Of a stretch of 64,000 nt of DNA, positions 1 to 64,000 are shown piece after piece. Below the pieces are notes generated by a model. It did not search any database, had not been told where the DNA came from, and saw nothing but the letters and a program-made list of their open reading frames with translations. Location: positions 682,001 to 746,000 of the forward strand of contig CAJIYP010000003.1 of the NCBI GenBank assembly GCA_905181705.1, written 5' to 3'. Made by a program: the position numbers and the translations under genes. Source of the DNA: Cryomorphaceae bacterium BACL29 MAG-121220-bin8 (GTDB lineage: Bacteria; Bacteroidota; Bacteroidia; Flavobacteriales; Flavobacteriaceae). Numbering within the stretch: position 1 is the first letter of the stretch; each line of letters begins with the position of its first letter.

Positions 1-281
1 ACAACATCTGCTGGGAGTAAATCAGGTGTAAATTGAATCCTGCTAAAACTTCCTTTAACAGCTTTGCTTAAAGAATTTATGGCAAGAGTTTTTGCTAATC
101 CAGGAACTCCTTCTAAAAGTATATGCCCCTGTCCTAAAAGACCTATCAAGAGTCTTTCTATCATGTGTTTTTGACCAATAATTACCTTATTAATCTCTAG
201 AGTTAATAAATCAATAAATGCACTCTCTTTTTCAATTTTCTTGTTGATTTCTTTTATGTCAACTTTTTTTTCGTTTTCCAT
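1..281 (-). CDS. MoxR-family AAA+ ATPase, N-terminal part (gene runs off the left edge)
   Basis: This is the first 93 codons of a MoxR-type AAA+ ATPase; the rest lies beyond the window. The ATG is at 281-279. After a charged N-terminus the protein shows the family's IIGQKHMIERLLIGLL block, then LLEGVPGLAKT, which carries the Walker A motif, then IQFTPDLLPAD, the sensor segment that follows Walker A in MoxR proteins. MoxR ATPases usually act as chaperones for von Willebrand factor A-domain proteins encoded next to them; those partners would lie to the left. The upstream 100 bases up to nadD contain no gene. Confidence 0.9.
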   Translation of the reverse strand, partial: MENEKKVDIKEINKKIEKESAFIDLLTLEINKVIIGQKHMIERLLIGLLGQGHILLEGVPGLAKTLAINSLSKAVKGSFSRIQFTPDLLPADV

Positions 282-382
282 TTTATTAAATTACTTATTA
301 TACTTAAGGGGATGCAATTTGAATAAAAAAAGTGGTTCAAATTGTTAACAATTGGTTAAAAATTCAAAGAATGCTGAAATTC

Positions 383-952
383 TTAAATTATATGAGCTAT
401 TCTTGTATTTACTTCCTGAGGGACTAGATGTTTTATAGATTTTCTTTTAATTAACATCTCTCTTATGGTGGTAGATGATATTTCCATCACTGGAGCATCG
501 TAAATCTTAACCATTTCGTGATTAATTAAATTATTTATTCTTTTGTTTAAATTTTTTCGAGGGTAAACACAAATTTGATGTTGTAATATTTTATGCGAAT
601 CCTTCCACAAATGCAAGCTATTTAAGTTGTCTTCTCCTAAAATTATATAAAATTTAGTGTCTGGATTATTCTTTACTAAGAAGTCAAGAGTATCAGCTGT
701 ATAATTTGGCTTAGGTAATTCAAACTCTACTTTAGAACAAATCATGTGTTGTTCATTTTTACAAAAATCCTCTACCATCTCTAGCCTAGTCATTTCATTT
801 GAAATTTTTTCAGACTCTTTAAATGGGTTTAATGGGGTAACTACTAACCATAATTTGTTTAGCTTTAGTTTTTTGACAAAATATCTTGCAATTGAAACAT
901 GCCCATTGTGTAAAGGATCGAATGTGCCAAAAAATAAACCAATTTGTTTCAT
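383..952 (-). CDS. nadD: Nicotinate-nucleotide adenylyltransferase
   Basis: NadD joins nicotinate mononucleotide and ATP to make deamido-NAD, the penultimate step of NAD synthesis in the cytoplasm. The 189-residue protein has the nucleotidyltransferase signature GTFDPLHNGH at residues 9-18, with the HxGH-type pair H15 and H18, and the C-terminal ISSTTIR motif near residue 160. Both belong to the NadD/CoaD fold, and the length is normal. It overlaps the upstream gmk gene by four bases, so it is probably translated from a yicC-gmk-nadD transcript, an order common in Bacteroidota. The ATG at 952 is the only sensible start. Confidence 0.95.
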   Translation of the reverse strand: MKQIGLFFGTFDPLHNGHVSIARYFVKKLKLNKLWLVVTPLNPFKESEKISNEMTRLEMVEDFCKNEQHMICSKVEFELPKPNYTADTLDFLVKNNPDTKFYIILGEDNLNSLHLWKDSHKILQHQICVYPRKNLNKRINNLINHEMVKIYDAPVMEISSTTIREMLIKRKSIKHLVPQEVNTRIAHII

Positions 953-1521
953 TGTTTTTCTAAAAATTGATTTACTAAAATGTAAGCTTCTTTTTTTGCA
1001 TTTAACAAATCGTCATTGACTATCGTTTGGTCAAAATATTTTTCTTTCGACAACTCGAATTTAGCCTTAGAAATTCTAATATTAATGGAGTTTTTTGAAT
1101 CTTTATTTCTAATATTTAACCTTGTTTTTAATTCCTCTAAACTTGGAGGTTTTACAAAAACTGATAATGCATTGTCTTTAAATATATTTTTCAATTTTAT
1201 TCCACCTTCAACATCAATGTCAAAAATCACGTTATAATCTTTTAAAAGACTCTCAACAGATTGCTTTAGAGTCCCATAAAAAATCCCTTTATAAACTTCT
1301 TCAAATTCTAAAAAATCTCCTTTTTTAATTTTTTTATCAAAAATTTCTTTCTCTAGAAAATTATAGTCAACTCCATTTCTCTCATCTCCTCTTTTCTGTC
1401 TAGTGGTAGCAGAAATTGAAAAGATTAAATTCAAATCTTTTTGATTTAATAAGTGCTTAACCAAAGTAGTTTTTCCACTTCCTGAGGGTGCAGAAAAAAT
1501 AATACATTTTCCTTTAGACAT
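949..1521 (-). CDS. gmk: Guanylate kinase
   Basis: Guanylate kinase converts GMP to GDP with ATP in the cytoplasm. The 190-residue protein starts with the P-loop APSGSGKTT at residues 11-19. The GMP-binding region follows, with the TTRQKRGDERNGVDY segment, and then the LID region. Length and motif order are those of a standard Gmk. Its ATG shares one base with the TAA of yicC (TAATG), so translation is probably coupled. It overlaps nadD by four bases downstream. Nothing is missing or unusual. Confidence 0.96.
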   Translation of the reverse strand: MSKGKCIIFSAPSGSGKTTLVKHLLNQKDLNLIFSISATTRQKRGDERNGVDYNFLEKEIFDKKIKKGDFLEFEEVYKGIFYGTLKQSVESLLKDYNVIFDIDVEGGIKLKNIFKDNALSVFVKPPSLEELKTRLNIRNKDSKNSINIRISKAKFELSKEKYFDQTIVNDDLLNAKKEAYILVNQFLEKQ

Positions 1522-2381
1522 TACAATACATTCAAAAGTTGTTCTTTGATTTTTTCTAACTCATTTTTCATTTCAACTACAATTTGTTGCATCAATAAAT
1601 TATTTGATTTTGACCCAATAGTATTAATCTCGCGACCAATTTCCTGGCTAATAAATATTAATTTTTTTCCTTTTTCAAGTTGTTTTTCATTAACTGTTTT
1701 TTTAAAAAAAATTATGTGGTTTTTTAATCTGACCAACTCTTCGTTAATATCTAACTTTTCTAAATGATAAATTAATTCTTGTTCAAATCTACTTTGATCT
1801 ATTTCAACTTTAAGTTTGCCTAAATTTTTCTTTATTCTTTGCTTTATTGACTGAATTCTTTCAGGAGCTAATTTCTCTATCTCAATCAGCTTTTCATTAA
1901 TTAAATTTAAATTATTTAAAAGATCTATTTCTAAAGATTTCCCCTCTTGAACTCTAAAACTTACTAATTCTTTAACAGCATACTTAACTAATTTTTTTAT
2001 TTTTTCCGTGAATTTTTTATCAAGATTTGGGCGATTATTCTCAATAGAATTTGGAAGTGTAACCGCAATTTTTAAAAACTCCATATCAGTTCCAGAATTT
2101 ATCTTTTTCAAATCTTTGATGTAAGATTTTATTACATCATGATTTAAATGAGAGCTGAAGTTATGTCCTGAAATTTTAAAATTAATTTTAAGATCAATCT
2201 TTCCCCTTTTTAAACTATTTAGAAGAATAGTTCTAATATCGTTCTCAATATTTCTAAATATTGGATTTAAATTATAATTAAAATCTAGGGTTTTACTATT
2301 CAGAGATTTTATATCCAAAGATATTTTTCCAAATTCAGAACCTGTATCGGCATTTCCAAAACCAGTCATTGATTGTAGCAT
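1521..2381 (-). CDS. YicC-family protein (probable endoribonuclease)
   Basis: This 286-residue protein belongs to the YicC family. It begins with the typical MLQSMTGFG signature and ends with the conserved DUF1732 region (QEIGREINTIGSK, then NLLMQQIVVEMKNELEKI). Members of the family are reported endoribonucleases. In Bacteroidota the gene usually sits directly ahead of gmk, as it does here. A perfect TAACTTTG box at 2394-2387 lies five bases upstream of the ATG, so the transcript is probably leaderless. The low-complexity, lysine-rich middle is normal for an AT-rich genome. Confidence 0.92.
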   Translation of the reverse strand: MLQSMTGFGNADTGSEFGKISLDIKSLNSKTLDFNYNLNPIFRNIENDIRTILLNSLKRGKIDLKINFKISGHNFSSHLNHDVIKSYIKDLKKINSGTDMEFLKIAVTLPNSIENNRPNLDKKFTEKIKKLVKYAVKELVSFRVQEGKSLEIDLLNNLNLINEKLIEIEKLAPERIQSIKQRIKKNLGKLKVEIDQSRFEQELIYHLEKLDINEELVRLKNHIIFFKKTVNEKQLEKGKKLIFISQEIGREINTIGSKSNNLLMQQIVVEMKNELEKIKEQLLNVL

Positions 2382-2386
2382 GCCGT

Positions 2387-2394
2387 CAAAGTTA
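2387..2394 (-). promoter_or_regulatory. -7 box TAACTTTG of yicC
   Basis: On the minus strand this is an exact TAnnTTTG box, the -7 element of the Bacteroidota primary sigma factor. Only five bases separate it from the yicC ATG, which would put the transcription start at or next to the start codon. No clear TTG was found at the -33 position. Confidence 0.45.
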
Positions 2395-2408
2395 CAAAAA
2401 AGAGAGGC

Positions 2409-3155
2409 TTAGTCTAATTTCCTAACCCAAATATTTCTCAAAGTTATTTGAGAGCAGCAATGGTTTTGAAGCGAAATAGGTCCGTCATCATGTGCTGTGT
2501 ATTCTGGTTGACCGACATTAGTTGTAGTTCCAAAAATTTCGACATGATTTTGTATTAAAATTCCGTTATGGAAAACGGTAAAATACCCTGATTTAATTTT
2601 TTTACCATCTGAGTTAAACTCTGGAGCATCAAAAACAATATCATATGACTGCCACTCCCCGGGTTTTCTAGATGCATTAACAAGTGGAATATGTTGTTTA
2701 TATACCGATCCAGCCTGCCCATTAACATAAGTTGGGCTTTTATAGCTGTCTAAAATTTGGATTTCATATCGGTCTTGAAAAAAAACTCCACTATTAGATC
2801 TTTTTTGATTTTTATGAGATACATCCTCGCTCGTTTTCCATTCTATATGTAATTGAACTGATCCGAATTTTTGTTTAGTTTCAATTCCTCCTGAGCCATC
2901 AAACACAACAGTCATAGATCCGTCATTATTAATTTTCCATTTAGATTCTTTTTTGGACCATTTTGCATTCCATCTTGACAAATCTGTTCCATCAAATAAA
3001 ATAATAGCATCATTAGGAGGAGCGGAATCAGAACTGGAATAAACCACCTTAGGTATGGGTTCCCAAATTTCAGTAGGTGTAGATTTATCTTGTGAAGATC
3101 CAATAAGAAATGAAGTCAGAAACAAAAATAATTTTATGTTTTTAAAGGATATCAT
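2409..3155 (-). CDS. DUF1080 / 3-keto-disaccharide hydrolase domain protein, secreted
   Basis: The 248-residue protein opens with a signal peptide (KNIKLFLFLTSFLIGSS). A single DUF1080 concanavalin-like domain follows: LFDGTDLSRW near residue 55, the SNSGVFFQDRYEIQILDS block near residue 120 and the C-terminal GPISLQNHCCSQITLRNIWVR. Some DUF1080 proteins cleave 3-keto-glycosides; the substrate here cannot be read from sequence. The start overlaps the stop of the preceding small membrane gene as ATGA, so the three genes at 2409-3488 probably form one transcript. Export to the periplasm or outer membrane is inferred from the signal peptide. Confidence 0.85.
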   Translation of the reverse strand: MISFKNIKLFLFLTSFLIGSSQDKSTPTEIWEPIPKVVYSSSDSAPPNDAIILFDGTDLSRWNAKWSKKESKWKINNDGSMTVVFDGSGGIETKQKFGSVQLHIEWKTSEDVSHKNQKRSNSGVFFQDRYEIQILDSYKSPTYVNGQAGSVYKQHIPLVNASRKPGEWQSYDIVFDAPEFNSDGKKIKSGYFTVFHNGILIQNHVEIFGTTTNVGQPEYTAHDDGPISLQNHCCSQITLRNIWVRKLD

Positions 3156-3301
3156 CCTTTTAAAGTTTGTTTAGTCTCTTTATTTTTTTGGTCCTCTTGA
3201 TCTTGAATTTTATTTTGATTTGTAATAACTAACACATATCCCACTAAATAAAGCACAAAGATTACGCATCCAATTATAAACAATATTCCATTTAAGCTCA
3301 T
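3152..3301 (-). CDS. Small single-span membrane protein, 49 residues
   Basis: I do not recognise a named family. The ATG at 3301 is preferred over earlier in-frame codons because it begins two bases beyond the stop of the upstream gene and starts directly with a hydrophobic helix (MSLNGILFIIGCVIFVLYLV), followed by a charged tail rich in K, E, Q and D. The stop overlaps the DUF1080 start by four bases. Its position between another tiny membrane protein and a secreted hydrolase suggests a shared role, but that is inference only. Confidence 0.65.
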   Translation of the reverse strand: MSLNGILFIIGCVIFVLYLVGYVLVITNQNKIQDQEDQKNKETKQTLKG

Positions 3302-3302
3302 G

Positions 3303-3488
3303 TTAATTATTTTTTCTACTATCCGTTCTTCTTTGACGTAAAGCAATTGATAAAGATAAAATTGAAGGAACCCAAATTCCTACAAATATTCCCTCCAGCT
3401 GATTTCCAGTGAACCATAAAGTAACAGATAACAAAAAGGACAGAAAAGCTAATACTATAGGGTAGTATATTTCAAAAAATTTTTTCAT
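3303..3488 (-). CDS. Small two-span membrane protein, 61 residues
   Basis: No family is recognised. The protein has two predicted membrane helices (about residues 10-28 and 32-50) joined by a short loop containing WFTGNQLEG, and a basic tail (RQRRTDSRKNN). It is the first gene of a tight group with the 49-residue membrane protein and the DUF1080 hydrolase. Small membrane protein pairs like this often accompany transporters, but no transporter is next to them here. Confidence 0.65.
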   Translation of the reverse strand: MKKFFEIYYPIVLAFLSFLLSVTLWFTGNQLEGIFVGIWVPSILSLSIALRQRRTDSRKNN

Positions 3489-3581
3489 TTTTTTTTTATA
3501 AGGTAATGTGTTTTTAAATTATAAAAAAATATATTATTTAATTCTATATAACATAGGCTGCCCCTATCCAATAGTTTTATG

Positions 3582-3601
3582 AAAAAGTATGTTTACTTTT
3601 T
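3582..3601 (-). terminator. AT-rich hairpin at the 3' end of the ArsC-like gene
   Basis: An 8-bp perfect stem (AAAAAGTA with TACTTTTT) closes a 4-base loop. It overlaps the TAA stop of the ArsC-like gene and in the minus direction is followed by a T-run. The stem is AU-rich, so as an intrinsic terminator it would be weak. Confidence 0.4.
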
Positions 3602-3943
3602 CAGCTCTATGCTTGCTGCATATACAACCTCTTTAGAATTTCCAATAAACAACTTGCCATTTATTAATAGAATTGGTCTTTTTAAAAAACTGTAATGAGA
3701 AATAATCATATCTCGATAATTTTTTTCTACAATTTCAACAAATTCCTTTTTTTTATCTCTAAATAAAATTGCTCTTTTATTAAATAACAATTCATAACTT
3801 TTAGATATACTATATAATTCATTTAAATCCAGTTCTGTTAAAGGTTGCTTTTTTAAATTGATTTTTTCCACTTCACTTAAATCCCATAGTTTCATAATAT
3901 CCTTACAGGTAGAACAAGTGGAAAGAAAATATACTTTTTTCAT
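3593..3943 (-). CDS. ArsC/Spx-family thioredoxin-fold protein
   Basis: The 116-residue protein has the ArsC/YffB/Spx fold. It carries a CxxC motif (CSTC, C9 and C12) after the first strand, a long helical insert and the conserved RPILLINGKLFIGNS segment near residue 88. ArsC-family proteins include glutaredoxin-coupled arsenate reductases and uncharacterised redox proteins. No other arsenic genes are present, so a specific arsenate reductase role is not supported. It is transcribed divergently from the metB-like gene. Confidence 0.8.
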   Translation of the reverse strand: MKKVYFLSTCSTCKDIMKLWDLSEVEKINLKKQPLTELDLNELYSISKSYELLFNKRAILFRDKKKEFVEIVEKNYRDMIISHYSFLKRPILLINGKLFIGNSKEVVYAASIELKK

Positions 3944-3985
3944 TTATTTATAGTGTTAAAATTATATGTTTCTTTTGATATAATT

Positions 3986-3993
3986 TATATTTG
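3986..3993 (+). promoter_or_regulatory. -7 box TATATTTG upstream of the metB-like gene
   Basis: This is an exact TAnnTTTG box with 14 bases to the ATG at 4008, the same spacing as other boxes in this window. A clear TTG at -33 is not visible. Confidence 0.5.
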
Positions 3994-4007
3994 AATAAAA
4001 AAAACCA

Positions 4008-5165
4008 ATGAGTTCAAATAAAATGAAATTTAACACCAAGACAATCCATGGAGGGCAAATTCCTGAAAAAGGTTATGGGGCAGTAATGCCTCCAATATAT
4101 CAAACCTCTACATATTCTCAATCAAGCCCAGGGAAGCACTTAGGGTATGAATACAGCCGAACTCATAATCCCACTAGACATGCCCTAGAAAGCTCTTTAG
4201 CAAGTATCGAAAATGGAGTTTATGGACTAGCTTTTGGTTCTGGATTAGCTGCGATTGATGCGGTTTTAAAACTGTTAAGTCCAGGTGACGAAGTAATCTC
4301 AACCAATGATTTGTACGGGGGTTCTTACAGATTATTTACAAAAATATTTGAAAATTTTGGAATTAAATTTCACTTTACCGGAATGAATGATCCTGTATCA
4401 GTTGAAAAGTTAATTAATGTAAATACTAAAATGATTTGGGTGGAAACTCCTACTAACCCAATGATGAATGTTATAGACATAAGTTCTTTAAGTAAAATTG
4501 CAAAATCAAGAAAAATTCTATTATCAGTTGACAATACATTTGCTACCCCTTTTTTACAACAACCTTTAAACTTAGGAGCTGATATTGTAATGCATTCAGC
4601 AACAAAATACCTTGCGGGACATAGTGATGTTGTTTTAGGAGCTCTGGTAGTTAATAATAAAGATTTAGCTGATAAACTTTATTTTATTCAAAATGCAAGT
4701 GGAGCGATTTGTGGTCCTATGGATAGTTTTTTAACATTAAGAGGTATAAAAACATTACACGTAAGAATGGAGAGGCATTGTCAAAATGCGAAAAAAATTG
4801 CTGTTTTTTTAAATAATCATAATGGAATTGAAAAAGTTTTTTGGCCTGGGTTTGAGACTCACCCAAATCACGTAATTGCTAAAAAACAAATGTCAAATTT
4901 TGGGGCCATGATATCCTTTACAACCAAAGGGAATGATTTTAATAAGGCAATTCAAATCATTGAAAAACTCAAAATATTCACCTTAGCAGAATCGCTGGGC
5001 GGGGTAGAAAGTCTTGCTGGCCACCCTGCGTCGATGACGCATGCTTCAATTCCTAAAAAAGATCGGGAGGCTTCTGGTGTTGTCGACTCTTTAATAAGAC
5101 TTAGTGTCGGAATTGAAGACTCTGAAGACCTGATTTCAGATCTTAAACAAGCTATAGATATTTAA
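4008..5165 (+). CDS. Cys/Met metabolism PLP-dependent enzyme (cystathionine gamma-synthase or gamma-lyase)
   Basis: The 385-residue protein belongs to the trans-sulfuration family of PLP enzymes. K200 in HSATKYLAGHSD is the PLP lysine; YEYSRTHNPTR (residues 47-57) and ETPTNPMM are the family substrate and cofactor motifs; SLGGVESLAGHPASMTH is the C-terminal signature. Cystathionine gamma-synthase (MetB) and gamma-lyase cannot be told apart by these motifs. The gene stands alone, with a good promoter box upstream and a palindrome before the next gene. Confidence 0.9.
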   Translation: MSSNKMKFNTKTIHGGQIPEKGYGAVMPPIYQTSTYSQSSPGKHLGYEYSRTHNPTRHALESSLASIENGVYGLAFGSGLAAIDAVLKLLSPGDEVISTNDLYGGSYRLFTKIFENFGIKFHFTGMNDPVSVEKLINVNTKMIWVETPTNPMMNVIDISSLSKIAKSRKILLSVDNTFATPFLQQPLNLGADIVMHSATKYLAGHSDVVLGALVVNNKDLADKLYFIQNASGAICGPMDSFLTLRGIKTLHVRMERHCQNAKKIAVFLNNHNGIEKVFWPGFETHPNHVIAKKQMSNFGAMISFTTKGNDFNKAIQIIEKLKIFTLAESLGGVESLAGHPASMTHASIPKKDREASGVVDSLIRLSVGIEDSEDLISDLKQAIDI

Positions 5166-5174
5166 AAAATGATT

Positions 5175-5194
5175 TAAGTTAATTGATTAACTTA
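5175..5194. promoter_or_regulatory. Perfect palindrome upstream of gdhA
   Basis: Nine bases either side of a TG centre are exact reverse complements (TAAGTTAAT / ATTAACTTA). The element lies 9 bases after the metB-like stop and 41 bases before the gdhA ATG. It could be a regulator-binding dyad for gdhA or a weak AU-rich terminator; the T-run expected of a terminator is poor. Confidence 0.4.
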
Positions 5195-5235
5195 GAGTTA
5201 TTATTTTAATGGTTTTTTACTAAAATTATTTCATT

Positions 5236-6576
5236 ATGAAAAAAAGTATTGAAGATTTTATAACAGAAATAGGTGAAAGAAACTCTCAAGAACCTGAATT
5301 CATGCAAGCAGTAAGGGAAGTTTCCGAAACGGTAATACCCTATATTGTCTCTAATAAAATTTACCACGGAAAAAACATATTAATGCGTATGGTGGAACCC
5401 GAAAGAGTCCTAATGTTTAGAGTTAATTGGGTTGATGACAGTGGTGAAATTCGCGTTAACAGAGGATACAGAGTTCAAATGAATTCCGCTATAGGCCCTT
5501 ACAAAGGAGGGTTACGTTTTCATCCTTCGGTGAATTTAAGCATCCTTAAATTCTTGGCTTTTGAACAAGTTTTCAAAAATAGTCTAACAACCCTTCCAAT
5601 GGGAGGTGGTAAAGGTGGGTCTGATTTTGATCCAAAAGGAAAAAGTGATGGAGAAATTATGAGGTTTTGTCAAAGCTTTATGACTGAGCTTTTTAGATAT
5701 ATTGGCCCAAATACGGATATTCCTGCAGGAGATATTGGAGTTGGGGGAAGAGAAATTGGGTATATGTTTGGACAATATAAAAAATTAAAAAAAGAATTTA
5801 CAGGGGTATTAACAGGTAAAGGATTATCGTGGGGAGGGTCTTTGATTAGACCTGAAGCAACTGGATATGGAACGGTATATTTTGCTGAAAACATGTTAAA
5901 TCATGTAAAAAATTCTGTAAAAGGCAAAACGGTTGTTATTTCTGGCTCTGGTAATGTTGCGCAATTTGCTGCTGAAAAGTGTATTCAACTTTCTGCAAAA
6001 GTAGTCTCCTTATCTGACTCTTCTGGATCAATATATGATTCTGAAGGAATAACAGAAGAAAAACTTAAATACGTTATGGATTTAAAGAATAATAAAAGGG
6101 AAAGAATATCCGAGTATGTTAAAAAGTATCCTAAGGCTAAGTTTTATAAAAACCAAACACCTTGGGATATTCCTTGTGAAATTGCTTTACCATGCGCTAC
6201 GCAAAATGAACTTAACGAGAAAAACGCGAAAAGTTTAATTAATAACGGATGCGTCTGTATTAGTGAAGGGGCTAATATGCCTTGCACTCCAGAAGCAATT
6301 TCTGTTTTTAGAAAAAACAAAGTCTTGTATGCCCCTGGGAAAGCTTCAAATGCCGGAGGAGTTGCTGTATCTGGCTTAGAAATGGCTCAAAATTCATTAA
6401 GATACAGTTGGACAAGAGAAGAGGTTGACAGTAGGCTAAAAGACATAATGTTAGATATTCACAATGCTTGTATTACACATGGACTGGAGGAAGGATATAT
6501 AAATTATGAAAAAGGAGCTAATATTGCTGGGTTCATAAAAGTTGCAGATGCTATGCTGGCTCAAGGCGTGGTTTAG
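5236..6576 (+). CDS. gdhA: NADP-type glutamate dehydrogenase
   Basis: GdhA makes glutamate from 2-oxoglutarate and ammonium, normally with NADPH. The 446-residue hexameric-type enzyme shows GPYKGGLRFHPS (K90 binds substrate) and PMGGGKGGSDFDPKGKSD (K126 is catalytic), followed by a Rossmann domain with VISGSGNVAQFA. Length and motifs are those of the bacterial small-subunit enzyme. NADP preference is inferred from overall similarity to biosynthetic GDHs. The palindrome upstream could serve nitrogen-dependent control. Confidence 0.95.
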   Translation: MKKSIEDFITEIGERNSQEPEFMQAVREVSETVIPYIVSNKIYHGKNILMRMVEPERVLMFRVNWVDDSGEIRVNRGYRVQMNSAIGPYKGGLRFHPSVNLSILKFLAFEQVFKNSLTTLPMGGGKGGSDFDPKGKSDGEIMRFCQSFMTELFRYIGPNTDIPAGDIGVGGREIGYMFGQYKKLKKEFTGVLTGKGLSWGGSLIRPEATGYGTVYFAENMLNHVKNSVKGKTVVISGSGNVAQFAAEKCIQLSAKVVSLSDSSGSIYDSEGITEEKLKYVMDLKNNKRERISEYVKKYPKAKFYKNQTPWDIPCEIALPCATQNELNEKNAKSLINNGCVCISEGANMPCTPEAISVFRKNKVLYAPGKASNAGGVAVSGLEMAQNSLRYSWTREEVDSRLKDIMLDIHNACITHGLEEGYINYEKGANIAGFIKVADAMLAQGVV

Positions 6577-6599
6577 TTTTATTTAATTATAACTTCAAA

Positions 6600-7325
6600 A
6601 TGCTAATATCAACTGAAGCCATTGCTTTAAGTTCAATCAAATATTCAGAAAGCAGTATTATAATTAAATGTTTTACTCTTTCTGACGGGATAAAATCCTA
6701 TTTGATTAAAGGAATAAGATCTCAAAAAAAAAAATCTCTAAATATTGGTCTTTTTCAACCATTAACCATATTAGAAATTGATGCAAACCATAGAAATACT
6801 GGAAATTTAGAAAGTATTAGAGCTGCAAAAATAGTTTCCCCTTACAAGACAATTCCTTTTGATATAATTAAAAATACTATTGTTTTATTTTTATCTGAGG
6901 TTTTGTCTAAAAGCATCCAAGAGGAGGAAAAAAACGAGAATCTTTATGATTTTATTAAAAAATCTTTAATCTGGCTTGATTCTAGTGATAGTTATGTCAA
7001 TTTTCATATTCATTTTTTGATAAAATTTTTTAAATATTTAGGTATATCTCCAGATGAAAGTAATATACATTTGTCTTTTTTTGATATGATAAACGGAGCG
7101 TTTTGTGATTACTCAAAAAATGAAAATTATATTTCAGGATCTGTAATAAAACATTTTAAAGAATTTTTAGGCACAAATTTTGATGAGTTATGTGTTACAA
7201 TTGAATCTTCTTTACAAAGAAAAGAATTGTTAGAATTTTTAATAAAGTATATGCAAATACATTTAGAAGACTTTAGAAGGCCTCAATCACTTAATATCAT
7301 GTATGATCTTTTTAAAAAAAGGTAA
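6600..7325 (+). CDS. recO: DNA repair protein RecO
   Basis: RecO loads RecA onto SSB-coated DNA together with RecR. The 241-residue protein has the N-terminal OB-fold (YSESSIIIKCFTLSDG then KGIRSQKKKSLNIGLFQPL) and a helical C-terminus ending in FRRPQSLNIMYDL. The zinc-finger cysteines of some RecO proteins are absent, as in many Bacteroidota. The start is 23 bases after gdhA, and the 3' end overlaps the next gene by 23 bases. Confidence 0.88.
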   Translation: MLISTEAIALSSIKYSESSIIIKCFTLSDGIKSYLIKGIRSQKKKSLNIGLFQPLTILEIDANHRNTGNLESIRAAKIVSPYKTIPFDIIKNTIVLFLSEVLSKSIQEEEKNENLYDFIKKSLIWLDSSDSYVNFHIHFLIKFFKYLGISPDESNIHLSFFDMINGAFCDYSKNENYISGSVIKHFKEFLGTNFDELCVTIESSLQRKELLEFLIKYMQIHLEDFRRPQSLNIMYDLFKKR

Positions 7326-9804
7326 ATTTATTTTTGTTGTCTTTTTGATAATTTCTTTAAATACCTTTTCTCAAAAATTGGTTGTTAAGGACTTAAATGA
7401 GGGATTCATAATCCCTAATGTTACTATTTATAACACTAAAAAAACAACAACTATAATTTCTGATTTTAATGGCTATTTAAATCTTTCTGAGTTCAAAAAA
7501 AGTGATACCATAACTTTTAGTCACGTCGCATATGAAAAATTGCAAATCCAGGTAAATAAGATCTTGCAATCAGATAAAGATGTTTATGACGTTTACTTAA
7601 ATCCTAGTACTCAAACACTGTCTGAAATTATTTTATCTGTAGGAAGAAACAGAGGAAGTAAAGAAAAAATTTCCAAAAAAGTTTCTTTAATAACAGCTAA
7701 AAAAACTGAGCTGGACTTACCCCAAACTTCTGCTGATTTATTGTATTATGGTGGAGGTGTTAGAATTCAAAAAAGTCAAGGTGGGGGAGGAAGCCCCGTT
7801 ATTAGAGGCTTTGAAGGCAATAGAGTTTTACTTGTTATAGACGGAGTAAGGATGAATAATGCGATTTATAGATCTGGACACCTTCAAAATGCTATTACGA
7901 TTGACCCCAACACATTAGAAAGAACTGAGGTTATCTTTGGGCCAGCGTCTGTAGGATATGGTTCAGATGCGTTAGGAGGAGTGGTTCATTTTTACACTCG
8001 AACACCTAAAATAAATAATGAAAAAAAATGGATTGTGATGGGTTCTAATTCTCTCAACACTATTTTAAATCATAATATAAATAATTTAAACCTCGAGCAT
8101 AGCAAAGAAAATTGGGCAAGTTTCACGAGTTTTTCTTACTCTAACTTTGGTAATATAATAATGGGAAGAAATAGAACTCATGGGTTTGAAAATTGGGGAT
8201 TAAACAAACATTCTCTTATTAGCGAAAAAATTAATGAGGAAAATTTTATAAATAAAAATCCTACTGTTCAAAAAAACACAAACTATTCTCAATTTGATTT
8301 TTTACAAAAATTTAATATTAAAATTTCTGAATCATCAAATTTCGTGTTAAACTTACAACATTCTAAATCATCTAATATTGATCGTTATGATAAGTTAAGC
8401 GAATACAGCTCTAAAGAAAATCTGAAATATTCGCAATGGTACTATGGACCACAAAAAAGAACATTAATTTCATCTACTTATAATTTTATCGATGATAAAA
8501 TATGGTTAAAAAAAGGGTCTATAGTCGCTGCTTTTCAAAAAATTAAAGAATCCCGATACAACAGAAAGTTTCAATCACTTGTGCTAAATTCTCAAATAGA
8601 AAATGTAGATCTTTTTTCTTTAAATGCCGATTTTGTTGGAAATAAAACAGATATATCTTCTCTTTCTTATGGTTTTGAGTTCACTTATAACGATGTAAAT
8701 TCAGTTGCATTCGGGGAAAAACTTGTTAAAAATGACTTATTGCTTTTAAGTTCAAAAGACCCCAGTTCAATTTTTAAAATTCCTACAAGATATCCTAGTG
8801 AAGGCAGCAACTATAGTACTGCAGCATCCTATTATGAGTTTAGGAAAGATCTTTCTGAAAAATCTAATTTTAATTTTGGGATGAGATACAGTATAACATG
8901 GTTAAATGCGAACTGGGAAGAGGAAGCTTTAATAGATGCTAATTTAAGTTCTATACAAACAAAAAACTCTTCGTTAACTGGTAGCTTAGGTTACGTTACA
9001 AGATCAAAAAATAATTGGCAAATAAATGCTAATTTTTCTAGCGGATTTAGATCTCCAAATATTGATGATATGGGGAAAATTCGAGAAAACAGAGGAGTGC
9101 TTTCTGTCCCCAACAAACAACTAAAACCAGAATATGCTTATAGTTCAGATTTAGGTCTTACTAAGTTTTTTAACAATAAGCTTAACATTTTATCTCTCAA
9201 TCTATTTTACACGCATATTACAAACCATATTATTAGAGATTATTTTGAAATTTTAAATGATAAGTCAACCGAAAATCCTCAAACAATTCTTTACAATTTT
9301 GAAGAAGTCAAAACTATGGCAAATATTAATTCAGGTAGAGCTTATATTTATGGATTCTCATTTGATTCCGAGGCTGAAATTTCGAAAAAGCTTTCTTTTA
9401 AAAGTAACATAACCTATACTAAAGGAGGTAGTGTTCAAAACCCATATCCATTACCCTCGATATCTCCTGTTTTTGGTTCTTTTTATTTAAAATGGATACA
9501 TTCTAGAACAAAATTGCAATTCTCATATAAGTTTTCCAGAAGTAAAAAACCAAAAGATTATAGTATGGGTGGTGAAGATGGATTAGAAGAGACTCCTTTA
9601 ATAGGTTATAGCGATGGGATCGCTCAATACTACGGAATGCCTTCTTGGGGAGTTGTAAAGTTCTCATCTTCTTATAAATTTTCAGATAATTTAAAGGCGA
9701 CATTAATTTTTGATAATTTGTTTGATGTACATTACAGAGAGTTCGCGTCAGGAATATCTTCGCCTGGCAGAAATTTAAATATTGTTTTAGAACATAAGTT
9801 TTAA
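7303..9804 (+). CDS. TonB-dependent outer membrane receptor with CarboxypepD-like N-terminal domain
   Basis: The 833-residue receptor has a signal peptide (KFIFVVFLIISLNTFS), a carboxypeptidase-regulatory-like domain (about residues 25-105), a plug (GGGVRIQKSQGGGGSPVIRG, then VIDGVRMNNAIYR) and a beta-barrel ending in an aromatic-rich strand with a C-terminal F. The barrel most resembles heme/siderophore-type receptors of the CirA or HmuR kind, including the FDNLFDVHYREFASG ending, but the ligand is not determined. It starts inside recO, so it is probably co-transcribed or translationally coupled. Confidence 0.88.
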   Translation: MIFLKKGKFIFVVFLIISLNTFSQKLVVKDLNEGFIIPNVTIYNTKKTTTIISDFNGYLNLSEFKKSDTITFSHVAYEKLQIQVNKILQSDKDVYDVYLNPSTQTLSEIILSVGRNRGSKEKISKKVSLITAKKTELDLPQTSADLLYYGGGVRIQKSQGGGGSPVIRGFEGNRVLLVIDGVRMNNAIYRSGHLQNAITIDPNTLERTEVIFGPASVGYGSDALGGVVHFYTRTPKINNEKKWIVMGSNSLNTILNHNINNLNLEHSKENWASFTSFSYSNFGNIIMGRNRTHGFENWGLNKHSLISEKINEENFINKNPTVQKNTNYSQFDFLQKFNIKISESSNFVLNLQHSKSSNIDRYDKLSEYSSKENLKYSQWYYGPQKRTLISSTYNFIDDKIWLKKGSIVAAFQKIKESRYNRKFQSLVLNSQIENVDLFSLNADFVGNKTDISSLSYGFEFTYNDVNSVAFGEKLVKNDLLLLSSKDPSSIFKIPTRYPSEGSNYSTAASYYEFRKDLSEKSNFNFGMRYSITWLNANWEEEALIDANLSSIQTKNSSLTGSLGYVTRSKNNWQINANFSSGFRSPNIDDMGKIRENRGVLSVPNKQLKPEYAYSSDLGLTKFFNNKLNILSLNLFYTHITNHIIRDYFEILNDKSTENPQTILYNFEEVKTMANINSGRAYIYGFSFDSEAEISKKLSFKSNITYTKGGSVQNPYPLPSISPVFGSFYLKWIHSRTKLQFSYKFSRSKKPKDYSMGGEDGLEETPLIGYSDGIAQYYGMPSWGVVKFSSSYKFSDNLKATLIFDNLFDVHYREFASGISSPGRNLNIVLEHKF

Positions 9805-9825
9805 AAAAATTTCATCTAAAATGGT

Positions 9826-9833
9826 TACTTTCG
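9826..9833 (+). promoter_or_regulatory. -7-like box TACTTTCG upstream of ileS
   Basis: It differs from TAnnTTTG at one position and lies 28 bases before the ileS ATG. No clear -33 TTG was found, so support is weak. Confidence 0.35.
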
Positions 9834-9861
9834 CTTTTTATCAAAATTTCATTTTATCAAA

Positions 9862-12800
9862 ATGGCTTTTAAGGAATACAAAGGATTAGAACTTTCAAAA
9901 ATTGCTAAAGAAATTTTAAAAGATTGGGATTCCAATCAATCGTTTGAAAAAAGCATTAGCCTTAGAGATGGTGCTCCTAAGTTTGTTTTTTATGAAGGGC
10001 CTCCATCTGCAAATGGAATGCCTGGCATCCATCATGTAATGGCAAGAAGTATTAAAGATATTTTTTGTAGATATAAAACATTAAAAGGGTTTCAGGTAGA
10101 CAGAAAAGCTGGTTGGGATACTCATGGTTTGCCTATAGAACTGAGTGTTGAAAAAGAACTGGGTATTTCTAAATTAGATATTGGTAAGTCAATAACTGTT
10201 GAAGATTATAACACTGCTTGTAAGAAAGCTGTTATGCGCTACACTGATGTTTGGAACGATTTGACAAAAAAAATGGGCTATTGGGTGGATATGCAGAACC
10301 CATATGTAACCTATAAACCTAAATATATAGAGACAGTATGGTGGTTATTGAAAAATCTTTTTGATAAAGGTCTAATTTATAAAGGCTATACAATACAGCC
10401 ATATTCACCAAAAGCAGGAACTGGATTAAGCTCTCATGAATTAAACCAACCGGGCACATATCAAGATGTAACAGACACCACGGTTACTGCTCAATTTGAA
10501 GCAATAAAAAGCACTTTGCCTAGTTCAATACTACAGCGTGGTTCCGTTTATTTTTTAGCTTGGACAACTACACCTTGGACTCTCCCATCGAATACCGCAT
10601 TAACTATTGGACCTAAAATTAAATACACTATAGTTTCTAGTTTTAATCAGTATACTAACAAACCAATTAATGTGATTCTAGCAAAAGATCTAGTTTCAAA
10701 AGTATTTTCAGGAAGTTTTATTGAAGTTGAAAATGAAGACGAATTAAGGTTATATACAAAGTTAAAAACCAAAATACCTTACTTAATTAAAGAAACTATT
10801 ATTGGAAAAGAATTAATTGGAGTTAAGTATAAACAGCTTTGGAGTGGAGCTCCCCTTCCTTATCAAAATGCAGAAAATGCATTTAGAATAATAGGTGGAG
10901 ATTTCGTAACTACAGAAGATGGAACTGGTATTGTTCATACAGCTCCTACTTTTGGTGCTGACGATGCTAAAGTCGCAAAAGAAGCAATCCCCGAAGTTCC
11001 TCCAATGCTAATTTATGATGAAAACCAACAGCTTGTTCCGCTAGTTGATTTACAAGGTAAGTTTAGGCCTGAGTTAGGGAAATTAGGCGGTAAATATGTG
11101 AAAAATGAATATTATAATAATCCAAATGAAATTCCTGATAGATCTGTAGATGTAGAAATTGCCATTCAATTAAAGGAAGAGAATAAAGCATTTAAGGTTG
11201 AAAAATACTTACATAGTTATCCCAACTGTTGGAGAACTGACAAGCCTATTTTATATTATCCTTTGGATTCATGGTTTATTAAAGTAACTCAAAAAAGAGA
11301 GCTTTTAACTAAGCTAAACGAGTCTATAAACTGGAAGCCCAAATCAACAGGGGATGGAAGATTTGGTAATTGGCTTTCTAATGCAAATGATTGGAATCTC
11401 TCTAGATCTAGGTTTTGGGGAATTCCTTTACCTATTTGGAGAACAGAAGATTCCAAAGAAACGATTATAATTGGTTCAGTTGAAGAGTTAAAAATTGAAA
11501 TTTCTAAGGCAATACATTTAGGTTTTATGGAAGAAGACCCTTTTGATTCTTTTGAAACAAATAACATGGAAGAGTCTAATTACAATAAGATTGATCTTCA
11601 TAAAAACATTGTTGATGAAATAATTTTATCTTCAAAAAATGGACAAAAAATGTATCGAGAGGCCGATTTGATAGATGTTTGGTTTGATTCTGGGTCTATG
11701 CCTTATGCGCAATGGCACTATCCCTTTGAAAATAAAGAGATGATTGATAGCAACATAGCGTTTCCTGCTGATTATATCGCTGAAGGAGTAGATCAAACTC
11801 GAGGATGGTTTTACACTTTACACGCTATTAGCTCACTGGTTTTTGGTTCTATCTCATATAAAAATGTAATTTCTAACGGACTTGTCTTAGATAAAAATGG
11901 GCAGAAAATGTCTAAAAGATTAGGAAATGCAGTGGATCCTTTTAAAACTATTGAAGATTTTGGACCCGATGCCACAAGGTGGTATATGATTAGCAATGCG
12001 AACCCTTGGGATAATTTGAAATTTGATTTATCTGGAATTGAAGAAAGTAAACGTAAATTTTTTGGAACACTTTACAATGTGTATTCATTTTTCACCCTTT
12101 ATGCCAATATTGACAAATTTGATTTTAGCGAAAAAGAATTAAATAATAGTGAAAAACCTGAACTAGATAGGTGGATAATTTCTGAACTTCACTCTTTAAT
12201 TAATGAAGTTGACGATCATTATTCAAAGTATGAACCAACAAAAGCAGCCAGATCTATTTCTAAATTTGTTCAGTTATACTTGAGTAACTGGTACGTTCGA
12301 CTTTCTAGAAGAAGGTTTTGGAAAGGGTCTTACGAAAAAGATAAAATAAGCGCATACCAAACCTTGTTTACATGTCTAATAGAAATTGCGAAAATCTCCT
12401 CTCCAATAGCTCCTTTTTTTATGGACCGCTTATATTGTGATTTGATTTCTAATACAAATTTTAATTCCTTTGAATCTGTTCACCACACTAACTTTCCAAT
12501 TTCAAAAAGTGAACTAATAGATGTTGAATTACAAAAGAAAATAAGAAAAGCTCAAATAATTTGCTCCTTAATTTTATCATTAAGGAAAAAAGAAAAAATT
12601 AAAGTTCGTCAACCTCTTTCAAAAATAATGATACCTTACTCTAATTTGAATGAAAAGCTTGAACTTGAAGAAGTCTCTGAACTGATAAAATCAGAAGTTA
12701 ATGTAAAAGAAATTGAATTAATCAGCAATTCTTCTGGAATTTTGGTAAAAAAAGTGAAGCCTAATTTCAAAAGCTTAGGGCCTAAACTCGGAAAACTTTT

Positions 12801-13269
12801 GTCTACAGTAAATTTACAAATAAAAGGTTTTGGTGATAATGAAATTAAAAAAATAGAAAAAGGTGAGTCTATTTCAATTAATGTTGATTCTAATAAGATA
12901 ATTCTTGAAGCCCAAGATTTAGAGGTGGTTTCTGAGGATATTCAAGGATGGCTAGTGGCCTCTGAAAACAATATTACTGTAGCTTTAGACGTTATGTTAA
13001 ATGAAGGCTTAAAAAACGAAGGAATCGCTAGAGAACTAGTGAACAGAATTCAAAATCATAGAAAAGAAATTGGATTATTAGTGACTGATAAAATTATTTT
13101 AAAAATTCAGAAGGATAATATAATTGAAAAAGCTATTTTTGAGAATAGAGACTACATTGTAAACGAAACTTTAGCTGATGATTTAATTTTAGAAAGTTCT
13201 ATAAAAAAAGGAATTGAAATTAAATTTGATAATGTTGACACAAAACTAAGTATACATAAAAATAATTAA
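9862..13269 (+). CDS. ileS: Isoleucyl-tRNA synthetase, GIHH-motif type
   Basis: IleRS charges tRNA-Ile in the cytoplasm. The 1135-residue protein has the class I catalytic core, with the signature region PPSANGMPGIHHVMAR where the usual HIGH reads GIHH (G55-I56-H57-H58). It also has the CP1 editing domain, with WTTTPWTLPSNTAL, the second catalytic motif KMSKR (682-686) and a long C-terminal domain without the zinc finger of IleRS type 1. Length, the KMSKR form and the C-terminus point to the eukaryote-like type 2. The exchanged motif is discussed under findings. Genes for a DksA-like protein and LspA follow, a frequent order in Bacteroidota. Confidence 0.96.
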   Translation: MAFKEYKGLELSKIAKEILKDWDSNQSFEKSISLRDGAPKFVFYEGPPSANGMPGIHHVMARSIKDIFCRYKTLKGFQVDRKAGWDTHGLPIELSVEKELGISKLDIGKSITVEDYNTACKKAVMRYTDVWNDLTKKMGYWVDMQNPYVTYKPKYIETVWWLLKNLFDKGLIYKGYTIQPYSPKAGTGLSSHELNQPGTYQDVTDTTVTAQFEAIKSTLPSSILQRGSVYFLAWTTTPWTLPSNTALTIGPKIKYTIVSSFNQYTNKPINVILAKDLVSKVFSGSFIEVENEDELRLYTKLKTKIPYLIKETIIGKELIGVKYKQLWSGAPLPYQNAENAFRIIGGDFVTTEDGTGIVHTAPTFGADDAKVAKEAIPEVPPMLIYDENQQLVPLVDLQGKFRPELGKLGGKYVKNEYYNNPNEIPDRSVDVEIAIQLKEENKAFKVEKYLHSYPNCWRTDKPILYYPLDSWFIKVTQKRELLTKLNESINWKPKSTGDGRFGNWLSNANDWNLSRSRFWGIPLPIWRTEDSKETIIIGSVEELKIEISKAIHLGFMEEDPFDSFETNNMEESNYNKIDLHKNIVDEIILSSKNGQKMYREADLIDVWFDSGSMPYAQWHYPFENKEMIDSNIAFPADYIAEGVDQTRGWFYTLHAISSLVFGSISYKNVISNGLVLDKNGQKMSKRLGNAVDPFKTIEDFGPDATRWYMISNANPWDNLKFDLSGIEESKRKFFGTLYNVYSFFTLYANIDKFDFSEKELNNSEKPELDRWIISELHSLINEVDDHYSKYEPTKAARSISKFVQLYLSNWYVRLSRRRFWKGSYEKDKISAYQTLFTCLIEIAKISSPIAPFFMDRLYCDLISNTNFNSFESVHHTNFPISKSELIDVELQKKIRKAQIICSLILSLRKKEKIKVRQPLSKIMIPYSNLNEKLELEEVSELIKSEVNVKEIELISNSSGILVKKVKPNFKSLGPKLGKLLSTVNLQIKGFGDNEIKKIEKGESISINVDSNKIILEAQDLEVVSEDIQGWLVASENNITVALDVMLNEGLKNEGIARELVNRIQNHRKEIGLLVTDKIILKIQKDNIIEKAIFENRDYIVNETLADDLILESSIKKGIEIKFDNVDTKLSIHKNN

Positions 13270-13271
13270 TC

Positions 13272-13646
13272 ATGGCGAATTCACGTTATTCTGATAAAGA
13301 TTTAAAATATTTCAAAAATTTAATTGAAGGAAAAATAAAGAAAGCTCAAAACGATCTTGCTTTAATTAAAAGTGCTTACATGAACGATGGAAATAATGGA
13401 ACAGAAGATACTTCTCCTACTTTCAAGGCGTTTGAAGAAGGCTCTCAAACCATGTCAAAAGAAGCAAATACTCAGCTTGCTATCAGACAAGAAAAGTTTA
13501 TTAGAGACTTAAAAAGTGCTCTTATTAGAATTGAAAACAAAACTTATGGAGTTTGTCGAGAGACCAGTAAGTTGATAAACAAAAAAAGACTAGAGTTAGT
13601 CCCTCATGCAACTTTAAGTATTGAGGCAAAAAACAAAATGTCTTAA
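13272..13646 (+). CDS. TraR/DksA-family protein lacking the C4 zinc finger
   Basis: The 124-residue protein has the DksA-type layout: a coiled-coil hairpin (about residues 8-90, with the acidic NDGNNGTEDTSPTFKAFEEG at the tip) followed by YGVCRETSKLINKKRL and VPHATLSIEAK. Only one cysteine of the usual four remains, so it cannot form the standard zinc finger; this agrees with other Bacteroidota homologs. DksA-type proteins bind the secondary channel of RNA polymerase. It begins two bases after ileS and precedes lspA by 27 bases. Confidence 0.88.
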   Translation: MANSRYSDKDLKYFKNLIEGKIKKAQNDLALIKSAYMNDGNNGTEDTSPTFKAFEEGSQTMSKEANTQLAIRQEKFIRDLKSALIRIENKTYGVCRETSKLINKKRLELVPHATLSIEAKNKMS

Positions 13647-13673
13647 AATTTATATTTACTTTCTTTTTTAGTT

Positions 13674-14297
13674 ATGAGTTTTAACAAGTCTATTTTAATT
13701 ATATTTTTTATTCTATTAATAGATCAAATTTCTAAAATTTATATTAAGGTTAATTTTCCCTTAACCCTTTATGGATCTGATGCTTTAGTGGATTTAGGTT
13801 GGTTTAAAATGTTATTTGTTGAAAATAAAGGAATGGCATGGGGAGCAAAAATAAGTGACTTCATCCCCTTTATCAGTGAAAGATTAGGAAAGCTAATTTT
13901 AACTTTGGTAAGAATTGCAGCAGTACCCTTAATTTTTTACTGGCTAAATGAATCCATTAAAAAAAGAGAAAGTAAACTTTTAATTATTAGCATTTCTTTG
14001 GTTCTGGCTGGAGCTTTAGGAAATTTAATTGATTCTATTTTTTATGGATACCTTTTTACCGATAGTTACCTCAATATTGCTTCATTTAGTCCTGGTAATG
14101 GATACGAATCCTTTCTTTACGGACACGTAGTCGACATGCTTCAATTTCCAATGTTTACTTGGGAATGGCCAAATTGGTTGCCATATATAGGTGGAGAAAG
14201 TTTTACTTTTTTTGAACCAGTCTTTAATATTGCTGATACAGCCATTAGTACTGGAGTTGGTATTATGTTGGTTTTTAATAAAAGAATTTTTCCCTAA
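13674..14297 (+). CDS. lspA: Lipoprotein signal peptidase
   Basis: LspA is the inner-membrane aspartic protease that removes signal peptides from prolipoproteins. The 207-residue protein has four hydrophobic segments and the catalytic aspartates D120 in GALGNLIDS and D188 in FNIADTA, with GHVVDM (D153) between. It is slightly longer than the E. coli enzyme because of an insert near residues 130-180, usual for Bacteroidota. Several predicted lipoproteins in this window (M23 lipoprotein, DUF4292, SprE) would be its substrates. Its 3' end overlaps the convergent cyclo-ligase gene by four bases. Confidence 0.94.
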   Translation: MSFNKSILIIFFILLIDQISKIYIKVNFPLTLYGSDALVDLGWFKMLFVENKGMAWGAKISDFIPFISERLGKLILTLVRIAAVPLIFYWLNESIKKRESKLLIISISLVLAGALGNLIDSIFYGYLFTDSYLNIASFSPGNGYESFLYGHVVDMLQFPMFTWEWPNWLPYIGGESFTFFEPVFNIADTAISTGVGIMLVFNKRIFP

Positions 14298-14857
14298 AAA
14301 TTATAGATTTTTGTTGGAGTAATACAATAGTCCATTTTAATATCATTTATAGTTATATCTTCAATTTTTTCAATTGGGTCAAAAAATGACAAACCTATTT
14401 TAAGAGTTTCAATTGGGCACTTTTTTAGAAGCATATCGTAATATCCTCCACCATATCCAACTCTGTGACCAGTTGAGTCGAAACAAAGCAAAGGAATAAA
14501 TATCACCTCAATTTCATTTTCGTTTACATTAATCCCCGAATGAGGTTCAGAGATACCTAGTTCATTTATTTTTAATAAAGTTGCGTCAGTAAGAAGGAAG
14601 TTGGTTATGATTTTATTTTTGAAATCTGTCTTAGGCAAAACTACATTCTTGTCCTTTCCTTGAATAATTTGAATAATTAATTTCGTGTCTATTTCATTTT
14701 TTTTTTCAATCGGGAAAAAAATATGATAATTGCTATGATTCCAAATATTCATATTTAAGGATCTATTAGCAATTTGAAGACTTAATTCTTCACTATCTTG
14801 TTCACTCAAAGAATTTCTTTTACTTTTAAAAACCAATCTTAGATCTTCCTTTAGCAC
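14294..14857 (-). CDS. 5-formyltetrahydrofolate cyclo-ligase
   Basis: This enzyme converts 5-formyl-THF to 5,10-methenyl-THF using ATP. The 187-residue protein has the C-terminal signature GHRVGYGGGYYD near residues 130-141, which binds ATP, and a basic N-terminus (FKSKRNSLS). The start codon is GTG at 14857-14855, and its first base is also the last base of the upstream TAG, which suggests translational coupling to the DUF3784 gene. Confidence 0.9.
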   Translation of the reverse strand: MLKEDLRLVFKSKRNSLSEQDSEELSLQIANRSLNMNIWNHSNYHIFFPIEKKNEIDTKLIIQIIQGKDKNVVLPKTDFKNKIITNFLLTDATLLKINELGISEPHSGINVNENEIEVIFIPLLCFDSTGHRVGYGGGYYDMLLKKCPIETLKIGLSFFDPIEKIEDITINDIKMDYCITPTKIYNF

Positions 14858-15183
14858 TATTTCTTTATTTTAAATTTATTACCCTTGTAAATAATATAAG
14901 GCATTGGTAGAAGAACTGAAATAAAATATGCAATAGATGCTGTAGATTCATCAAAAACTATATAAAACATTAAAAAAATTAATGAAGAATATATTGCAAG
15001 GTTTATAAAAAACTTTTTAAAAAAAATAAGATAATTTTTTAAATCAAAAGACTCTTTCTCCTTTTTAGACATAGTATTATAACCAGCTAATAACATGTCT
15101 GCATTATTTTCATTTGTTAGATACGCAGCTCCAATAAAACAAATATTTGTTATAACTATTGCAATAAACATTTCAGTTTCCAT
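14857..15183 (-). CDS. DUF3784-like membrane protein
   Basis: The protein is 108 residues from the ATG at 15183; a longer reading to 15288 would invade uvrC and is not favoured. An N-terminal helix is followed by NADMLLAGYNTMSKKEKE, the characteristic DUF3784 signature, and then two more predicted membrane helices. The function of DUF3784 is unknown. It is divergent from uvrC, with 42 bases between, and is joined to the cyclo-ligase gene. Confidence 0.75.
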   Translation of the reverse strand: METEMFIAIVITNICFIGAAYLTNENNADMLLAGYNTMSKKEKESFDLKNYLIFFKKFFINLAIYSSLIFLMFYIVFDESTASIAYFISVLLPMPYIIYKGNKFKIKK

Positions 15184-15225
15184 AGATTTATTAGGTGTAA
15201 ATTTAAAAATAATTATTTTAGCAAA

Positions 15226-17058
15226 GTGAGTAAAACTACCCAGAACCCAGAATTCTCTACGCTTCCTAATCTTCCTGGTGTATATCAATTTTTTAATGAT
15301 TCAAATAAAATCATCTATATAGGTAAGGCTAAAAATTTAAAAAAAAGAGTTAGTTCTTATTTTCAAAAGAACATAGGTTCTCAAAAGACAAAAAATCTTG
15401 TAAAAAACATAGCAGACATTAAACATGTTGTTGTTTCTTCTGAATCTGATGCGCTTTTATTAGAAAACTCTCTTATTAAAAAATACCAACCAAAATACAA
15501 TATCTTGTTGAGAGATGACAAAACATATCCATGGATATGCATTAAAAACGAAAGATTTCCCAGAGTTATGTTTACAAGAAAACTGATAAAAGATGGATCT
15601 GAATATTATGGCCCATACACCAATTATAAAACCATTAACATTTTACTTGATTTAATCAATAATCTATATCCACTAAGAATTAGCAATTATAATCTTTCTG
15701 AAAAACAAATTAATTCTAAAAACGAAAAACTATCCCTTAGGATTTTGAAAAAGGCTGGAAATACTATCATTCTTGGTTTTCAAATGGGAAAATCTATAAA
15801 TTCAAGTGAGGCTTTAATTTCAGAAAAAGAATACGATTATAATATTAATTCCGTCAAACAAATACTAAAGGGAAAGTTTTCTCCATCCAAAGAGCTATTA
15901 AAGAAAAAAATGCTAGAACATTCTGAAAATATGGATTTTGAATATGCTCAAAAAATTAAAGAAAAAATGGAGCTTTTAGTTAACTATCAGTTCAAATCGA
16001 CAGTGGTTAGCTCTAAACTAAATAACATTGATGTTTTTAGTATTCTTTCAGACCCAACTCATGCCTATGTAAATTATCTTCAAGTTGCTTATGGTCGTAT
16101 AGTAAGATTCCATAACGTAGAAATTAAAAAAAAATTAGATGAAACGGATAGTGATCTTTTGTTAATGTGTATTGTAGATTTAAGAAACAAGTTTGATTCA
16201 AAAAACAAAACAATTATAAGTCCATTTGAATACAACGGATTAATACCTGCAAAGTTTATTATTCCAAAATCAGGAGATAATAAAAAACTTCTTGAACTTT
16301 CAAAAAAAAATATTTCATATTTTAAAATAGAAAAATTAAAAAAAATTCAAATTGTTGACCCTGAGAGACATGCAAAAAGAATTTTAGATCAAATGAAGAA
16401 GGATTTAAGACTTAAAACAAATCCAGTTCATATTGAGTGTTTTGATAATTCAAATATTCAAGGTTCAAACCCAGTGGCAGCTTGCGTTGTATTTATAAAT
16501 GGTAAGCCAGCAAAAAAGGAATACAGGCATTATAATATTAAAACAGTGGAAGGGCCTGATGATTATGCCTCTATGGAAGAAGTTGTTTTCAGAAGATATA
16601 AAAGAATGATTGAGGAAGAAAAAAAGTTGCCAAGCGTAATTATTATTGACGGAGGAAAAGGACAACTAAGCTCTAGTGTATCCGCTTTAAAAAAATTAAA
16701 TTTACACAACAAAATCCTTGCGTTAGGCATTGCAAAAAGACTAGAAGAAATATTTTATCCCTCAGATCCAATTCCCCTATACCTTGATAAAAGATCCGAA
16801 ACATTAAGGGTAATACAGCACATGAGGAATGAAGCACATCGCTTTGCGATTACTTTTCATAGAAATAAAAGAAGCGGACAAGCATTAAATTCTTCTCTTG
16901 ACTCCATCACTGGAATTGGAGAAAAAACAAAAATCGCACTTTTAAAAAAATATAAATCATTAAAAAAAATAAGAGAAACTCCAAAAGAATTAATAGTAGC
17001 AGATATAGGCGTTTCTAAAACAGAAAAATTAATGTCTTTTTTAAATTCATCCAAATAG
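15226..17058 (+). CDS. uvrC: Excinuclease ABC subunit C
   Basis: UvrC makes both incisions in nucleotide excision repair. The 610-residue protein has an N-terminal GIY-YIG nuclease domain (LPGVYQFF then IIYIGKAKNLKKR, about residues 13-95), a UVR motif for UvrB binding (about 200-240), the RNase H-like nuclease domain (ECFDNSNIQG, then VVFINGKPAKKEYRHYNI) and C-terminal helix-hairpin-helix motifs (SITGIGEKT). The start is GTG at 15226; a TATTTTAG box at 15214-15221 just ahead suggests a nearly leaderless transcript. Confidence 0.96.
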   Translation: MSKTTQNPEFSTLPNLPGVYQFFNDSNKIIYIGKAKNLKKRVSSYFQKNIGSQKTKNLVKNIADIKHVVVSSESDALLLENSLIKKYQPKYNILLRDDKTYPWICIKNERFPRVMFTRKLIKDGSEYYGPYTNYKTINILLDLINNLYPLRISNYNLSEKQINSKNEKLSLRILKKAGNTIILGFQMGKSINSSEALISEKEYDYNINSVKQILKGKFSPSKELLKKKMLEHSENMDFEYAQKIKEKMELLVNYQFKSTVVSSKLNNIDVFSILSDPTHAYVNYLQVAYGRIVRFHNVEIKKKLDETDSDLLLMCIVDLRNKFDSKNKTIISPFEYNGLIPAKFIIPKSGDNKKLLELSKKNISYFKIEKLKKIQIVDPERHAKRILDQMKKDLRLKTNPVHIECFDNSNIQGSNPVAACVVFINGKPAKKEYRHYNIKTVEGPDDYASMEEVVFRRYKRMIEEEKKLPSVIIIDGGKGQLSSSVSALKKLNLHNKILALGIAKRLEEIFYPSDPIPLYLDKRSETLRVIQHMRNEAHRFAITFHRNKRSGQALNSSLDSITGIGEKTKIALLKKYKSLKKIRETPKELIVADIGVSKTEKLMSFLNSSK

Positions 17059-17065
17059 TATTTTA

Positions 17066-17073
17066 TATTTTTG
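17066..17073 (+). promoter_or_regulatory. -7 box TATTTTTG five bases before the DUF3108 gene
   Basis: An exact TAnnTTTG match ends five bases before the ATG at 17079, the same spacing as at yicC. Transcription would then start at or beside the start codon. Confidence 0.45.
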
Positions 17074-17078
17074 CAGCT

Positions 17079-17894
17079 ATGCGAATAAAATTTTTGTTGG
17101 TTTGTAGCTTTTTTTGCCTTTCCAATTTAATGTCCAGTCAAAGTATTGTAGGTAGTAGCTTGCCATTTGTGAAAACCTCTTCTAATTCTTTTAAAACTGG
17201 GGAGTTCATGAAGTTCAGGCTACATTATGGAATTTTTAATGCTAGTTACGCTACTCTCGACTTACAAAAAAGTTCGATAAATTCTCAAGAAGTTTATAAA
17301 GCTGTCGCCATAGGAAGAACTACAGGAATTGCTAGGTTATTTTTTAAAGTAGAAGATCGTTATGAAACCTATTTTAGTAAAACCCTTGTTCGCCCATTAA
17401 AATCAACACGAAACATCAATGAGGGAGGGTACACAAAAAACGTAGAAATTGACTACGATTATAACATTAAAGAAGCGATTGTAAACGATATTAAAAATAA
17501 AGAAACTAATAGAGTTTCTATTGAAGAAAATGTTCAGGATTTAATTTCAACTTTTTATTATTTGAGAAATCATTTTGATGTAAAAAAATTAAAAATTGAT
17601 GATTTTATTAGAATAACTATTTTTTTTGATGCTGAAAACTATAACTTTAAAATGAAGTTTTTAGGTTATGAGGATATAAAAACAAAATTTGGCGTAATTA
17701 ATTGTTTAAAATTTAGACCTTTCATTGAGTCTGGCAGGGTTTTTAAAGATAGCGAAAGTCTTTCCCTTTGGGTAAGTAACGATGACAATAAAATTCCAAT
17801 AAAAATAGAAGCTGGATTAAGAATTGGTTCCATTGAGGCAGATTTAGAAGAGTTTAAAGGACTTAAACATCCGTTTAAAATTAAAGTACAATGA
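17079..17894 (+). CDS. DUF3108 domain protein, exported
   Basis: The 271-residue protein has a signal peptide (FLLVCSFFCLSNLMSSQS) and a DUF3108 domain: FKTGEFMKFRLHYGIFNASYA near residue 38, VEDRYETYF near 95 and the C-terminal FKIKVQ. DUF3108 proteins are beta-rich envelope proteins of unknown function. Its last four bases overlap the start of the M23 lipoprotein gene, and the pair is conserved in Flavobacteriia, so an envelope role alongside peptidoglycan processing is plausible. Confidence 0.82.
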   Translation: MRIKFLLVCSFFCLSNLMSSQSIVGSSLPFVKTSSNSFKTGEFMKFRLHYGIFNASYATLDLQKSSINSQEVYKAVAIGRTTGIARLFFKVEDRYETYFSKTLVRPLKSTRNINEGGYTKNVEIDYDYNIKEAIVNDIKNKETNRVSIEENVQDLISTFYYLRNHFDVKKLKIDDFIRITIFFDAENYNFKMKFLGYEDIKTKFGVINCLKFRPFIESGRVFKDSESLSLWVSNDDNKIPIKIEAGLRIGSIEADLEEFKGLKHPFKIKVQ

Positions 17895-19138
17895 ATAGGT
17901 TTTACATAATTATAAGTTTTATTATTATTATTATTTCTTGTGAAAAAACTCCCAAAGCTGAAACTCCTATTATAATTAAAGAAAAAATAATAAAGCAGTT
18001 TGGTTATACCCTAAATGATTTTGATGTGGTAAAAGATACAGTAAAAAATGGCGATTCTTTTGGAACAATTTTAGAAAAAAATAATTTATTTTATCCTCAA
18101 ATTTATAATATAGTTCAAAAGGCAAAACAAGTTTACGATGTAAGAAAAATAAATATTGGTAAGCCCTACACTATTCTCTTTTCTAAAGATAGTTTAAGAA
18201 CTCCTCAAGTATTTGTATATCAGCCAAATTTAATTGATTATGTAATCGTTTCTTTGACAGATTCTTTGTGGGCTGAAAAAAAATCTAAAGCAGTTAAATT
18301 AATTGAGTTTGAAGCGGAAGGCATAATTACTAGTTCACTTTCTGAGACAATGGAAGAAAAAAAATTATCTCCATTATTATCAAATGAATTATCAGAAATA
18401 TATGCTTGGACTATTGACTTTTTTAGACTTGAGAAAGGGGATAACTTTAAAGTAATTTATTCCGGAAAATATGTGGATGATTCTATATATGTCGGATTAA
18501 ATAGAATTCATTCTGCTTATTTTGAACATAGAAAAAAACCTTTTTATGCTATTGAGTTTGAAACGGATTCGAAAAGAGGAATATTCGAGTATTTTGACGA
18601 AAAAGGGAAAAATTTAAGAAGGGCTTTTCTAAGAAGTCCCGTACAGTTCAGTAGAATTTCCTCTAGATATAATCTAAAAAGAAAAATAGCATATTACGGA
18701 AGAGTTCGTCCTCATCTAGGGACAGATTTTGCCGCTCCCGTTGGTACTGAGATTAGAGCTACCGCAAGCGGAACTGTTGTTAAAGCAGGATATACCAGAG
18801 GAAACGGAAATTATATAACTATAAAACATAACTCGACTTACTCAACTCAATACCTACACATGAAAAAAAGAGGTGTTAAAAAGGGACAATTTGTAAAACA
18901 AGGAGATTATATAGGTAGTGTGGGGATGACAGGCAATACATCTGGACCACATGTATGCTATAGGTTTTGGAAAAACGGAAAACAGGTAGATCCATTACGC
19001 CAAAAACTTCCTGAGGCTAAGCCAATTTCTAAAGATTTAAAAGATAAATACTTAACTTACATGAAACCTATTAAACAACAGCTGGATTCTATAGGCTCTA
19101 ATGTTAAGGTTTTAGATAATTCGATAGCTAACAACTAA
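17891..19138 (+). CDS. M23-family peptidoglycan endopeptidase lipoprotein (HVC variant)
   Basis: The 415-residue protein has a lipoprotein signal with C17 in IIIISC. A LysM-like or OapA-like middle domain (about residues 35-125) follows, then a LytM/M23 domain. Zinc ligands H275 and D279 are in RPHLGTD. The second motif is GPHVCYRF, so the usual HxH reads H354-V-C356: the catalytic histidine is kept and the third zinc ligand is a cysteine. Other flavobacterial copies seem to share this form. It probably cleaves peptidoglycan crosslinks at the envelope. Confidence 0.88.
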   Translation: MNRFYIIISFIIIIISCEKTPKAETPIIIKEKIIKQFGYTLNDFDVVKDTVKNGDSFGTILEKNNLFYPQIYNIVQKAKQVYDVRKINIGKPYTILFSKDSLRTPQVFVYQPNLIDYVIVSLTDSLWAEKKSKAVKLIEFEAEGIITSSLSETMEEKKLSPLLSNELSEIYAWTIDFFRLEKGDNFKVIYSGKYVDDSIYVGLNRIHSAYFEHRKKPFYAIEFETDSKRGIFEYFDEKGKNLRRAFLRSPVQFSRISSRYNLKRKIAYYGRVRPHLGTDFAAPVGTEIRATASGTVVKAGYTRGNGNYITIKHNSTYSTQYLHMKKRGVKKGQFVKQGDYIGSVGMTGNTSGPHVCYRFWKNGKQVDPLRQKLPEAKPISKDLKDKYLTYMKPIKQQLDSIGSNVKVLDNSIANN

Positions 19139-19141
19139 ATA

Positions 19142-20779
19142 ATGTCATTAAAAAACACAAACCCATCTCAAACATCTTCCTGGAAGTCTTTGAATTCACA
19201 CTTTGAAAAAGTTAAAGACTTGGAGATGAAAGAAATGTTTAAAAATGAAAATAGAGCTGATGATTTTACTATCAATTGGGGTGATATTTCATTAGATTTT
19301 TCTAAAAATAGATTAAATAAAACGACTCTTGATTTACTATTAAATTTAGCTACCCAGTGTGATTTAAAAAACTCCATTGAAAAACAATTTAATGGAGATA
19401 AAATAAATAAAACTGAAAATAGAGCTGTTTTACATACTGCTATAAGAGCAAGCGCTGATGAAAACATAATAGTGGATAACAAGAATATTATTCCTTCTAT
19501 TATAAAGTCTCGTCAGAAAATTAAAACATTTACTGATGACGTAATTTCTGGTAAAATAAAAAGCCATACAAATAAGATCTTCAAAGATGTAGTAAATATT
19601 GGAATTGGAGGTTCTGATTTAGGTCCAGTTATGGTCGTAGAATCATTAAAATATTATCGCTCAAGGCTTAAATCTCATTTTGTTTCTAATGTTGACGGAG
19701 ACCATGTTTTGGAAATTTTAAAAGAATTAAATCCTGAAACAACTCTTTTTATTGTTGTTTCAAAAACTTTTACAACTCAAGAAACTATTTCAAACGCAAA
19801 TACTATAAAAGATTGGTTGGAAGCAAGTTTAGGAGAAAAAAGCATAAAAAGTCATTTTGCTGCCGTTTCTACAAACACTAAAGAGATAGAGGATTTTGGT
19901 ATAAATTCTGAATATGTTTTTTCTATGAACGATTGGGTTGGTGGACGATTCTCTCTTTGGAGCTCAGTAGGTCTTTCTATTAGTTTGTCCATCGGATCTA
20001 AAAATTTTGAAAACCTTTTAGAAGGTGCCCGTAAAATGGACCGCCATTTTAAATCATCTTCTTTTGAAAAAAATATTCCTGTTATTTTAGCATTAATCAG
20101 CATTTGGTATAATAATTTTTTTAAATGTGAAACAGAAGCTGTTATTCCTTACTCACAATATTTGAGTAAACTACCTGCTTACCTTCAACAGGCAGTAATG
20201 GAGAGTAATGGCAAAAACGTTGATAGAAATGGAGAAAACGTATCTTATCAAACAGGTAACGTAATATGGGGAAATACAGGAACTAATTCACAACATGCTT
20301 TTTTTCAGTTAATACACCAAGGAACAAAATTAATTCCATGTGATTTCATTGGTTTTAAAAAACCACTTTTCGAACAAAATACTCAACATGACAAGTTAAT
20401 GTCTAACTTTTTTGCTCAAACAGAAGCCCTGATGATGGGTAAAAACCATAAAGATGTAGAATTAGAATTAAACAAATCAACTCTCAATAAAGATGAGATT
20501 AACTTTTTATTGCCATTCAAGGAGTTTAATGGTAATAAACCGACCAATACTATTTTGATAAAAAAATTAACTCCAGAATCTCTAGGTAGTCTAATAGCTA
20601 TGTATGAACATAAAATTTTTGTTCAGGGAGTAATCTGGAATATTTTTAGCTATGATCAATGGGGCGTTGAGCTAGGTAAACAATTAGCCTCAAAATTATT
20701 GGAAGAAATTGAAAAAAAAGAGCCAAAAACTCACGATTATTCTACTAATTCTCTTCTGAAAAAATATTTAAAAAATTAA
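19142..20779 (+). CDS. pgi: Glucose-6-phosphate isomerase
   Basis: Pgi interconverts glucose-6-phosphate and fructose-6-phosphate in glycolysis and gluconeogenesis. The 545-residue protein has both family signatures: NIGIGGSDLGPVM near residue 155 and GVELGKQLA near residue 505, plus DWVGGRFSLWSSVGL and the GNTGTNSQHAFFQLIHQG region with the catalytic glutamate and histidine. Length is normal. It follows the M23 gene by three bases, so the plus-strand run from 17079 is probably one transcript. Confidence 0.96.
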   Translation: MSLKNTNPSQTSSWKSLNSHFEKVKDLEMKEMFKNENRADDFTINWGDISLDFSKNRLNKTTLDLLLNLATQCDLKNSIEKQFNGDKINKTENRAVLHTAIRASADENIIVDNKNIIPSIIKSRQKIKTFTDDVISGKIKSHTNKIFKDVVNIGIGGSDLGPVMVVESLKYYRSRLKSHFVSNVDGDHVLEILKELNPETTLFIVVSKTFTTQETISNANTIKDWLEASLGEKSIKSHFAAVSTNTKEIEDFGINSEYVFSMNDWVGGRFSLWSSVGLSISLSIGSKNFENLLEGARKMDRHFKSSSFEKNIPVILALISIWYNNFFKCETEAVIPYSQYLSKLPAYLQQAVMESNGKNVDRNGENVSYQTGNVIWGNTGTNSQHAFFQLIHQGTKLIPCDFIGFKKPLFEQNTQHDKLMSNFFAQTEALMMGKNHKDVELELNKSTLNKDEINFLLPFKEFNGNKPTNTILIKKLTPESLGSLIAMYEHKIFVQGVIWNIFSYDQWGVELGKQLASKLLEEIEKKEPKTHDYSTNSLLKKYLKN

Positions 20780-20797
20780 GACACTTATTCACAAAAA

Positions 20798-20824
20798 TTG
20801 TTCAAAAAATTAATACTACATTTG
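20798..20824 (+). promoter_or_regulatory. Promoter of the large TonB receptor gene (TTG-N16-TACATTTG)
   Basis: A TTG at 20798-20800 and an exact -7 box TACATTTG at 20817-20824 are separated by 16 bases. The ATG is 58 bases further on, giving a leader of about 50 nucleotides, longer than at most genes in this window. Confidence 0.6.
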
Positions 20825-20882
20825 AGTTTTGTTAGCAAAAAATAGTCAAATTTGTATTTAAATAACTAAAACTAATAACTAT

Positions 20883-23576
20883 ATGAAAAAAATATCTTTA
20901 ATGTTAACAGTTCTGCTTGTTTCTGGGTTCTGTTACGCACAAAATATTGTAACTGGTACAATAATCGATTCCGAAATGGGTAAGGGATTGCCTGGAGCCA
21001 CTATTATTGTTAAAGGAACAAATATTGGAGTCAATACAGATTTTGATGGGAAATTTGAAATTATTTCTGATAATTCTGGAACATTAATAGTTTCTTTTGT
21101 TGGCTACGCTAGTCAAGAAATTGAATTTGACAAGTCAATGGACATTACCGTTTCCTTAAAAGTTTTAGGCTTATCTGGAGTTACTGTTTTTGGAACTGCA
21201 GATTTTGCTATTGATAGAGATCAGGCTGTAACTCAGTCTACTTTGACTGCAGCAGATATTCAAGAAAGAATAGGAAACCTAGAGCTTCCTGAAATGCTTA
21301 ATTCAACACCTGGTGTATACGCTACAAAAGGCGGGGGTGCTTTTGGAGACTCAAGAATTAACTTAAGAGGTTTCGATTCTCAAAATATAGCTGTTTTAAT
21401 TAATGGTATTCCAGTAAATGACATGGAAAATGGAAGGGTTTATTGGTCTAACTGGGCTGGGCTCTCTGATGTAGTGTCAGCTATGCAAGTACAAAGAGGG
21501 CTTGGGGCTTCAAAGCTGGCTATATCTTCAGTTGGTGGTACAATTAACATTTTAACAAAATCTACTGATCTGAATGAAGGTGGAAAGATTTCAACTATGG
21601 TTGGGAATGATGGCTTCACCAAAAGTGTAATGGCTTATAACACTGGAGAATTGGATGGAGGACATGCTCTTTCGGTATTATTTTCAAGAACAGCGGGGGA
21701 TGGCTATGTAGATGGAACAATGTTTGAAGGATATAACTATTTTCTTGGATATGGATGGAAAGACAGTGCAAATAAACATAATTTACAACTAATAATTACT
21801 GGAGCTCCTCAAACACATAATCAAAGAACTAGCAGCTTTTATAACATGGCTAAAGTTGAGGATTATCAAAAATATGGTATAAGGTATAACTACAACCACG
21901 GATATTTAAATGGGCAAGAGTTTAATCAAAGAAAAAACTTCTATCACAAACCGCTTGCTTCTTTGAACTGGGAATATAAAATAAACGAATCTACTAATCT
22001 GTCCGCTTCAGCTTATTACTCCATTGGAAGAGGAGGTGGAACTGGAGACATTGGCCGTTTAGATGGTAAATACGCAAGTGATTCGCGTTTTAGAAATCCG
22101 GCTAATGGTCAAGTTAATTGGGATAAAATTTACGCATCTAATTCAGGTCAGCAAACAAATTTTTATGGTTTCTCATATAATAATGTGGCTGATCCTGCTA
22201 CGGGTCTATTTATTGTAAATGATCAAGATGAAACAGTGAATGGAGTGAAAAGAAATGGAATAGTTAGAAGAGCATCTATTAATTCTCACAACTTTTTGGG
22301 CAGTATTATAAATATTCAAAAAGAGTTTAATGATAATTTAACTTTGAACTTTGGTTTTGATTTAAGATCTTACAAAGGGATTCATTACAGAAGATTAGAT
22401 CACTTAATTGGAGCGGATGGTTATAGAGATTTTGACAATAAAAATTATGCTGGCGGAAGTGCAGTAAGAACAAAAACTTATAGTTCTATGCTAGGGAAAC
22501 AATGGAACGTGTTCAAGTCTACCGATGATGAAGAAAAGATTGATTACCATAACGATGGGAAAGTAAGATGGATGGGGACTTTTGCTCAATTACAATATAA
22601 AATAAATGATTTTTCTGCATTTTTCCAGGGAGCGATTTCTAGCCAAGGATTTCAAAGAGTAGAATACTTTAATCAAGTTGGAACTGCCACGACTGATTGG
22701 AAAAGCATTACTGGAGGAAATGTTAAAGCTGGAGTTAATTACAATATTGACATAAAAAATAACATTTATGTAAATGGAGGTTATTATTCCAAACAACCTA
22801 ATTTCGATGCGGTTTACATTAATTATGGGAATAATTTAAATCCTGATTTAAAAAACGAAACCATCACAGGCTATGAGCTTGGTTATGGACATGTTTCTAA
22901 CAAACTTAGAATGAATGTTAATGTTTATAAAACTACATGGGAAGATAGATTTCTTTCAGATGGGGTTTCTGTTGGTGGAAACAGAGGAACTGCTAACTAC
23001 TACGGAATCAAACAAATTCACTCTGGAATTGAATTTGATGGTGAAATTCAGTTAAGTCCTTTTGTCTCTGTTCAAGGTATGTTGTCTGTTGGAAATTATG
23101 TTTACGGAAGTGACGTTGTTGCTGATGTGTTTGATTCGTCAAGGACTAAAATCGGAACATCAAAACTTTTCTTAGATGGTGTTAAGGTAGGTGATGCTGC
23201 TCAGACCACCTCTAGACTAAACTTTAAAGTTAGTCCAACTGACTTGTTTGGGTTTAATATTAGTATGTTTTCAGCATCTCAACTTTATGCGAATTTTAAC
23301 CCTGAAGATTTTGATACTGATGGAGATATGGCAATGATGATCCCTTCATATGAGTTATTTGATTTTGGTTCATCTTACAAATTATCTATTGCAAAAGAAA
23401 CTATTTATGTAAGATTAAATGTTAATAATATTTTTGACAATCATTATATTTCAGAATCATCAACTAATATAATGGCTAATGCTGGAGATCCAACTTATCT
23501 TGGTGTTCACACTGGAAACAGAGCCTTCCCTGGGTGGGGAAGAACTTGGAATTTAGGATTCAGATATAATTTCTAA
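20883..23576 (+). CDS. TonB-dependent outer membrane receptor with CarboxypepD-like domain
   Basis: The 897-residue protein has a signal peptide (LMLTVLLVSGFCYAQ), a CarboxypepD regulatory-like domain (VTGTIIDSEMGKGLPGATI, about residues 21-100), a plug domain (RINLRGFDSQNIAVLINGIPVNDM) and a 22-strand-type barrel with an F terminus (LGFRYNF). No SusD partner is adjacent, so it is not a classical SusCD glycan system. The substrate is unknown. It has its own promoter and a strong terminator, so it is a single-gene unit. Confidence 0.9.
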   Translation: MKKISLMLTVLLVSGFCYAQNIVTGTIIDSEMGKGLPGATIIVKGTNIGVNTDFDGKFEIISDNSGTLIVSFVGYASQEIEFDKSMDITVSLKVLGLSGVTVFGTADFAIDRDQAVTQSTLTAADIQERIGNLELPEMLNSTPGVYATKGGGAFGDSRINLRGFDSQNIAVLINGIPVNDMENGRVYWSNWAGLSDVVSAMQVQRGLGASKLAISSVGGTINILTKSTDLNEGGKISTMVGNDGFTKSVMAYNTGELDGGHALSVLFSRTAGDGYVDGTMFEGYNYFLGYGWKDSANKHNLQLIITGAPQTHNQRTSSFYNMAKVEDYQKYGIRYNYNHGYLNGQEFNQRKNFYHKPLASLNWEYKINESTNLSASAYYSIGRGGGTGDIGRLDGKYASDSRFRNPANGQVNWDKIYASNSGQQTNFYGFSYNNVADPATGLFIVNDQDETVNGVKRNGIVRRASINSHNFLGSIINIQKEFNDNLTLNFGFDLRSYKGIHYRRLDHLIGADGYRDFDNKNYAGGSAVRTKTYSSMLGKQWNVFKSTDDEEKIDYHNDGKVRWMGTFAQLQYKINDFSAFFQGAISSQGFQRVEYFNQVGTATTDWKSITGGNVKAGVNYNIDIKNNIYVNGGYYSKQPNFDAVYINYGNNLNPDLKNETITGYELGYGHVSNKLRMNVNVYKTTWEDRFLSDGVSVGGNRGTANYYGIKQIHSGIEFDGEIQLSPFVSVQGMLSVGNYVYGSDVVADVFDSSRTKIGTSKLFLDGVKVGDAAQTTSRLNFKVSPTDLFGFNISMFSASQLYANFNPEDFDTDGDMAMMIPSYELFDFGSSYKLSIAKETIYVRLNVNNIFDNHYISESSTNIMANAGDPTYLGVHTGNRAFPGWGRTWNLGFRYNF

Positions 23577-23595
23577 TATTAAGTTTTATTACAAT

Positions 23596-23628
23596 AAAAA
23601 AGCCTCTTTATTATAAAGAGGCTTTTTT
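23596..23628. terminator. Bidirectional intrinsic terminator between the TonB receptor gene and recJ
   Basis: A stem of GCCTCTTTA with TAAAGAGGC, extended by six A-T pairs on each side, closes a TTA loop. A-runs and T-runs on both sides make it work in either direction. It ends the receptor gene (plus) and overlaps the recJ stop codon (minus). It is the clearest terminator in the window. Confidence 0.85.
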
Positions 23629-25315
23629 ATTTAATATCCTTAATCTTTAATTGAGTAGTGGTTTTTCCATTCCAAGTATTTTGATCAATATTATAGACCA
23701 TTGAAAATGGGGAATCAGCTTTAATTATATTAGATTTTTCTGATAACCAAAAGCCTATTGCTGAAATTGAATTTTGTTGGTTTTGTTGTACTGAAAGCTT
23801 GATATGTTCTTTATTTTTTCCAACTTTTTTTACAGCACCATCTAAAACAAGTTCGTCCGATAGAAATGAGGGGGTTCTGTTTCCGGGACCAAAAGGTTCA
23901 AATTGATTTAAAATTCTATAAAATTTAGGAGTTATTGATTCTAATTGAATCTTAGATTCAATTCTGATTTCTGGCTCTGGTAGTTTTTTAACATCATTGG
24001 ACACAGCTTTTTCAAAACACTCTTTGAAGTGATTGTAGTTTTTTTCTTTTATTGTTAATCCAGCAGCATATTTGTGCCCCCCAAATTGCAAAATATATTT
24101 TTTACATTGTTCTAAAATTTTATATAAATCTATGTTTTTGATTGATCTTGCAGAAGCAGTTAAATTTCCATCTTCAGATTTACAAAAAACAACGGTAGGC
24201 TTGTAATGTTTTTCAATTAGCCTAGAAGCTACTATTCCTATCACTCCCCTGTTCCATGACTTGTCAAAAACTACTGTTGAAAAAACGTCTTGATTACTTG
24301 ATTTGTTAATTTGTTCTAAAGCTTGTTCTGTTATTTTTTTTTCTATTTCTCTTCTTTCAGTGTTTAGTTTTTCTATTTTTTTACATAGTTTTTCTGCTTT
24401 CCCAAAATCCTCTTCTAATAAAAGTTCTAGTGATAAAGAGGCGTGAGCGATTCTCCCTGAAGCATTAATTCTTGGTGCAACATAAAACATTAAATCGCCA
24501 ATATTAAATTCCTTTTTCATATTGTTCTTTAATATACAGTGCATACCCATTCTTGGATTAGAGTTTATAATCTGCATCCCCAAATGGGCTAATGTTCTGT
24601 TTTCATCAACAATAGGAACAATATCTGCTGCAATAGCTAAGGCTACAAGGTCTAAATAATGAATTATCTTTTCGATTTCTAATCCTCTTCGAGAATTAAT
24701 TGCTTGAACCAATTTAAATCCTACTCCGCAACCACATAATTCTTTAAAGGGATAGTTACAATCTCTTCTTTTGGGGTTTAAAACTGCTAAAGCATTTGGC
24801 ATGATTTCGCTAGGATTATGATGGTCACAAATAATAAAATCAATTCCTTTTTTTAAAGCATATTCAACTTGAGAGTTTGCTTTTATTCCACAATCAAGAG
24901 CAATAATGAGTTCTTGTTTGTTCTTGCTTGCCAAATCAATAGCTTTTAAAGAAACACCATATCCCTCGCTGTTTCTATCTGGGATATAAGTAGAAATATC
25001 TGCTCCTATTTCTTTTAAATAGGTGCTTAAAAGAGCTACAGAGGAAGTCCCGTCTACATCGTAATCTCCAAAAATCATAATAGACTGCTTCTGTTCAATT
25101 GCTTTTAAAATTCTATTTACAGCAACATCCATATCCATCATTAAAAAAGGGTCATATAATTGGCCTAGGTTAGGTCTAAAAAAATCTTTAGCTTGATTAA
25201 AAGTTTTGATTCCTCTGTTGACTAGCATAGAAGAAATCACTGGGTCTACATTAAGTTCTTTTGAAAGGGCCTTAATAGTTGATTTATCTACGTTTTCTTC
25301 AATTATCCAATTCAT
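23627..25315 (-). CDS. recJ: Single-stranded-DNA-specific exonuclease RecJ
   Basis: RecJ degrades single-stranded DNA 5' to 3' in recombination and mismatch repair. Counted from the ATG at 25315 the protein has 562 residues, the normal length; a longer reading to 25348 overlaps rsmI and is not needed. The DHH phosphoesterase motifs are present: DYDVDGTSSVAL, ALDCGIKAN and the eponymous IICDHHNP. The DHHA1 domain contains ASARSIKNIDLY and FGGHKYAAGLTI. It begins one base after the rsmI stop, and its stop lies in the shared terminator. Confidence 0.95.
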   Translation of the reverse strand: MNWIIEENVDKSTIKALSKELNVDPVISSMLVNRGIKTFNQAKDFFRPNLGQLYDPFLMMDMDVAVNRILKAIEQKQSIMIFGDYDVDGTSSVALLSTYLKEIGADISTYIPDRNSEGYGVSLKAIDLASKNKQELIIALDCGIKANSQVEYALKKGIDFIICDHHNPSEIMPNALAVLNPKRRDCNYPFKELCGCGVGFKLVQAINSRRGLEIEKIIHYLDLVALAIAADIVPIVDENRTLAHLGMQIINSNPRMGMHCILKNNMKKEFNIGDLMFYVAPRINASGRIAHASLSLELLLEEDFGKAEKLCKKIEKLNTERREIEKKITEQALEQINKSSNQDVFSTVVFDKSWNRGVIGIVASRLIEKHYKPTVVFCKSEDGNLTASARSIKNIDLYKILEQCKKYILQFGGHKYAAGLTIKEKNYNHFKECFEKAVSNDVKKLPEPEIRIESKIQLESITPKFYRILNQFEPFGPGNRTPSFLSDELVLDGAVKKVGKNKEHIKLSVQQNQQNSISAIGFWLSEKSNIIKADSPFSMVYNIDQNTWNGKTTTQLKIKDIK

Positions 25316-25316
25316 T

Positions 25317-25991
25317 TTATTTTCCTTTTCCTTCAACAACAATAACATATTCCCCTTTGGGTTTCTTGGTGGTGTAAAGTTGTATTATTTCTTTTAGAGA
25401 TCCTCTTGATGTCTCTTCATAAAGTTTTGTTAGTTCTCTAGAAACAGAAATTTTTCTATCTGAACCAAAAGAAATTTCAAAATCTAAAAGAGTCTTTACT
25501 AATTTGTGTGGGGATTCGTAAAATATCATGGTTCTTGATTCACTACTAAGAATAGAAAGTCTTGTCTTCCTGCCTTTTTTAATAGGTAAAAATCCTTCAA
25601 AAATAAATTTATCAGCAGAAATTCCGCTTACCATTAAAGCAGGGATTAGAGCCGTGGCTCCTGGCAAACACTCTACCTCAATACTATTTTCTAAAGATGT
25701 TCTAAGTATTAAAAATCCTGGATCTGAAATTCCTGGTGTACCAGCATCAGAAATAACGGCTACATTATTACCTTCTTTAATTTTTTTTACTATAATTTCA
25801 ACTTCTTTGTGTTCGTTAAATTTATGATGTGATCGTAACTGAGATTTAATCCCTAAATGATTTAATAGTTTTTTACTTCTTCTTGTGTCTTCGCATAAAA
25901 TTAAATCTACATCAGTTAAAACCTGTATCGCCCTTATAGTAATGTCATCTAAATTTCCTATTGGGGTAGGTACAATATATAGTTTTGCCAT
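25317..25991 (-). CDS. rsmI: 16S rRNA (cytidine1402-2'-O)-methyltransferase
   Basis: RsmI methylates the ribose of C1402 in 16S rRNA with S-adenosylmethionine. The 224-residue protein has the tetrapyrrole-methylase fold: YIVPTPIGNLDDITIRA at the N-terminus, DTRRSKKLLNHL, VISDAGTPGISDPG near residue 80 and FYESPHKL near residue 155. Length is typical for Bacteroidota. It is the first gene of a pair with recJ. Confidence 0.95.
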   Translation of the reverse strand: MAKLYIVPTPIGNLDDITIRAIQVLTDVDLILCEDTRRSKKLLNHLGIKSQLRSHHKFNEHKEVEIIVKKIKEGNNVAVISDAGTPGISDPGFLILRTSLENSIEVECLPGATALIPALMVSGISADKFIFEGFLPIKKGRKTRLSILSSESRTMIFYESPHKLVKTLLDFEISFGSDRKISVSRELTKLYEETSRGSLKEIIQLYTTKKPKGEYVIVVEGKGK

Positions 25992-26064
25992 GTTGAATTA
26001 ATTTTTAGACCTTTGTATAATCAATAAAGTTAACTACTTTGAAAACAATATCAATAAGTTTAAA

Positions 26065-26652
26065 ATGAAAGTGAATAAGAAAGTTTCAAAAGGAAAAATT
26101 GAGGTTATTTGCGGATCTATGTTTTCTGGGAAAACAGAAGAATTAATTAAACGGATTAAAAAAGTGGAATTTTCAAATGAAAATTTTATTGTTTTCAAAC
26201 CCATAACTGATTCTAGAAACCCTATTGATAAGATTATTTCTCATGCAAAAAACGAGATTTCATCGAAATTAGTTAAAAACTCTAATGATATTCTTGATTT
26301 ATCAAAGAATTATAAAGTTATAGGAATTGATGAAGCACAATTTTTTGATCAAGACTTGGTTTTAGTTTGTAATAAATTAGCAAATAGTGGCTGTAGAGTT
26401 ATTGTTGCAGGATTAGATATGGACTATAAAGGGATTCCATTTGGACCCATGCCAAATTTAATGGCTTGTGCTGAAGAGGTCACAAAAGTTCACGCTACAT
26501 GTGTTGAAACAGGGGAACTTGCAAGCTTTAGTTTTAGAAAAATTGAAAATGAAGATTTAGTAATGGTCGGAGAAAAAAAAGAATATGAGCCCCTCTCAAG
26601 AAATGCTTTTTTTAAAAAAATGAAGGGAAAGAAAAAAATAAATAATGATTAA
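26065..26652 (+). CDS. tdk: Thymidine kinase
   Basis: Tdk phosphorylates thymidine to dTMP for nucleotide salvage. The 195-residue type II enzyme has the P-loop GSMFSGKT (residues 17-24), VIGIDEAQFFD with the catalytic glutamate near residue 90, AGLDMDYKG in the lasso region and EEVTKVHATC at the start of the reduced zinc-binding region. Its last eight bases overlap alr, so the two genes are translated together. Confidence 0.95.
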   Translation: MKVNKKVSKGKIEVICGSMFSGKTEELIKRIKKVEFSNENFIVFKPITDSRNPIDKIISHAKNEISSKLVKNSNDILDLSKNYKVIGIDEAQFFDQDLVLVCNKLANSGCRVIVAGLDMDYKGIPFGPMPNLMACAEEVTKVHATCVETGELASFSFRKIENEDLVMVGEKKEYEPLSRNAFFKKMKGKKKINND

Positions 26653-27736
26653 TCAAGAAACTGTTGTTGAAATTAATTTATCTAATCTTAAAAAAAATCT
26701 TGATTTTTTAAAATCTAAAATTAGAAAAGAAACTCTTGTTATGGCCGTTGTAAAGGCTTTTGCATATGGATCTGATTCTACAATAATTTCTAAAAAATTA
26801 GAAAAAGAAAAAATAGATTATTTAGCTGTTGCCTACACTGTTGAGGGAATGGAGCTTCGTGATAAAGGAATCACAACTCCAATTCTTGTTCTACATCCGC
26901 AAATTAACGATTTTGATAAAATTATAGATTTTGAACTGGAGCCAAGTATTTATTCTTTTCGAGTTTTAAAAGCTTTTATGAACTCCAAAAAATTAACTAA
27001 AAACTATCCTTTTCAAATAAAATTTAATACCGGATTAAACCGCTTGGGCTTCAATGAAAACCAAATAGATAAACTGATACTATCACTAAAAAACCTTAAA
27101 CCTAATTTTATATTTTCTCACTTAGGAGCTTCTGAAGATGTATTAGAAAAATCTTTTACTAATGAACAAATAAAAAAATTTATATTCATTTCGTCTGATT
27201 TTGAAAATAAGATTGGTAGAAAAATCAAGAAACATATTTTAAATACTTCTGGAATTCTAAATTTTTCAGAAGCGCAGTTTGAAATGGTACGAACAGGTAT
27301 TGGTTTATACGGGTTTGGCAATGATTCTAAGTTCAATGATAATCTAAAACCAGTTATCAGTCTAAAAACTATTATTTCTCAAATTAATCATATTAAAAAG
27401 GGGGAATCGGTTGGCTACAACAGAGGTTTTCTATCAAAAAAATCAATAACTACGGCCACACTACCTATCGGTCATGCTGATGGAATAAATAGGCAATATG
27501 GTAACGGCAAAGCAAGTGTTATGGTGAATGGAAAATCAGCTTTAATTATAGGTAATATCTGTATGGATATGATGATGATTGATATTTCTAATATTATTTG
27601 TAATGAGGGTGACGAGGTTATAATTTTTGATGATAAAAATGTTTCAGCTGAAGAGTTCACAGAATCTGCAGGAACAATTTCTTATGAAATTTTAACAGCT
27701 TTATCAAAAAGAATCAAAAGAATCGTTATTAATTAA
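26645..27736 (+). CDS. alr: Alanine racemase
   Basis: Alr makes D-alanine for peptidoglycan. The 363-residue PLP enzyme has the cofactor lysine K37 in VVKAFAYGSD, the second catalytic residue Y258 in ESVGYNRGF, and the conserved MVRTGIGLYGF and GNICMDMMMID segments. Length is normal for a stand-alone racemase; the MurF fusion found in some Bacteroidota is absent. It is coupled to tdk and followed by a 97-base AT-rich gap with a weak hairpin (27740-27756) before asd. Confidence 0.95.
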   Translation: MINQETVVEINLSNLKKNLDFLKSKIRKETLVMAVVKAFAYGSDSTIISKKLEKEKIDYLAVAYTVEGMELRDKGITTPILVLHPQINDFDKIIDFELEPSIYSFRVLKAFMNSKKLTKNYPFQIKFNTGLNRLGFNENQIDKLILSLKNLKPNFIFSHLGASEDVLEKSFTNEQIKKFIFISSDFENKIGRKIKKHILNTSGILNFSEAQFEMVRTGIGLYGFGNDSKFNDNLKPVISLKTIISQINHIKKGESVGYNRGFLSKKSITTATLPIGHADGINRQYGNGKASVMVNGKSALIIGNICMDMMMIDISNIICNEGDEVIIFDDKNVSAEEFTESAGTISYEILTALSKRIKRIVIN

Positions 27737-27789
27737 TTGTTTTGTTTTTAACAAAAATTTCTAATAATGATTTAAAACAGTTTATAATT

Positions 27790-27817
27790 TTTGTTTCTGC
27801 TGTAATAATTAATTTTG
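27790..27817 (+). promoter_or_regulatory. Promoter of asd (TTTG-N16-TAATTTTG)
   Basis: A TTTG at 27790-27793 and an exact TAnnTTTG box at 27810-27817 are separated by 16 bases. The ATG follows 16 bases later. Both elements and the spacing fit the Bacteroidota consensus. Confidence 0.6.
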
Positions 27818-27833
27818 CTAATTAAATATTTTT

Positions 27834-28823
27834 ATGAAAATTGCTATAGTAGGTGCGACTGGAATGGTAGGAAATGTTATACTTGAAATTATAAAAGAGC
27901 GTAATTTTCATTTCGATGAATTATTTCTTGTAGCGTCTAAAAGTTCGATTGGTAGAAAAATTGATTTCTTAAACAAAACATATGATGTAATCGGAATTGA
28001 AGAGGCTCTTTTACACGTTCCTGATATCGCTATTTTCTCAGCTGGTGGAGAAACTTCATTAAAATGGGCTCCAAAATTCTCAGAAATTGGAACTACAGTA
28101 ATTGATAACTCCTCTGCCTGGAGAATGGATAATTCAAAAAAATTAATTATTCCTGAAATAAACGGGTCTAGTCTAGGTGCTGGTGATAAAATAATCTCTA
28201 ATCCTAACTGCTCTACTATTCAAATGCTAATGGTTTTAGCCCCAATACATGAAAAATTTAAAATAAAAAGAGTGGTAGTTTCAACTTATCAATCGGTTAC
28301 TGGGTCAGGGGTGAAAGCTTTAAATCAATTGAATAATGAATACAATGGTAAAAAGGGTGAAATGGCGTATAATTATCCTATACATCAAAATGTAATCCCT
28401 CATTGTGACGATTTCCTTCCAAATGGTTATACAAAAGAAGAAATGAAGTTATCAAACGAAACTCACAAAATACTTGATTCTAATATAAAAGTTAGTGCAA
28501 CAGCAGTAAGGGTCCCTGTAATTGGAGGGCATAGTGAATCCATTAACCTTACACTATCTAATTCATTTGAAATTTCAAATATTATTCAACTATTAAGCAA
28601 TATTCCAGGTTTAGTTTTAAAAAATGATTCCGCTAGTTTAGAGTATCCCATGCCTCTGTTTTCTAAGGGAAAAGATGATGTGTTTGTCGGTAGAATAAGA
28701 AAAGACTTTTCTGAAAAAAACAGTTTAAACCTATGGGTAGTTGCTGACAACCTTAGAAAGGGTGCCGCAACAAATACAATTCAAATTGCTGAATATCTTA
28801 TAGAAAAAAAAATTCTTAATTAA
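27834..28823 (+). CDS. asd: Aspartate-semialdehyde dehydrogenase
   Basis: Asd reduces aspartyl phosphate to the semialdehyde, the branch point to lysine/diaminopimelate, threonine and methionine. The 329-residue protein has the N-terminal NADP-binding GATGMVGN, the active-site cysteine C126 in [10 protein letters not shown] and the conserved [10 protein letters not shown] and VPVIGGHSE segments, with the histidine that acts as general acid/base. It stands alone under its own promoter; its stop overlaps the convergent accC stop by four bases. Confidence 0.96.
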
Positions 28824-30163
28824 GGCTGTTTTATTTCAAAGTCGTCCATAAACTTAGTTGTATAGTTCCCTTTAATATAATTAGGATCATCCATTAATTG
28901 TCTATGAAAAGGAATGGTTGTTTTAATGCCTTCTATTACAAATTCGTCAAGAGCTCTTTTCATTTTTTGAATGGCTTCCCCTCTATTTTGTGCTGTAACT
29001 ATTAATTTCGCAATCATAGAATCATAATTTGGAGGAATCGTATATCCACTATATACATGAGTATCTAGTCTAACTCCGTGTCCTCCTGGAAGATGAAGAT
29101 TTGTAATTTTTCCTGGCGAAGGTCTAAAGTCTGTAAATGGATCTTCAGCATTTATTCTGCACTCAATAGAATGAAGTTTAGGAAAATAGTGATTGCCTGA
29201 AATCTTTACTCCAGCGGCTACTTTGATTTGTTCTTTAATAAGGTCATAATCAATAACCTGTTCTGTTATGGGGTGCTCAACCTGAATTCTTGTGTTCATT
29301 TCCATGAAATAAAAATTCCTATTCTTATCTACTAAAAACTCAATCGTTCCAGCTCCCTCATATTTTATAAATTCAGACGCTTTGACGGCCGCTTCTCCCA
29401 TTTTATCTCTCAATTTATCTGTCATAAAAGGAGACGGAGTTTCTTCGGTAAGCTTTTGATGTCTTCTTTGAATCGAACAGTCTCTTTCTGACAAATGACA
29501 GGCTTTGCCAAATTTATCTGCCACAATTTGTATTTCTATGTGTCTAGGATTTTCTACTAATTTTTCCATATACATTGAGTCATTCCCGAAAGAAGCCTTG
29601 GCTTCTTGCTTAGCGCTTTCCCATAACTCTAAAAAATCCTTTTCATTCCAAACCGCTCTCATTCCTTTTCCTCCTCCTCCTGCTGTAGCTTTAATCATCA
29701 CAGGATACCCAATCTTTTTGGCAATTTTTTTGGCATCTTCAAATGAATCTATAATCCCCTCAGAACCTGGAATTGTAGGAACTCCCGCTGCCTTCATTGT
29801 TGATATTGCTGAAGCCTTATCCCCCATTCTGTCTATCATATCAGCAGAAGCCCCAATAAATTTAATTTTATGCTCTTCGCAAATTTTAGAAAAACGTGAA
29901 TTTTCAGACAAAAACCCATAACCTGGGTGAATTGCATCTGCATTTGTTATTTCGGCAGCGGCAATTATATTAGGGATTTTCAGATATGATTCTGAACTAT
30001 TAGCTGGGCCAATGCACACTGCTTCATCTGCAAATTTTACATGTAAACTTTCCTGATCAGCAACTGAATATACGGCAACAGTCTGAATCTCCATTTCTTT
30101 ACAGGTCCTTATTATTCTTAACGCTATTTCCCCTCGGTTGGCAATTAATATTTTTTTAAACAT
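28820..30163 (-). CDS. accC: Acetyl-CoA carboxylase, biotin carboxylase subunit
   Basis: AccC carboxylates biotin on AccB with ATP and bicarbonate, the first half of malonyl-CoA synthesis. The 447-residue protein has the biotin-carboxylase N-domain ([14 protein letters not shown]), the ATP-grasp loop [12 protein letters not shown] near residue 160, the catalytic [15 protein letters not shown] block and the C-terminal domain ending near [12 protein letters not shown]. Length is normal. It is the last gene of the rpmF-fabH-accB-accC run. Confidence 0.96.
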
Positions 30164-30188
30164 TTTGTTTTTTTATGTACTAATTAAC

Positions 30189-30659
30189 TTAAGAAGGGTC
30201 TAATAAAAATAAAGGCTGGTCAAATTCCACAGGAGAGGAATCGTCTACTAAAATTTTGACGATTTTTCCAGAAAATTCTGATTCGATTTCATTGAAAAGT
30301 TTCATTGCTTCAATTACACATAAAACATCTCCTTCAGAAATTAAATCTCCATTTTCAATGAAATTAGCTTTGTCTGGCGATGGTTTTCTGTAGAAGGTCC
30401 CAATAATTGGAGATTTGATTGTTATCAAATGACTATCTTCAGAAATGTTATCTTGCTCTAATCCAGATTCAAGATTTGCTTCCGTGGAAGGTGTTGAAAC
30501 AGATTGTGAGACAATCCCTTGTGGTTCTGCATAAACAATTGGCTTAGAACTTAAACCGGTTTTTATTCCAATTTTTAAGTCTTTAGATTCAATTTTGACT
30601 TCACTTACGCCTGATTTAGCTACGAATTTAATTAATTGTTGTATGTCTTTTATATTCAT
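30189..30659 (-). CDS. accB: Acetyl-CoA carboxylase, biotin carboxyl carrier protein
   Basis: AccB carries biotin between the two carboxylase half-reactions. The 156-residue protein has an N-terminal helix, a flexible Ser/Pro/Glu-rich linker (about residues 45-78) and a biotinyl domain with EAMKLF, where K120 is the biotinylated lysine. [12 protein letters not shown] is the typical start of the carrier domain. It is 25 bases ahead of accC and 13 bases behind fabH. Confidence 0.95.
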
Positions 30660-30672
30660 AATATTTGATTTA

Positions 30673-31665
30673 TTAACTGTTATATGCCCACTTTAAGAAT
30701 GATGCTCCCCACGTAAATCCGCCACCAAAAGCAGCAAAGATTATGTTATCTCCCTTTTTAAACTGGTTTTCATAATCAGATAATATCAGAGGGATTGTAG
30801 CTGCGGTAGTATTGCCGTATTTCTCAATATTCATTAGTACCTTAGAATTTTTTATTCCCATTCTATTGGCTGTTGCATCGATAATTCTTTTATTAGCTTG
30901 ATGAGGGACTAAATAATTTATGTCTTCATTTGAAAGATTATTTCTTTGCATAATTTGATAAGAGGCCTCCGACATATTTGAAACTGCATATTTAAAAACA
31001 CTTTTACCGTCTTGGAAAAGAAAATGTTTTTTGCTTTGGACTGTTTCAATTGAGGGTGGCATTACAGAACCTCCTGCTTCAATCTTAAGGAATTGCCTTC
31101 CTATTCCGTCGGAACGTAAAAATTCATCTTGCATTCCAAGCCCTTCTTCATTGGGTTCGAATAAAACCGCAGCTGCTCCATCTCCAAAAATAATACAAGT
31201 ATTTCTGTCTGAATAGTCAACAATTGAAGACATTTTATCAGCACCAATTAAAATAATTTTTTTATATCTACCAGATTCGATATAAGAAGATGCAACAGAC
31301 ATCCCATATAAAAAACCAGAGCAGGCAGCCTGTAAATCATATCCAAAAGCATTAATTGCACCAATTTGTGTTGCCACATGAGCAGCCGTAGCACTTACGT
31401 GCATATCTGGAGTTACTGTAGCTACAATAACCATATCTACGTCAAGTGGATTTATATTGTTTTTATTTATAATTTGATTTGCGGCATTAATTGCCATGAA
31501 AGAAGTTCCTATTCCTTTATCTAAAATTCTCCTTTCTTTTATGCCGGTTCTTGCTAAAATCCATTGGTCATTTGTGTCTACCATCTTTTCTAAATCATAA
31601 TTATTTAGAACATTTTTAGGCAAATAAGAACCAACTGCAGTAATTGAAGCGAAAGTTTTTTTCAA
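30673..31665 (-). CDS. fabH: Beta-ketoacyl-ACP synthase III
   Basis: FabH condenses acetyl-CoA with malonyl-ACP to start fatty acid synthesis. The 330-residue protein has the complete triad: C115 in QAACSGF, H255 in VPHQANKR and N285 in YGNTTAAT. The start is TTG at 31665-31663; no ATG or GTG exists in frame before the upstream stop, and residues from here match the usual FabH beginning. Upstream lies the phased A-tract array (31689-31744), which may affect its expression. Confidence 0.94.
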
Positions 31666-31688
31666 ACTAAAAAGTATGATTTATAATC

Positions 31689-31744
31689 AAAAATGGGGAA
31701 AAAATGACAAAAAATAGCAAAAAGTAGCAAAAAATGGCAAAAAA
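31689..31744. repeat. Six A-tracts in perfect 10-bp phase (predicted curved DNA)
   Basis: A-runs of 5-6 bases begin at 31689, 31699, 31709, 31719, 31729 and 31739, exactly ten bases apart. They are separated by 4-5-base spacers of the type TGGC or TAGC, so the array can also be read as a degenerate 10-bp tandem repeat. A-tracts repeated once per helical turn bend DNA strongly. The array fills most of the gap between rpmF and fabH and lies 24 bases upstream of the fabH start. Confidence 0.8.
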
Positions 31745-31757
31745 CTAGATTTTAAGA

Positions 31758-31955
31758 CTAAGCTTCTACTTCTACCGAATTGTCAATCAAGACTTTGCCT
31801 CTATAATATAATTTGTCTTCATGCCAATGAGCCCTATGATACAAGTGGGATTCGCCGGTAGTTTTACATGTTGCAATTTGAGATTCTGCTACCTTATAAT
31901 GTGTTCTCCTTTTGTCTCTTCTAGTTTTAGAAATTTTTCTTTTAGGATGTGCCAT
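31758..31955 (-). CDS. rpmF: 50S ribosomal protein L32
   Basis: The 65-residue protein is L32 of the large ribosomal subunit. It starts with [18 protein letters not shown], the family signature, and ends in a short acidic tail. The zinc-binding cysteine pairs of some L32 proteins are absent (only C29 remains), which makes it the C-minus form. It sits in the conserved DUF177-rpmF-fabH-acc order linking ribosome and fatty acid synthesis genes. Confidence 0.96.
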
Positions 31956-31965
31956 AATCTATTAT

Positions 31966-32487
31966 TTATATTAAGTCCTTTAATTTATCCCACCTTGGGT
32001 CAATTTTAGGACTATTTTTTTGTAAGTCTAATTCGTATTTTTTGAGCCTGTTTAAGGTTTCTGATTCTAAAGAACCGTCTTCTACACCAGGATGAATTAT
32101 TTTTATTGGCAAAGATAACACTATCATTTCATATAATTGTTGTGAAATCTCTAATTGATAAGATCCTTTGGGTAAAATCAACAATTCGTCGTTATCGTTG
32201 TTAAGTTTTGAGCCAAATTTAACAACTAAATTGATTGATGAAGTTTGTGAATAGTCAAATGGTTCATTAGAAACAAAACAATTAATATTTATTATACCTT
32301 TTGAAGAAAAATTCAGCTCTAATAAATTTGATTTTTTAATCAACTCAACATCTACTGATATATTACAACTATTAAAATCGTCATAACCAAAATGCTCAAA
32401 GATTCTGTTGTCTAGCTTAAAGTCAAATTTATGGGTGCCCTCTTTGAGCCCAGTAAAATTTATAACATATTGATTTAAGAAATGCAT
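31966..32487 (-). CDS. DUF177 (YceD) family protein
   Basis: The 173-residue acidic protein belongs to the DUF177/YceD family, whose genes lie directly ahead of rpmF in most bacteria. Homologs have been linked to 23S rRNA processing or ribosome assembly. The CFVSNEPFDY segment near residue 70 is the remnant of the family's Cys-containing motif, and the C-terminus NSPKIDPRWDKLKDL is the conserved tail. It is ten bases upstream of rpmF and probably co-transcribed. Confidence 0.88.
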   Translation of the reverse strand: MHFLNQYVINFTGLKEGTHKFDFKLDNRIFEHFGYDDFNSCNISVDVELIKKSNLLELNFSSKGIININCFVSNEPFDYSQTSSINLVVKFGSKLNNDNDELLILPKGSYQLEISQQLYEMIVLSLPIKIIHPGVEDGSLESETLNRLKKYELDLQKNSPKIDPRWDKLKDLI

Positions 32488-32507
32488 CGATTTTTCTTTT
32501 CAGATGG

Positions 32508-32515
32508 CGAATATA
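32508..32515 (-). promoter_or_regulatory. -7-like box TATATTCG upstream of the DUF177 gene
   Basis: One mismatch from TAnnTTTG, 20 bases before the ATG at 32487. It would drive DUF177-rpmF and possibly the fabH-acc genes. A TTG at the right distance was not identified. Confidence 0.35.
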
Positions 32516-32546
32516 AGAAATTTTCAAAATAGACGAATCTTGTTTT

Positions 32547-33563
32547 CTAAGCTTTTAATTTATTATTATAAACTCTTTTTTTAAAAATTTCTATTCCATT
32601 AAAGATTGCGTTTTTAAAAGAAGATGGGGAAGCTATATTTTTTCCAGCAATATCATACCCTGTACCATGGTCTGGAGAAGTTCTTACTCTGTTTAAGCCT
32701 GCGGTAAAGTTTACACCTTCTCCAAAAGTAAGTGTTTTAAATGGGATCAAACCTTGATCGTGGTAAATTGCCAAAACAGCATCGTATTTTTTATAAAAAT
32801 TGGCTCCAAAAAAACTGTCGCTTGAAAATGGCCCAGAAATTAAAGTTCCAGATTTTGATATTTCAATTAAAGTTGGCTTTAAGATTGCGTCGTCCTCATC
32901 TCCAATTATTCCTCCATCGCCGACGTGAGGGTTAATTGACAATACTGCAATCTTAGGCTTTATAATTCCAAAATCTACTTTTAAAGATTTTTCCATTATA
33001 TATATTTTCTTTTTTATTTTTTCAGGACTTATATTAGAAATAATTTCTTTTAAAGAAACATGGTCTGTTAATAGTCCTATTTTTAATTCATCACTAACCA
33101 TAAACATCAAACTTTCTCCTGATAATTTATTTGACAAATAGTCTGTATGACCTGGAAAATTAAATTTATCGCTTTGTATGTTCTGTTTATTTATAGGTGC
33201 TGTAACTAAAACATCTATATGGGTTTCTTTTAATGATTTTGTAGCAGCTTCTAATGACTTATAAGAAAGCTCTCCTGATTTTTTAGTTGGTTTCCCAAAT
33301 TGTATTTCAAAGGAATCTTCCCAAACATTAATTACGTTTAGTTTTCCTAAAACAGGCTTATCACTAGTATTGATTTTATGAAATGCTAAATCAATATTAA
33401 ATATTTTTTTTTGAGATGATAGTAGCTCTTCGTTTGAAAAAATAATAGGTGTAAAAAACTCTAGAATTCTTTTATCTTTCAGTGACTTTAAGATTATTTC
33501 GATTCCTATTCCGTTGGGGTCTCCGCAAGAAATACCTACTATAGGCAGTAAATTATCTTTCAT
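32547..33563 (-). CDS. pdxA: 4-hydroxythreonine-4-phosphate dehydrogenase
   Basis: PdxA oxidises 4-hydroxythreonine-4-phosphate in the DXP-dependent pyridoxal phosphate pathway. The 338-residue protein has the N-terminal GISCGDPNGIGIE, the metal-binding histidines in PGHTDYLS and in YHDQGLIPFK, and the C-terminal TSPDHGTGYDIAGK. Length is normal. It is divergent from ribE and sits ahead of the DUF177 operon, separated from it by 59 bases. Confidence 0.96.
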   Translation of the reverse strand: MKDNLLPIVGISCGDPNGIGIEIILKSLKDKRILEFFTPIIFSNEELLSSQKKIFNIDLAFHKINTSDKPVLGKLNVINVWEDSFEIQFGKPTKKSGELSYKSLEAATKSLKETHIDVLVTAPINKQNIQSDKFNFPGHTDYLSNKLSGESLMFMVSDELKIGLLTDHVSLKEIISNISPEKIKKKIYIMEKSLKVDFGIIKPKIAVLSINPHVGDGGIIGDEDDAILKPTLIEISKSGTLISGPFSSDSFFGANFYKKYDAVLAIYHDQGLIPFKTLTFGEGVNFTAGLNRVRTSPDHGTGYDIAGKNIASPSSFKNAIFNGIEIFKKRVYNNKLKA

Positions 33564-33622
33564 AAGTATTTATAGGATTTATCACTATTTTTACAACACT
33601 AAATATATATAAATTAAAGAAT

Positions 33623-34210
33623 ATGTTTACAGGAATTATTGAGACAATAGCCGTCATTTCTAAAATTGAAAAAAAACAAGGAAACTTAAACATTACTTTG
33701 AAGAGTAGTCTTACAACTACATTTAAAATTGACCAAAGCATATCTCATAATGGAATTTGTCTTACTGTTGTATTAATAAAAAATAATGAATATGTTGTTA
33801 CTGCAATTGAAGAAACCATTCAAAAGAGTAGCATAGGTAGTTGGAGAGCTGGAGATCTTATTAATATTGAACGAGCTATGAAAATTGGAGATAGACTAGA
33901 TGGGCATATGATTCAGGGACATGTAGATCAAATAGGGAAATGTTCTAAAATTATTCAAAAAAACGGTAGCTGGGTTTTTACAATCCAATACGCTAAATCG
34001 AACAATGTTACTGTAGAAAAAGGTTCAATAGCTATAAATGGAATAAGTTTAACGGTTGTAAATTCTAATGAGAGTGATTTTAGTGTAGCGATTATTCCTT
34101 ATACCTATGAGCATACTAATTTCAAAAACTTAAATACTGGAGATAGTGTTAATCTTGAGTTTGATATCCTTGGAAAATATATTGCAAAAATCCTGTCAAA
34201 GTCTAATTAA
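33623..34210 (+). CDS. ribE: Riboflavin synthase, alpha subunit
   Basis: The enzyme dismutates two lumazine molecules into riboflavin. The 195-residue protein consists of two lumazine-binding barrels. The first begins with MFTGIIETIAVI; the second starts near residue 98 after the DGHMIQGHVDQIG boundary motif, and SIAINGISLTVV is the matching repeat. The trimer-forming C-terminal helix (LEFDILGKYIAK) is present. It is a single plus-strand gene between two minus-strand blocks. Confidence 0.96.
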   Translation: MFTGIIETIAVISKIEKKQGNLNITLKSSLTTTFKIDQSISHNGICLTVVLIKNNEYVVTAIEETIQKSSIGSWRAGDLINIERAMKIGDRLDGHMIQGHVDQIGKCSKIIQKNGSWVFTIQYAKSNNVTVEKGSIAINGISLTVVNSNESDFSVAIIPYTYEHTNFKNLNTGDSVNLEFDILGKYIAKILSKSN

Positions 34211-34212
34211 TA

Positions 34213-35433
34213 TTACATTTTAATTATCCAAAGTAATGGATTAACAGGTGTGGTGTTTTGAAAAACACTAAACTGAATTGTAGATTTTCCATTTAAATTA
34301 TTAGTAAAAACCTCTCCAATATTCTGACCTGAAAACACCTTATCTCCTTTTTTAACATATACCTTTGAAAGATTTTTATATGCAGTAATGTATTTCCCGT
34401 GCTGTACTAATATGGTTGGATTACCTCCTTTAAACTGAAGGACAGAAAGTATTGTGCCATCAAAAACAGTTCTAACTTTTTCTTTATCAACTGTAGCAAT
34501 TATTATCCCGTTACTTTTAATTTTAGCTGTCTTTACTACTGGATGTGGTTGGGTTCCAAATTTTTGAATTACAACACCTCGAATTACCGGCCAAGGCAAC
34601 TTTCCTTTATTTAGAGTAAAGTTTTTGGATAATTCCAATGCTTCTGGTGTAAGGCTAAAATTGGTGGATTTATTTTTTTCTTTATTAGATTTTGCAATAG
34701 CTTCTCTTATAAGTCTTTCTATCTCTTTATCAATTTCTAAACTAGTCTTCTGTTTTTGAGCAATTTGATTTATATACTTTTTTTCTTTTTTTCTTAAATC
34801 ATCTGCTATAGTATTTGACTCTTTTTTTTCATTCTCTAAAGATTTTTGAACTAATCTATTATTTAGCAGCAGGTCTTCTTTATTAATTTTTTGAGATTTT
34901 AATTCTTTATTTACTTCTACTATTTCACTAACTAAGGATGAAATTTTCATAGCTTGGTTTTTTCTAAAAAGAGTGAATTGTTTAATATACTGAACCCTTT
35001 TGTAAGCCTGAAAAAAACTTTCAGAAGACAACAAAAACATGAGTCTGCTTTTACCAGATTTAGTTTTATAAGATTTGAGTATCATGTCTTGATACGCTTT
35101 TTTTACTTCCAATAAGTCGCTTTCTAATGCTTTTTCTTTTTGTATGTTTTGTTTTATTTCCCCATCTAACAAGTTAATTTGCTGATTGGTCAACTTAACT
35201 AATTCTTCCTTCCTTTGGATTTTAAAACTTAGATTTTCAATATCGCTGTATACTGCTTTTTTTTTCTTTTTATTACTAAAAAGAAGTTCGTTTATAAATT
35301 TGATTTCCTTCTCGATTTGAGTTCTTTTTAATTCTAATTGCTCTTTTTTATTTTTTTGGGAAAACCCTAAATTTATAAATAATAGCACGAAAAAGTAAAC
35401 TGAAAAAAATTTAAATCTATTTAAAAAAATCAT
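34213..35433 (-). CDS. EnvC-like protein with coiled coil and degenerate M23 domain
   Basis: The 406-residue exported protein has a signal peptide (FFSVYFFVLLFINLGFS), long coiled-coil segments (about residues 28-245) and a LytM/M23 fold at the C-terminus. The zinc motifs are lost: the HxxxD position reads SNGIIIA and the HxH position reads IQFSVFQ, so it should not cut peptidoglycan itself. This is the pattern of EnvC/NlpD-type activators of cell-division amidases. The start overlaps the DUF4292 stop by four bases. Confidence 0.88.
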   Translation of the reverse strand: MIFLNRFKFFSVYFFVLLFINLGFSQKNKKEQLELKRTQIEKEIKFINELLFSNKKKKKAVYSDIENLSFKIQRKEELVKLTNQQINLLDGEIKQNIQKEKALESDLLEVKKAYQDMILKSYKTKSGKSRLMFLLSSESFFQAYKRVQYIKQFTLFRKNQAMKISSLVSEIVEVNKELKSQKINKEDLLLNNRLVQKSLENEKKESNTIADDLRKKEKKYINQIAQKQKTSLEIDKEIERLIREAIAKSNKEKNKSTNFSLTPEALELSKNFTLNKGKLPWPVIRGVVIQKFGTQPHPVVKTAKIKSNGIIIATVDKEKVRTVFDGTILSVLQFKGGNPTILVQHGKYITAYKNLSKVYVKKGDKVFSGQNIGEVFTNNLNGKSTIQFSVFQNTTPVNPLLWIIKM

Positions 35434-36185
35434 AATTTAATTTCTTTGTAGCCTTTTGGAATTAAAAAGGGGAAAGTCCCATTTTTCTCTGATTTGTTTA
35501 CTTTTAGGTTAAGTAAAATTTTAAGATCTTTTCCCTTGCGATATGCAGATATATTTACTTTTTGGGGCAATAGATATCCCTGACTAAGTTTATAATTCTC
35601 ATATTCAATAGTCAGTTTTGTTTCGTTTGTAGTTATAGCTTGGCTTCTGAGGGTTAAGTCTAAAGGATTAAACTTATAGTAAAAAGTAGTGTTACTTTCT
35701 TTTGAGTATGCTTGTAGAATATAGTTTTTTTCATCTATTTGTTGTTTCCACCTCATTTTATTTAAATCAGCTACAGGCTGACCCAAAAGTATATTTTGAA
35801 AAGATTGTAAATTGAGTTTGTAAGTTAATAATTGAGAAAGGTATTGGTAATTACCAACATAATAGGATCGATTTATTTTTTCATAAAAACTTATATTATC
35901 TTTTGTCAATAAACCTTTAAATAATGGTATAAGAAAGGATCCACTAACTAATATTTTTTCGTTTTTCTGTATTCTAATTCCTAAATTAAACTGACTGGAA
36001 GAGTTATTATCAATAATAGTTGCTTGTGACCTAAGTGCTAAAAAATTGTAAATCGGTTTTCTTTCATCAATTTGATTAATTAAATTTTTTGTTGAAATTT
36101 TATTAAAATCAGATGAATTTTCTGCTTTTTTCAAAGGCTTACACCCTAGTAATAATAATGAAAGGAAAAGAATAGTTTTTTGCAT
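35430..36185 (-). CDS. DUF4292 lipoprotein
   Basis: The 251-residue protein starts at ATG 36185 (an earlier TTG at 36194 is less likely) and has a lipobox (LSLLLLGC, cysteine near residue 15). The remainder is a beta-rich LolA/LolB-like DUF4292 domain, with SGSFLIPLFKG near residue 78 and FPFLIPKGYKEIKL at the end. The family has no proven role; its LolB-like character suggests lipid or lipoprotein handling at the outer membrane. It is always found beside an EnvC-like gene in Flavobacteriia, as here. Confidence 0.85.
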   Translation of the reverse strand: MQKTILFLSLLLLGCKPLKKAENSSDFNKISTKNLINQIDERKPIYNFLALRSQATIIDNNSSSQFNLGIRIQKNEKILVSGSFLIPLFKGLLTKDNISFYEKINRSYYVGNYQYLSQLLTYKLNLQSFQNILLGQPVADLNKMRWKQQIDEKNYILQAYSKESNTTFYYKFNPLDLTLRSQAITTNETKLTIEYENYKLSQGYLLPQKVNISAYRKGKDLKILLNLKVNKSEKNGTFPFLIPKGYKEIKL

Positions 36186-36195
36186 TTTAAGCAAG

Positions 36196-37212
36196 TTAAA
36201 TTAACTCGCTGAAATCTCCAATATTTATTTCTTGACCTGTCCCGTCATATTGACAATTATTTCCAATCATAGATTTTTTAATATTTGCATTTCTAATCTT
36301 GGAATTATCTTGAATTATACTATTTGAAATTATTGAGTCCAATACTTCCGATTCAAAGCCAATAGAAACATGAGGGCCAATAGTGCTGTTTTTAATAACC
36401 GTACCCTCGGATATAAAGCAGGGTGGAATAATTATTGAATTAATTAAATTTGATTTTTTTGATATTAATTCTATACCATCTTCTTTTAAAAAAGTCAACA
36501 TAGATTTATTGGCAATAATACATTTTTTTACATCTCCACAATCCAACCATTCGCTAACCTCTCCAACAGAAAATATTTTTCCTTCTTTCATCATGTCTAA
36601 CAATCCATCATTTATTTGGAATTCACCAGAGTTAGTCTTTTTATTGGCAATTACTAATTCAAGTTTATCTCTTAATTGAGATATTTCTTTAAAATAATAC
36701 ATTCCTATAACCGCTAAATCTGAAATGAACTCTATTGGTTTCTCTACCAAATCAATAATTTGATTACTTGAATTTAACTTTACAACTCCGTATGATTCAG
36801 GATTATCTACTTGTTTAGTCCAAATAACCACATCAGATTTTTTGTCAAAGTTTTTATCTACTTTAATTAATGTGTCAGGGTATATTACAATCGCACTTCC
36901 ACTTAATGATTCTTTTGCACACATGATTGCATGTCCTGTACCAAGAGGATTTAGTTGCCTATATATTATAGCTTTTGAATTGTGTTTTTTTGCTAAATCC
37001 TTTAAGTCAAATACTACTTTTTTATCAAAAAATAAAGGATCCCCAATTATAAAAACCATCTCTTCAATTGGTTCATTAATTAACTTGACGGTGTCTTTAA
37101 CTAATTGAAATAATATTGGGCTTCCCGCTATTGAAACAAGAGGCTTAGGGGTTGTTAGTGTCTGTGGCCTTAGTCTTGACCCTCTTCCAGCCATGGGTAT
37201 AATTATTTTCAT
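36196..37212 (-). CDS. Sugar-phosphate nucleotidyltransferase with left-handed beta-helix
   Basis: The 338-residue protein begins with the NTP-transferase signature MAGRGSRLRPQTLTTPKPL and has the base and sugar sites GTGHAIMCAKE, VIYPDTLI and VEKP. The C-terminal third (from about residue 250) contains hexapeptide-like repeats (INSIIIPPCFISEGTVI, then NSTIGPHVSIG). It probably makes a nucleoside-diphospho-sugar for cell-surface glycans, but the sugar and the second activity, if any, cannot be read from sequence. It lies between dut and the DUF4292 gene. Confidence 0.86.
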   Translation of the reverse strand: MKIIIPMAGRGSRLRPQTLTTPKPLVSIAGSPILFQLVKDTVKLINEPIEEMVFIIGDPLFFDKKVVFDLKDLAKKHNSKAIIYRQLNPLGTGHAIMCAKESLSGSAIVIYPDTLIKVDKNFDKKSDVVIWTKQVDNPESYGVVKLNSSNQIIDLVEKPIEFISDLAVIGMYYFKEISQLRDKLELVIANKKTNSGEFQINDGLLDMMKEGKIFSVGEVSEWLDCGDVKKCIIANKSMLTFLKEDGIELISKKSNLINSIIIPPCFISEGTVIKNSTIGPHVSIGFESEVLDSIISNSIIQDNSKIRNANIKKSMIGNNCQYDGTGQEINIGDFSELI

Positions 37213-37217
37213 TTTAT

Positions 37218-37652
37218 CTAATTAATTCCTGTACTTCCAAATCCTTTATTTCCTCTTTTAGAATCTTCTAATGTTTCTGTAACACTCCACTTTATAGTTT
37301 CGTGTTTAGAAATAACTAATTGTGCTATTCTATCTCCTGATTCAATTGAAAAATTTTCGTTTGACAAATTGATTAATATAACTCCTATTTCACCTCTGTA
37401 GTCTGCGTCTATTGTCCCAGGTGAATTCAATACTGTAATCCCTTTTTTTAATGCCAAACCACTTCTTGGTCTGACCTGTGCTTCAAAGGTTTTTTCTAAT
37501 TGAATATAAAGACCAGTCTTAACTAAAATTCTTTCCTGAGGTTTTAAAACTATAGGGTTTTCTAAAAAAGCTCGAATATCCATTCCTGCTGACAAAAGGG
37601 ATTCATAGCTTGGTAAGGAATTAGAAGATTTATTGATTACTTTGACAATCAT
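37218..37652 (-). CDS. dut: dUTP diphosphatase
   Basis: Dut hydrolyses dUTP to dUMP, keeping uracil out of DNA. The 144-residue trimeric-type enzyme shows all five motifs: [29 protein letters not shown] with the catalytic aspartate, GDRIAQLVI and the C-terminal arm [10 protein letters not shown]. Length is normal. It lies 47 bases downstream of atpG in a gene order common to Flavobacteriia. Confidence 0.96.
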
Positions 37653-37699
37653 ATAAATTATAATTTAAATAAAATACTCAAATAAACAACCAAGAACTT

Positions 37700-38554
37700 T
37701 TAATTATTTAAGGCTTCAGCTCCACCCACTATTTCCAAAATTTCATTAGTAATAGATGCCTGTCTTGCCTTGTTGTAAGTGAGTTTTAGTTCGTCTCTAA
37801 GTTCGGAAGCATTATCGGTTGCTTTATGCATTGCTGTCATTCTAGCGCCATGTTCACTGGCGAAAGAGTCTCGAACTGCTTTAAATAACTGCATTTTTAA
37901 AGACTTTGGGATTAAAGTACTAACAATGGCTTCTTGAGAGGGTTCAAAAATATAATCTTTGTTTTCAGAATCCTCTCTATGGTTTTCTGGTATAGGCAAA
38001 AACTGTTCTGATTTAATAATTTGAGTTGCAGCATTTTTAAAACTATTGTAAATTATTTCCATGTGATCGTACTTTTGATCTATGAAAAGAGACATTAGTT
38101 GTTCAGCTATTAAAGAAACGTTTTCGTAATTTAAGTTGTCAAATAAATCACTACTATTTTCTATTATTTTTTCTGATTTTGATAAAGAATCGTTAATTTT
38201 TTTTCCAATAGTTAGAAAATGAATATTGGAGTTTTGGAATTCTTCTTTTGACTTAAATTTATTGACTTCCTTAAATATATTTGCATTAAATGCCCCGCAA
38301 AGACCTCTATTTGAGCTAATTGCAATAACAAGGATGTTTTTTTCTTTTCTTTTTTGACCAAATGATTTGTCACTTGAGGAATTACTAAAACCGCTCATTA
38401 ATTCAGAAAGCTTATTTGAATAAGGCCTCATTGCGATTATTGCGTCTTGTGCCTTTTTTAATTTTGCAGCAGAAACCATTTTCATAGCACTAGTTATCTG
38501 CATTGTAGAGGATACAGAGCTAATTCTAATTCTAATTTCTTTTAGGTTCGCCAT
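37700..38554 (-). CDS. atpG: ATP synthase F1 gamma subunit
   Basis: The gamma subunit is the central rotor shaft of F1. The 284-residue protein has the conserved N-terminal helix (LKEIRIRISSVSSTMQITSAMKMV), the Rossmann-like SSNRGLCGAFNANI and the C-terminal helix SEHGARMTAMHKATDNA, all as in other gamma subunits. It ends the atpB-E-F-H-A-G run; the beta and epsilon genes are not in the window, matching the split ATP synthase loci of Bacteroidota. Confidence 0.96.
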   Translation of the reverse strand: MANLKEIRIRISSVSSTMQITSAMKMVSAAKLKKAQDAIIAMRPYSNKLSELMSGFSNSSSDKSFGQKRKEKNILVIAISSNRGLCGAFNANIFKEVNKFKSKEEFQNSNIHFLTIGKKINDSLSKSEKIIENSSDLFDNLNYENVSLIAEQLMSLFIDQKYDHMEIIYNSFKNAATQIIKSEQFLPIPENHREDSENKDYIFEPSQEAIVSTLIPKSLKMQLFKAVRDSFASEHGARMTAMHKATDNASELRDELKLTYNKARQASITNEILEIVGGAEALNN

Positions 38555-38563
38555 TGTCGATTA

Positions 38564-40138
38564 TTAATAGGTTGAACTTAGTTCTTCCGCTGTTTTTGTC
38601 AAAACAGCAACAACATCATCAGTAAGTTTACCTGACTTAATAGTCTCCATAGTTTTTTTATGTTTTAAATTTAAAAAATCTATGTATTTTCTTTCGAACT
38701 CTTTTACTTTATCTACTGGTACTTTTTTAAGTAAATTTTTAGATCCTGCAAAAATAATTGCTACCTGATCCTCAACCGAAAAAGGGTCATTTTGAGCTTG
38801 TTTTAAAATTTCTACATTTCTCTTACCCTTTTCTATTACATTTAGAGTAGCATCGTCTAAATCCGACCCAAATTTTGCAAAAGCCTCTAACTCTCTAAAT
38901 TGGGCTTGATCTAATTTTAATGTTCCTGAAACTTTTTTCATGGCTTTAATCTGAGCAGAACCTCCTACTCTAGACACAGAAATTCCAACGTTAATTGCTG
39001 GTCTAACCCCAGCGTTGAATAAGTTAGATTCCAAAAATATCTGACCATCAGTGATGGAAATTACATTAGTTGGAATATAGGCAGAAACATCCCCTGCTTG
39101 AGTTTCAATAATTGGTAGAGCTGTTAAAGAACCTCCTCCTTTTACAATTGGCTTAAGAGAATCTGGAAGGTCATTCATGTCTTTTGCAATACCATCATCT
39201 GCAATAACTTTTGAAGCTCTTTCTAACAATCTAGAGTGTAGATAAAAAACATCTCCTGGATAAGCTTCTCTGCCTGGGGGGCGTCTTAGAAGTAAGGATA
39301 CTTCTCGATATGCCACTGCTTGTTTGGACAAATCATCATATATTATAAGAGCAGGCCTTCCGGTATCTCTAAAAAACTCTCCAATAGCTGCTCCCGCAAA
39401 AGGAGCGTAAACTTGCATTGGCGCTGGATCTGAAGCATTAGCCGCTACAATAGTTGTATAAGCCATAGCTCCCTTGTCCTCTAGAGTTTTTGCTATTCCT
39501 GCAACAGTGGAGGCTTTTTGTCCTATCGCTACATAAATACAATAAACTGGCTCACCAGCCTCATAAAATTCTTTTTGATTTAAAATAGTATCAATACAGA
39601 CTGTTGTTTTCCCAGTTTGACGATCTCCAATAACCAATTCTCTTTGTCCTCTCCCAACAGGAATCATTGCGTCGACAGATTTTATTCCTGTTTGTAAAGG
39701 TTCATTTACGGGCTGTCTAAAAATAACTCCAGGTGCTTTTCTTTCAAGAGGCATTTCATAAAGCTTACCTTCAAGATTTCCCTTACCATCGATAGGCTTT
39801 CCTAAAGTGTTTACTACTCGGCCCACAATTTTCTCGCCTACTTTAATAGATGCAATTCTTTGAGTACGTTTTACTGTGTCGCCTTCTTTAATTTCTTTTG
39901 AAGGCCCCAACAAAACAACTCCAACGTTATCTTCTTCGAGGTTAAGAACTATTCCTTCTAAACCAGAGTCAAACTGTACTAGTTCTCCATATTGAACATT
40001 GGATAGACCGTACACTCTTGCTATACCGTCTCCAACTTGCAAAACTGTTCCCACTTCATCCAAAGTAGCGGAAGCGTCGAGTCCGGCTAGTTGTTGTTTT
40101 AAAATTGCTGAAACTTCAGCAGGCTTAATTTCTGCCAT
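38564..40138 (-). CDS. atpA: ATP synthase F1 alpha subunit
   Basis: AtpA forms the non-catalytic nucleotide sites of the F1 head. The 524-residue protein carries the P-loop GDRQTGKT (residues 171-178), [23 protein letters not shown] in pieces typical of the Walker B region and the signature [17 protein letters not shown]. Length is slightly above the E. coli subunit, as usual in this phylum. It is nine bases upstream of atpG. Confidence 0.97.
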
Positions 40139-40141
40139 AAT

Positions 40142-40696
40142 CTATGATATTGATAGGTTTGTGTTTTTATTAAATTCTTGCTTAATATTTTTTAATTTGT
40201 TTTTAAAACTAGCGTTGTATTCTATATCGCCTACCCTTAAAACAAACCCTCCTACTAAGCTTTTATCGACCTTGTTAATTAAAGTCATTTTTTTGTTTGT
40301 TAACTTAGATGTTGTCTCTAAAATTTGATTTTCTAATTCCTTGTTCAAGGGAACGGCTGTTGTAACCGTAGCTGATTGTATTCCTTTAAAATCCTTATAT
40401 CTTTCAATATATTTCATAGCAACAATATCTAGAATATTCATCCTATTATTCTCAAATAAAACATTTATCAAACTTAAGCCAAGAGTCCCTAATTGTTTGA
40501 ATATTAAGTTTAATGAGCTTAGCTTGATGCTGTTTTTAATCACTCTGCTTTCCACCATATGTTTCAACTCAATGTTGTTGGCAAAAGTGTTTTTAACCAG
40601 CTTCATGTCATTGAAAGTCTCTTCTACACTTTTTTTGTCTAAAGCTTCCATCAGAAGGGCTTTTGCATATCTTATAGCGGCGCGACTTGTTTTCAT
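40142..40696 (-). CDS. atpH: ATP synthase F1 delta subunit
   Basis: The delta subunit ties the peripheral stalk to the F1 head. The 184-residue protein has the helical N-domain (RAAIRYAKALLMEALDKK) and the conserved C-terminal stretch KSLVGGFVLRVGDIEYNASFKNKL. Sequence is diverged in the middle, as is normal for this subunit. It starts immediately after the atpF stop and is three bases ahead of atpA. Confidence 0.94.
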   Translation of the reverse strand: MKTSRAAIRYAKALLMEALDKKSVEETFNDMKLVKNTFANNIELKHMVESRVIKNSIKLSSLNLIFKQLGTLGLSLINVLFENNRMNILDIVAMKYIERYKDFKGIQSATVTTAVPLNKELENQILETTSKLTNKKMTLINKVDKSLVGGFVLRVGDIEYNASFKNKLKNIKQEFNKNTNLSIS

Positions 40697-41197
40697 TTAT
40701 TTTAGTGTAACATCTTTAACTAATTCCTTAACTAAATTCATTTGAGCTTTGTCTTCTGAAAGTTTTTCTTTTAAAACTTTTTCGGCAATCTCAATAGAAA
40801 GGTTGGCCACTTGGTTTTTTAAATCTACTATAGCCGCATTCTTTTCGCTTTCGATTGTTTCTTGAGCTTGAATAATGATTTTTTTAGCTTCTTTATTTGC
40901 TTCGTTTTTAGCTTCTTCAATTAACTTTTGCTTGATCTCTCTAGCTTCTTTCAGGAGCCCATCTCTTTCTAGTCTGGCTTTTTTTAAAGTGTCCTCGTTC
41001 TCTGATTGCAAAGATGCCATTTCTTCCCTCGCTTTTTCTGCAGATTTCAAGGCGCTTCTTATCCCTTCTTCTCTTTCATTAACTGCATCTAAAATAGGTT
41101 TCCAAGCAAATTTCTTTAACAAGAAAATTAACAGGACAAAAATAACCGTTTGCCAAAAAAATAAGCCAATCGAAAATTCTGATAAAAGTTTTTCCAT
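40697..41197 (-). CDS. atpF: ATP synthase Fo b subunit
   Basis: The b subunit is the peripheral stalk. The 166-residue protein has one N-terminal membrane helix (FWQTVIFVLLIFLLKKFAW) followed by the conserved WKPILDAVNEREEGI and a long alpha-helical, charged segment that dimerises. The C-terminal part includes EKNAAIVDLKNQVANLSIEIAEKV in pieces conserved in b subunits. It directly precedes atpH without spacing. Confidence 0.96.
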   Translation of the reverse strand: MEKLLSEFSIGLFFWQTVIFVLLIFLLKKFAWKPILDAVNEREEGIRSALKSAEKAREEMASLQSENEDTLKKARLERDGLLKEAREIKQKLIEEAKNEANKEAKKIIIQAQETIESEKNAAIVDLKNQVANLSIEIAEKVLKEKLSEDKAQMNLVKELVKDVTLK

Positions 41198-41274
41198 TTC
41201 TTTATTGTATTAAATTATCTTTTTACAACAGCAAAACTTGTGCTTTAACTGTTGTAAAAAGTTTGCTAATTGGT

Positions 41275-41472
41275 CTAAAGTGCAAATAATGCAGCAAACC
41301 CAATACCTTCCACAAGAGCGGCTAAAATCAAAGCAGCAACTTGAATTTTTCCACTGGCATCAGGCTGGCGACCGATAGCCTCCATAGCTCCTTTTCCAGT
41401 TAAACCAATTCCAATTCCAACTCCAATTACTACTAACCCACCTCCTACTAAAGTTAAATCTAAAGCTTCCAT
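41275..41472 (-). CDS. atpE: ATP synthase Fo c subunit
   Basis: The 65-residue c subunit forms the rotating ring. Two membrane helices are joined by the polar loop GRQPDAS (residues 35-41). The ion-binding glutamate is E55 in ALVEGIGFA. The Ser or Thr that follows this glutamate in sodium-binding c rings is a glycine here, so proton coupling is the better guess. It lies between atpB and atpF with 33 and 77 base gaps; c-subunit genes often carry such spacing for higher expression. Confidence 0.96.
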   Translation of the reverse strand: MEALDLTLVGGGLVVIGVGIGIGLTGKGAMEAIGRQPDASGKIQVAALILAALVEGIGFAALFAL

Positions 41473-41505
41473 ATATATATAATTTTAATTAAACATTCTT
41501 TTTTA

Positions 41506-42606
41506 TTAATGATCTCCTTCGTGTTCTGCAACTGCAAATCCAAAATATAATGCAGATAACATTGTAAAAATATACGCTTGTAATAACGCTACTAAAATCT
41601 CAATAATTGAGATAAAAAATGCCAATACAAACGACAAACTTGAACCAACTAAATTATTGAAAATGAACATTAGCCCAATTAGACTATAAAGCACAATATG
41701 ACCTGCTTGAATATTTGCGTACAGCCTAATGAGTAATGAAAATGGCTTAATAAAAACTCCTAGTAGTTCAATAGGAGCAAGTACCACTTTTATTAAAACC
41801 GGAACACCAGGCATCCAAAAAATATGGCCCCAATAATTTTTATTTGCAGTTAAATTTGTTATCAAAAAGGTCAACAATGCTAGTGAAAATGTTACTGCAA
41901 TATTTCCCGTGACATTAACTCCAAGAGGAGTAAGGCCTAGTAAGTTTAAAAACCAAACAAAAAAGAAAATAGTCAATAAAAAACTCATGTAATTTTTATA
42001 TTTCTTTTCTCCAATATTTGGAATTGCTATTTCATCTCTAATGTATAAAATGATTGGTTCAAAAAATCTTCCAATCCCTATTGAAATACCTTTGTTCGTT
42101 TTAAATGATTTTGCTAGACTAACAAATAACAATAGCATCAATATAGATACTATCATTATTGTTGCAATATTTTTAGTTATTGAAAAGTCTAATGGTTTTT
42201 CGTTTAAAGGGTGATGATTCTCATCATAATTGATTTGCCCAAGCCTATCGGTTTTGTAAATCCTACTGTCATGATACTCTAACTTATAGTAACTCTCCCC
42301 ACTACTAACCACGCTTTTACCATGTTTAAAATCCGAAGACCAAAAAAACTTAAATCCTTGATCGTATAAAATTACAGGCAAGGGGACTTCAATGTAAACT
42401 TTTTCACCTGTTTGTTCGTCTTTCCAAGAAGTAATGGAAAAAGAATGACTGTCTTTTAAATGATGTGTTATGTATTCTTTTATTCCTGATTTAATGTCTC
42501 CTTTTTTCTCGTTGTCTTTCTCAAAATTAAGGGGTGTAGAATAACCGTTTGCAAACCCAACAAATAAAGCGACAGCGATTAATAATAATTTTCTATAATA
42601 TTTCAA
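41506..42606 (-). CDS. atpB: ATP synthase Fo a subunit with N-terminal extension
   Basis: The a subunit provides the proton half-channels. The 366-residue protein starts with a signal-peptide-like stretch (YYRKLLLIAVALFVGFANG), then a periplasmic domain of about 120 residues, a common feature in Bacteroidota. The membrane part follows, with the essential arginine R294 in FSLLIRLYANIQAGH. The start appears to be TTG at 42606: no ATG or GTG occurs in frame upstream within the leader, and translation from it gives a good signal peptide. A TACATTTG promoter box is 35 bases upstream. Confidence 0.94.
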   Translation of the reverse strand: MKYYRKLLLIAVALFVGFANGYSTPLNFEKDNEKKGDIKSGIKEYITHHLKDSHSFSITSWKDEQTGEKVYIEVPLPVILYDQGFKFFWSSDFKHGKSVVSSGESYYKLEYHDSRIYKTDRLGQINYDENHHPLNEKPLDFSITKNIATIMIVSILMLLLFVSLAKSFKTNKGISIGIGRFFEPIILYIRDEIAIPNIGEKKYKNYMSFLLTIFFFVWFLNLLGLTPLGVNVTGNIAVTFSLALLTFLITNLTANKNYWGHIFWMPGVPVLIKVVLAPIELLGVFIKPFSLLIRLYANIQAGHIVLYSLIGLMFIFNNLVGSSLSFVLAFFISIIEILVALLQAYIFTMLSALYFGFAVAEHEGDH

Positions 42607-42641
42607 CTTTGAGCCTAAGATTAGGGTTTAAAATAATGCCG

Positions 42642-42649
42642 CAAATGTA
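42642..42649 (-). promoter_or_regulatory. -7 box TACATTTG of the atp operon
   Basis: On the minus strand this is an exact TAnnTTTG box 35 bases before the atpB start codon. Upstream is an A/T-rich stretch with several A-runs (42662-42719) that may act as an UP-like element. It suggests that atpB-atpG has its own promoter, separate from the AtpZ/bactofilin genes. Confidence 0.55.
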
Positions 42650-42732
42650 GTGCTATAAACTAAAAAATAAAAATTACTATTATAAAATTTTAATAAAAAT
42701 TATTAGCAATTTATGAAAATCTTTAAACGCAG

Positions 42733-42954
42733 TTAATTGTTTATTCTTTTTAGCTGCTTTATTAGAATGTAAAAAGAAATAATTACTCCAAAAATTGTCA
42801 CAATAGCTGTAAATAATTTTTCGTAATTAAATATGGAATCTAAATATTTTCCAAGCTTTGCAGATAAAAAAATAGTGGCTCCCATTTGAAAAACCAAACC
42901 TATAAAGATTAAAAAAGGATTAGGCCGTTTTTTCAGCCGGGGTTTGTTTTTCAT
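42733..42954 (-). CDS. AtpZ/AtpI-like small membrane protein
   Basis: The 73-residue protein has a basic N-terminus (KNKPRLKKRPNP) and two membrane helices, with GLVFQMGATIFLSAKLGKYLD in between fitting the AtpZ/AtpI family. These proteins lie upstream of Fo genes and assist c-ring assembly or Mg2+/Ca2+ transport in some species. Its 5' end overlaps the bactofilin gene by 35 bases. Confidence 0.82.
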   Translation of the reverse strand: MKNKPRLKKRPNPFLIFIGLVFQMGATIFLSAKLGKYLDSIFNYEKLFTAIVTIFGVIISFYILIKQLKRINN

Positions 42955-43342
42955 CGCTTGACAGAGCTTTCATTTTTTTTGCTCCTTTCATTGAAATATT
43001 TGCGTCTACATTAGCTCCTGCTTCTATGGCAAGTTTTCCAGCAATAACATCACCTTCAATTCTGGCAGAAGATTTTAAAGAAAGTATTCCAGAAACATCC
43101 AAACTTCCTTTAATGCGGCCTGCTATGTCGGAATTTGAACAGATTACTTTTCCCGAGACGATCCCTTCTTCTCCTACCACAACTTTTCCTGTAGTATTTA
43201 TAGTCCCTTCAACATTCCCGTCGATTCTAAAGTCTGCTTGAGAGGTGATGTCTCCAACAATTTTAGTTGTCTTTTCTATTATATCTATTTTGTTAGATTC
43301 TCTTGATTGTTGCATAGTATTATTATTTAAACTAAAACCCAT
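42920..43342 (-). CDS. Bactofilin (polymer-forming cytoskeletal protein)
   Basis: The 140-residue protein has the bactofilin beta-helix: repeated short strands such as ADFRIDGNVEGTINTTGKVVVG, then SGKVICSNSDIAGRIKGSLDVSG. Low-complexity tails lie at both ends (KMKALSSDEKQTPAEKTA). Bactofilins form filaments that position envelope machinery. It lies between sprE (four bases away) and the AtpZ-like gene, which it overlaps by 35 bases. Confidence 0.9.
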   Translation of the reverse strand: MGFSLNNNTMQQSRESNKIDIIEKTTKIVGDITSQADFRIDGNVEGTINTTGKVVVGEEGIVSGKVICSNSDIAGRIKGSLDVSGILSLKSSARIEGDVIAGKLAIEAGANVDANISMKGAKKMKALSSDEKQTPAEKTA

Positions 43343-43346
43343 AAAA

Positions 43347-45686
43347 TTAATTTTCTTTAGACAAGTCTAATGTCTTGTAAATCAGTATGTTTTTATAATG
43401 GGATGACAAAACTACAAAATTATTTTTTAGTCTTAAAAGAGCAATGTTTTCCTCTAGAAACTCTTTTGTATGATTAGCTTTTTCTTTATTTTCAAGATCC
43501 TTGATGACTATAAGAGTTGTGTTGTAGTCATAAACATCTTGAGAAACTCTTGATGAGCCAGCCACGAGAGACGTCACGCTTTCCAAAATCTTTTCATTGT
43601 ACTGCTCTTTTTCAAAAGCAAAAATTAAAAAATATTTTCCAGGAAATATTTTTTTGTTTTTAGATTTCCATTTTTTATTGATTTCCGTATTGATTCTTTG
43701 AATCTCTGATTTCTTCTCACTATTTGGGTATTTGACAATTAACTCTTTTAAAATTTCATCGTACCTCAAAATCCCCTCCATTCTTCCTACAGAATAAGCT
43801 TTTAATAATTCGTAGTCTAGTGCCAAATCTTTATTTTCAATAAAAATTAATTCTTTCTCGACTCGGGATATCACTTGTTCAAACTTTTGTTGATCAAAAA
43901 GTAATTGAAGACTATCTAAGTTTTGTCTGAAAACATTTTCCTCAATAAGCAAGTTGTTTGGGTTCTTTAAAATTTTAGAAAACTTCGTGTCAGGAAAATC
44001 TTTTATTATTAGGCGCTTTACTTCTTGAGCGCTTTTTTCATCAATTAACTTAAAAAGTTTGAAAAGCAAATAATTAGCTTCTGCCAAAAACTCTACCGTT
44101 AAGTCAGGGTCAATAAAGTTTTTTAGACGTTTCTCCACTAATTCGTAATCTTTATATTTAACCAAATAAAGCTCAGTAAGTTTTAAATAGGACTGGTTTT
44201 TTAATTTATTGATACTGTCTTTTTGATTCTTGGTCGTGGGAATTAAGGCTAGTAATTCAGTGTTTTGTAATGGAGTTTGTGTCTCCTTTGGTTCTTCTCT
44301 TTCTGCTATTTTCTTTTCTTTTTCACCTGAATTAACTGAGCTGGATGTTGAGTTTCTCCAATAGGTTTCTCTTGTCCTGTTTCCCCAAAGAGTTTCAAAT
44401 GAACTTTTACCAAGTTTAACCAAGTTGTCATCGTAAAAATAAAAATTGCTTTTTCGAGAACTTGTTCTTCGCATGTTTGAAGGTCTTTTTTCTTTATTTT
44501 CATTAAGCCTTTCTTCCCTTATTTTTATTTCTGAAGAATTAATTTGGTTTATAATTTGGTTTAATTTTTCCTTATCATAATAGGAAATTTTAATTAGGCT
44601 ATCATAAAGCGCAACCTTGTTTTCCAAATCAATAATTTGATTTAATCCTTTTCTTTTTCTCTGAGTTTCCCAAAACAACTTAGACTCTTTATCTAAATTT
44701 TTCATGGTGCTATCAAGGTATTTTCCTGCCATTAAATAATCTGAATTTTGAAAATATATTTCAGAAAGCTTTGCGTATCCTTTAGAAAGCAAATCTTTGT
44801 CTGAGATGTTTTCTTGTATTGCTTTATTTAAAAACTTTTTTCCCTTTACTATAGAGTTTGAAGAGAAAAGAAGGATTGAATATTGAAAATATATTTTATC
44901 TAAAAAGTCCTCGTTCTCATAATTATCAATCATTTTAATAATTTGAGACTCTTTATCTTTAATTTTTATGGTATCATAAACTAAAGTTTTAAGCGTTGCG
45001 TTAACAAAAAATTCTCGAGGAATTTTTCTTTTGTAACCGGCAATCTTTTTAAAAATGGTGTTTGATGAATCGATTTTAGATTCCTTTTCCAGAAGCTGAC
45101 CAAGTATGTATAAATACCTTACTTTATTGTTTTTATTTTGCTCTAATTCGGCTGCAGTTTTCAAAGGTTTAATTGCCTTATTTATTTTTTTTAATTGCAA
45201 ATAGGCCATTGCTAAAGTGGCGCTTGCATAAGCTTTGTTCGCTTTGCTTAGATTCTCTTGTTTTAATAACCCTTCTAATAGTTCAATTGCTAAATTTTCT
45301 TGTTCTAAGCGAATATTAGACTTTGCTTTCCAAATTACTGAAAGCTGCCACTGTTCATTAATTAACTTTTGTTTGTAAACCTGGTTAAACGCATCTAAAG
45401 CTGGCACAAACCTTTGATCGAGGTATCTTGCTTTTCCCAATAATAAATAAGCGTCTGCAATTTTAGGGTTTTGCTGCCTGCCTTCAATCTGCATAGAGTG
45501 CTTTTGAATTGTTTTGGCTGCTTTTTCTTCACCTTTTAAAAAATTTGCATTCTCTATTCCATCTACCGTGATGATGTCATTTGATAAGTTTATTTTTTCG
45601 ATTGGTAAGATATCCCAGAAATTTTCCTTAAAAGAACTTTGTGTTTCAAGAAGTCCTTGGTTAATAGATTCGTTTCCGTTAAACAA
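43347..45686 (-). CDS. sprE: Gliding motility / type IX secretion lipoprotein SprE-like, 5' end frameshifted
   Basis: The open frame gives 779 residues of TPR-type helical repeats (from about residue 60) and the flexible middle and C-terminal domain of SprE/PorW, a lipoprotein needed for type IX secretion and gliding. It begins with FNGNESINQG, which in SprE homologs follows a lipidated N-terminus. Upstream in the same frame come YHSVVSSYNVL and GCSTKKNKP. Removing one G (plus-strand C at 45797) and restoring one base in the A-run at 45757-45763 gives a full lipoprotein signal (NKYIYTTAFISMFFFLGCS) and a start near 45806, about 819 residues. Two single-base lesions therefore separate the signal peptide from the body. 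Confidence 0.85.
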   Translation of the reverse strand: MFNGNESINQGLLETQSSFKENFWDILPIEKINLSNDIITVDGIENANFLKGEEKAAKTIQKHSMQIEGRQQNPKIADAYLLLGKARYLDQRFVPALDAFNQVYKQKLINEQWQLSVIWKAKSNIRLEQENLAIELLEGLLKQENLSKANKAYASATLAMAYLQLKKINKAIKPLKTAAELEQNKNNKVRYLYILGQLLEKESKIDSSNTIFKKIAGYKRKIPREFFVNATLKTLVYDTIKIKDKESQIIKMIDNYENEDFLDKIYFQYSILLFSSNSIVKGKKFLNKAIQENISDKDLLSKGYAKLSEIYFQNSDYLMAGKYLDSTMKNLDKESKLFWETQRKRKGLNQIIDLENKVALYDSLIKISYYDKEKLNQIINQINSSEIKIREERLNENKEKRPSNMRRTSSRKSNFYFYDDNLVKLGKSSFETLWGNRTRETYWRNSTSSSVNSGEKEKKIAEREEPKETQTPLQNTELLALIPTTKNQKDSINKLKNQSYLKLTELYLVKYKDYELVEKRLKNFIDPDLTVEFLAEANYLLFKLFKLIDEKSAQEVKRLIIKDFPDTKFSKILKNPNNLLIEENVFRQNLDSLQLLFDQQKFEQVISRVEKELIFIENKDLALDYELLKAYSVGRMEGILRYDEILKELIVKYPNSEKKSEIQRINTEINKKWKSKNKKIFPGKYFLIFAFEKEQYNEKILESVTSLVAGSSRVSQDVYDYNTTLIVIKDLENKEKANHTKEFLEENIALLRLKNNFVVLSSHYKNILIYKTLDLSKEN

Positions 45687-45887
45687 AACATTATAGCTAG
45701 AAACAACAGAGTGGTACCCTTTATTTAAAGGTTTGTTTTTCTTTGTAGAGCAACCTAAAAAAAGAACATGCTAATAAATGCCGTTGTATAAATGTACTTT
45801 GTTCAAACCAATTACGATGTACTACTCAATAACATAAAATAATGTTTTTTATTATCGAAAAGTAAAAATAAATGATTTTCTAGATTT

Positions 45888-46590
45888 CTAAGCCTTGAAA
45901 TAAGCTTCTAGTTCCTTTAAAGTTTCTGGACTAGTGTTGCATGTCTTTAATTATTTTTCCTTTTTCAAGAAGAACAATTCTCTCGCATACTTCTGTTACA
46001 TCTTGAATGTCATGGCTGGAAACAAGAATAGTTGTTTTTTTATTTTTAGATAAATCCTTTAAAATTTGCTTCAACCTAATTTGGGTAGAAGGGTCTAAGT
46101 TTGCAAAAGGCTCGTCTAAAATAACGACTTTAGGCTCTCCTAAAAGGGCTGCTACGACTCCTGCCTTTTTTTGATTTCCTTTTGAAAGGTCTCTCAAGTA
46201 TTTTTTCCCACCTAATATCTCTCCGTGAAAAAAATCTTCAAATTGATTAACAAATTCATCTACCTCTTTTTTCTTTAATCCCCTTAGTTCTCCGATGAAA
46301 TAAAAGTACTCTTCTGGCATTAAGATAACCAATTAAAAAAGTGTCGTCTAGAAATGCTGCTGTAAAAGCTTTCCAGCCCTCACTTCTCCATTACGTCGAT
46401 CTCCATTATTGATCACCCTTCCTGTAGTGGGCTTTTATAAGGTCTACAAAGGCAGCTGAACATGGTTGTTTTTCCCGCTCCGTTATTTCCTACTAAGGCC
46501 AAAAGTTTGACCTTCTGGAATGTCTAGGGTTGTTATGTCTAAAACCGTTTGCTTGGAATATTTTTTTGAAATATTTTTTAAAGAGATCAT
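45888..46590 (-). pseudogene. ABC transporter ATP-binding protein gene broken by several single-base indels
   Basis: Reading across frames from the ATG at 46590 gives an ABC ATPase of about 230 residues that pairs with the DUF5687 permease. Visible parts are MISLKNISKKYSKQ, the Walker A GNNGAGKTT, AFTAAFLDDTFLIGY, the signature LRDLSKGNQKKAG, Walker B VVILDEPFANLDP and the end SPETLKELEAYFKA. Shifts are needed near 46500, 46460, 46435, 46405, 46395, 46321 and 45940; most are one extra base. Codons between shifts are intact, so damage is very recent or is sequencing error. Confidence 0.8.
45931..46332 (-). CDS. C-terminal fragment of the broken ABC ATPase
   Basis: This is the longest uninterrupted piece (133 residues), with the ABC signature motif, Walker B and the H-loop (ILVSSHDIQDV). 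It lacks Walker A and cannot be an active ATPase on its own. Confidence 0.6.
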   Translation of the reverse strand: MVILMPEEYFYFIGELRGLKKKEVDEFVNQFEDFFHGEILGGKKYLRDLSKGNQKKAGVVAALLGEPKVVILDEPFANLDPSTQIRLKQILKDLSKNKKTTILVSSHDIQDVTEVCERIVLLEKGKIIKDMQH

Positions 46591-46709
46591 AAAATTAATT
46601 TTGTTTATATGCTTTTAAAGTAGAATACTTTTCTGATTTATATGCTTTTATAATAAGGTTAAAAACTGGCTCCTTTAATAAAATTCCTAAATCCCTGTAG
46701 CCCCAACCA

Positions 46710-47249
46710 TCAAACATCCAATTGAAAATGAATAGAAATAATTTCCTCTAGCCGAACAAGGCTATAGGGAAGAACCATTTGAGGAAGGCTAATTAAAACT
46801 GTTTTCATGTTAATGGCTTTTTTCCCTCCAAATGCCATTTTACTTGAGTCTAAATCAACTGGTGTTTTGGTGTAAGCTCCTGCCCAAAGTGTTAGGTACC
46901 CATTCACACCAATATTGTAGAGCCCACCGGCCAATACTGCAAAAATAGCTTCAGTTCCTAAAAACGAGTAAATAAAACAAGCCAAAACGGTAGAGATAAT
47001 TGTACCGATAACAACTAGGGTCCACTTTGATTTTATGTATTCTTTGTATTCAATATTTTGACACATCATAAGAGAATAATACTGACTGTCCCAGCTTGGC
47101 ACGAAAGATCCAAACATAAACAAGAACCCCCCTGAGGCAAATAAATAACCAAAGAAAGTCATCGAGGCTAATAAATAACCAGTCGAACTAAATAAATCCT
47201 CTTGGGAAATAAAAAAGGAAACCATAAAACAAGAAAAAAATACCTGCAT
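46710..47249 (-). CDS. C-terminal fragment of the DUF5687 permease
   Basis: This 179-residue piece contains about five membrane helices. The frame change into it lies near 47220, within the overlap with the middle fragment, and it loses frame again near 46710, short of the true C-terminus. Confidence 0.5.
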   Translation of the reverse strand: MQVFFSCFMVSFFISQEDLFSSTGYLLASMTFFGYLFASGGFLFMFGSFVPSWDSQYYSLMMCQNIEYKEYIKSKWTLVVIGTIISTVLACFIYSFLGTEAIFAVLAGGLYNIGVNGYLTLWAGAYTKTPVDLDSSKMAFGGKKAINMKTVLISLPQMVLPYSLVRLEEIISIHFQLDV

Positions 47250-47523
47250 AAACAGTGCTTCTTGCTCTTTTAGACCTTTTAATTAATCTTAAATCGTTTT
47301 TTAAAAAAACAGCTGTTTTCCCAAACCTATCAAGCCAAGAAAAATCTTCCATTTTAGCCTCGTCTGTTTTCTTTTTTAAACCAGTATCTATGTAAAGTCC
47401 ATTTTTAAAATATTTAAATACATAAAAATAAAGCCATACTAAAAATATCCAGGGCAATACTGAGTAAATAGGATTAGTATAAAAAGAATAGAAAAAAGTC
47501 TGCGGAATAAACAGTAAAATCAA
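47188..47523 (-). CDS. Middle fragment of the DUF5687 permease
   Basis: This 111-residue piece holds the loop KKKTDEAKMEDFSWLDRFG, typical of DUF5687 proteins, between two membrane helices. Both ends are frame breaks. Confidence 0.5.
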   Translation of the reverse strand: MILLFIPQTFFYSFYTNPIYSVLPWIFLVWLYFYVFKYFKNGLYIDTGLKKKTDEAKMEDFSWLDRFGKTAVFLKNDLRLIKRSKRARSTVYAGIFFLFYGFLFYFPRGFI

Positions 47524-47547
47524 AAATAGAATAATACTCTAATATTT

Positions 47548-48087
47548 TTATAGATCACCAATATTCGCCCCAATACTATATAAAATTTTATTGTTGTTAT
47601 TTAATATAAAATTCAAATAATTCGTGATGTATACAATAGATATAATTCCTAGATTCCATCCTATTAATTGGCTGGCGTCGTATTCTTCACTTATTAAAAT
47701 AAAAGTGAGTGGTATTAAATAGAGAAAGACTATTAAATTAAAAAATGAAAAAATAGATTTTCCAAGAGCATTTCTTACTATTTGTGTTTTTGAAATAGGA
47801 GTTAAAAGAAGAGCTTTTAGCGAAACAACAGGAATTGACTGAACAAAATACCTCAATACTATTAGGTAAACAAAAGCATAAATAAGCTGTTTATTTATAA
47901 AGAGAAAAGGGTCTTCAATCTCAAAGCTTTCTTTTAACACTTCATAAGTAAGAAACCCTAAAGATGGAATTATTAAGGCAAAATATACTATCCAAAACCA
48001 TTTAAAGATTTTCGTAGTTATATCTGCTCCTACAGATTCACCTCTAAAAAAAGATTTCCATTGTAATTTTAAAAAAGTATAAAACAT
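47548..48087 (-). CDS. N-terminal fragment of the DUF5687 permease
   Basis: This 179-residue piece begins at the natural ATG (FYTFLKLQWKSFFRG) and covers about four membrane helices before the first frame break. It is divergent from the PaaE-like gene. Confidence 0.55.
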   Translation of the reverse strand: MFYTFLKLQWKSFFRGESVGADITTKIFKWFWIVYFALIIPSLGFLTYEVLKESFEIEDPFLFINKQLIYAFVYLIVLRYFVQSIPVVSLKALLLTPISKTQIVRNALGKSIFSFFNLIVFLYLIPLTFILISEEYDASQLIGWNLGIISIVYITNYLNFILNNNNKILYSIGANIGDL

Positions 48088-48161
48088 AAGTTGCTAAGGT
48101 ATACATTCTTTAAGGAATGTACTTTTGTTTTTTTTTTATGTTTTTATTGATATCTCTTTTA

Positions 48162-48169
48162 TAGTTTTG
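48162..48169 (+). promoter_or_regulatory. -7 box TAGTTTTG upstream of the PaaE-like gene
   Basis: An exact TAnnTTTG match 24 bases before the proposed TTG start. No TTG at a good -33 distance was found. Confidence 0.35.
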
Positions 48170-48193
48170 TATTGACATTTTAAAAATTATTTT

Positions 48194-49240
48194 TTGCAAA
48201 AATTTCATTCTTTAAAAGTTTTAAAAATAAAAGAGGAAACAACAAGTTCAGTTTCTATTTCTTTTGATATCCCGAAAAATCTTAAAGAAAACTATTCTTA
48301 CATTTCAGGGCAATACGTAACGCTGAGAGCAAAAATTAAAGGAGATTTAGTTTCTCGCTCTTATTCCATTTGTAGCTCTCCAAAAAGCGGTTTATTAAAA
48401 GTTGCTATTAAAGCAATTGAGAATGGGTTGTTTTCTAATTACGCAAACGAGGCTCTAAGGCAGGGAGATTTATTGGAGGTTTCAATTCCTGAAGGCAGGT
48501 TTGTTTATCGTGGTTCTGAAAATAAAGAAACCTTGATTGGAATTGCTGCTGGAAGTGGAATTACCCCTATAATGTCTATTGTGAATGATGCTTTGTCTGA
48601 AAATGACAAGAACCAGTTTGTGCTTATTTATGGAAATAAAACCATTGGAGACACTATGTTTCATTCCGAAATAGAAGACTTAAAAGGTTCATACCCAGAT
48701 AGGTTTTTTTGTCATAACACGTACAGTAGAGAAAAAAACCAAGGAAGCAAGCATGGAAGAATTGATGCTAGTTTTCTTAATTATTGTATGGATCAACACT
48801 CTGACTTAAGTTTTGAAAAGTTTTTCATTTGTGGCCCTGAAGAAATGACCCTTTTTCTGCTAGAGGAATTAAAAAGACTTGGGTATAAAAAAGAAAATCT
48901 TTTCTTTGAATTGTTCTTTTCCAAACCCGACTCTGATGATCAGCTTAATTTAGATTCAAAGAGTTCAATAGCAAAGATAACTTGTGATTTTGAAGATTTT
49001 GAAATAACTGTTCCTGAAAAAATGACTCTTTTGGATGCCGCTTTAAACCAAAAAATTGATGTCCCATACTCATGTCAGGGAGGGGTTTGCTCTTCTTGTA
49101 TTGGCAAAATTACTGATGGTTCTGCAACAATGATTCAAAACAATATTTTAACAGATGCTGAAGTAAAAGAAGGGTTGGTTTTAGCATGTCAAGCAATTCC
49201 TACATCTCAATCTATTTCTATAGATTTTGATGACGTTTAG
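48194..49240 (+). CDS. PaaE-like ferredoxin-NADP reductase / 2Fe-2S flavoprotein
   Basis: The 348-residue protein combines an FAD-binding domain (SRSYSICSSP near residue 54), an NAD-binding domain (GIAAGSGITPIMSI and FICGPEEM) and a C-terminal plant-type 2Fe-2S ferredoxin (CQGGVCSSC with the last cysteine in LACQ). This is the layout of PaaE, the reductase of the phenylacetyl-CoA epoxidase, but in Bacteroidota such genes often occur without PaaA-D, as here, and may serve other monooxygenases or desaturases. The start is TTG. The 3' end overlaps the convergent GT9 gene by 23 bases. Confidence 0.9.
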   Translation: MQKFHSLKVLKIKEETTSSVSISFDIPKNLKENYSYISGQYVTLRAKIKGDLVSRSYSICSSPKSGLLKVAIKAIENGLFSNYANEALRQGDLLEVSIPEGRFVYRGSENKETLIGIAAGSGITPIMSIVNDALSENDKNQFVLIYGNKTIGDTMFHSEIEDLKGSYPDRFFCHNTYSREKNQGSKHGRIDASFLNYCMDQHSDLSFEKFFICGPEEMTLFLLEELKRLGYKKENLFFELFFSKPDSDDQLNLDSKSSIAKITCDFEDFEITVPEKMTLLDAALNQKIDVPYSCQGGVCSSCIGKITDGSATMIQNNILTDAEVKEGLVLACQAIPTSQSISIDFDDV

Positions 49241-50270
49241 AGTTTTCTAAAATTTTCAAAGACCTAACCACAACGTCCCCATAGTCTATTGTTCTCATGA
49301 CTTCCTCGTACCCTTTTGGAATTTTTTTGCCATAAGCTGACGTTGGAATTTTGGGGTATTTTTCCCTGTCGGAAATTAACATGTTTTCAGAAGGAGATAA
49401 AAAAGGAGCAAATCCTCCAAATGGATGAGTAAGCCCCCAAAGTGAAATCACCGGGACACCATAGTTTGCGGCTAAGTGGCCATTGGCCGAGTCCATTGAA
49501 ATCATTAAATCTAAATTTGATATAATTTCTAACTCGCTATTTAAAGATCCTAAATTATATGCGCCATAAACATTTTGGTATGCATTGGTCCATATCTCTA
49601 ACTTATTAGTTTCATATTCCCCTTGACCAAATAAAAAAACCTGGTGGTCTCTTTGTAAAAAAGAAACTAGCTTTTGCATTAAATCCAAAGGATATATTTT
49701 TCCATTAAAAGAAGCAAAAGGCGCGATTCCTATCCACTTTAAATTAGTTGGAAAATCTTTAGTTTTTTGTTGACAATTGCTGCTGATAATTAAAGGGTCT
49801 GGAAACTTGTGGCTAGTTAAGTCAATACTAAAGCCTAATCTATTGAAAACCTCACAGTATCTAAATTGGGAGGGGGTTAAGGGTTTGAAAATTTTATTTT
49901 TATTTCTAAATAGTTTTTTCCTCTCAGACCTTTGCTTGTCTATCTGCCTGATTTTAAAAAAATTCATTTTAAAAAGAGCATATAAAAAATTTGACCTAAG
50001 TACTGAGTGTAAATCTGCGATGTGAGTTGGGCGTAAGTTTTTTAATTCTTTAAATAAATTAATTAAGCCTTTTATGCCTTTGTATTTTAGCTTAAAATCA
50101 ACTTCGAAAAAATTAATATTCTCAAATTCTCTAAAAATCGATTTATTAGAGCCTTTACTTACTAGGGTTATTTTAAGATCTGGATATTTGTTGATTAAAC
50201 ATCTTAACACAGGAACAATCATGGCAACATCTCCCATGGACGAAAACCTTAAAACTAACACATGAGTCAT
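49218..50270 (-). CDS. Glycosyltransferase family 9 (heptosyltransferase-like)
   Basis: The 350-residue protein resembles ADP-heptose:LPS heptosyltransferases. It has the N-terminal LRFSSMGDVAMIVPVLR, the central ADLHSVLRSN, and ISMDSANGHLAANYGVPVISLWG with the sugar-nucleotide-binding region. It probably adds a sugar to lipid A core or another surface glycan at the inner membrane. The DUF4254 gene lies nine bases upstream, a common flavobacterial pair. Confidence 0.9.
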   Translation of the reverse strand: MTHVLVLRFSSMGDVAMIVPVLRCLINKYPDLKITLVSKGSNKSIFREFENINFFEVDFKLKYKGIKGLINLFKELKNLRPTHIADLHSVLRSNFLYALFKMNFFKIRQIDKQRSERKKLFRNKNKIFKPLTPSQFRYCEVFNRLGFSIDLTSHKFPDPLIISSNCQQKTKDFPTNLKWIGIAPFASFNGKIYPLDLMQKLVSFLQRDHQVFLFGQGEYETNKLEIWTNAYQNVYGAYNLGSLNSELEIISNLDLMISMDSANGHLAANYGVPVISLWGLTHPFGGFAPFLSPSENMLISDREKYPKIPTSAYGKKIPKGYEEVMRTIDYGDVVVRSLKILENSKRHQNL

Positions 50271-50278
50271 CTTCTGAG

Positions 50279-50884
50279 TTATTTTTTTGATTTATAAAGT
50301 ACTGGATTTAAATCTTCGTCATTATACATCTTCATTTGTTTGTAAGTTCTCATGTACTTCTCTCCAGACTCTATGTCTTTTAAAAGTTGATCTATTGCCT
50401 TGCAAAGATCTTGGTTTTGCTGATTCAAAATATCTAATTTTTCCTGGCAATTTTTAACATGAGCTGCGCTTGCGTTGGATCTGGTTGTTTCTTCTGCCAT
50501 ATGAAAAATTTTCAATGATAATATCGAAAGCCTATCAATTGCCCATGCTGGACTTTCAGAGTTGAAGGTTGCTTCTTTTTTAATGTCTACTTTTTTATAA
50601 GTGTCCAAAAAATAGCTGTCTATGTATTCTACTAGATCTGTTCTTTGTTGATTTGAGTGGTCAATTGTTCTTTTAAGCTTTAGTGCTGCTATTGGGTCTA
50701 TTTCTGGATCTCTGATTAAATCTTCTAAATGCCATTGAACTGTGTCAATCCAGTTTTTTTGATAAAGCAAATGTTCTATGTCGTCTTTTTTGTAAGGATT
50801 GTTGGCTATTTCATTCACGCTATTTTTAACATGATAATCTTCAATACTTTGATTGAATACTTTTAAACAGAACTTGCTAAACAT
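50279..50884 (-). CDS. DUF4254 domain protein
   Basis: The 201-residue helical protein matches DUF4254 (IEHLLYQKNWIDTVQWHLED near residue 38, PIAALKLKRTIDHSNQQRTD near residue 65, then MAEETTRS). Its function is unknown. In Bacteroidota it is usually encoded with a GT9 glycosyltransferase, which suggests a role in surface glycan synthesis. A clean TATATTTG box lies 16 bases upstream of its ATG. Confidence 0.85.
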   Translation of the reverse strand: MFSKFCLKVFNQSIEDYHVKNSVNEIANNPYKKDDIEHLLYQKNWIDTVQWHLEDLIRDPEIDPIAALKLKRTIDHSNQQRTDLVEYIDSYFLDTYKKVDIKKEATFNSESPAWAIDRLSILSLKIFHMAEETTRSNASAAHVKNCQEKLDILNQQNQDLCKAIDQLLKDIESGEKYMRTYKQMKMYNDEDLNPVLYKSKK

Positions 50885-50900
50885 AAAATATTATTTAGCT

Positions 50901-50908
50901 CAAATATA
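50901..50908 (-). promoter_or_regulatory. -7 box TATATTTG of the DUF4254-GT9 pair
   Basis: An exact box on the minus strand, 16 bases before the ATG at 50884. It is close to the divergent promoter at 50943-50972. Confidence 0.5.
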
Positions 50909-50942
50909 CTTAATAAGCATAACTTAAAAATTGTATTTATTG

Positions 50943-50972
50943 TTGAATTAATATTTTGATTTATTACTTTTG
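50943..50972 (+). promoter_or_regulatory. Promoter of the DUF6341 gene (TTG-N19-TACTTTTG)
   Basis: TTG at 50943-50945 and an exact TAnnTTTG box at 50965-50972 are separated by 19 bases; the ATG is 18 bases downstream. Confidence 0.6.
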
Positions 50973-50990
50973 CATTAATAATTATTAAAT

Positions 50991-51218
50991 ATGAAAGATT
51001 TTTTTGGCCTTATTGAATACTTATTTGTTGAAATATTATTCATTCCTCTTGATTTTTTGAGATCCTTAGAGTTAGAAAGTTGGGGGCTTGCTAATTCTAT
51101 AAACTTTTTGTTTATAATTACTATTTCTTGTGCTTTGACTTACTGGACCGTTCAGCTTGTTGGATTTTCTAAAACAGGTGAAGAGGACAAAGACCCTTCA
51201 GCTCATTCATTTTTATAG
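50991..51218 (+). CDS. DUF6341 small membrane protein
   Basis: The 75-residue protein has an amphipathic N-terminus (KDFFGLIEYLFVEILFIPLDFLR in two turns), one clear membrane helix (NFLFIITISCALTYWTVQLVGF) and an acidic tail. The family is found only in Flavobacteriia and has no known function; in databases it has at times been mislabelled as a phosphoribosyltransferase. It has its own promoter and is convergent with purD, overlapping it by six bases. Confidence 0.8.
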   Translation: MKDFFGLIEYLFVEILFIPLDFLRSLELESWGLANSINFLFIITISCALTYWTVQLVGFSKTGEEDKDPSAHSFL

Positions 51219-52484
51219 ATCGAAACCCAGGTCTTTTCTGTAGTATTTACCTTCAAAATCAATAGACTCTATTGTTTTGTAGGACTTTTTAAGAGCAGAC
51301 TTAAATTCTGTTGACTTGGAGATGACAGAAAGGACCCTCCCTCCACTTGTAACAATTTTGTTGGCCTCTTTTTTTGTTCCTGCGTGAAGAATAAGTGATT
51401 CGCAATCTCTATTTAAGCCTTTTATTTCCTTTCCTTTTTGATATTTTTCTGGATAACCCCCAGCAACCAAAACAACATTAGCGTACGAATTTTCGTCTAT
51501 ATCTAAATTAATATTACTAAGTTGTCCACTAGCAGTCTTAACCATTATATCTAGAAAATCGTTTTTTATTCTTGGCAGAACTACTTGAGTTTCTGGATCT
51601 CCCATTCTCACGTTATATTCGATTACAAACGGTTCGTCTTTTACCTTAATTATACCAATAAAAAGAAAGCCTACATAATCTATCTTGTCTTTAATAATTC
51701 CTCTAAACGAGGGTTTAATGATTTTTTCTTCAATTTTAGAAAGAAATTCTTTCGAAGCAAATGGAACGGGAGATATTGAACCCATTCCTCCTGTGTTTAA
51801 TCCAGTATCCCCTTCGCCAATTCGTTTATAATCTTTAGCGCTAGGAAGAGTTAAATAGGATTTTCCGTCTAACAAAACAAAACACGACAGTTCGATCCCC
51901 TCCAAAAACCCTTCAATAACTACCTTGTGCCCTGACTCACCAAACTTATTTTTAGTAAGCATATTGGAAAGTTCTTCTTTGGCTTTTGAAAGATCTTTTA
52001 ATATTAAAACACCTTTCCCAGCTGCTGGTCCATCCGCCTTTAGAACATAAGGAGACGGAATCTTTTCTAAATAATCTAAGCCTTCTTCTAGAGAACTTGC
52101 GTCAAAAGTTTTATAGGAAGCAGTAGGGATTTTATGTTTAAACATAAACTCCTTGGAAAAGTCTTTGCTGCCTTCCAGCATTGCGCCTGTTTTAGACGGA
52201 CCAACAACCAAAATACTATTTAAAGCTGGGTCTCTTTTAATGAAATCTGCCAGTCCATCAATTAAAGGTATTTCGGGACCGACAATCAGTAGGTTGATTT
52301 TTTTAGTTAGTAAAGCTTCTTTTATTTGCTTGAAGTCTGAGACAGAAATATCTAAATTATTAGCAATTTTAGCAGTTCCTGCATTTCCAGGTGCTACATA
52401 TAAATTATTAATGTTTTTTGATTCCTTTATTTTCGAACAAAACGCATGTTCACGTGCTCCAGATCCTATTATTAACACATTCAT
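51213..52484 (-). CDS. purD: Phosphoribosylamine-glycine ligase
   Basis: PurD joins phosphoribosylamine and glycine, the second step of purine synthesis. The 423-residue ATP-grasp enzyme has the N-terminal LIIGSGAREHA, VGPEIPLIDGLADF, the ATP-grasp loop KADGPAAGKGV, the GEGDTGLNTGGMGSISP signature near residue 225 and EYNVRMGDPETQ with the metal ligands. Length is normal. It is a single minus-strand gene. Confidence 0.96.
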   Translation of the reverse strand: MNVLIIGSGAREHAFCSKIKESKNINNLYVAPGNAGTAKIANNLDISVSDFKQIKEALLTKKINLLIVGPEIPLIDGLADFIKRDPALNSILVVGPSKTGAMLEGSKDFSKEFMFKHKIPTASYKTFDASSLEEGLDYLEKIPSPYVLKADGPAAGKGVLILKDLSKAKEELSNMLTKNKFGESGHKVVIEGFLEGIELSCFVLLDGKSYLTLPSAKDYKRIGEGDTGLNTGGMGSISPVPFASKEFLSKIEEKIIKPSFRGIIKDKIDYVGFLFIGIIKVKDEPFVIEYNVRMGDPETQVVLPRIKNDFLDIMVKTASGQLSNINLDIDENSYANVVLVAGGYPEKYQKGKEIKGLNRDCESLILHAGTKKEANKIVTSGGRVLSVISKSTEFKSALKKSYKTIESIDFEGKYYRKDLGFDL

Positions 52485-52637
52485 GTTGTAAATTTAACTC
52501 TAACTTTTAGTTTATTTAAATATTTACATTAATTTTTATAATAAAGCAAAATGAACATTTAAAATTCTGTTTATCAATGTTTTATAATTATAATAGCCAT
52601 AAATGAACTAATCAAAACAGAGTTAATTTAATTTTTT

Positions 52638-52645
52638 TATATTTG
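52638..52645 (+). promoter_or_regulatory. -7 box TATATTTG of the exopolysaccharide antiterminator gene
   Basis: An exact TAnnTTTG box 16 bases before the ATG at 52662. It would start the exopolysaccharide operon transcript. No TTG at -33 was seen. The 177-base gap from purD is otherwise AT-rich without a gene. Confidence 0.5.
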
Positions 52646-52661
52646 TAAAAACAATATTTGT

Positions 52662-53132
52662 ATGTGTTGGTTTGCAGCTTATACTAAACCCAGGTCTGAA
52701 TTTAAAGCATTAGATTATTTTACTAAGTGTGGAATTAACGCTTATGTTCCCGAATATATTAAACACATAAAATGGTCTGATCGAGTAAAAAAAACCCGAA
52801 CTACTGCTATTTCTGGTTATGTTTTTTTTGAAATGACTGAAATGAATTACCCGCTTTTAAACATGAATCCTTTTACCAGAAACGTTGTCAAGTCACTTGG
52901 CGAGCTGGTTACGATTAAAAGTGACGAGATCTTAATGCTTAAAAATGCATTAAAAGGCTATACAACAAAAAGAGATTTTCAATATGGAGATTCGGTGAAA
53001 ATTGGAAACGGACCTTTTGAAAATAAAAAAGGGGAAGTAGAGGAGGTGAACGACACACACATAACCATTTTATTAAATTCAATCAAGGTTAAACTATCGC
53101 TTTCAAACTCAAAGCTAAGTTTAGCTCGTTAA
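52662..53132 (+). CDS. UpxY/NusG-like transcription antiterminator
   Basis: The 156-residue protein has a NusG N-terminal domain beginning with CWFAAYTKPRSEFKALDYF and a KOW domain (GDSVKIGNGPFENKKGEV near residue 108). UpxY and RfaH proteins of this kind bind RNA polymerase at the start of long polysaccharide operons and prevent early termination. The gene is the first of the exopolysaccharide module and is followed by a 71-base gap with a strong hairpin and an ops-like sequence. Confidence 0.88.
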   Translation: MCWFAAYTKPRSEFKALDYFTKCGINAYVPEYIKHIKWSDRVKKTRTTAISGYVFFEMTEMNYPLLNMNPFTRNVVKSLGELVTIKSDEILMLKNALKGYTTKRDFQYGDSVKIGNGPFENKKGEVEEVNDTHITILLNSIKVKLSLSNSKLSLAR

Positions 53133-53154
53133 AATATTTATACATTTTGGCTAT

Positions 53155-53189
53155 ATTAGATTTCCTATTGGGAATCTAATGGCGAAGCC
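53155..53189 (+). promoter_or_regulatory. Leader hairpin and ops-like GGCGAAGCCT between the antiterminator and export genes
   Basis: Bases 53155-53165 and 53170-53180 form an 11-bp stem (one G-U pair) closed by a 4-base loop. It is immediately followed by GGCGAAGCC at 53181-53189, a small GGC/GCC hairpin that also resembles the RfaH ops core GGCGGTAGC with one base missing. No T-run follows, so it is not a normal terminator. A near-consensus TACATTTTG lies just upstream (53141-53149). Confidence 0.5.
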
Positions 53190-53203
53190 TTTAAATTAAC
53201 AAT

Positions 53204-55627
53204 ATGAAAAAAATTACCTACATCCTTTTTTTACTTATGGCTTCTTTTTCTATGGGTCAAGACTTGAGTTCTGCAGTTCAAAAAGCTTCCAGCCAAAATC
53301 CAGTCAAAAAATTAGAACTAATGAGCGACTCCGAATTGTTGGCTTATTGGGAACAGGCTCAAGCACAAGGCTACAGTTTAAATCAACTTAAAACATTAGC
53401 TAGAGCTCAAGGAGTAAGCGAAGGGGATATTTCAAAATTTGAAAAAAGAATCAAAACCCTTAATCAAACACAAACTAATGACGATTCGTTTTCAGAAACC
53501 GAAACCAACCTTAGTTCTATTTTTGGAATTACTGAAGATGAAACCGATGATTCATTAGTATTAGAGGAAGAAAAATATTCCCTTCCTATTTTTGGTATGA
53601 CTTTTTTTGATTCAAAACCTCCTAGCTCTAACACGTCGCCACAACTAAACATAGCCACACCATCTTATTACCAGCTTGGACCTGGTGACGAAATTACGAT
53701 AAATGTTTGGGGAGCTTCTGAAAACCAGTACAAGGCAGTGATAAGTAATCAAGGCTCCATAAAGCTTGACAGAATTGCTCCAATATATTTAAGTGGCTAT
53801 TCCATATCCTCTGCAAAGAAAAGAATCGGAAATGCGCTTTCAAAAATTTATTCAGGAATTAAGTCCTCAGAAGAATCCTATCAAAAAGTTTTTTTTGATG
53901 TCAGTCTTTCTCAGTCTAGATCCATTGTTTTAAACATTGTTGGGGGAGTCCAAAATCCAGGCACTTACACTCTTCCCAGTATGGTTTCTCCATTAAACGC
54001 ACTCTATGCTGCTGGTGGCCCAAACGAAAATGGTAGTTTTCGTGATATTAAAATATTAAGAAACGGAAAAACTTACAAAACAATTGACTTGTATGATTAT
54101 TTTGTCAAGGGGATTTATCCTACTTTAAGTCTGAGAGATCAAGACGTAATACTTGTCCCCTCGTATTCAAAAAGGGTCTTTGTTGATGGAGAGTTCAAGG
54201 AAACTGGTATTTTTGAGATGAAGGACAAAGAAACTATTAGTGATCTACTGATCTACACTGGCGGGTTTAACTCTTTTGCTTACAAAAATAAAGTTTTTAT
54301 TGAATCTGTTTTGGGAATAAACAAGTCCATGACGGCATTAAGTTCTGATAGTTTTTCTTCAAAAATACTTCAAGATGGAGATATCATTAAGGCTAAACCG
54401 GTAGGAGATAAATTTTTAAACAAAGTTACGATTGAAGGCGCAATATATTTGCCTGGTAGTTATTCCTTGGGAAATAATTCCACTTTAAAAGAGCTTATTA
54501 CTAACGCTCAAGGCCTAAAAGACGATGCTTTGTTAAATAAAGCTCTTATATATAGGTTTTTTGAAGGAAAAGAAAATGAGATTCTCTCTGTTGATTTAGA
54601 AAGCGTCCTGTCTGAAAAGAAAAAAATTACACTAAAGCCAAATGATAGGGTTGTGATTTTCTCAAAATCTTTATTAAAAGAAGAAAGTTTTGTTGAGATT
54701 AGGGGAGAGGTTAATAATCCACAAATATTTAATTTCTATGATGGAATTACCTTAGTTGACCTAATCCTTCTCTCAGATGGTATTAAAGAGGATGGAGATT
54801 CGTATTCTATAGATGTTTTTAGAAAAACTTATGATAAAACTGGGGAAGCTCCTTTCAGGTCCTTGTCCTTAGAACTATCCCCAGACTTAAATTACGAAAA
54901 TTCTGAACAAAACTTTTTGCTTGAAAAAAATGATTTAGTGGTTGTTCGTTTAAAAGAAGGAGTTGTGAAAAGTGAATTTGTATCAATTAATGGGCTTGTA
55001 AAAAAACCTGGAGTTTATGCTGTTTTGAATAATAAATATTCTTTATATGACCTTTTAAATGATGCTGGGGGGATTTTAAAAGATGGCGCGATTGCAGGGG
55101 TGAAGATTAAAAGAATAAACCAGGCTAAAAGTGAGATTGAAGAGATAGTCTCCACTACTGACTCGTTAGGAATTGAAATTAGTGAAATAGAAGATTTTAT
55201 TGAGTTTGGAGTAGACATAGCTCAACTATACAAAACAAAAGGATTTGACTTAAAATACAATGTAATTTTAAAGGATGGGGATGTAGTAGAGGTGCCTAAA
55301 GTTGACAATACTATTGAGGTTATCGGTGAGGTTCAAAGACCAACGGTTATAAACTTTAGAAAGGGAATGGGCGCCGTAGCGGCAATAGATCAAGCGGGAG
55401 GCGTTACGGATTTAGCAAAAAAAAGCGGTTCTTTTGTGGTTTATCAAAACGGAAATGTTTCTTCTTTCAAAAGGTTTTTGTTTTTTAGCTTCCCTCCCAA
55501 ACTAGAGCCCGGTTGCAAAATTATTGTACCTAAAAAAATTAGCAACCCCAACAAAACAAGCTTAACAGAAATAATTGGCTTAACCTCTACGTTAGCAACA
55601 CTTGCCGTATTGGTTAACTCTCTTTAA
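53204..55627 (+). CDS. Polysaccharide export outer membrane protein with SLBB repeats (Wza-like)
   Basis: The 807-residue protein has a signal peptide (KKITYILFLLMASFSMGQ), an acidic Ser/Thr-rich stretch, a polysaccharide-export domain (YQLGPGDEITINVWG near residue 153) and several SLBB domains (GGVQNPGTYTLPS near 250, GAIYLPGSYSLGNNSTL near 412, GEVNNPQIFNFYDGIT near 498, NGLVKKPGVYAVL near 597, GEVQRPTVINFRKG near 706). A C-terminal membrane segment (IIGLTSTLATLAVLVNSL) ends the protein. This is the large Wza-type exporter of Bacteroidota, with the Wzz-like gene eight bases downstream. Confidence 0.9.
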   Translation: MKKITYILFLLMASFSMGQDLSSAVQKASSQNPVKKLELMSDSELLAYWEQAQAQGYSLNQLKTLARAQGVSEGDISKFEKRIKTLNQTQTNDDSFSETETNLSSIFGITEDETDDSLVLEEEKYSLPIFGMTFFDSKPPSSNTSPQLNIATPSYYQLGPGDEITINVWGASENQYKAVISNQGSIKLDRIAPIYLSGYSISSAKKRIGNALSKIYSGIKSSEESYQKVFFDVSLSQSRSIVLNIVGGVQNPGTYTLPSMVSPLNALYAAGGPNENGSFRDIKILRNGKTYKTIDLYDYFVKGIYPTLSLRDQDVILVPSYSKRVFVDGEFKETGIFEMKDKETISDLLIYTGGFNSFAYKNKVFIESVLGINKSMTALSSDSFSSKILQDGDIIKAKPVGDKFLNKVTIEGAIYLPGSYSLGNNSTLKELITNAQGLKDDALLNKALIYRFFEGKENEILSVDLESVLSEKKKITLKPNDRVVIFSKSLLKEESFVEIRGEVNNPQIFNFYDGITLVDLILLSDGIKEDGDSYSIDVFRKTYDKTGEAPFRSLSLELSPDLNYENSEQNFLLEKNDLVVVRLKEGVVKSEFVSINGLVKKPGVYAVLNNKYSLYDLLNDAGGILKDGAIAGVKIKRINQAKSEIEEIVSTTDSLGIEISEIEDFIEFGVDIAQLYKTKGFDLKYNVILKDGDVVEVPKVDNTIEVIGEVQRPTVINFRKGMGAVAAIDQAGGVTDLAKKSGSFVVYQNGNVSSFKRFLFFSFPPKLEPGCKIIVPKKISNPNKTSLTEIIGLTSTLATLAVLVNSL

Positions 55628-55635
55628 TATATATT

Positions 55636-56724
55636 ATGAACAATACAGAAAATCCTGAAGATGAAATAGATTTAATCGCATTGTTTAAATCTTTGTGGAT
55701 CAGTAAAAAACTGATAATAAAAATTACTGTAGTTTTTTCTTTTTTAGGAATTATAATCGCTTTGTCATCCCCAGTTGTATTTACGGCATCCTCTACTTTT
55801 ATCCCTCAAGCTAGTCAAGCAGGAGCCTCTTCAGGTCTTAGTGGAGTGGCCTCGCTAGTTGGAATTAATTTGGGTAGCAGTTCTTCTGGAAACGAAATTC
55901 CACCTTCGCTGTATCCTCAAATCATACAAAGCGTTCCTTACAAAAGAGCTCTTCTTGATTTGCCTTTAACAGTTTCTCCCAACGAGCCTTCGGTTTCATT
56001 AAAAGACTACATGCTTGAAAAAGATTCTTCAGTTGATTTTATTGGAACAGTTAAAAAATATACCATAATGCTTCCTTTCACTATTCTTGGTGCAATAAAA
56101 GGGGAGCCAGATGATAATTCTATTGGATTTTCTTCCACTATGTCGGTTAGCTTAGAAGAAGAGGGTTTGTTTCAAAGTTTAGAAGGAATGCTTTCTTTAA
56201 GTGTAAATGCCAAAGAGGGGTTTGTAAATCTTTCCGTATCAGCAAGCGACCCGTTAATCTCTGCAATTGTGGCTAAAGGCGCGCAAGAAATTCTTCAAAA
56301 AAGCGTGATTGATTATAAAATTAAAAGCGCTTCAGAACTTTTGACCTTTAACCAACAACAATTAGATCTTAAAAAAATTGAGTTTGATAGTCTACAAAAC
56401 AAACTGGCTCTTTTCAAAGACTCTAACCTAAATATTATTGATTCTAGATTTGAAAACAGGCTTAATGGGCTAGAGGCTGAATTTGGCATTGTTAATGCTG
56501 TTTACCAAGAGTTAGCTAAACAATTAGAACAGTCTAAACTGCAGGTTAGTAGAGACACCCCTGTTTTTTCCGTGATAAAACCCGTTACAATTCCCAACCA
56601 AAGATCTGCACCCAAGCGTTCTTTAATGGTTATTATTTACGCTTTTATTGGTTTAGTTATTGGGTGTGGTTACGTGCTTGTAAAAGAGCCTGTTGCCAAA
56701 ATTTTAAAAGAGATCAAGGCTTAA
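55636..56724 (+). CDS. Wzz-type chain-length determinant / polysaccharide co-polymerase
   Basis: The 362-residue protein has a Wzz domain between two membrane helices (about residues 32-52 and 330-350) and a large periplasmic helical part containing SELLTFNQQQLDLKKIEFDS. The tyrosine-kinase domain often fused to such proteins is absent, and no separate kinase gene is nearby. It probably sets chain length of the exopolysaccharide exported by the SLBB protein. Its 3' end overlaps the convergent kelch gene by 11 bases. Confidence 0.88.
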   Translation: MNNTENPEDEIDLIALFKSLWISKKLIIKITVVFSFLGIIIALSSPVVFTASSTFIPQASQAGASSGLSGVASLVGINLGSSSSGNEIPPSLYPQIIQSVPYKRALLDLPLTVSPNEPSVSLKDYMLEKDSSVDFIGTVKKYTIMLPFTILGAIKGEPDDNSIGFSSTMSVSLEEEGLFQSLEGMLSLSVNAKEGFVNLSVSASDPLISAIVAKGAQEILQKSVIDYKIKSASELLTFNQQQLDLKKIEFDSLQNKLALFKDSNLNIIDSRFENRLNGLEAEFGIVNAVYQELAKQLEQSKLQVSRDTPVFSVIKPVTIPNQRSAPKRSLMVIIYAFIGLVIGCGYVLVKEPVAKILKEIKA

Positions 56725-57118
56725 AAAGAAAGCTAAAAAAAGATTTTTTTTCTGCAACTTGCTTAGTGATTTTATAAACCTTGTACCTTTTGTCTAGCGG
56801 GTCTTTTATTTCTTCGATAAAGTTAGTAGGGGTATTTGTTACAGATTTATAAATAGTGTTTATTTCTTCAATAAAAGATGTTCTTAAGGCTGTAAAGTGA
56901 GATTTTACAAAAACCTTAGAACTTATGATTTTGTTCAGTTCAGTTGATGAAATATAGTTTTTACTTTCTAGATGCTTTATAAGGGTCAGTTGTTTTTGGC
57001 TTAAAAGAGATGAGTTTTGTCCGTAGTAAATCTTTTTATCGTCATATAAAACAAGGCCTTTTAAAAAGTCTTTAAATGAAAAAAGCTTATAAACGACAAA
57101 ACATATTAAAACTGCCAA
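56714..57118 (-). CDS. C-terminal fragment: membrane helix plus cytoplasmic domain
   Basis: This 134-residue piece has the membrane helix and a helical domain that could be winged-helix-like. Frame continuity upstream gives LAAI before the first residue shown here, extending the helix. Confidence 0.5.
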   Translation of the reverse strand: MAVLICFVVYKLFSFKDFLKGLVLYDDKKIYYGQNSSLLSQKQLTLIKHLESKNYISSTELNKIISSKVFVKSHFTALRTSFIEEINTIYKSVTNTPTNFIEEIKDPLDKRYKVYKITKQVAEKKSFFSFLFKP

Positions 57119-57126
57119 TATTGCGG

Positions 57127-57462
57127 CTAAGGAATTTTATATGGATTTTCGTTTTGTAATGTGATTGGGTAAAACTCAGGTTCAAGGGTTTTTAAATCGT
57201 TTAAAGGAAATTGTGCTAAAAAGCTTTTGTTGTTTTTATTTTTAATGAAATACAAAGTGTCTAAATGTTCTATCACAGGTCTATTTGTGTCGATGCCTTC
57301 AAAAAGATTCTCTTTATGAAAGCTGGTAACAGTGTCATTTTTAAAATCAAAAATTACAATTTTATTTTTTTCTAAATAAGCTTTCTTTAATTCAAAATTA
57401 ACATTAGATTCATAAGAATATTTGACTGGAATTTCTGGGTTAATTTCCCCTAAGATCCACAA
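57127..57462 (-). CDS. Middle fragment of the kelch-TM protein
   Basis: This 111-residue piece (starting near GEINPEIPVKY) aligns with residues of about 210-320 of the intact paralog, including FDFKNDTVTSF. Both ends are frame shifts. Confidence 0.5.
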   Translation of the reverse strand: MWILGEINPEIPVKYSYESNVNFELKKAYLEKNKIVIFDFKNDTVTSFHKENLFEGIDTNRPVIEHLDTLYFIKNKNNKSFLAQFPLNDLKTLEPEFYPITLQNENPYKIP

Positions 57463-58117
57463 AGGTTTTAGTCAAAAGATCAAAATAAAAATAATCATTC
57501 AAGACAACGTCTTTAATCTCAGAGTCTTTTGGTGAGTTTCTGCCTCCCAAAACGTAAAGTTTATCGTTCAAAACTTGAAATATTGCTTTCCATCTTTCTT
57601 GAGGAACAAAATCTGATTTAGTACTTACAAGCTCCCACTGGCCAGTGGATGTGTCAAAAGTGGTTATGTAGTCTTTAAAAGTCCAAAAACCATAGCCTCC
57701 ATACATGTATATTTGGTTTTTGTGGGTAAACACTGATGACTCAAACTGATTTTTCTGCTCTACAGAACTGTCTTCTTTTACAAGACCTTTATTTGTTTGG
57801 GAAAACACATGTCCTCCGCCTGATATTATTAAATAGGTCGCTAAGGAATCGTTTAAAGCGGTAAAGCTTTGGTTGTCAAAGCTCTTGAAGTTGAATTTAA
57901 GTTTTAAACTGTCGTTTTGCGTTTCGTACTCTTTAAACGTCCATTTTTTTTTAAAATGGTATACGCCGTTTTTAAGTATAATTTTTGGGGTGCCAGCTAT
58001 GCTTTTTGTAAAAATATAATCTTGTGAGATTCCCTCAGGTAACAAAACATCTTGTGCCATTAGCCTTGAGCTCAAAAGGAATGTAAAAAAAACTAAAATG
58101 CTTAATCTAGGTTTCAA
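57440..58117 (-). CDS. N-terminal fragment: signal peptide and kelch repeats
   Basis: This 225-residue piece has a signal peptide (SILVFFTFLLSSRLMAQ) and the kelch-like motifs. It would be released as a secreted kelch protein if the gene is truly broken. It is divergent from the WecA-like gene with 32 bases between. Confidence 0.6.
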   Translation of the reverse strand: MKPRLSILVFFTFLLSSRLMAQDVLLPEGISQDYIFTKSIAGTPKIILKNGVYHFKKKWTFKEYETQNDSLKLKFNFKSFDNQSFTALNDSLATYLIISGGGHVFSQTNKGLVKEDSSVEQKNQFESSVFTHKNQIYMYGGYGFWTFKDYITTFDTSTGQWELVSTKSDFVPQERWKAIFQVLNDKLYVLGGRNSPKDSEIKDVVLNDYFYFDLLTKTFVDLRGN

Positions 58118-58149
58118 TTTCTTTTTTTAATAAATATAATTTAAAGTTT

Positions 58150-59187
58150 ATGATATTATTCAATTCAACTATAATTTCTCTTTTATTGTTTTTAATATTA
58201 GCTTCGTTTGTATCCTATTTTTTAAACAAATACATATATTCCGTTTTTTCCAAAAACAAGATAATTGACCCAATTAATAGTAGATCTTCTCATAGATCGA
58301 AAGCAACTAGATCTGGAGGGCTTTCTGTTTTTTTAAGTATTTGCCTGTGCCTAGCAATTGCCGGTTCCATAACCAATTTAGAATTACAGCCTTATGGGTT
58401 TTTAAGTGTTTTATTTATGGCGTTGACAGGAATAGCAGATGATTTTTTTAATGTTCGTTATAGAGAAAAGTTCTTTTTACAAATTTTTGCAGGCATTATA
58501 TTGCTACAGTCTGGGTATTCTATAAACTCTTTTTATGGTATTTTTGGAGTATTTGATATTCCAGAGTGGCTCTCTATTTTTGTTACTCTTTTTGTTTTTA
58601 TAGTTATTGTGAATGCAATTAATTTAATTGATGGATTGGATGGTCTTGCCTCTTTGATCTCATTAAAGTTTTTAATTGTAATGGGGGGTATAATCATGGT
58701 TGGAGCAAGTGAAATGTTGCTTTTCTTTCCGATAATTATCGGAGCATTACTGGGTTTTCTTCTTCATAATTTTAGTTCGATTAAAAAAGTGTTTTTAGGA
58801 GATACTGGTTCTCTTTTTATTGGTGCCACCATGGCTTTTTTTGTTATTTATGTTTTAGATTCTTCGAACCAAATAGTTACCGACACTTATATTTCCCGCC
58901 CTCTTTTTTGCGTGCTGTTATTGATTTACCCTTTAACCGACACGCTTAGGGCTATTGTTCTTCGATCTTACAAAAACCAATCTCCATTTGTTGCAGATAG
59001 AATACACCTACATCACAGATTAGCTGATAAGGGCTACGAACATTGGGCTGCTTCTTTGCTAATTTTTATTCTATCAGTGTCATTACTTGCTTTTAATCTT
59101 CTTTTTTTTCAGTACATAGGACTTGTTGCTTGTATTGCCTCAACTATAAGCCTTATGTTAACTTACTTTTATTTATTTTTTAAATGA
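58150..59187 (+). CDS. WecA/MraY-family undecaprenyl-phosphate sugar-1-phosphate transferase
   Basis: The enzyme moves a sugar-1-phosphate onto undecaprenyl phosphate and so starts exopolysaccharide or O-antigen units at the inner membrane. The 345-residue protein has about ten membrane helices and the family motifs: GIADDFFNVRYR, NAINLIDGLDGLAS, VFLGDTGSLFIG and IHLHHRL. The acceptor sugar is unknown; GlcNAc-1-P is the usual case for WecA. It overlaps the kelch-TM gene downstream as ATGA, so the two are translated together. Confidence 0.92.
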   Translation: MILFNSTIISLLLFLILASFVSYFLNKYIYSVFSKNKIIDPINSRSSHRSKATRSGGLSVFLSICLCLAIAGSITNLELQPYGFLSVLFMALTGIADDFFNVRYREKFFLQIFAGIILLQSGYSINSFYGIFGVFDIPEWLSIFVTLFVFIVIVNAINLIDGLDGLASLISLKFLIVMGGIIMVGASEMLLFFPIIIGALLGFLLHNFSSIKKVFLGDTGSLFIGATMAFFVIYVLDSSNQIVTDTYISRPLFCVLLLIYPLTDTLRAIVLRSYKNQSPFVADRIHLHHRLADKGYEHWAASLLIFILSVSLLAFNLLFFQYIGLVACIASTISLMLTYFYLFFK

Positions 59188-60539
59188 GAAAAATTCCTGT
59201 TTGTATTTTTTTAGCCTTTTCCCTCTTTTCTTTTTCTCAAGAGAATCTAAAGGACTTTTTATTAGTTACTAAAGATTCTTCCTCTTTCTACACGTTTACT
59301 AAAAAGGGCGTTTACTTGTCTTCATTTGTAGAAGAAAACAAAATCAAAAAAGAGTTTTTTCCTTATACAAAAGAGCTTCCTAAAAGCCTTCTGGATGTAG
59401 GTTTTAAACAACTAAAAACGGCTTCCTTAAATAACTCTATTTATTTTTTATATCCTGGCGGCGGAATTCTATTCCGCTATAAGGGCAAAAAAATTGAAAG
59501 AATTGACAAGAGTTTTGCTCATAGAAATCAATTCACGGGCCACTTTTTTTCTTATAAAAACAGTCTTTATCTTTTGGGGGGATATGGGTACTGGACCACA
59601 AAAAACTATTTAACAAAATTTAGTTTTCAATCAGGAAGTTGGGATATTGTAACGACGATTGGCCCAGCGCCCAGTGGAGGTATAAATCAGGGGTCTTTTA
59701 TTGAGATGGAAAACAGTCTTTTTGTTTACGATTTTTACAGTAGACCTTCGATCTTATCAATTGACGTTCACAATAAAAATTTATTCGAGCTAGATTTAGA
59801 AAACTTTAAGTGGAGTCAAAGAGGTTCTTTAGCCGGAGCATATGACTCTAAAATTGAGAGCTCTAGGATGTCTATTCGGTCTCCTTACAAAGAATCTTTG
59901 TTTGAAAAAAAAGCTAATGAAGAAGTTTTTAAAATAACCCACCCATCTTCTAATCTTGTTAGTGTTTTTTCTTCTGAAAATAAACTTTCGAAACTTAATG
60001 AGTCGTTTATTTTTGTGGGAGATAATTTAGTTTATGCCTCGAGAAATGCCAACAGTCTTGAAAGTAAAATATCATTTATAGACATTAAAACTTTTGAGGT
60101 TTTAAAACAAGAATTATTTTATTTAGATGACGGGTATTTATTTAGAACTTACTTGATTTTTGCTGCAATATTTTCTTTTGCTATTATTTTTTTAGTGTTC
60201 CTTTTCTTTAAAACTCGCTCCAAGATTTTTTACCTCAATAAGCAATCGTTGTTTAATCAAATGTCTTCTATATTACTATTAAAGGAGGAGTTTGCTTTGT
60301 TAACTGCTTTTAAGAACAGTGCTGTTTTAGAAAACAATTTTATTTTAAACTTGTTTTCTGATGAAACCAAGTCATTAGACGCTATAATTAAGAAAAAAAA
60401 CAAGTTGATTAATGATCTTAATCAAAAGTGTAAAAAAAGCTTTAAAATAGATTTGATTATAAAAAAAACAGACAAAGCTGACTCAAGACAGGTAATCTAT
60501 TTGTTGGCTAAAAACACAAGGATAGTTGTTGAAGATTAG
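59184..60539 (+). CDS. Kelch-repeat protein with one membrane helix and a cytoplasmic domain
   Basis: The 451-residue protein has a signal peptide (PVCIFLAFSLFSFSQ) and a kelch-like periplasmic domain (LLGGYGYWTTKNYLTKF and neighbouring repeats, about residues 30-310). One membrane helix follows (YLIFAAIFSFAIIFLVFLFF), then a helical cytoplasmic domain of about 110 residues ending in VIYLLAKN. The fold order matches the broken paralog on the other side of the WecA-like gene. It is coupled to that gene by a four-base overlap. I do not recognise a named family; a sensor or assembly factor for the glycan pathway is inference. Confidence 0.75.
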   Translation: MRKIPVCIFLAFSLFSFSQENLKDFLLVTKDSSSFYTFTKKGVYLSSFVEENKIKKEFFPYTKELPKSLLDVGFKQLKTASLNNSIYFLYPGGGILFRYKGKKIERIDKSFAHRNQFTGHFFSYKNSLYLLGGYGYWTTKNYLTKFSFQSGSWDIVTTIGPAPSGGINQGSFIEMENSLFVYDFYSRPSILSIDVHNKNLFELDLENFKWSQRGSLAGAYDSKIESSRMSIRSPYKESLFEKKANEEVFKITHPSSNLVSVFSSENKLSKLNESFIFVGDNLVYASRNANSLESKISFIDIKTFEVLKQELFYLDDGYLFRTYLIFAAIFSFAIIFLVFLFFKTRSKIFYLNKQSLFNQMSSILLLKEEFALLTAFKNSAVLENNFILNLFSDETKSLDAIIKKKNKLINDLNQKCKKSFKIDLIIKKTDKADSRQVIYLLAKNTRIVVED

Positions 60540-62029
60540 TTTTTAATTTCTTCTACTATTTTTCTGTCGTTTGAAAGTCGTGGCAACTTATTCTGCCCCC
60601 CTAATTTTCCTTTCTTTTTCATGTAGTTTTTAAAAGTTCCTTTTTTTAAAACCACTATTTCTAAAGGCTTCAGTACTTTCCCCTTTATTAAATCGTTGTA
60701 ATAAGAGTTTTGAGCTCGCATATTTTCGTCTAAATCCATCTCCAGTTTCCCAATTTCAGACTCTTTTAGAGGCTCTTCAAATTCAATCCACCATTGATGA
60801 AAAGGCAACCCTTTTTTGGGGTTTATGTTTGGTGCAACGGTAAATTCATTGATTTTAAAAGCATGTTCTTCAGTGGCTTTTTTTAGTGAATTTTCTACTT
60901 CACCCGCTATAACATGTTCTCCAAATGCAGAAATAAAATGAGTGTATCGTCCTGTTACTATTAACCTATGAGGAATTAAAGAGACAAAAGACACTGTGTC
61001 CCCTGTGTTGTAACTCCACAATCCTGCTGTAGTAGAGATTATTAATATGTAGTTTACCCCCATTTCAATATTTTCCACAGTATGTCTTTTGGGCTCTTTC
61101 TGATTCATTTCTTCTAGTTTAATAAATTCATAAAAAATTCCTGAATTTAATTGAAGAAGTAGTCCATTAGATTTTTGAGAATCTTGATAAGCAAAGAAGC
61201 CTTCTGAGGCTGGGAAATATTCAATACTATCTATTTTTTTTCCTATCAATTCATTAAACGTATTTCGGTAAGGCTCGTAATTAACCCCGCCATAAACAAA
61301 CAAACGAAAGTTTGGGAAAATTTTACTTATTATTTTTTCGTCACTTTCTTTTCTTAATTTCTCGAAATACATTTGAACCCAAGGTGGAATTCCTCCTATC
61401 ACGGCCATGTCTTCTTTTATGGTCTCTTTTGTAATTTCTTTAACCTTTTCTTCCCAGTCTTCAATGCAATTGTTTTCCCAGCTAGGCATTATGTTTTTTC
61501 TTAAATATGAAGGCGTGTAATGAGCTACAATACCCGAAAGCCTTCCTGTTTTGATTCCGTTTGTTTCCCCTAACAAAGGGCTTCCTTGTAAAAAAATAAC
61601 TTTTTTATTAAGAAATTCTGTGTTTCCTGTTTCTTCTATATAATGAAATATTGCGTCTCTAGATCCGTTTATATGCGTGGGCATAGAGTCTTTTGTGATT
61701 GGGATGTATTTAAATCCAGATGTAGTTCCTGATGTTTTAGCAAAATACAGGGGGCGACCCGGCCATAAAACATCTTTCTCGCCCTTTACCACACGATCTA
61801 CGTAAGGCTTTAGTTCTTCGTAATCTTTAACCTTGACGTGTTTTGTAAAATCTTTGTGTGTTTTTATGTTATTGAAATTATGATCTTCTCCAAAGCGCGT
61901 ATGTTTTCCTCTTTTTATTAATTTTTTAAAAACAGTCCTTTGGGTTTGAGATGGGTTTTTTGACCATTTTCTAATCCTCCAAACAAAAAATTTAGCCAAA
62001 AATCTAGCTCCTAATTCTTTTAAACTCAT
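60536..62029 (-). CDS. GH3-family protein (auxin-responsive-like acyl-adenylate enzyme)
   Basis: The 497-residue protein belongs to the GH3 superfamily: YFAKTSGTTSGFKYIPIT is the nucleotide-binding motif near residue 105, FPASEGFFAYQD follows near residue 275 and GLWSYNTGDTVSF near residue 330. Plant GH3 proteins conjugate amino acids to acyl groups such as auxin; the bacterial members of this ANL-type fold have no known substrate. It is six bases downstream of the M23 gene and convergent with the kelch-TM gene, overlapping it by four bases. Confidence 0.85.
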   Translation of the reverse strand: MSLKELGARFLAKFFVWRIRKWSKNPSQTQRTVFKKLIKRGKHTRFGEDHNFNNIKTHKDFTKHVKVKDYEELKPYVDRVVKGEKDVLWPGRPLYFAKTSGTTSGFKYIPITKDSMPTHINGSRDAIFHYIEETGNTEFLNKKVIFLQGSPLLGETNGIKTGRLSGIVAHYTPSYLRKNIMPSWENNCIEDWEEKVKEITKETIKEDMAVIGGIPPWVQMYFEKLRKESDEKIISKIFPNFRLFVYGGVNYEPYRNTFNELIGKKIDSIEYFPASEGFFAYQDSQKSNGLLLQLNSGIFYEFIKLEEMNQKEPKRHTVENIEMGVNYILIISTTAGLWSYNTGDTVSFVSLIPHRLIVTGRYTHFISAFGEHVIAGEVENSLKKATEEHAFKINEFTVAPNINPKKGLPFHQWWIEFEEPLKESEIGKLEMDLDENMRAQNSYYNDLIKGKVLKPLEIVVLKKGTFKNYMKKKGKLGGQNKLPRLSNDRKIVEEIKN

Positions 62030-62035
62030 TTTTTT

Positions 62036-62890
62036 TTATTCAAAACTAACGTAGTTTTCTGGGTTTACAGGAATCCCCTCTCTCCATAATTCAAAATGAA
62101 GATGGGGACCAGTAGTTAACTCTCCTGTGTTTCCGGAAAGCGCTATTACCTGTCCCGATTCTACTAAATCTCCCTGAGAAATAAGACCCGAGTCGTTGTG
62201 TTTGTATACGCTTGTTAACCCATAGGCGTGTTCAATAACAATCACATAACCGGTCTGGACAGTCCACTCGGCTAAAACAACCGTCCCTTTAGCAATCGAC
62301 TTAACTGGAGAGTTTATTGGAACAGCTATATCAGTTCCGAAGTGCTTAATCCCATAATCAAACCTTGACGTAACTTGGCCAAATATTGGGCTAATTAATA
62401 CATATTTTACTTTTGAGGTCGCGGACTCTAAAACATTAAATCGATCTTCTTTTTCTACAACTTTTCTCAAAAGAGAGTCCTCCTGGTTAACTTTAAATTC
62501 TATATCAGAAATGTCTATTCTTACTTTTATTTCTTTTTGAGCTTCAGACTTTGTTGTTTCTCCCAAAATAACCGATCCTATTGAGTTTATAAAATCTTGA
62601 TTTTTTTCTATTACCAAAGTCAAAGAGTCTAAAGTTTCAATATTTTTTACAGCATTCGTTCTTAAAACCGTTGAATCATACCCTGGAATATATTCTTTGA
62701 CTGATGTAAACGCTATTAAACAAATTGTAGAAATAATTATTAAAATTGCTATTAATGAAAAGAAAAGAAAAATATTAAGCCTACTCAACTTGTAAGAAAG
62801 TCTTTCTTCGTATGTCGCCTCATTTAAAACAACTAACCTGTACTTGTTTAAGAGTCTTTGGCTAAATGGTTTTTTTTCTTTAATATTCAT
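62036..62890 (-). CDS. M23-family peptidoglycan peptidase, membrane-anchored
   Basis: The 284-residue protein starts at ATG 62890 (a TTG six bases earlier would leave only two bases after the promoter box). One membrane helix (about residues 38-60) anchors it. A periplasmic coiled-coil part leads to a complete LytM/M23 domain with HFGTDIAVP and GPHLHFELW, so all zinc ligands and the catalytic histidine are present. It probably cuts peptide crosslinks. The gene is divergent from tatA. Confidence 0.92.
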
Positions 62891-62898
62891 ATTCAAAA

Positions 62899-62906
62899 CA
62901 AATATA
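62899..62906 (-). promoter_or_regulatory. -7 box TATATTTG of the M23-GH3 pair
   Basis: An exact TAnnTTTG box eight bases before the ATG at 62890; the leader would be only a few bases long. This spacing supports the ATG over the upstream TTG. Confidence 0.5.
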
Positions 62907-62978
62907 AGAATAGCTCCCTACATGAACCCTTTGAGTTTAATTTTATATGTTATGTCTTCCTAATTCTTTTATTATTTA

Positions 62979-62986
62979 TACTTTTG
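62979..62986 (+). promoter_or_regulatory. -7 box TACTTTTG of tatA
   Basis: An exact TAnnTTTG box 15 bases before the tatA ATG at 63002. Confidence 0.5.
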
Positions 62987-63001
62987 TTAAAAATAAAAAT
63001 T

Positions 63002-63211
63002 ATGCTGTCATTTAATTTACTACTAGCAATTGGCCCTTGGCAAGTTGTTTTAGTTGCGGTTGTTATTCTTTTGTTGTTTGGAGGTAAAAAAATTCCTGAA
63101 CTAATGAAAGGCCTTGGAAGCGGAATAAAAGAATTTAAAAAGGGAGTAAAAGAAGATGAGTTTGAAGAGGATTCTTTAACTAAAAAAAAATCTTCTAAAC
63201 TAGAAGATTAA
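63002..63211 (+). CDS. tatA: Twin-arginine translocase subunit TatA
   Basis: TatA forms the pore of the Tat export system for folded proteins. The 69-residue protein starts at ATG 63002, which places the promoter box correctly; a longer in-frame reading to 62858 runs back through the divergent promoters and is rejected. It has a short N-terminus, one membrane helix ([18 protein letters not shown]), the FGGKKIPEL hinge and an amphipathic helix with [12 protein letters not shown], all typical of TatA. TatC is not in the window. Confidence 0.93.
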
Positions 63212-63216
63212 ATTTT

Positions 63217-64000
63217 TTAATTCCTTTTGTAAATTTTAAGCGACTTAAAAATCGCCTCTAATTCAAAAATCAAATTTCTTTTTTTTGAAGAAGGGGAAAA
63301 TACAAAACCCTCTAAAACAATCATTCTTTTGTTTAATGTGTCTTTAATAACATAATTAACGAAAGGGCCCGCCATAAAGTCGTTTTTAACCTCCCAGGTT
63401 CCCCTTGTTTCTATTGCCTCCAAGCCTTTAACTTTAGTTTTTTTAATGTAGGGCTCGTATGCGAACTCAGTTATCATGTAAGAATTCTCATTTCTTCCTG
63501 GAACAAAAAGCTCTCCAATTGAGTCCCTGATCTGAATGATCTTTTCAAGATTTAAAGCCTCAAACCGTTCCTCGGATTTTAATTCATATGCAAGAATATT
63601 GACCGTGCCTTTGTCCGTATCTCTTTGAAGCCAAACAATATTCCCGTCTCCTTTTTTATATACTTTATATGCCGAAGGCATTACTAAATCAATTGATAGC
63701 GCAGAACTTAAGTTGGTTTTATTGAGCTTAGAGATTTTTATTCTTTTTTGTTTTTCTTTTATTTCATTGGTTTTTATTTCATCGATTATCCTCTCTTTAT
63801 TCTTTTTAATCTTGTTTATAATCTGTTCTACTGTTGGAGCAGAAACATTAACCAATATTTGAGGATAAGCGTATTTGTCTTTTTCAATTACAAATGTATT
63901 TTTTGTGATTTTTTGTATAAGAATTATGTTTCGACTCTCTCTAGTAAACCCTGAAAAGGTTTCTGTGGGGATTTGTCTTAATGAAAAAATTGGCTCTTGT
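63217..64000 (-). CDS. DUF4837 envelope protein, 5' end beyond the window
   Basis: The frame stays open from the stop at 63217 to the right edge, giving 261 residues and more. Near the edge it reads RQIPTETFSGF and then YAYPQILVNVSAPT, followed by the C-terminal half with WLQRDTDKGTVNILAYEL and RGTWEVKNDFMAGPFVNYV. These match DUF4837, a family of Bacteroidota lipoproteins of about 330 residues with no known function. The apparent TTG start at 63855 is internal. The gene is convergent with tatA, five bases apart. Confidence 0.85.
   Translation of the reverse strand, partial: QEPIFSLRQIPTETFSGFTRESRNIILIQKITKNTFVIEKDKYAYPQILVNVSAPTVEQIINKIKKNKERIIDEIKTNEIKEKQKRIKISKLNKTNLSSALSIDLVMPSAYKVYKKGDGNIVWLQRDTDKGTVNILAYELKSEERFEALNLEKIIQIRDSIGELFVPGRNENSYMITEFAYEPYIKKTKVKGLEAIETRGTWEVKNDFMAGPFVNYVIKDTLNKRMIVLEGFVFSPSSKKRNLIFELEAIFKSLKIYKRN

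What the first reader, a model, noticed from the sequence alone, without database searches (positions are those of the whole stretch)
10024..10035. Isoleucyl-tRNA synthetase with an exchanged catalytic motif, GIHH instead of HIGH
Codons 55-58 read G-I-H-H where class I synthetases have H-I-G-H. The flanks (PPSANGMP before, VMAR after) and the second motif KMSKR at 682-686 are intact, so this is not a frame or alignment artefact. As I recall the literature, type 2 IleRS proteins with first and third residues of HxGH exchanged (GxHH) were reported as extremely resistant to the antibiotic mupirocin. This gene looks like the cell's only IleRS in view and has a type 2 layout, so the lineage may be naturally hyper-resistant.
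Basis: partly seen in the sequence, partly recalled or inferred. Interest (0 to 1): 0.72.

Follow-up and report, generated by a model that had tools for sequence, protein, structure and literature searches.

The report
Ordinary Bacteroidota isoleucyl-tRNA synthetase, swapped motif
This flavobacterium-like microbe charges its isoleucine tRNA with an enzyme of a known, mupirocin-tolerant type whose catalytic motif has two residues swapped; the swap is real, but the kind was described in 2023 and every relative whose gene was read has it too.

Summary
Bases 10024-10035 (GGC ATC CAT CAT) are codons 55-58 of an uninterrupted 1135-codon ileS (9862-13269, +) and read GIHH at the class I HXGH site. 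The enzyme is a type 2 IleRS: 763 bits to wild-type Priestia megaterium IleRS2 against 288 to its wild-type IleRS1, with the HYPFE signature and no cysteine in residues 940-1135. It is the only IleRS found in the 87%-complete genome. The trait is not special to this lineage: 226 of 226 IleRS loci read carry GIHH or GVHH, among them one from each of 118 genomes drawn across the phylum, and the fixed residues use every synonymous codon. So this is an ordinary, probably ancient housekeeping enzyme of a known kind. Mupirocin hyper-resistance of this enzyme is likely but was not measured. The phylum-wide uniformity is not stated in the parts of the two papers that I read, and is the only small addition.

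The parts
9862..13269 (+). ileS, type 2 isoleucyl-tRNA synthetase, 1135 aa
   Evidence: (TIGR00392, 946 bits, cut-off 621)
10024..10035 (+). GIHH: class I signature site with first and third residues exchanged (HXGH -> GXHH), codons 55-58
11905..11919 (+). KMSKR, second class I signature, codons 682-686
11716..11730 (+). HYPFE, eukaryote-like/type 2 signature, codons 619-623
   Evidence: motif defined in PMC4861432 section 21
10564..10971 (+). editing-domain motifs TTTPWT (codons 235-240) and GTGIVHTAPTFGADDAK (354-370), apparently intact
   Evidence: T235-T237, H359, D368 nearly invariant; their editing role is recalled, not from a call
12679..13260 (+). C-terminal DUF5915 domain (residues 940-1133); no cysteine in residues 940-1135
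   Evidence: type 2 SD3 lacks the zinc-binding motif (PMC10485003 legend)

Best explanation
The gene is the cell's housekeeping type 2 isoleucyl-tRNA synthetase. Its signature carries the naturally occurring GXHH form: the third-position His takes the catalytic place of the canonical first His when the adenylate is made, and it clashes with mupirocin, so the enzyme is expected to be active but only very weakly inhibited. The form is probably ancestral in the phylum. Shown here: the sequence, type 2 identity, a single copy as far as the assembly goes, and uniform conservation across the sample. Inferred from other enzymes: activity, mechanism, and a mupirocin Ki somewhere from tens of micromolar to several millimolar.
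For: Motif and alignment; type 2 by score and signatures; only one place over the TIGR00392 cut-off in the genome (the model also rang over its cut-off in 14 of 14 control genomes, among them E. coli and B. subtilis, whose enzymes I recall to be type 1); 226 of 226 loci G[IV]HH with synonymous codon variation. Published kinetics: natural ALHH D. radiodurans Ki 6600 uM with good kcat and an 823-fold drop on change to HVGH; GVHH T. thermophilus mutant 35 uM; GVHH P. megaterium mutant 460 uM. Published structures put the third His where the first His acts, and a model shows the clash with mupirocin.
Against: No Bacteroidota enzyme is measured in the text I read, and published Ki values of GXHH/AXHH enzymes span 35 uM to 6.6 mM, so the level for this protein is unknown. 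The genome is 87% complete, so a second ileS in the missing part is possible. Of the 12 relatives at least 90% complete, each shows one IleRS; in G011 it is in two pieces, and G019 has besides a 32-residue fragment on another contig. The weaker matches there look like ValRS and LeuRS by frame length and score but were not identified one by one.
Confidence: 0.93

Rival explanations
1. GXHH is kept in Bacteroidota for a reason other than mupirocin: an ancient neutral or catalytic alternative (for example linked to loss of tRNA-dependent pre-transfer editing, absent in the S. griseus type 2 enzyme), with hyper-resistance as a by-product.
For: Uniform in 226 of 226 loci, the phylum part spanning 118 genomes in 67 genera, with no sign of lineage-by-lineage gain; the S. 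griseus enzyme carries the motif and lacks pre-transfer editing (PMC4861432 abstract).
Against: A single enzyme is the only overlap between the two properties that I know of; the authors of PMC10485003 presume antibiotic pressure.
Confidence: 0.35
2. The motif is a sequencing or assembly error, or the gene is a decaying or inactive copy.
For: None for this gene; the window holds another gene region split over frames (45931-48087), so the assembly may carry some indel errors.
Against: 1135 codons without a stop, other class I and editing motifs intact, the same motif in 226 of 226 loci, and no other IleRS found in the genome.
Confidence: 0.01
3. A recently acquired resistance gene (MupA/MupB-like) standing in for, or beside, a housekeeping type 1 IleRS.
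For: MupA and MupB models match (689 and 715 bits).
Against: Both are far below their cut-off of 1900 bits, and TIGR00392 fits better; no second IleRS found; full-length homologues at 56-85% identity in the near genomes.
Confidence: 0.02

Closest known systems
G/AXHH type 2 IleRS (Brkic et al. 2023, PMC10485003: D. radiodurans ALHH, S. griseus)
   Same: Type 2 IleRS with the first and third signature residues exchanged and the KMSK motif kept.
   Different: Here GIHH with KMSKR; kinetics and inhibition not measured.
Priestia megaterium IleRS2 (8C8U/8C8V wild type, HVGH; 8C8W swap mutant, GVHH)
   Same: Best matches among solved structures: 8C8W 769 bits, 8C8U 763, 8C8V 761, 8C9D 756.
   Different: Wild type has the canonical HVGH; this protein is about 100 residues longer (1135 against 1032).
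MupA / MupB (mupirocin-resistant IleRS; MupA on staphylococcal plasmids)
   Same: Homologous IleRS (about 36% identity in the listed MupA records).
   Different: Here on a large contig as the only IleRS found; below the MupA/MupB cut-offs. Their signature motif was not read here.

Membership tests
Isoleucyl-tRNA synthetase | Over the curated TIGR00392 cut-off (621.4 bits) | tested here: met
   946.4 bits
Type 2 (eukaryote-like) IleRS | Closer to type 2 than to type 1 solved enzymes | tested here: met
   wild-type PmIleRS2 8C8U 762.6 and 8C8V 761.2 bits; wild-type PmIleRS1 8C9E 287.8, 1FFY 289.4 (1FFY as type 1 recalled)
Type 2 (eukaryote-like) IleRS | HYPFE motif | tested here: met
   residues 619-623; motif
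Type 2 (eukaryote-like) IleRS | C-terminal SD3 without the zinc-binding motif | tested here: met
   0 Cys in residues 940-1135; feature
Type 2 (eukaryote-like) IleRS | Placement in an IleRS tree | not tested
   no tree was built
G/AXHH IleRS2 | Gly or Ala at position 1 and His at position 3 of the class I signature, at the aligned site | tested here: met
   GIHH aligned to HVGH/GVHH of PmIleRS2
G/AXHH IleRS2 | Mupirocin Ki far above that of canonical IleRS2, activity retained | not testable with these tools
   needs purified enzyme
MupA/MupB resistance gene | Over the NCBIfam cut-off of 1900 bits | tested here: not met
   689.2 and 715.1 bits

The most novel reading that the evidence does not exclude
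GXHH is an ancestral, fixed state of the whole phylum Bacteroidota, so an entire major phylum is intrinsically hyper-resistant to mupirocin-type antibiotics at the target, and the swapped motif is a stable alternative class I active site kept for more than antibiotic escape (perhaps with altered pre-transfer editing).
Probability: 0.4. Interest if true: 0.35.

Novelty: new member of a known kind. Interest (0 to 1): 0.15.

Why it matters
It is one more natural example that the HIGH motif of class I synthetases can be altered, and its uniformity in the phylum sample suggests that the swap is old and stable rather than a recent answer to mupirocin. If the published kinetics carry over, mupirocin-like drugs should be expected to spare Bacteroidota at the target (an expectation, not measured). 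None of this changes the published picture in kind.

Tried and rejected
Sequencing error, frame artefact and misalignment were rejected. A second or type 1 IleRS in the genome was looked for and not found. A genome-wide oddity of class I enzymes was not supported: the LeuRS-like and ValRS-like genes read HVGH and HMGH (named from size and motif context, not scanned against families). As a control on the motif reading, three Bacillota relatives read GIHH (Acetoanaerobium, L241), HAGH (Sutcliffiella, L242) and HIGH (Paenibacillus, L243), so the method does see canonical motifs. In one search the script missed 1 of 226 loci (L204); one search showed GVHH there. In one search two loci (L034, L204) were left out of the 224-row protein alignment because their frames are interrupted, but were kept in the motif and codon counts. 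No tree, structure prediction or docking was run. Paper searches were 20 of 144 papers listed; 10 of 28; 10 of 11; no title or abstract start in these listings is about IleRS motifs in Bacteroidota. I opened two papers: PMC10485003 (abstract and outline, passages, part 1 of 3 of the Results, Discussion, data availability) and PMC4861432 (passages and section 21; a further term search found nothing). Their trees and supplements were not seen.

Full report
Observation. The ORF at 9862-13269 (+) has 1135 codons and no internal stop. Bases 10024-10035 are GGC ATC CAT CAT, codons 55-58, reading G-I-H-H in the context EGPPSANGMP-GIHH-VMAR. KMSKR lies at codons 682-686. The protein is ileS: TIGR00392 946 bits against a cut-off of 621, with tRNA-synt_1, Anticodon_1 and DUF5915 matches in Pfam.

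Type. The four best matches among solved structures are the Priestia megaterium IleRS2 entries 8C8W (swap mutant GVHH, 769 bits), 8C8U (wild type, 763), 8C8V (wild type, 761) and 8C9D (756); the P. megaterium IleRS1 entries 8C9F and 8C9E score 296 and 288 bits. In the alignment GIHH falls exactly on HVGH of 8C8U and GVHH of 8C8W. HYPFE, given as a signature of eukaryote-like IleRS in PMC4861432 section 21, is at codons 619-623, and residues 940-1135 hold no cysteine, in line with the type 2 domain that lacks the zinc-binding motif. I built no tree.

Copy number. The window lies in a genome of 1.84 Mb in 4 contigs, 87% complete. A search with the protein finds this gene plus weak matches in two other genes; a search with TIGR00392 finds 9 matches of which only this gene is over the cut-off, while the same model was over its cut-off in 14 of 14 control genomes. 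The two other genes look like ValRS and LeuRS and read HMGH and HVGH, so the exchange does not extend to them.

Relatives. I read IleRS motifs from 226 loci: 30 from a search of 31 near genomes, the window's own among them (1 of the 31, 62% complete, has no strong IleRS match), 80 named genome-contig loci (the best 80 of 577 relatives found, with mostly Flavobacteriaceae or flavobacterial titles), and 116 more which, with two already counted, give one for each of 118 genomes drawn across the phylum, in 67 genera. The sets may hold a species more than once. All 226 read GIHH or GVHH: 225 by one script (162 GIHH, 63 GVHH), and L204, GVHH, by another. The script did not require GXHH, so canonical motifs would have shown. 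Identities to the window protein go down to 42%. Gly is written with all four codons (GGC 63, GGA 75, GGG 21, GGT 67) and the two His with both codons (CAT/CAC 84/142 and 101/125), which I take as purifying selection on the residues. G55, H57 and H58 are among the 158 nearly invariant positions (99.5% or more) of the 224-row alignment. Three Bacillota relatives read GIHH, HAGH and HIGH, so both forms occur outside the phylum.

What is known. Brkic et al. 2023 (PMC10485003; abstract, passages, part 1 of 3 of the Results, Discussion, data availability) described this exchange: 86 G/AXHH against 77 HXGH IleRS2 in a set of 379 IleRS, gained at least twice, not seen in IleRS1. D. radiodurans IleRS2 (ALHH) has a mupirocin Ki of 6.6 mM and loses 823-fold of it on change to HVGH; T. 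thermophilus and P. megaterium IleRS2 given GVHH gain about 200-fold (about 430-fold for the latter in the Discussion). The structures place the third His where the first His acts, and the authors model a clash with mupirocin. 'bacteroid' and 'flavobacter' occur 0 times in that main text, and 'bacteroid' and 'flavobact' 0 times in PMC4861432, whose section 21 lists firmicutes, actinobacteria, chlamydiae, spirochaetes and deinococcales as bearers of type 2. The trees and supplements were not seen, so Bacteroidota may well be in them.

Mechanism and verdict. The most likely account is a housekeeping type 2 IleRS with the published alternative signature: active, with His57 doing the work of the usual first His, and poorly inhibited by mupirocin. 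Sequence, type, conservation and copy number are shown; activity and resistance are inferred. Since the state is uniform in the phylum sample, the suggestion of a special hyper-resistant lineage should be widened to the phylum and its surprise lowered. Whether antibiotic pressure or something else keeps the motif is open; the S. [quoted passage not shown]

Surroundings. The gene is followed by a DksA/TraR-like gene and a signal peptidase II gene (lspA). No tRNA gene was found in the window. The ORFs from 4008 to 19138 that I looked at show no mobile element to my eye; this was not searched for.

Noticed in passing
13272-13646: DksA/TraR-like protein just after ileS; the zinc-finger model matches at 22.8 bits, under its 24.9 cut-off, and the protein has a single cysteine (residue 95), so the usual four-cysteine zinc site is absent.
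   Followed up: partly
45931-48087 (-): An ABC-transporter-like region lies in several short frames, some overlapping (133, 179, 111 and 179 aa), which looks like frameshifts: either decaying genes or assembly indels.
   Followed up: partly
L034 (genome G011) and L204 (genome G096): The IleRS frame is interrupted in these two relatives (pieces of 405 and 747 aa; a stop after 124 codons of the fetched stretch), perhaps draft-assembly errors since the enzyme should be essential.
   Followed up: partly
11905-11919 and relatives: The second signature reads KMSKR in 132 of 225 loci examined, KMSKS in 84, KMSKT in 6, and was not found by the script in 3.
   Followed up: partly
L241 (NZ_CP154629.1): An Acetoanaerobium IleRS with GIHH lies on a 2.63 Mb record labelled a plasmid, which is of chromosome size, so the label may be wrong.
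   Followed up: no
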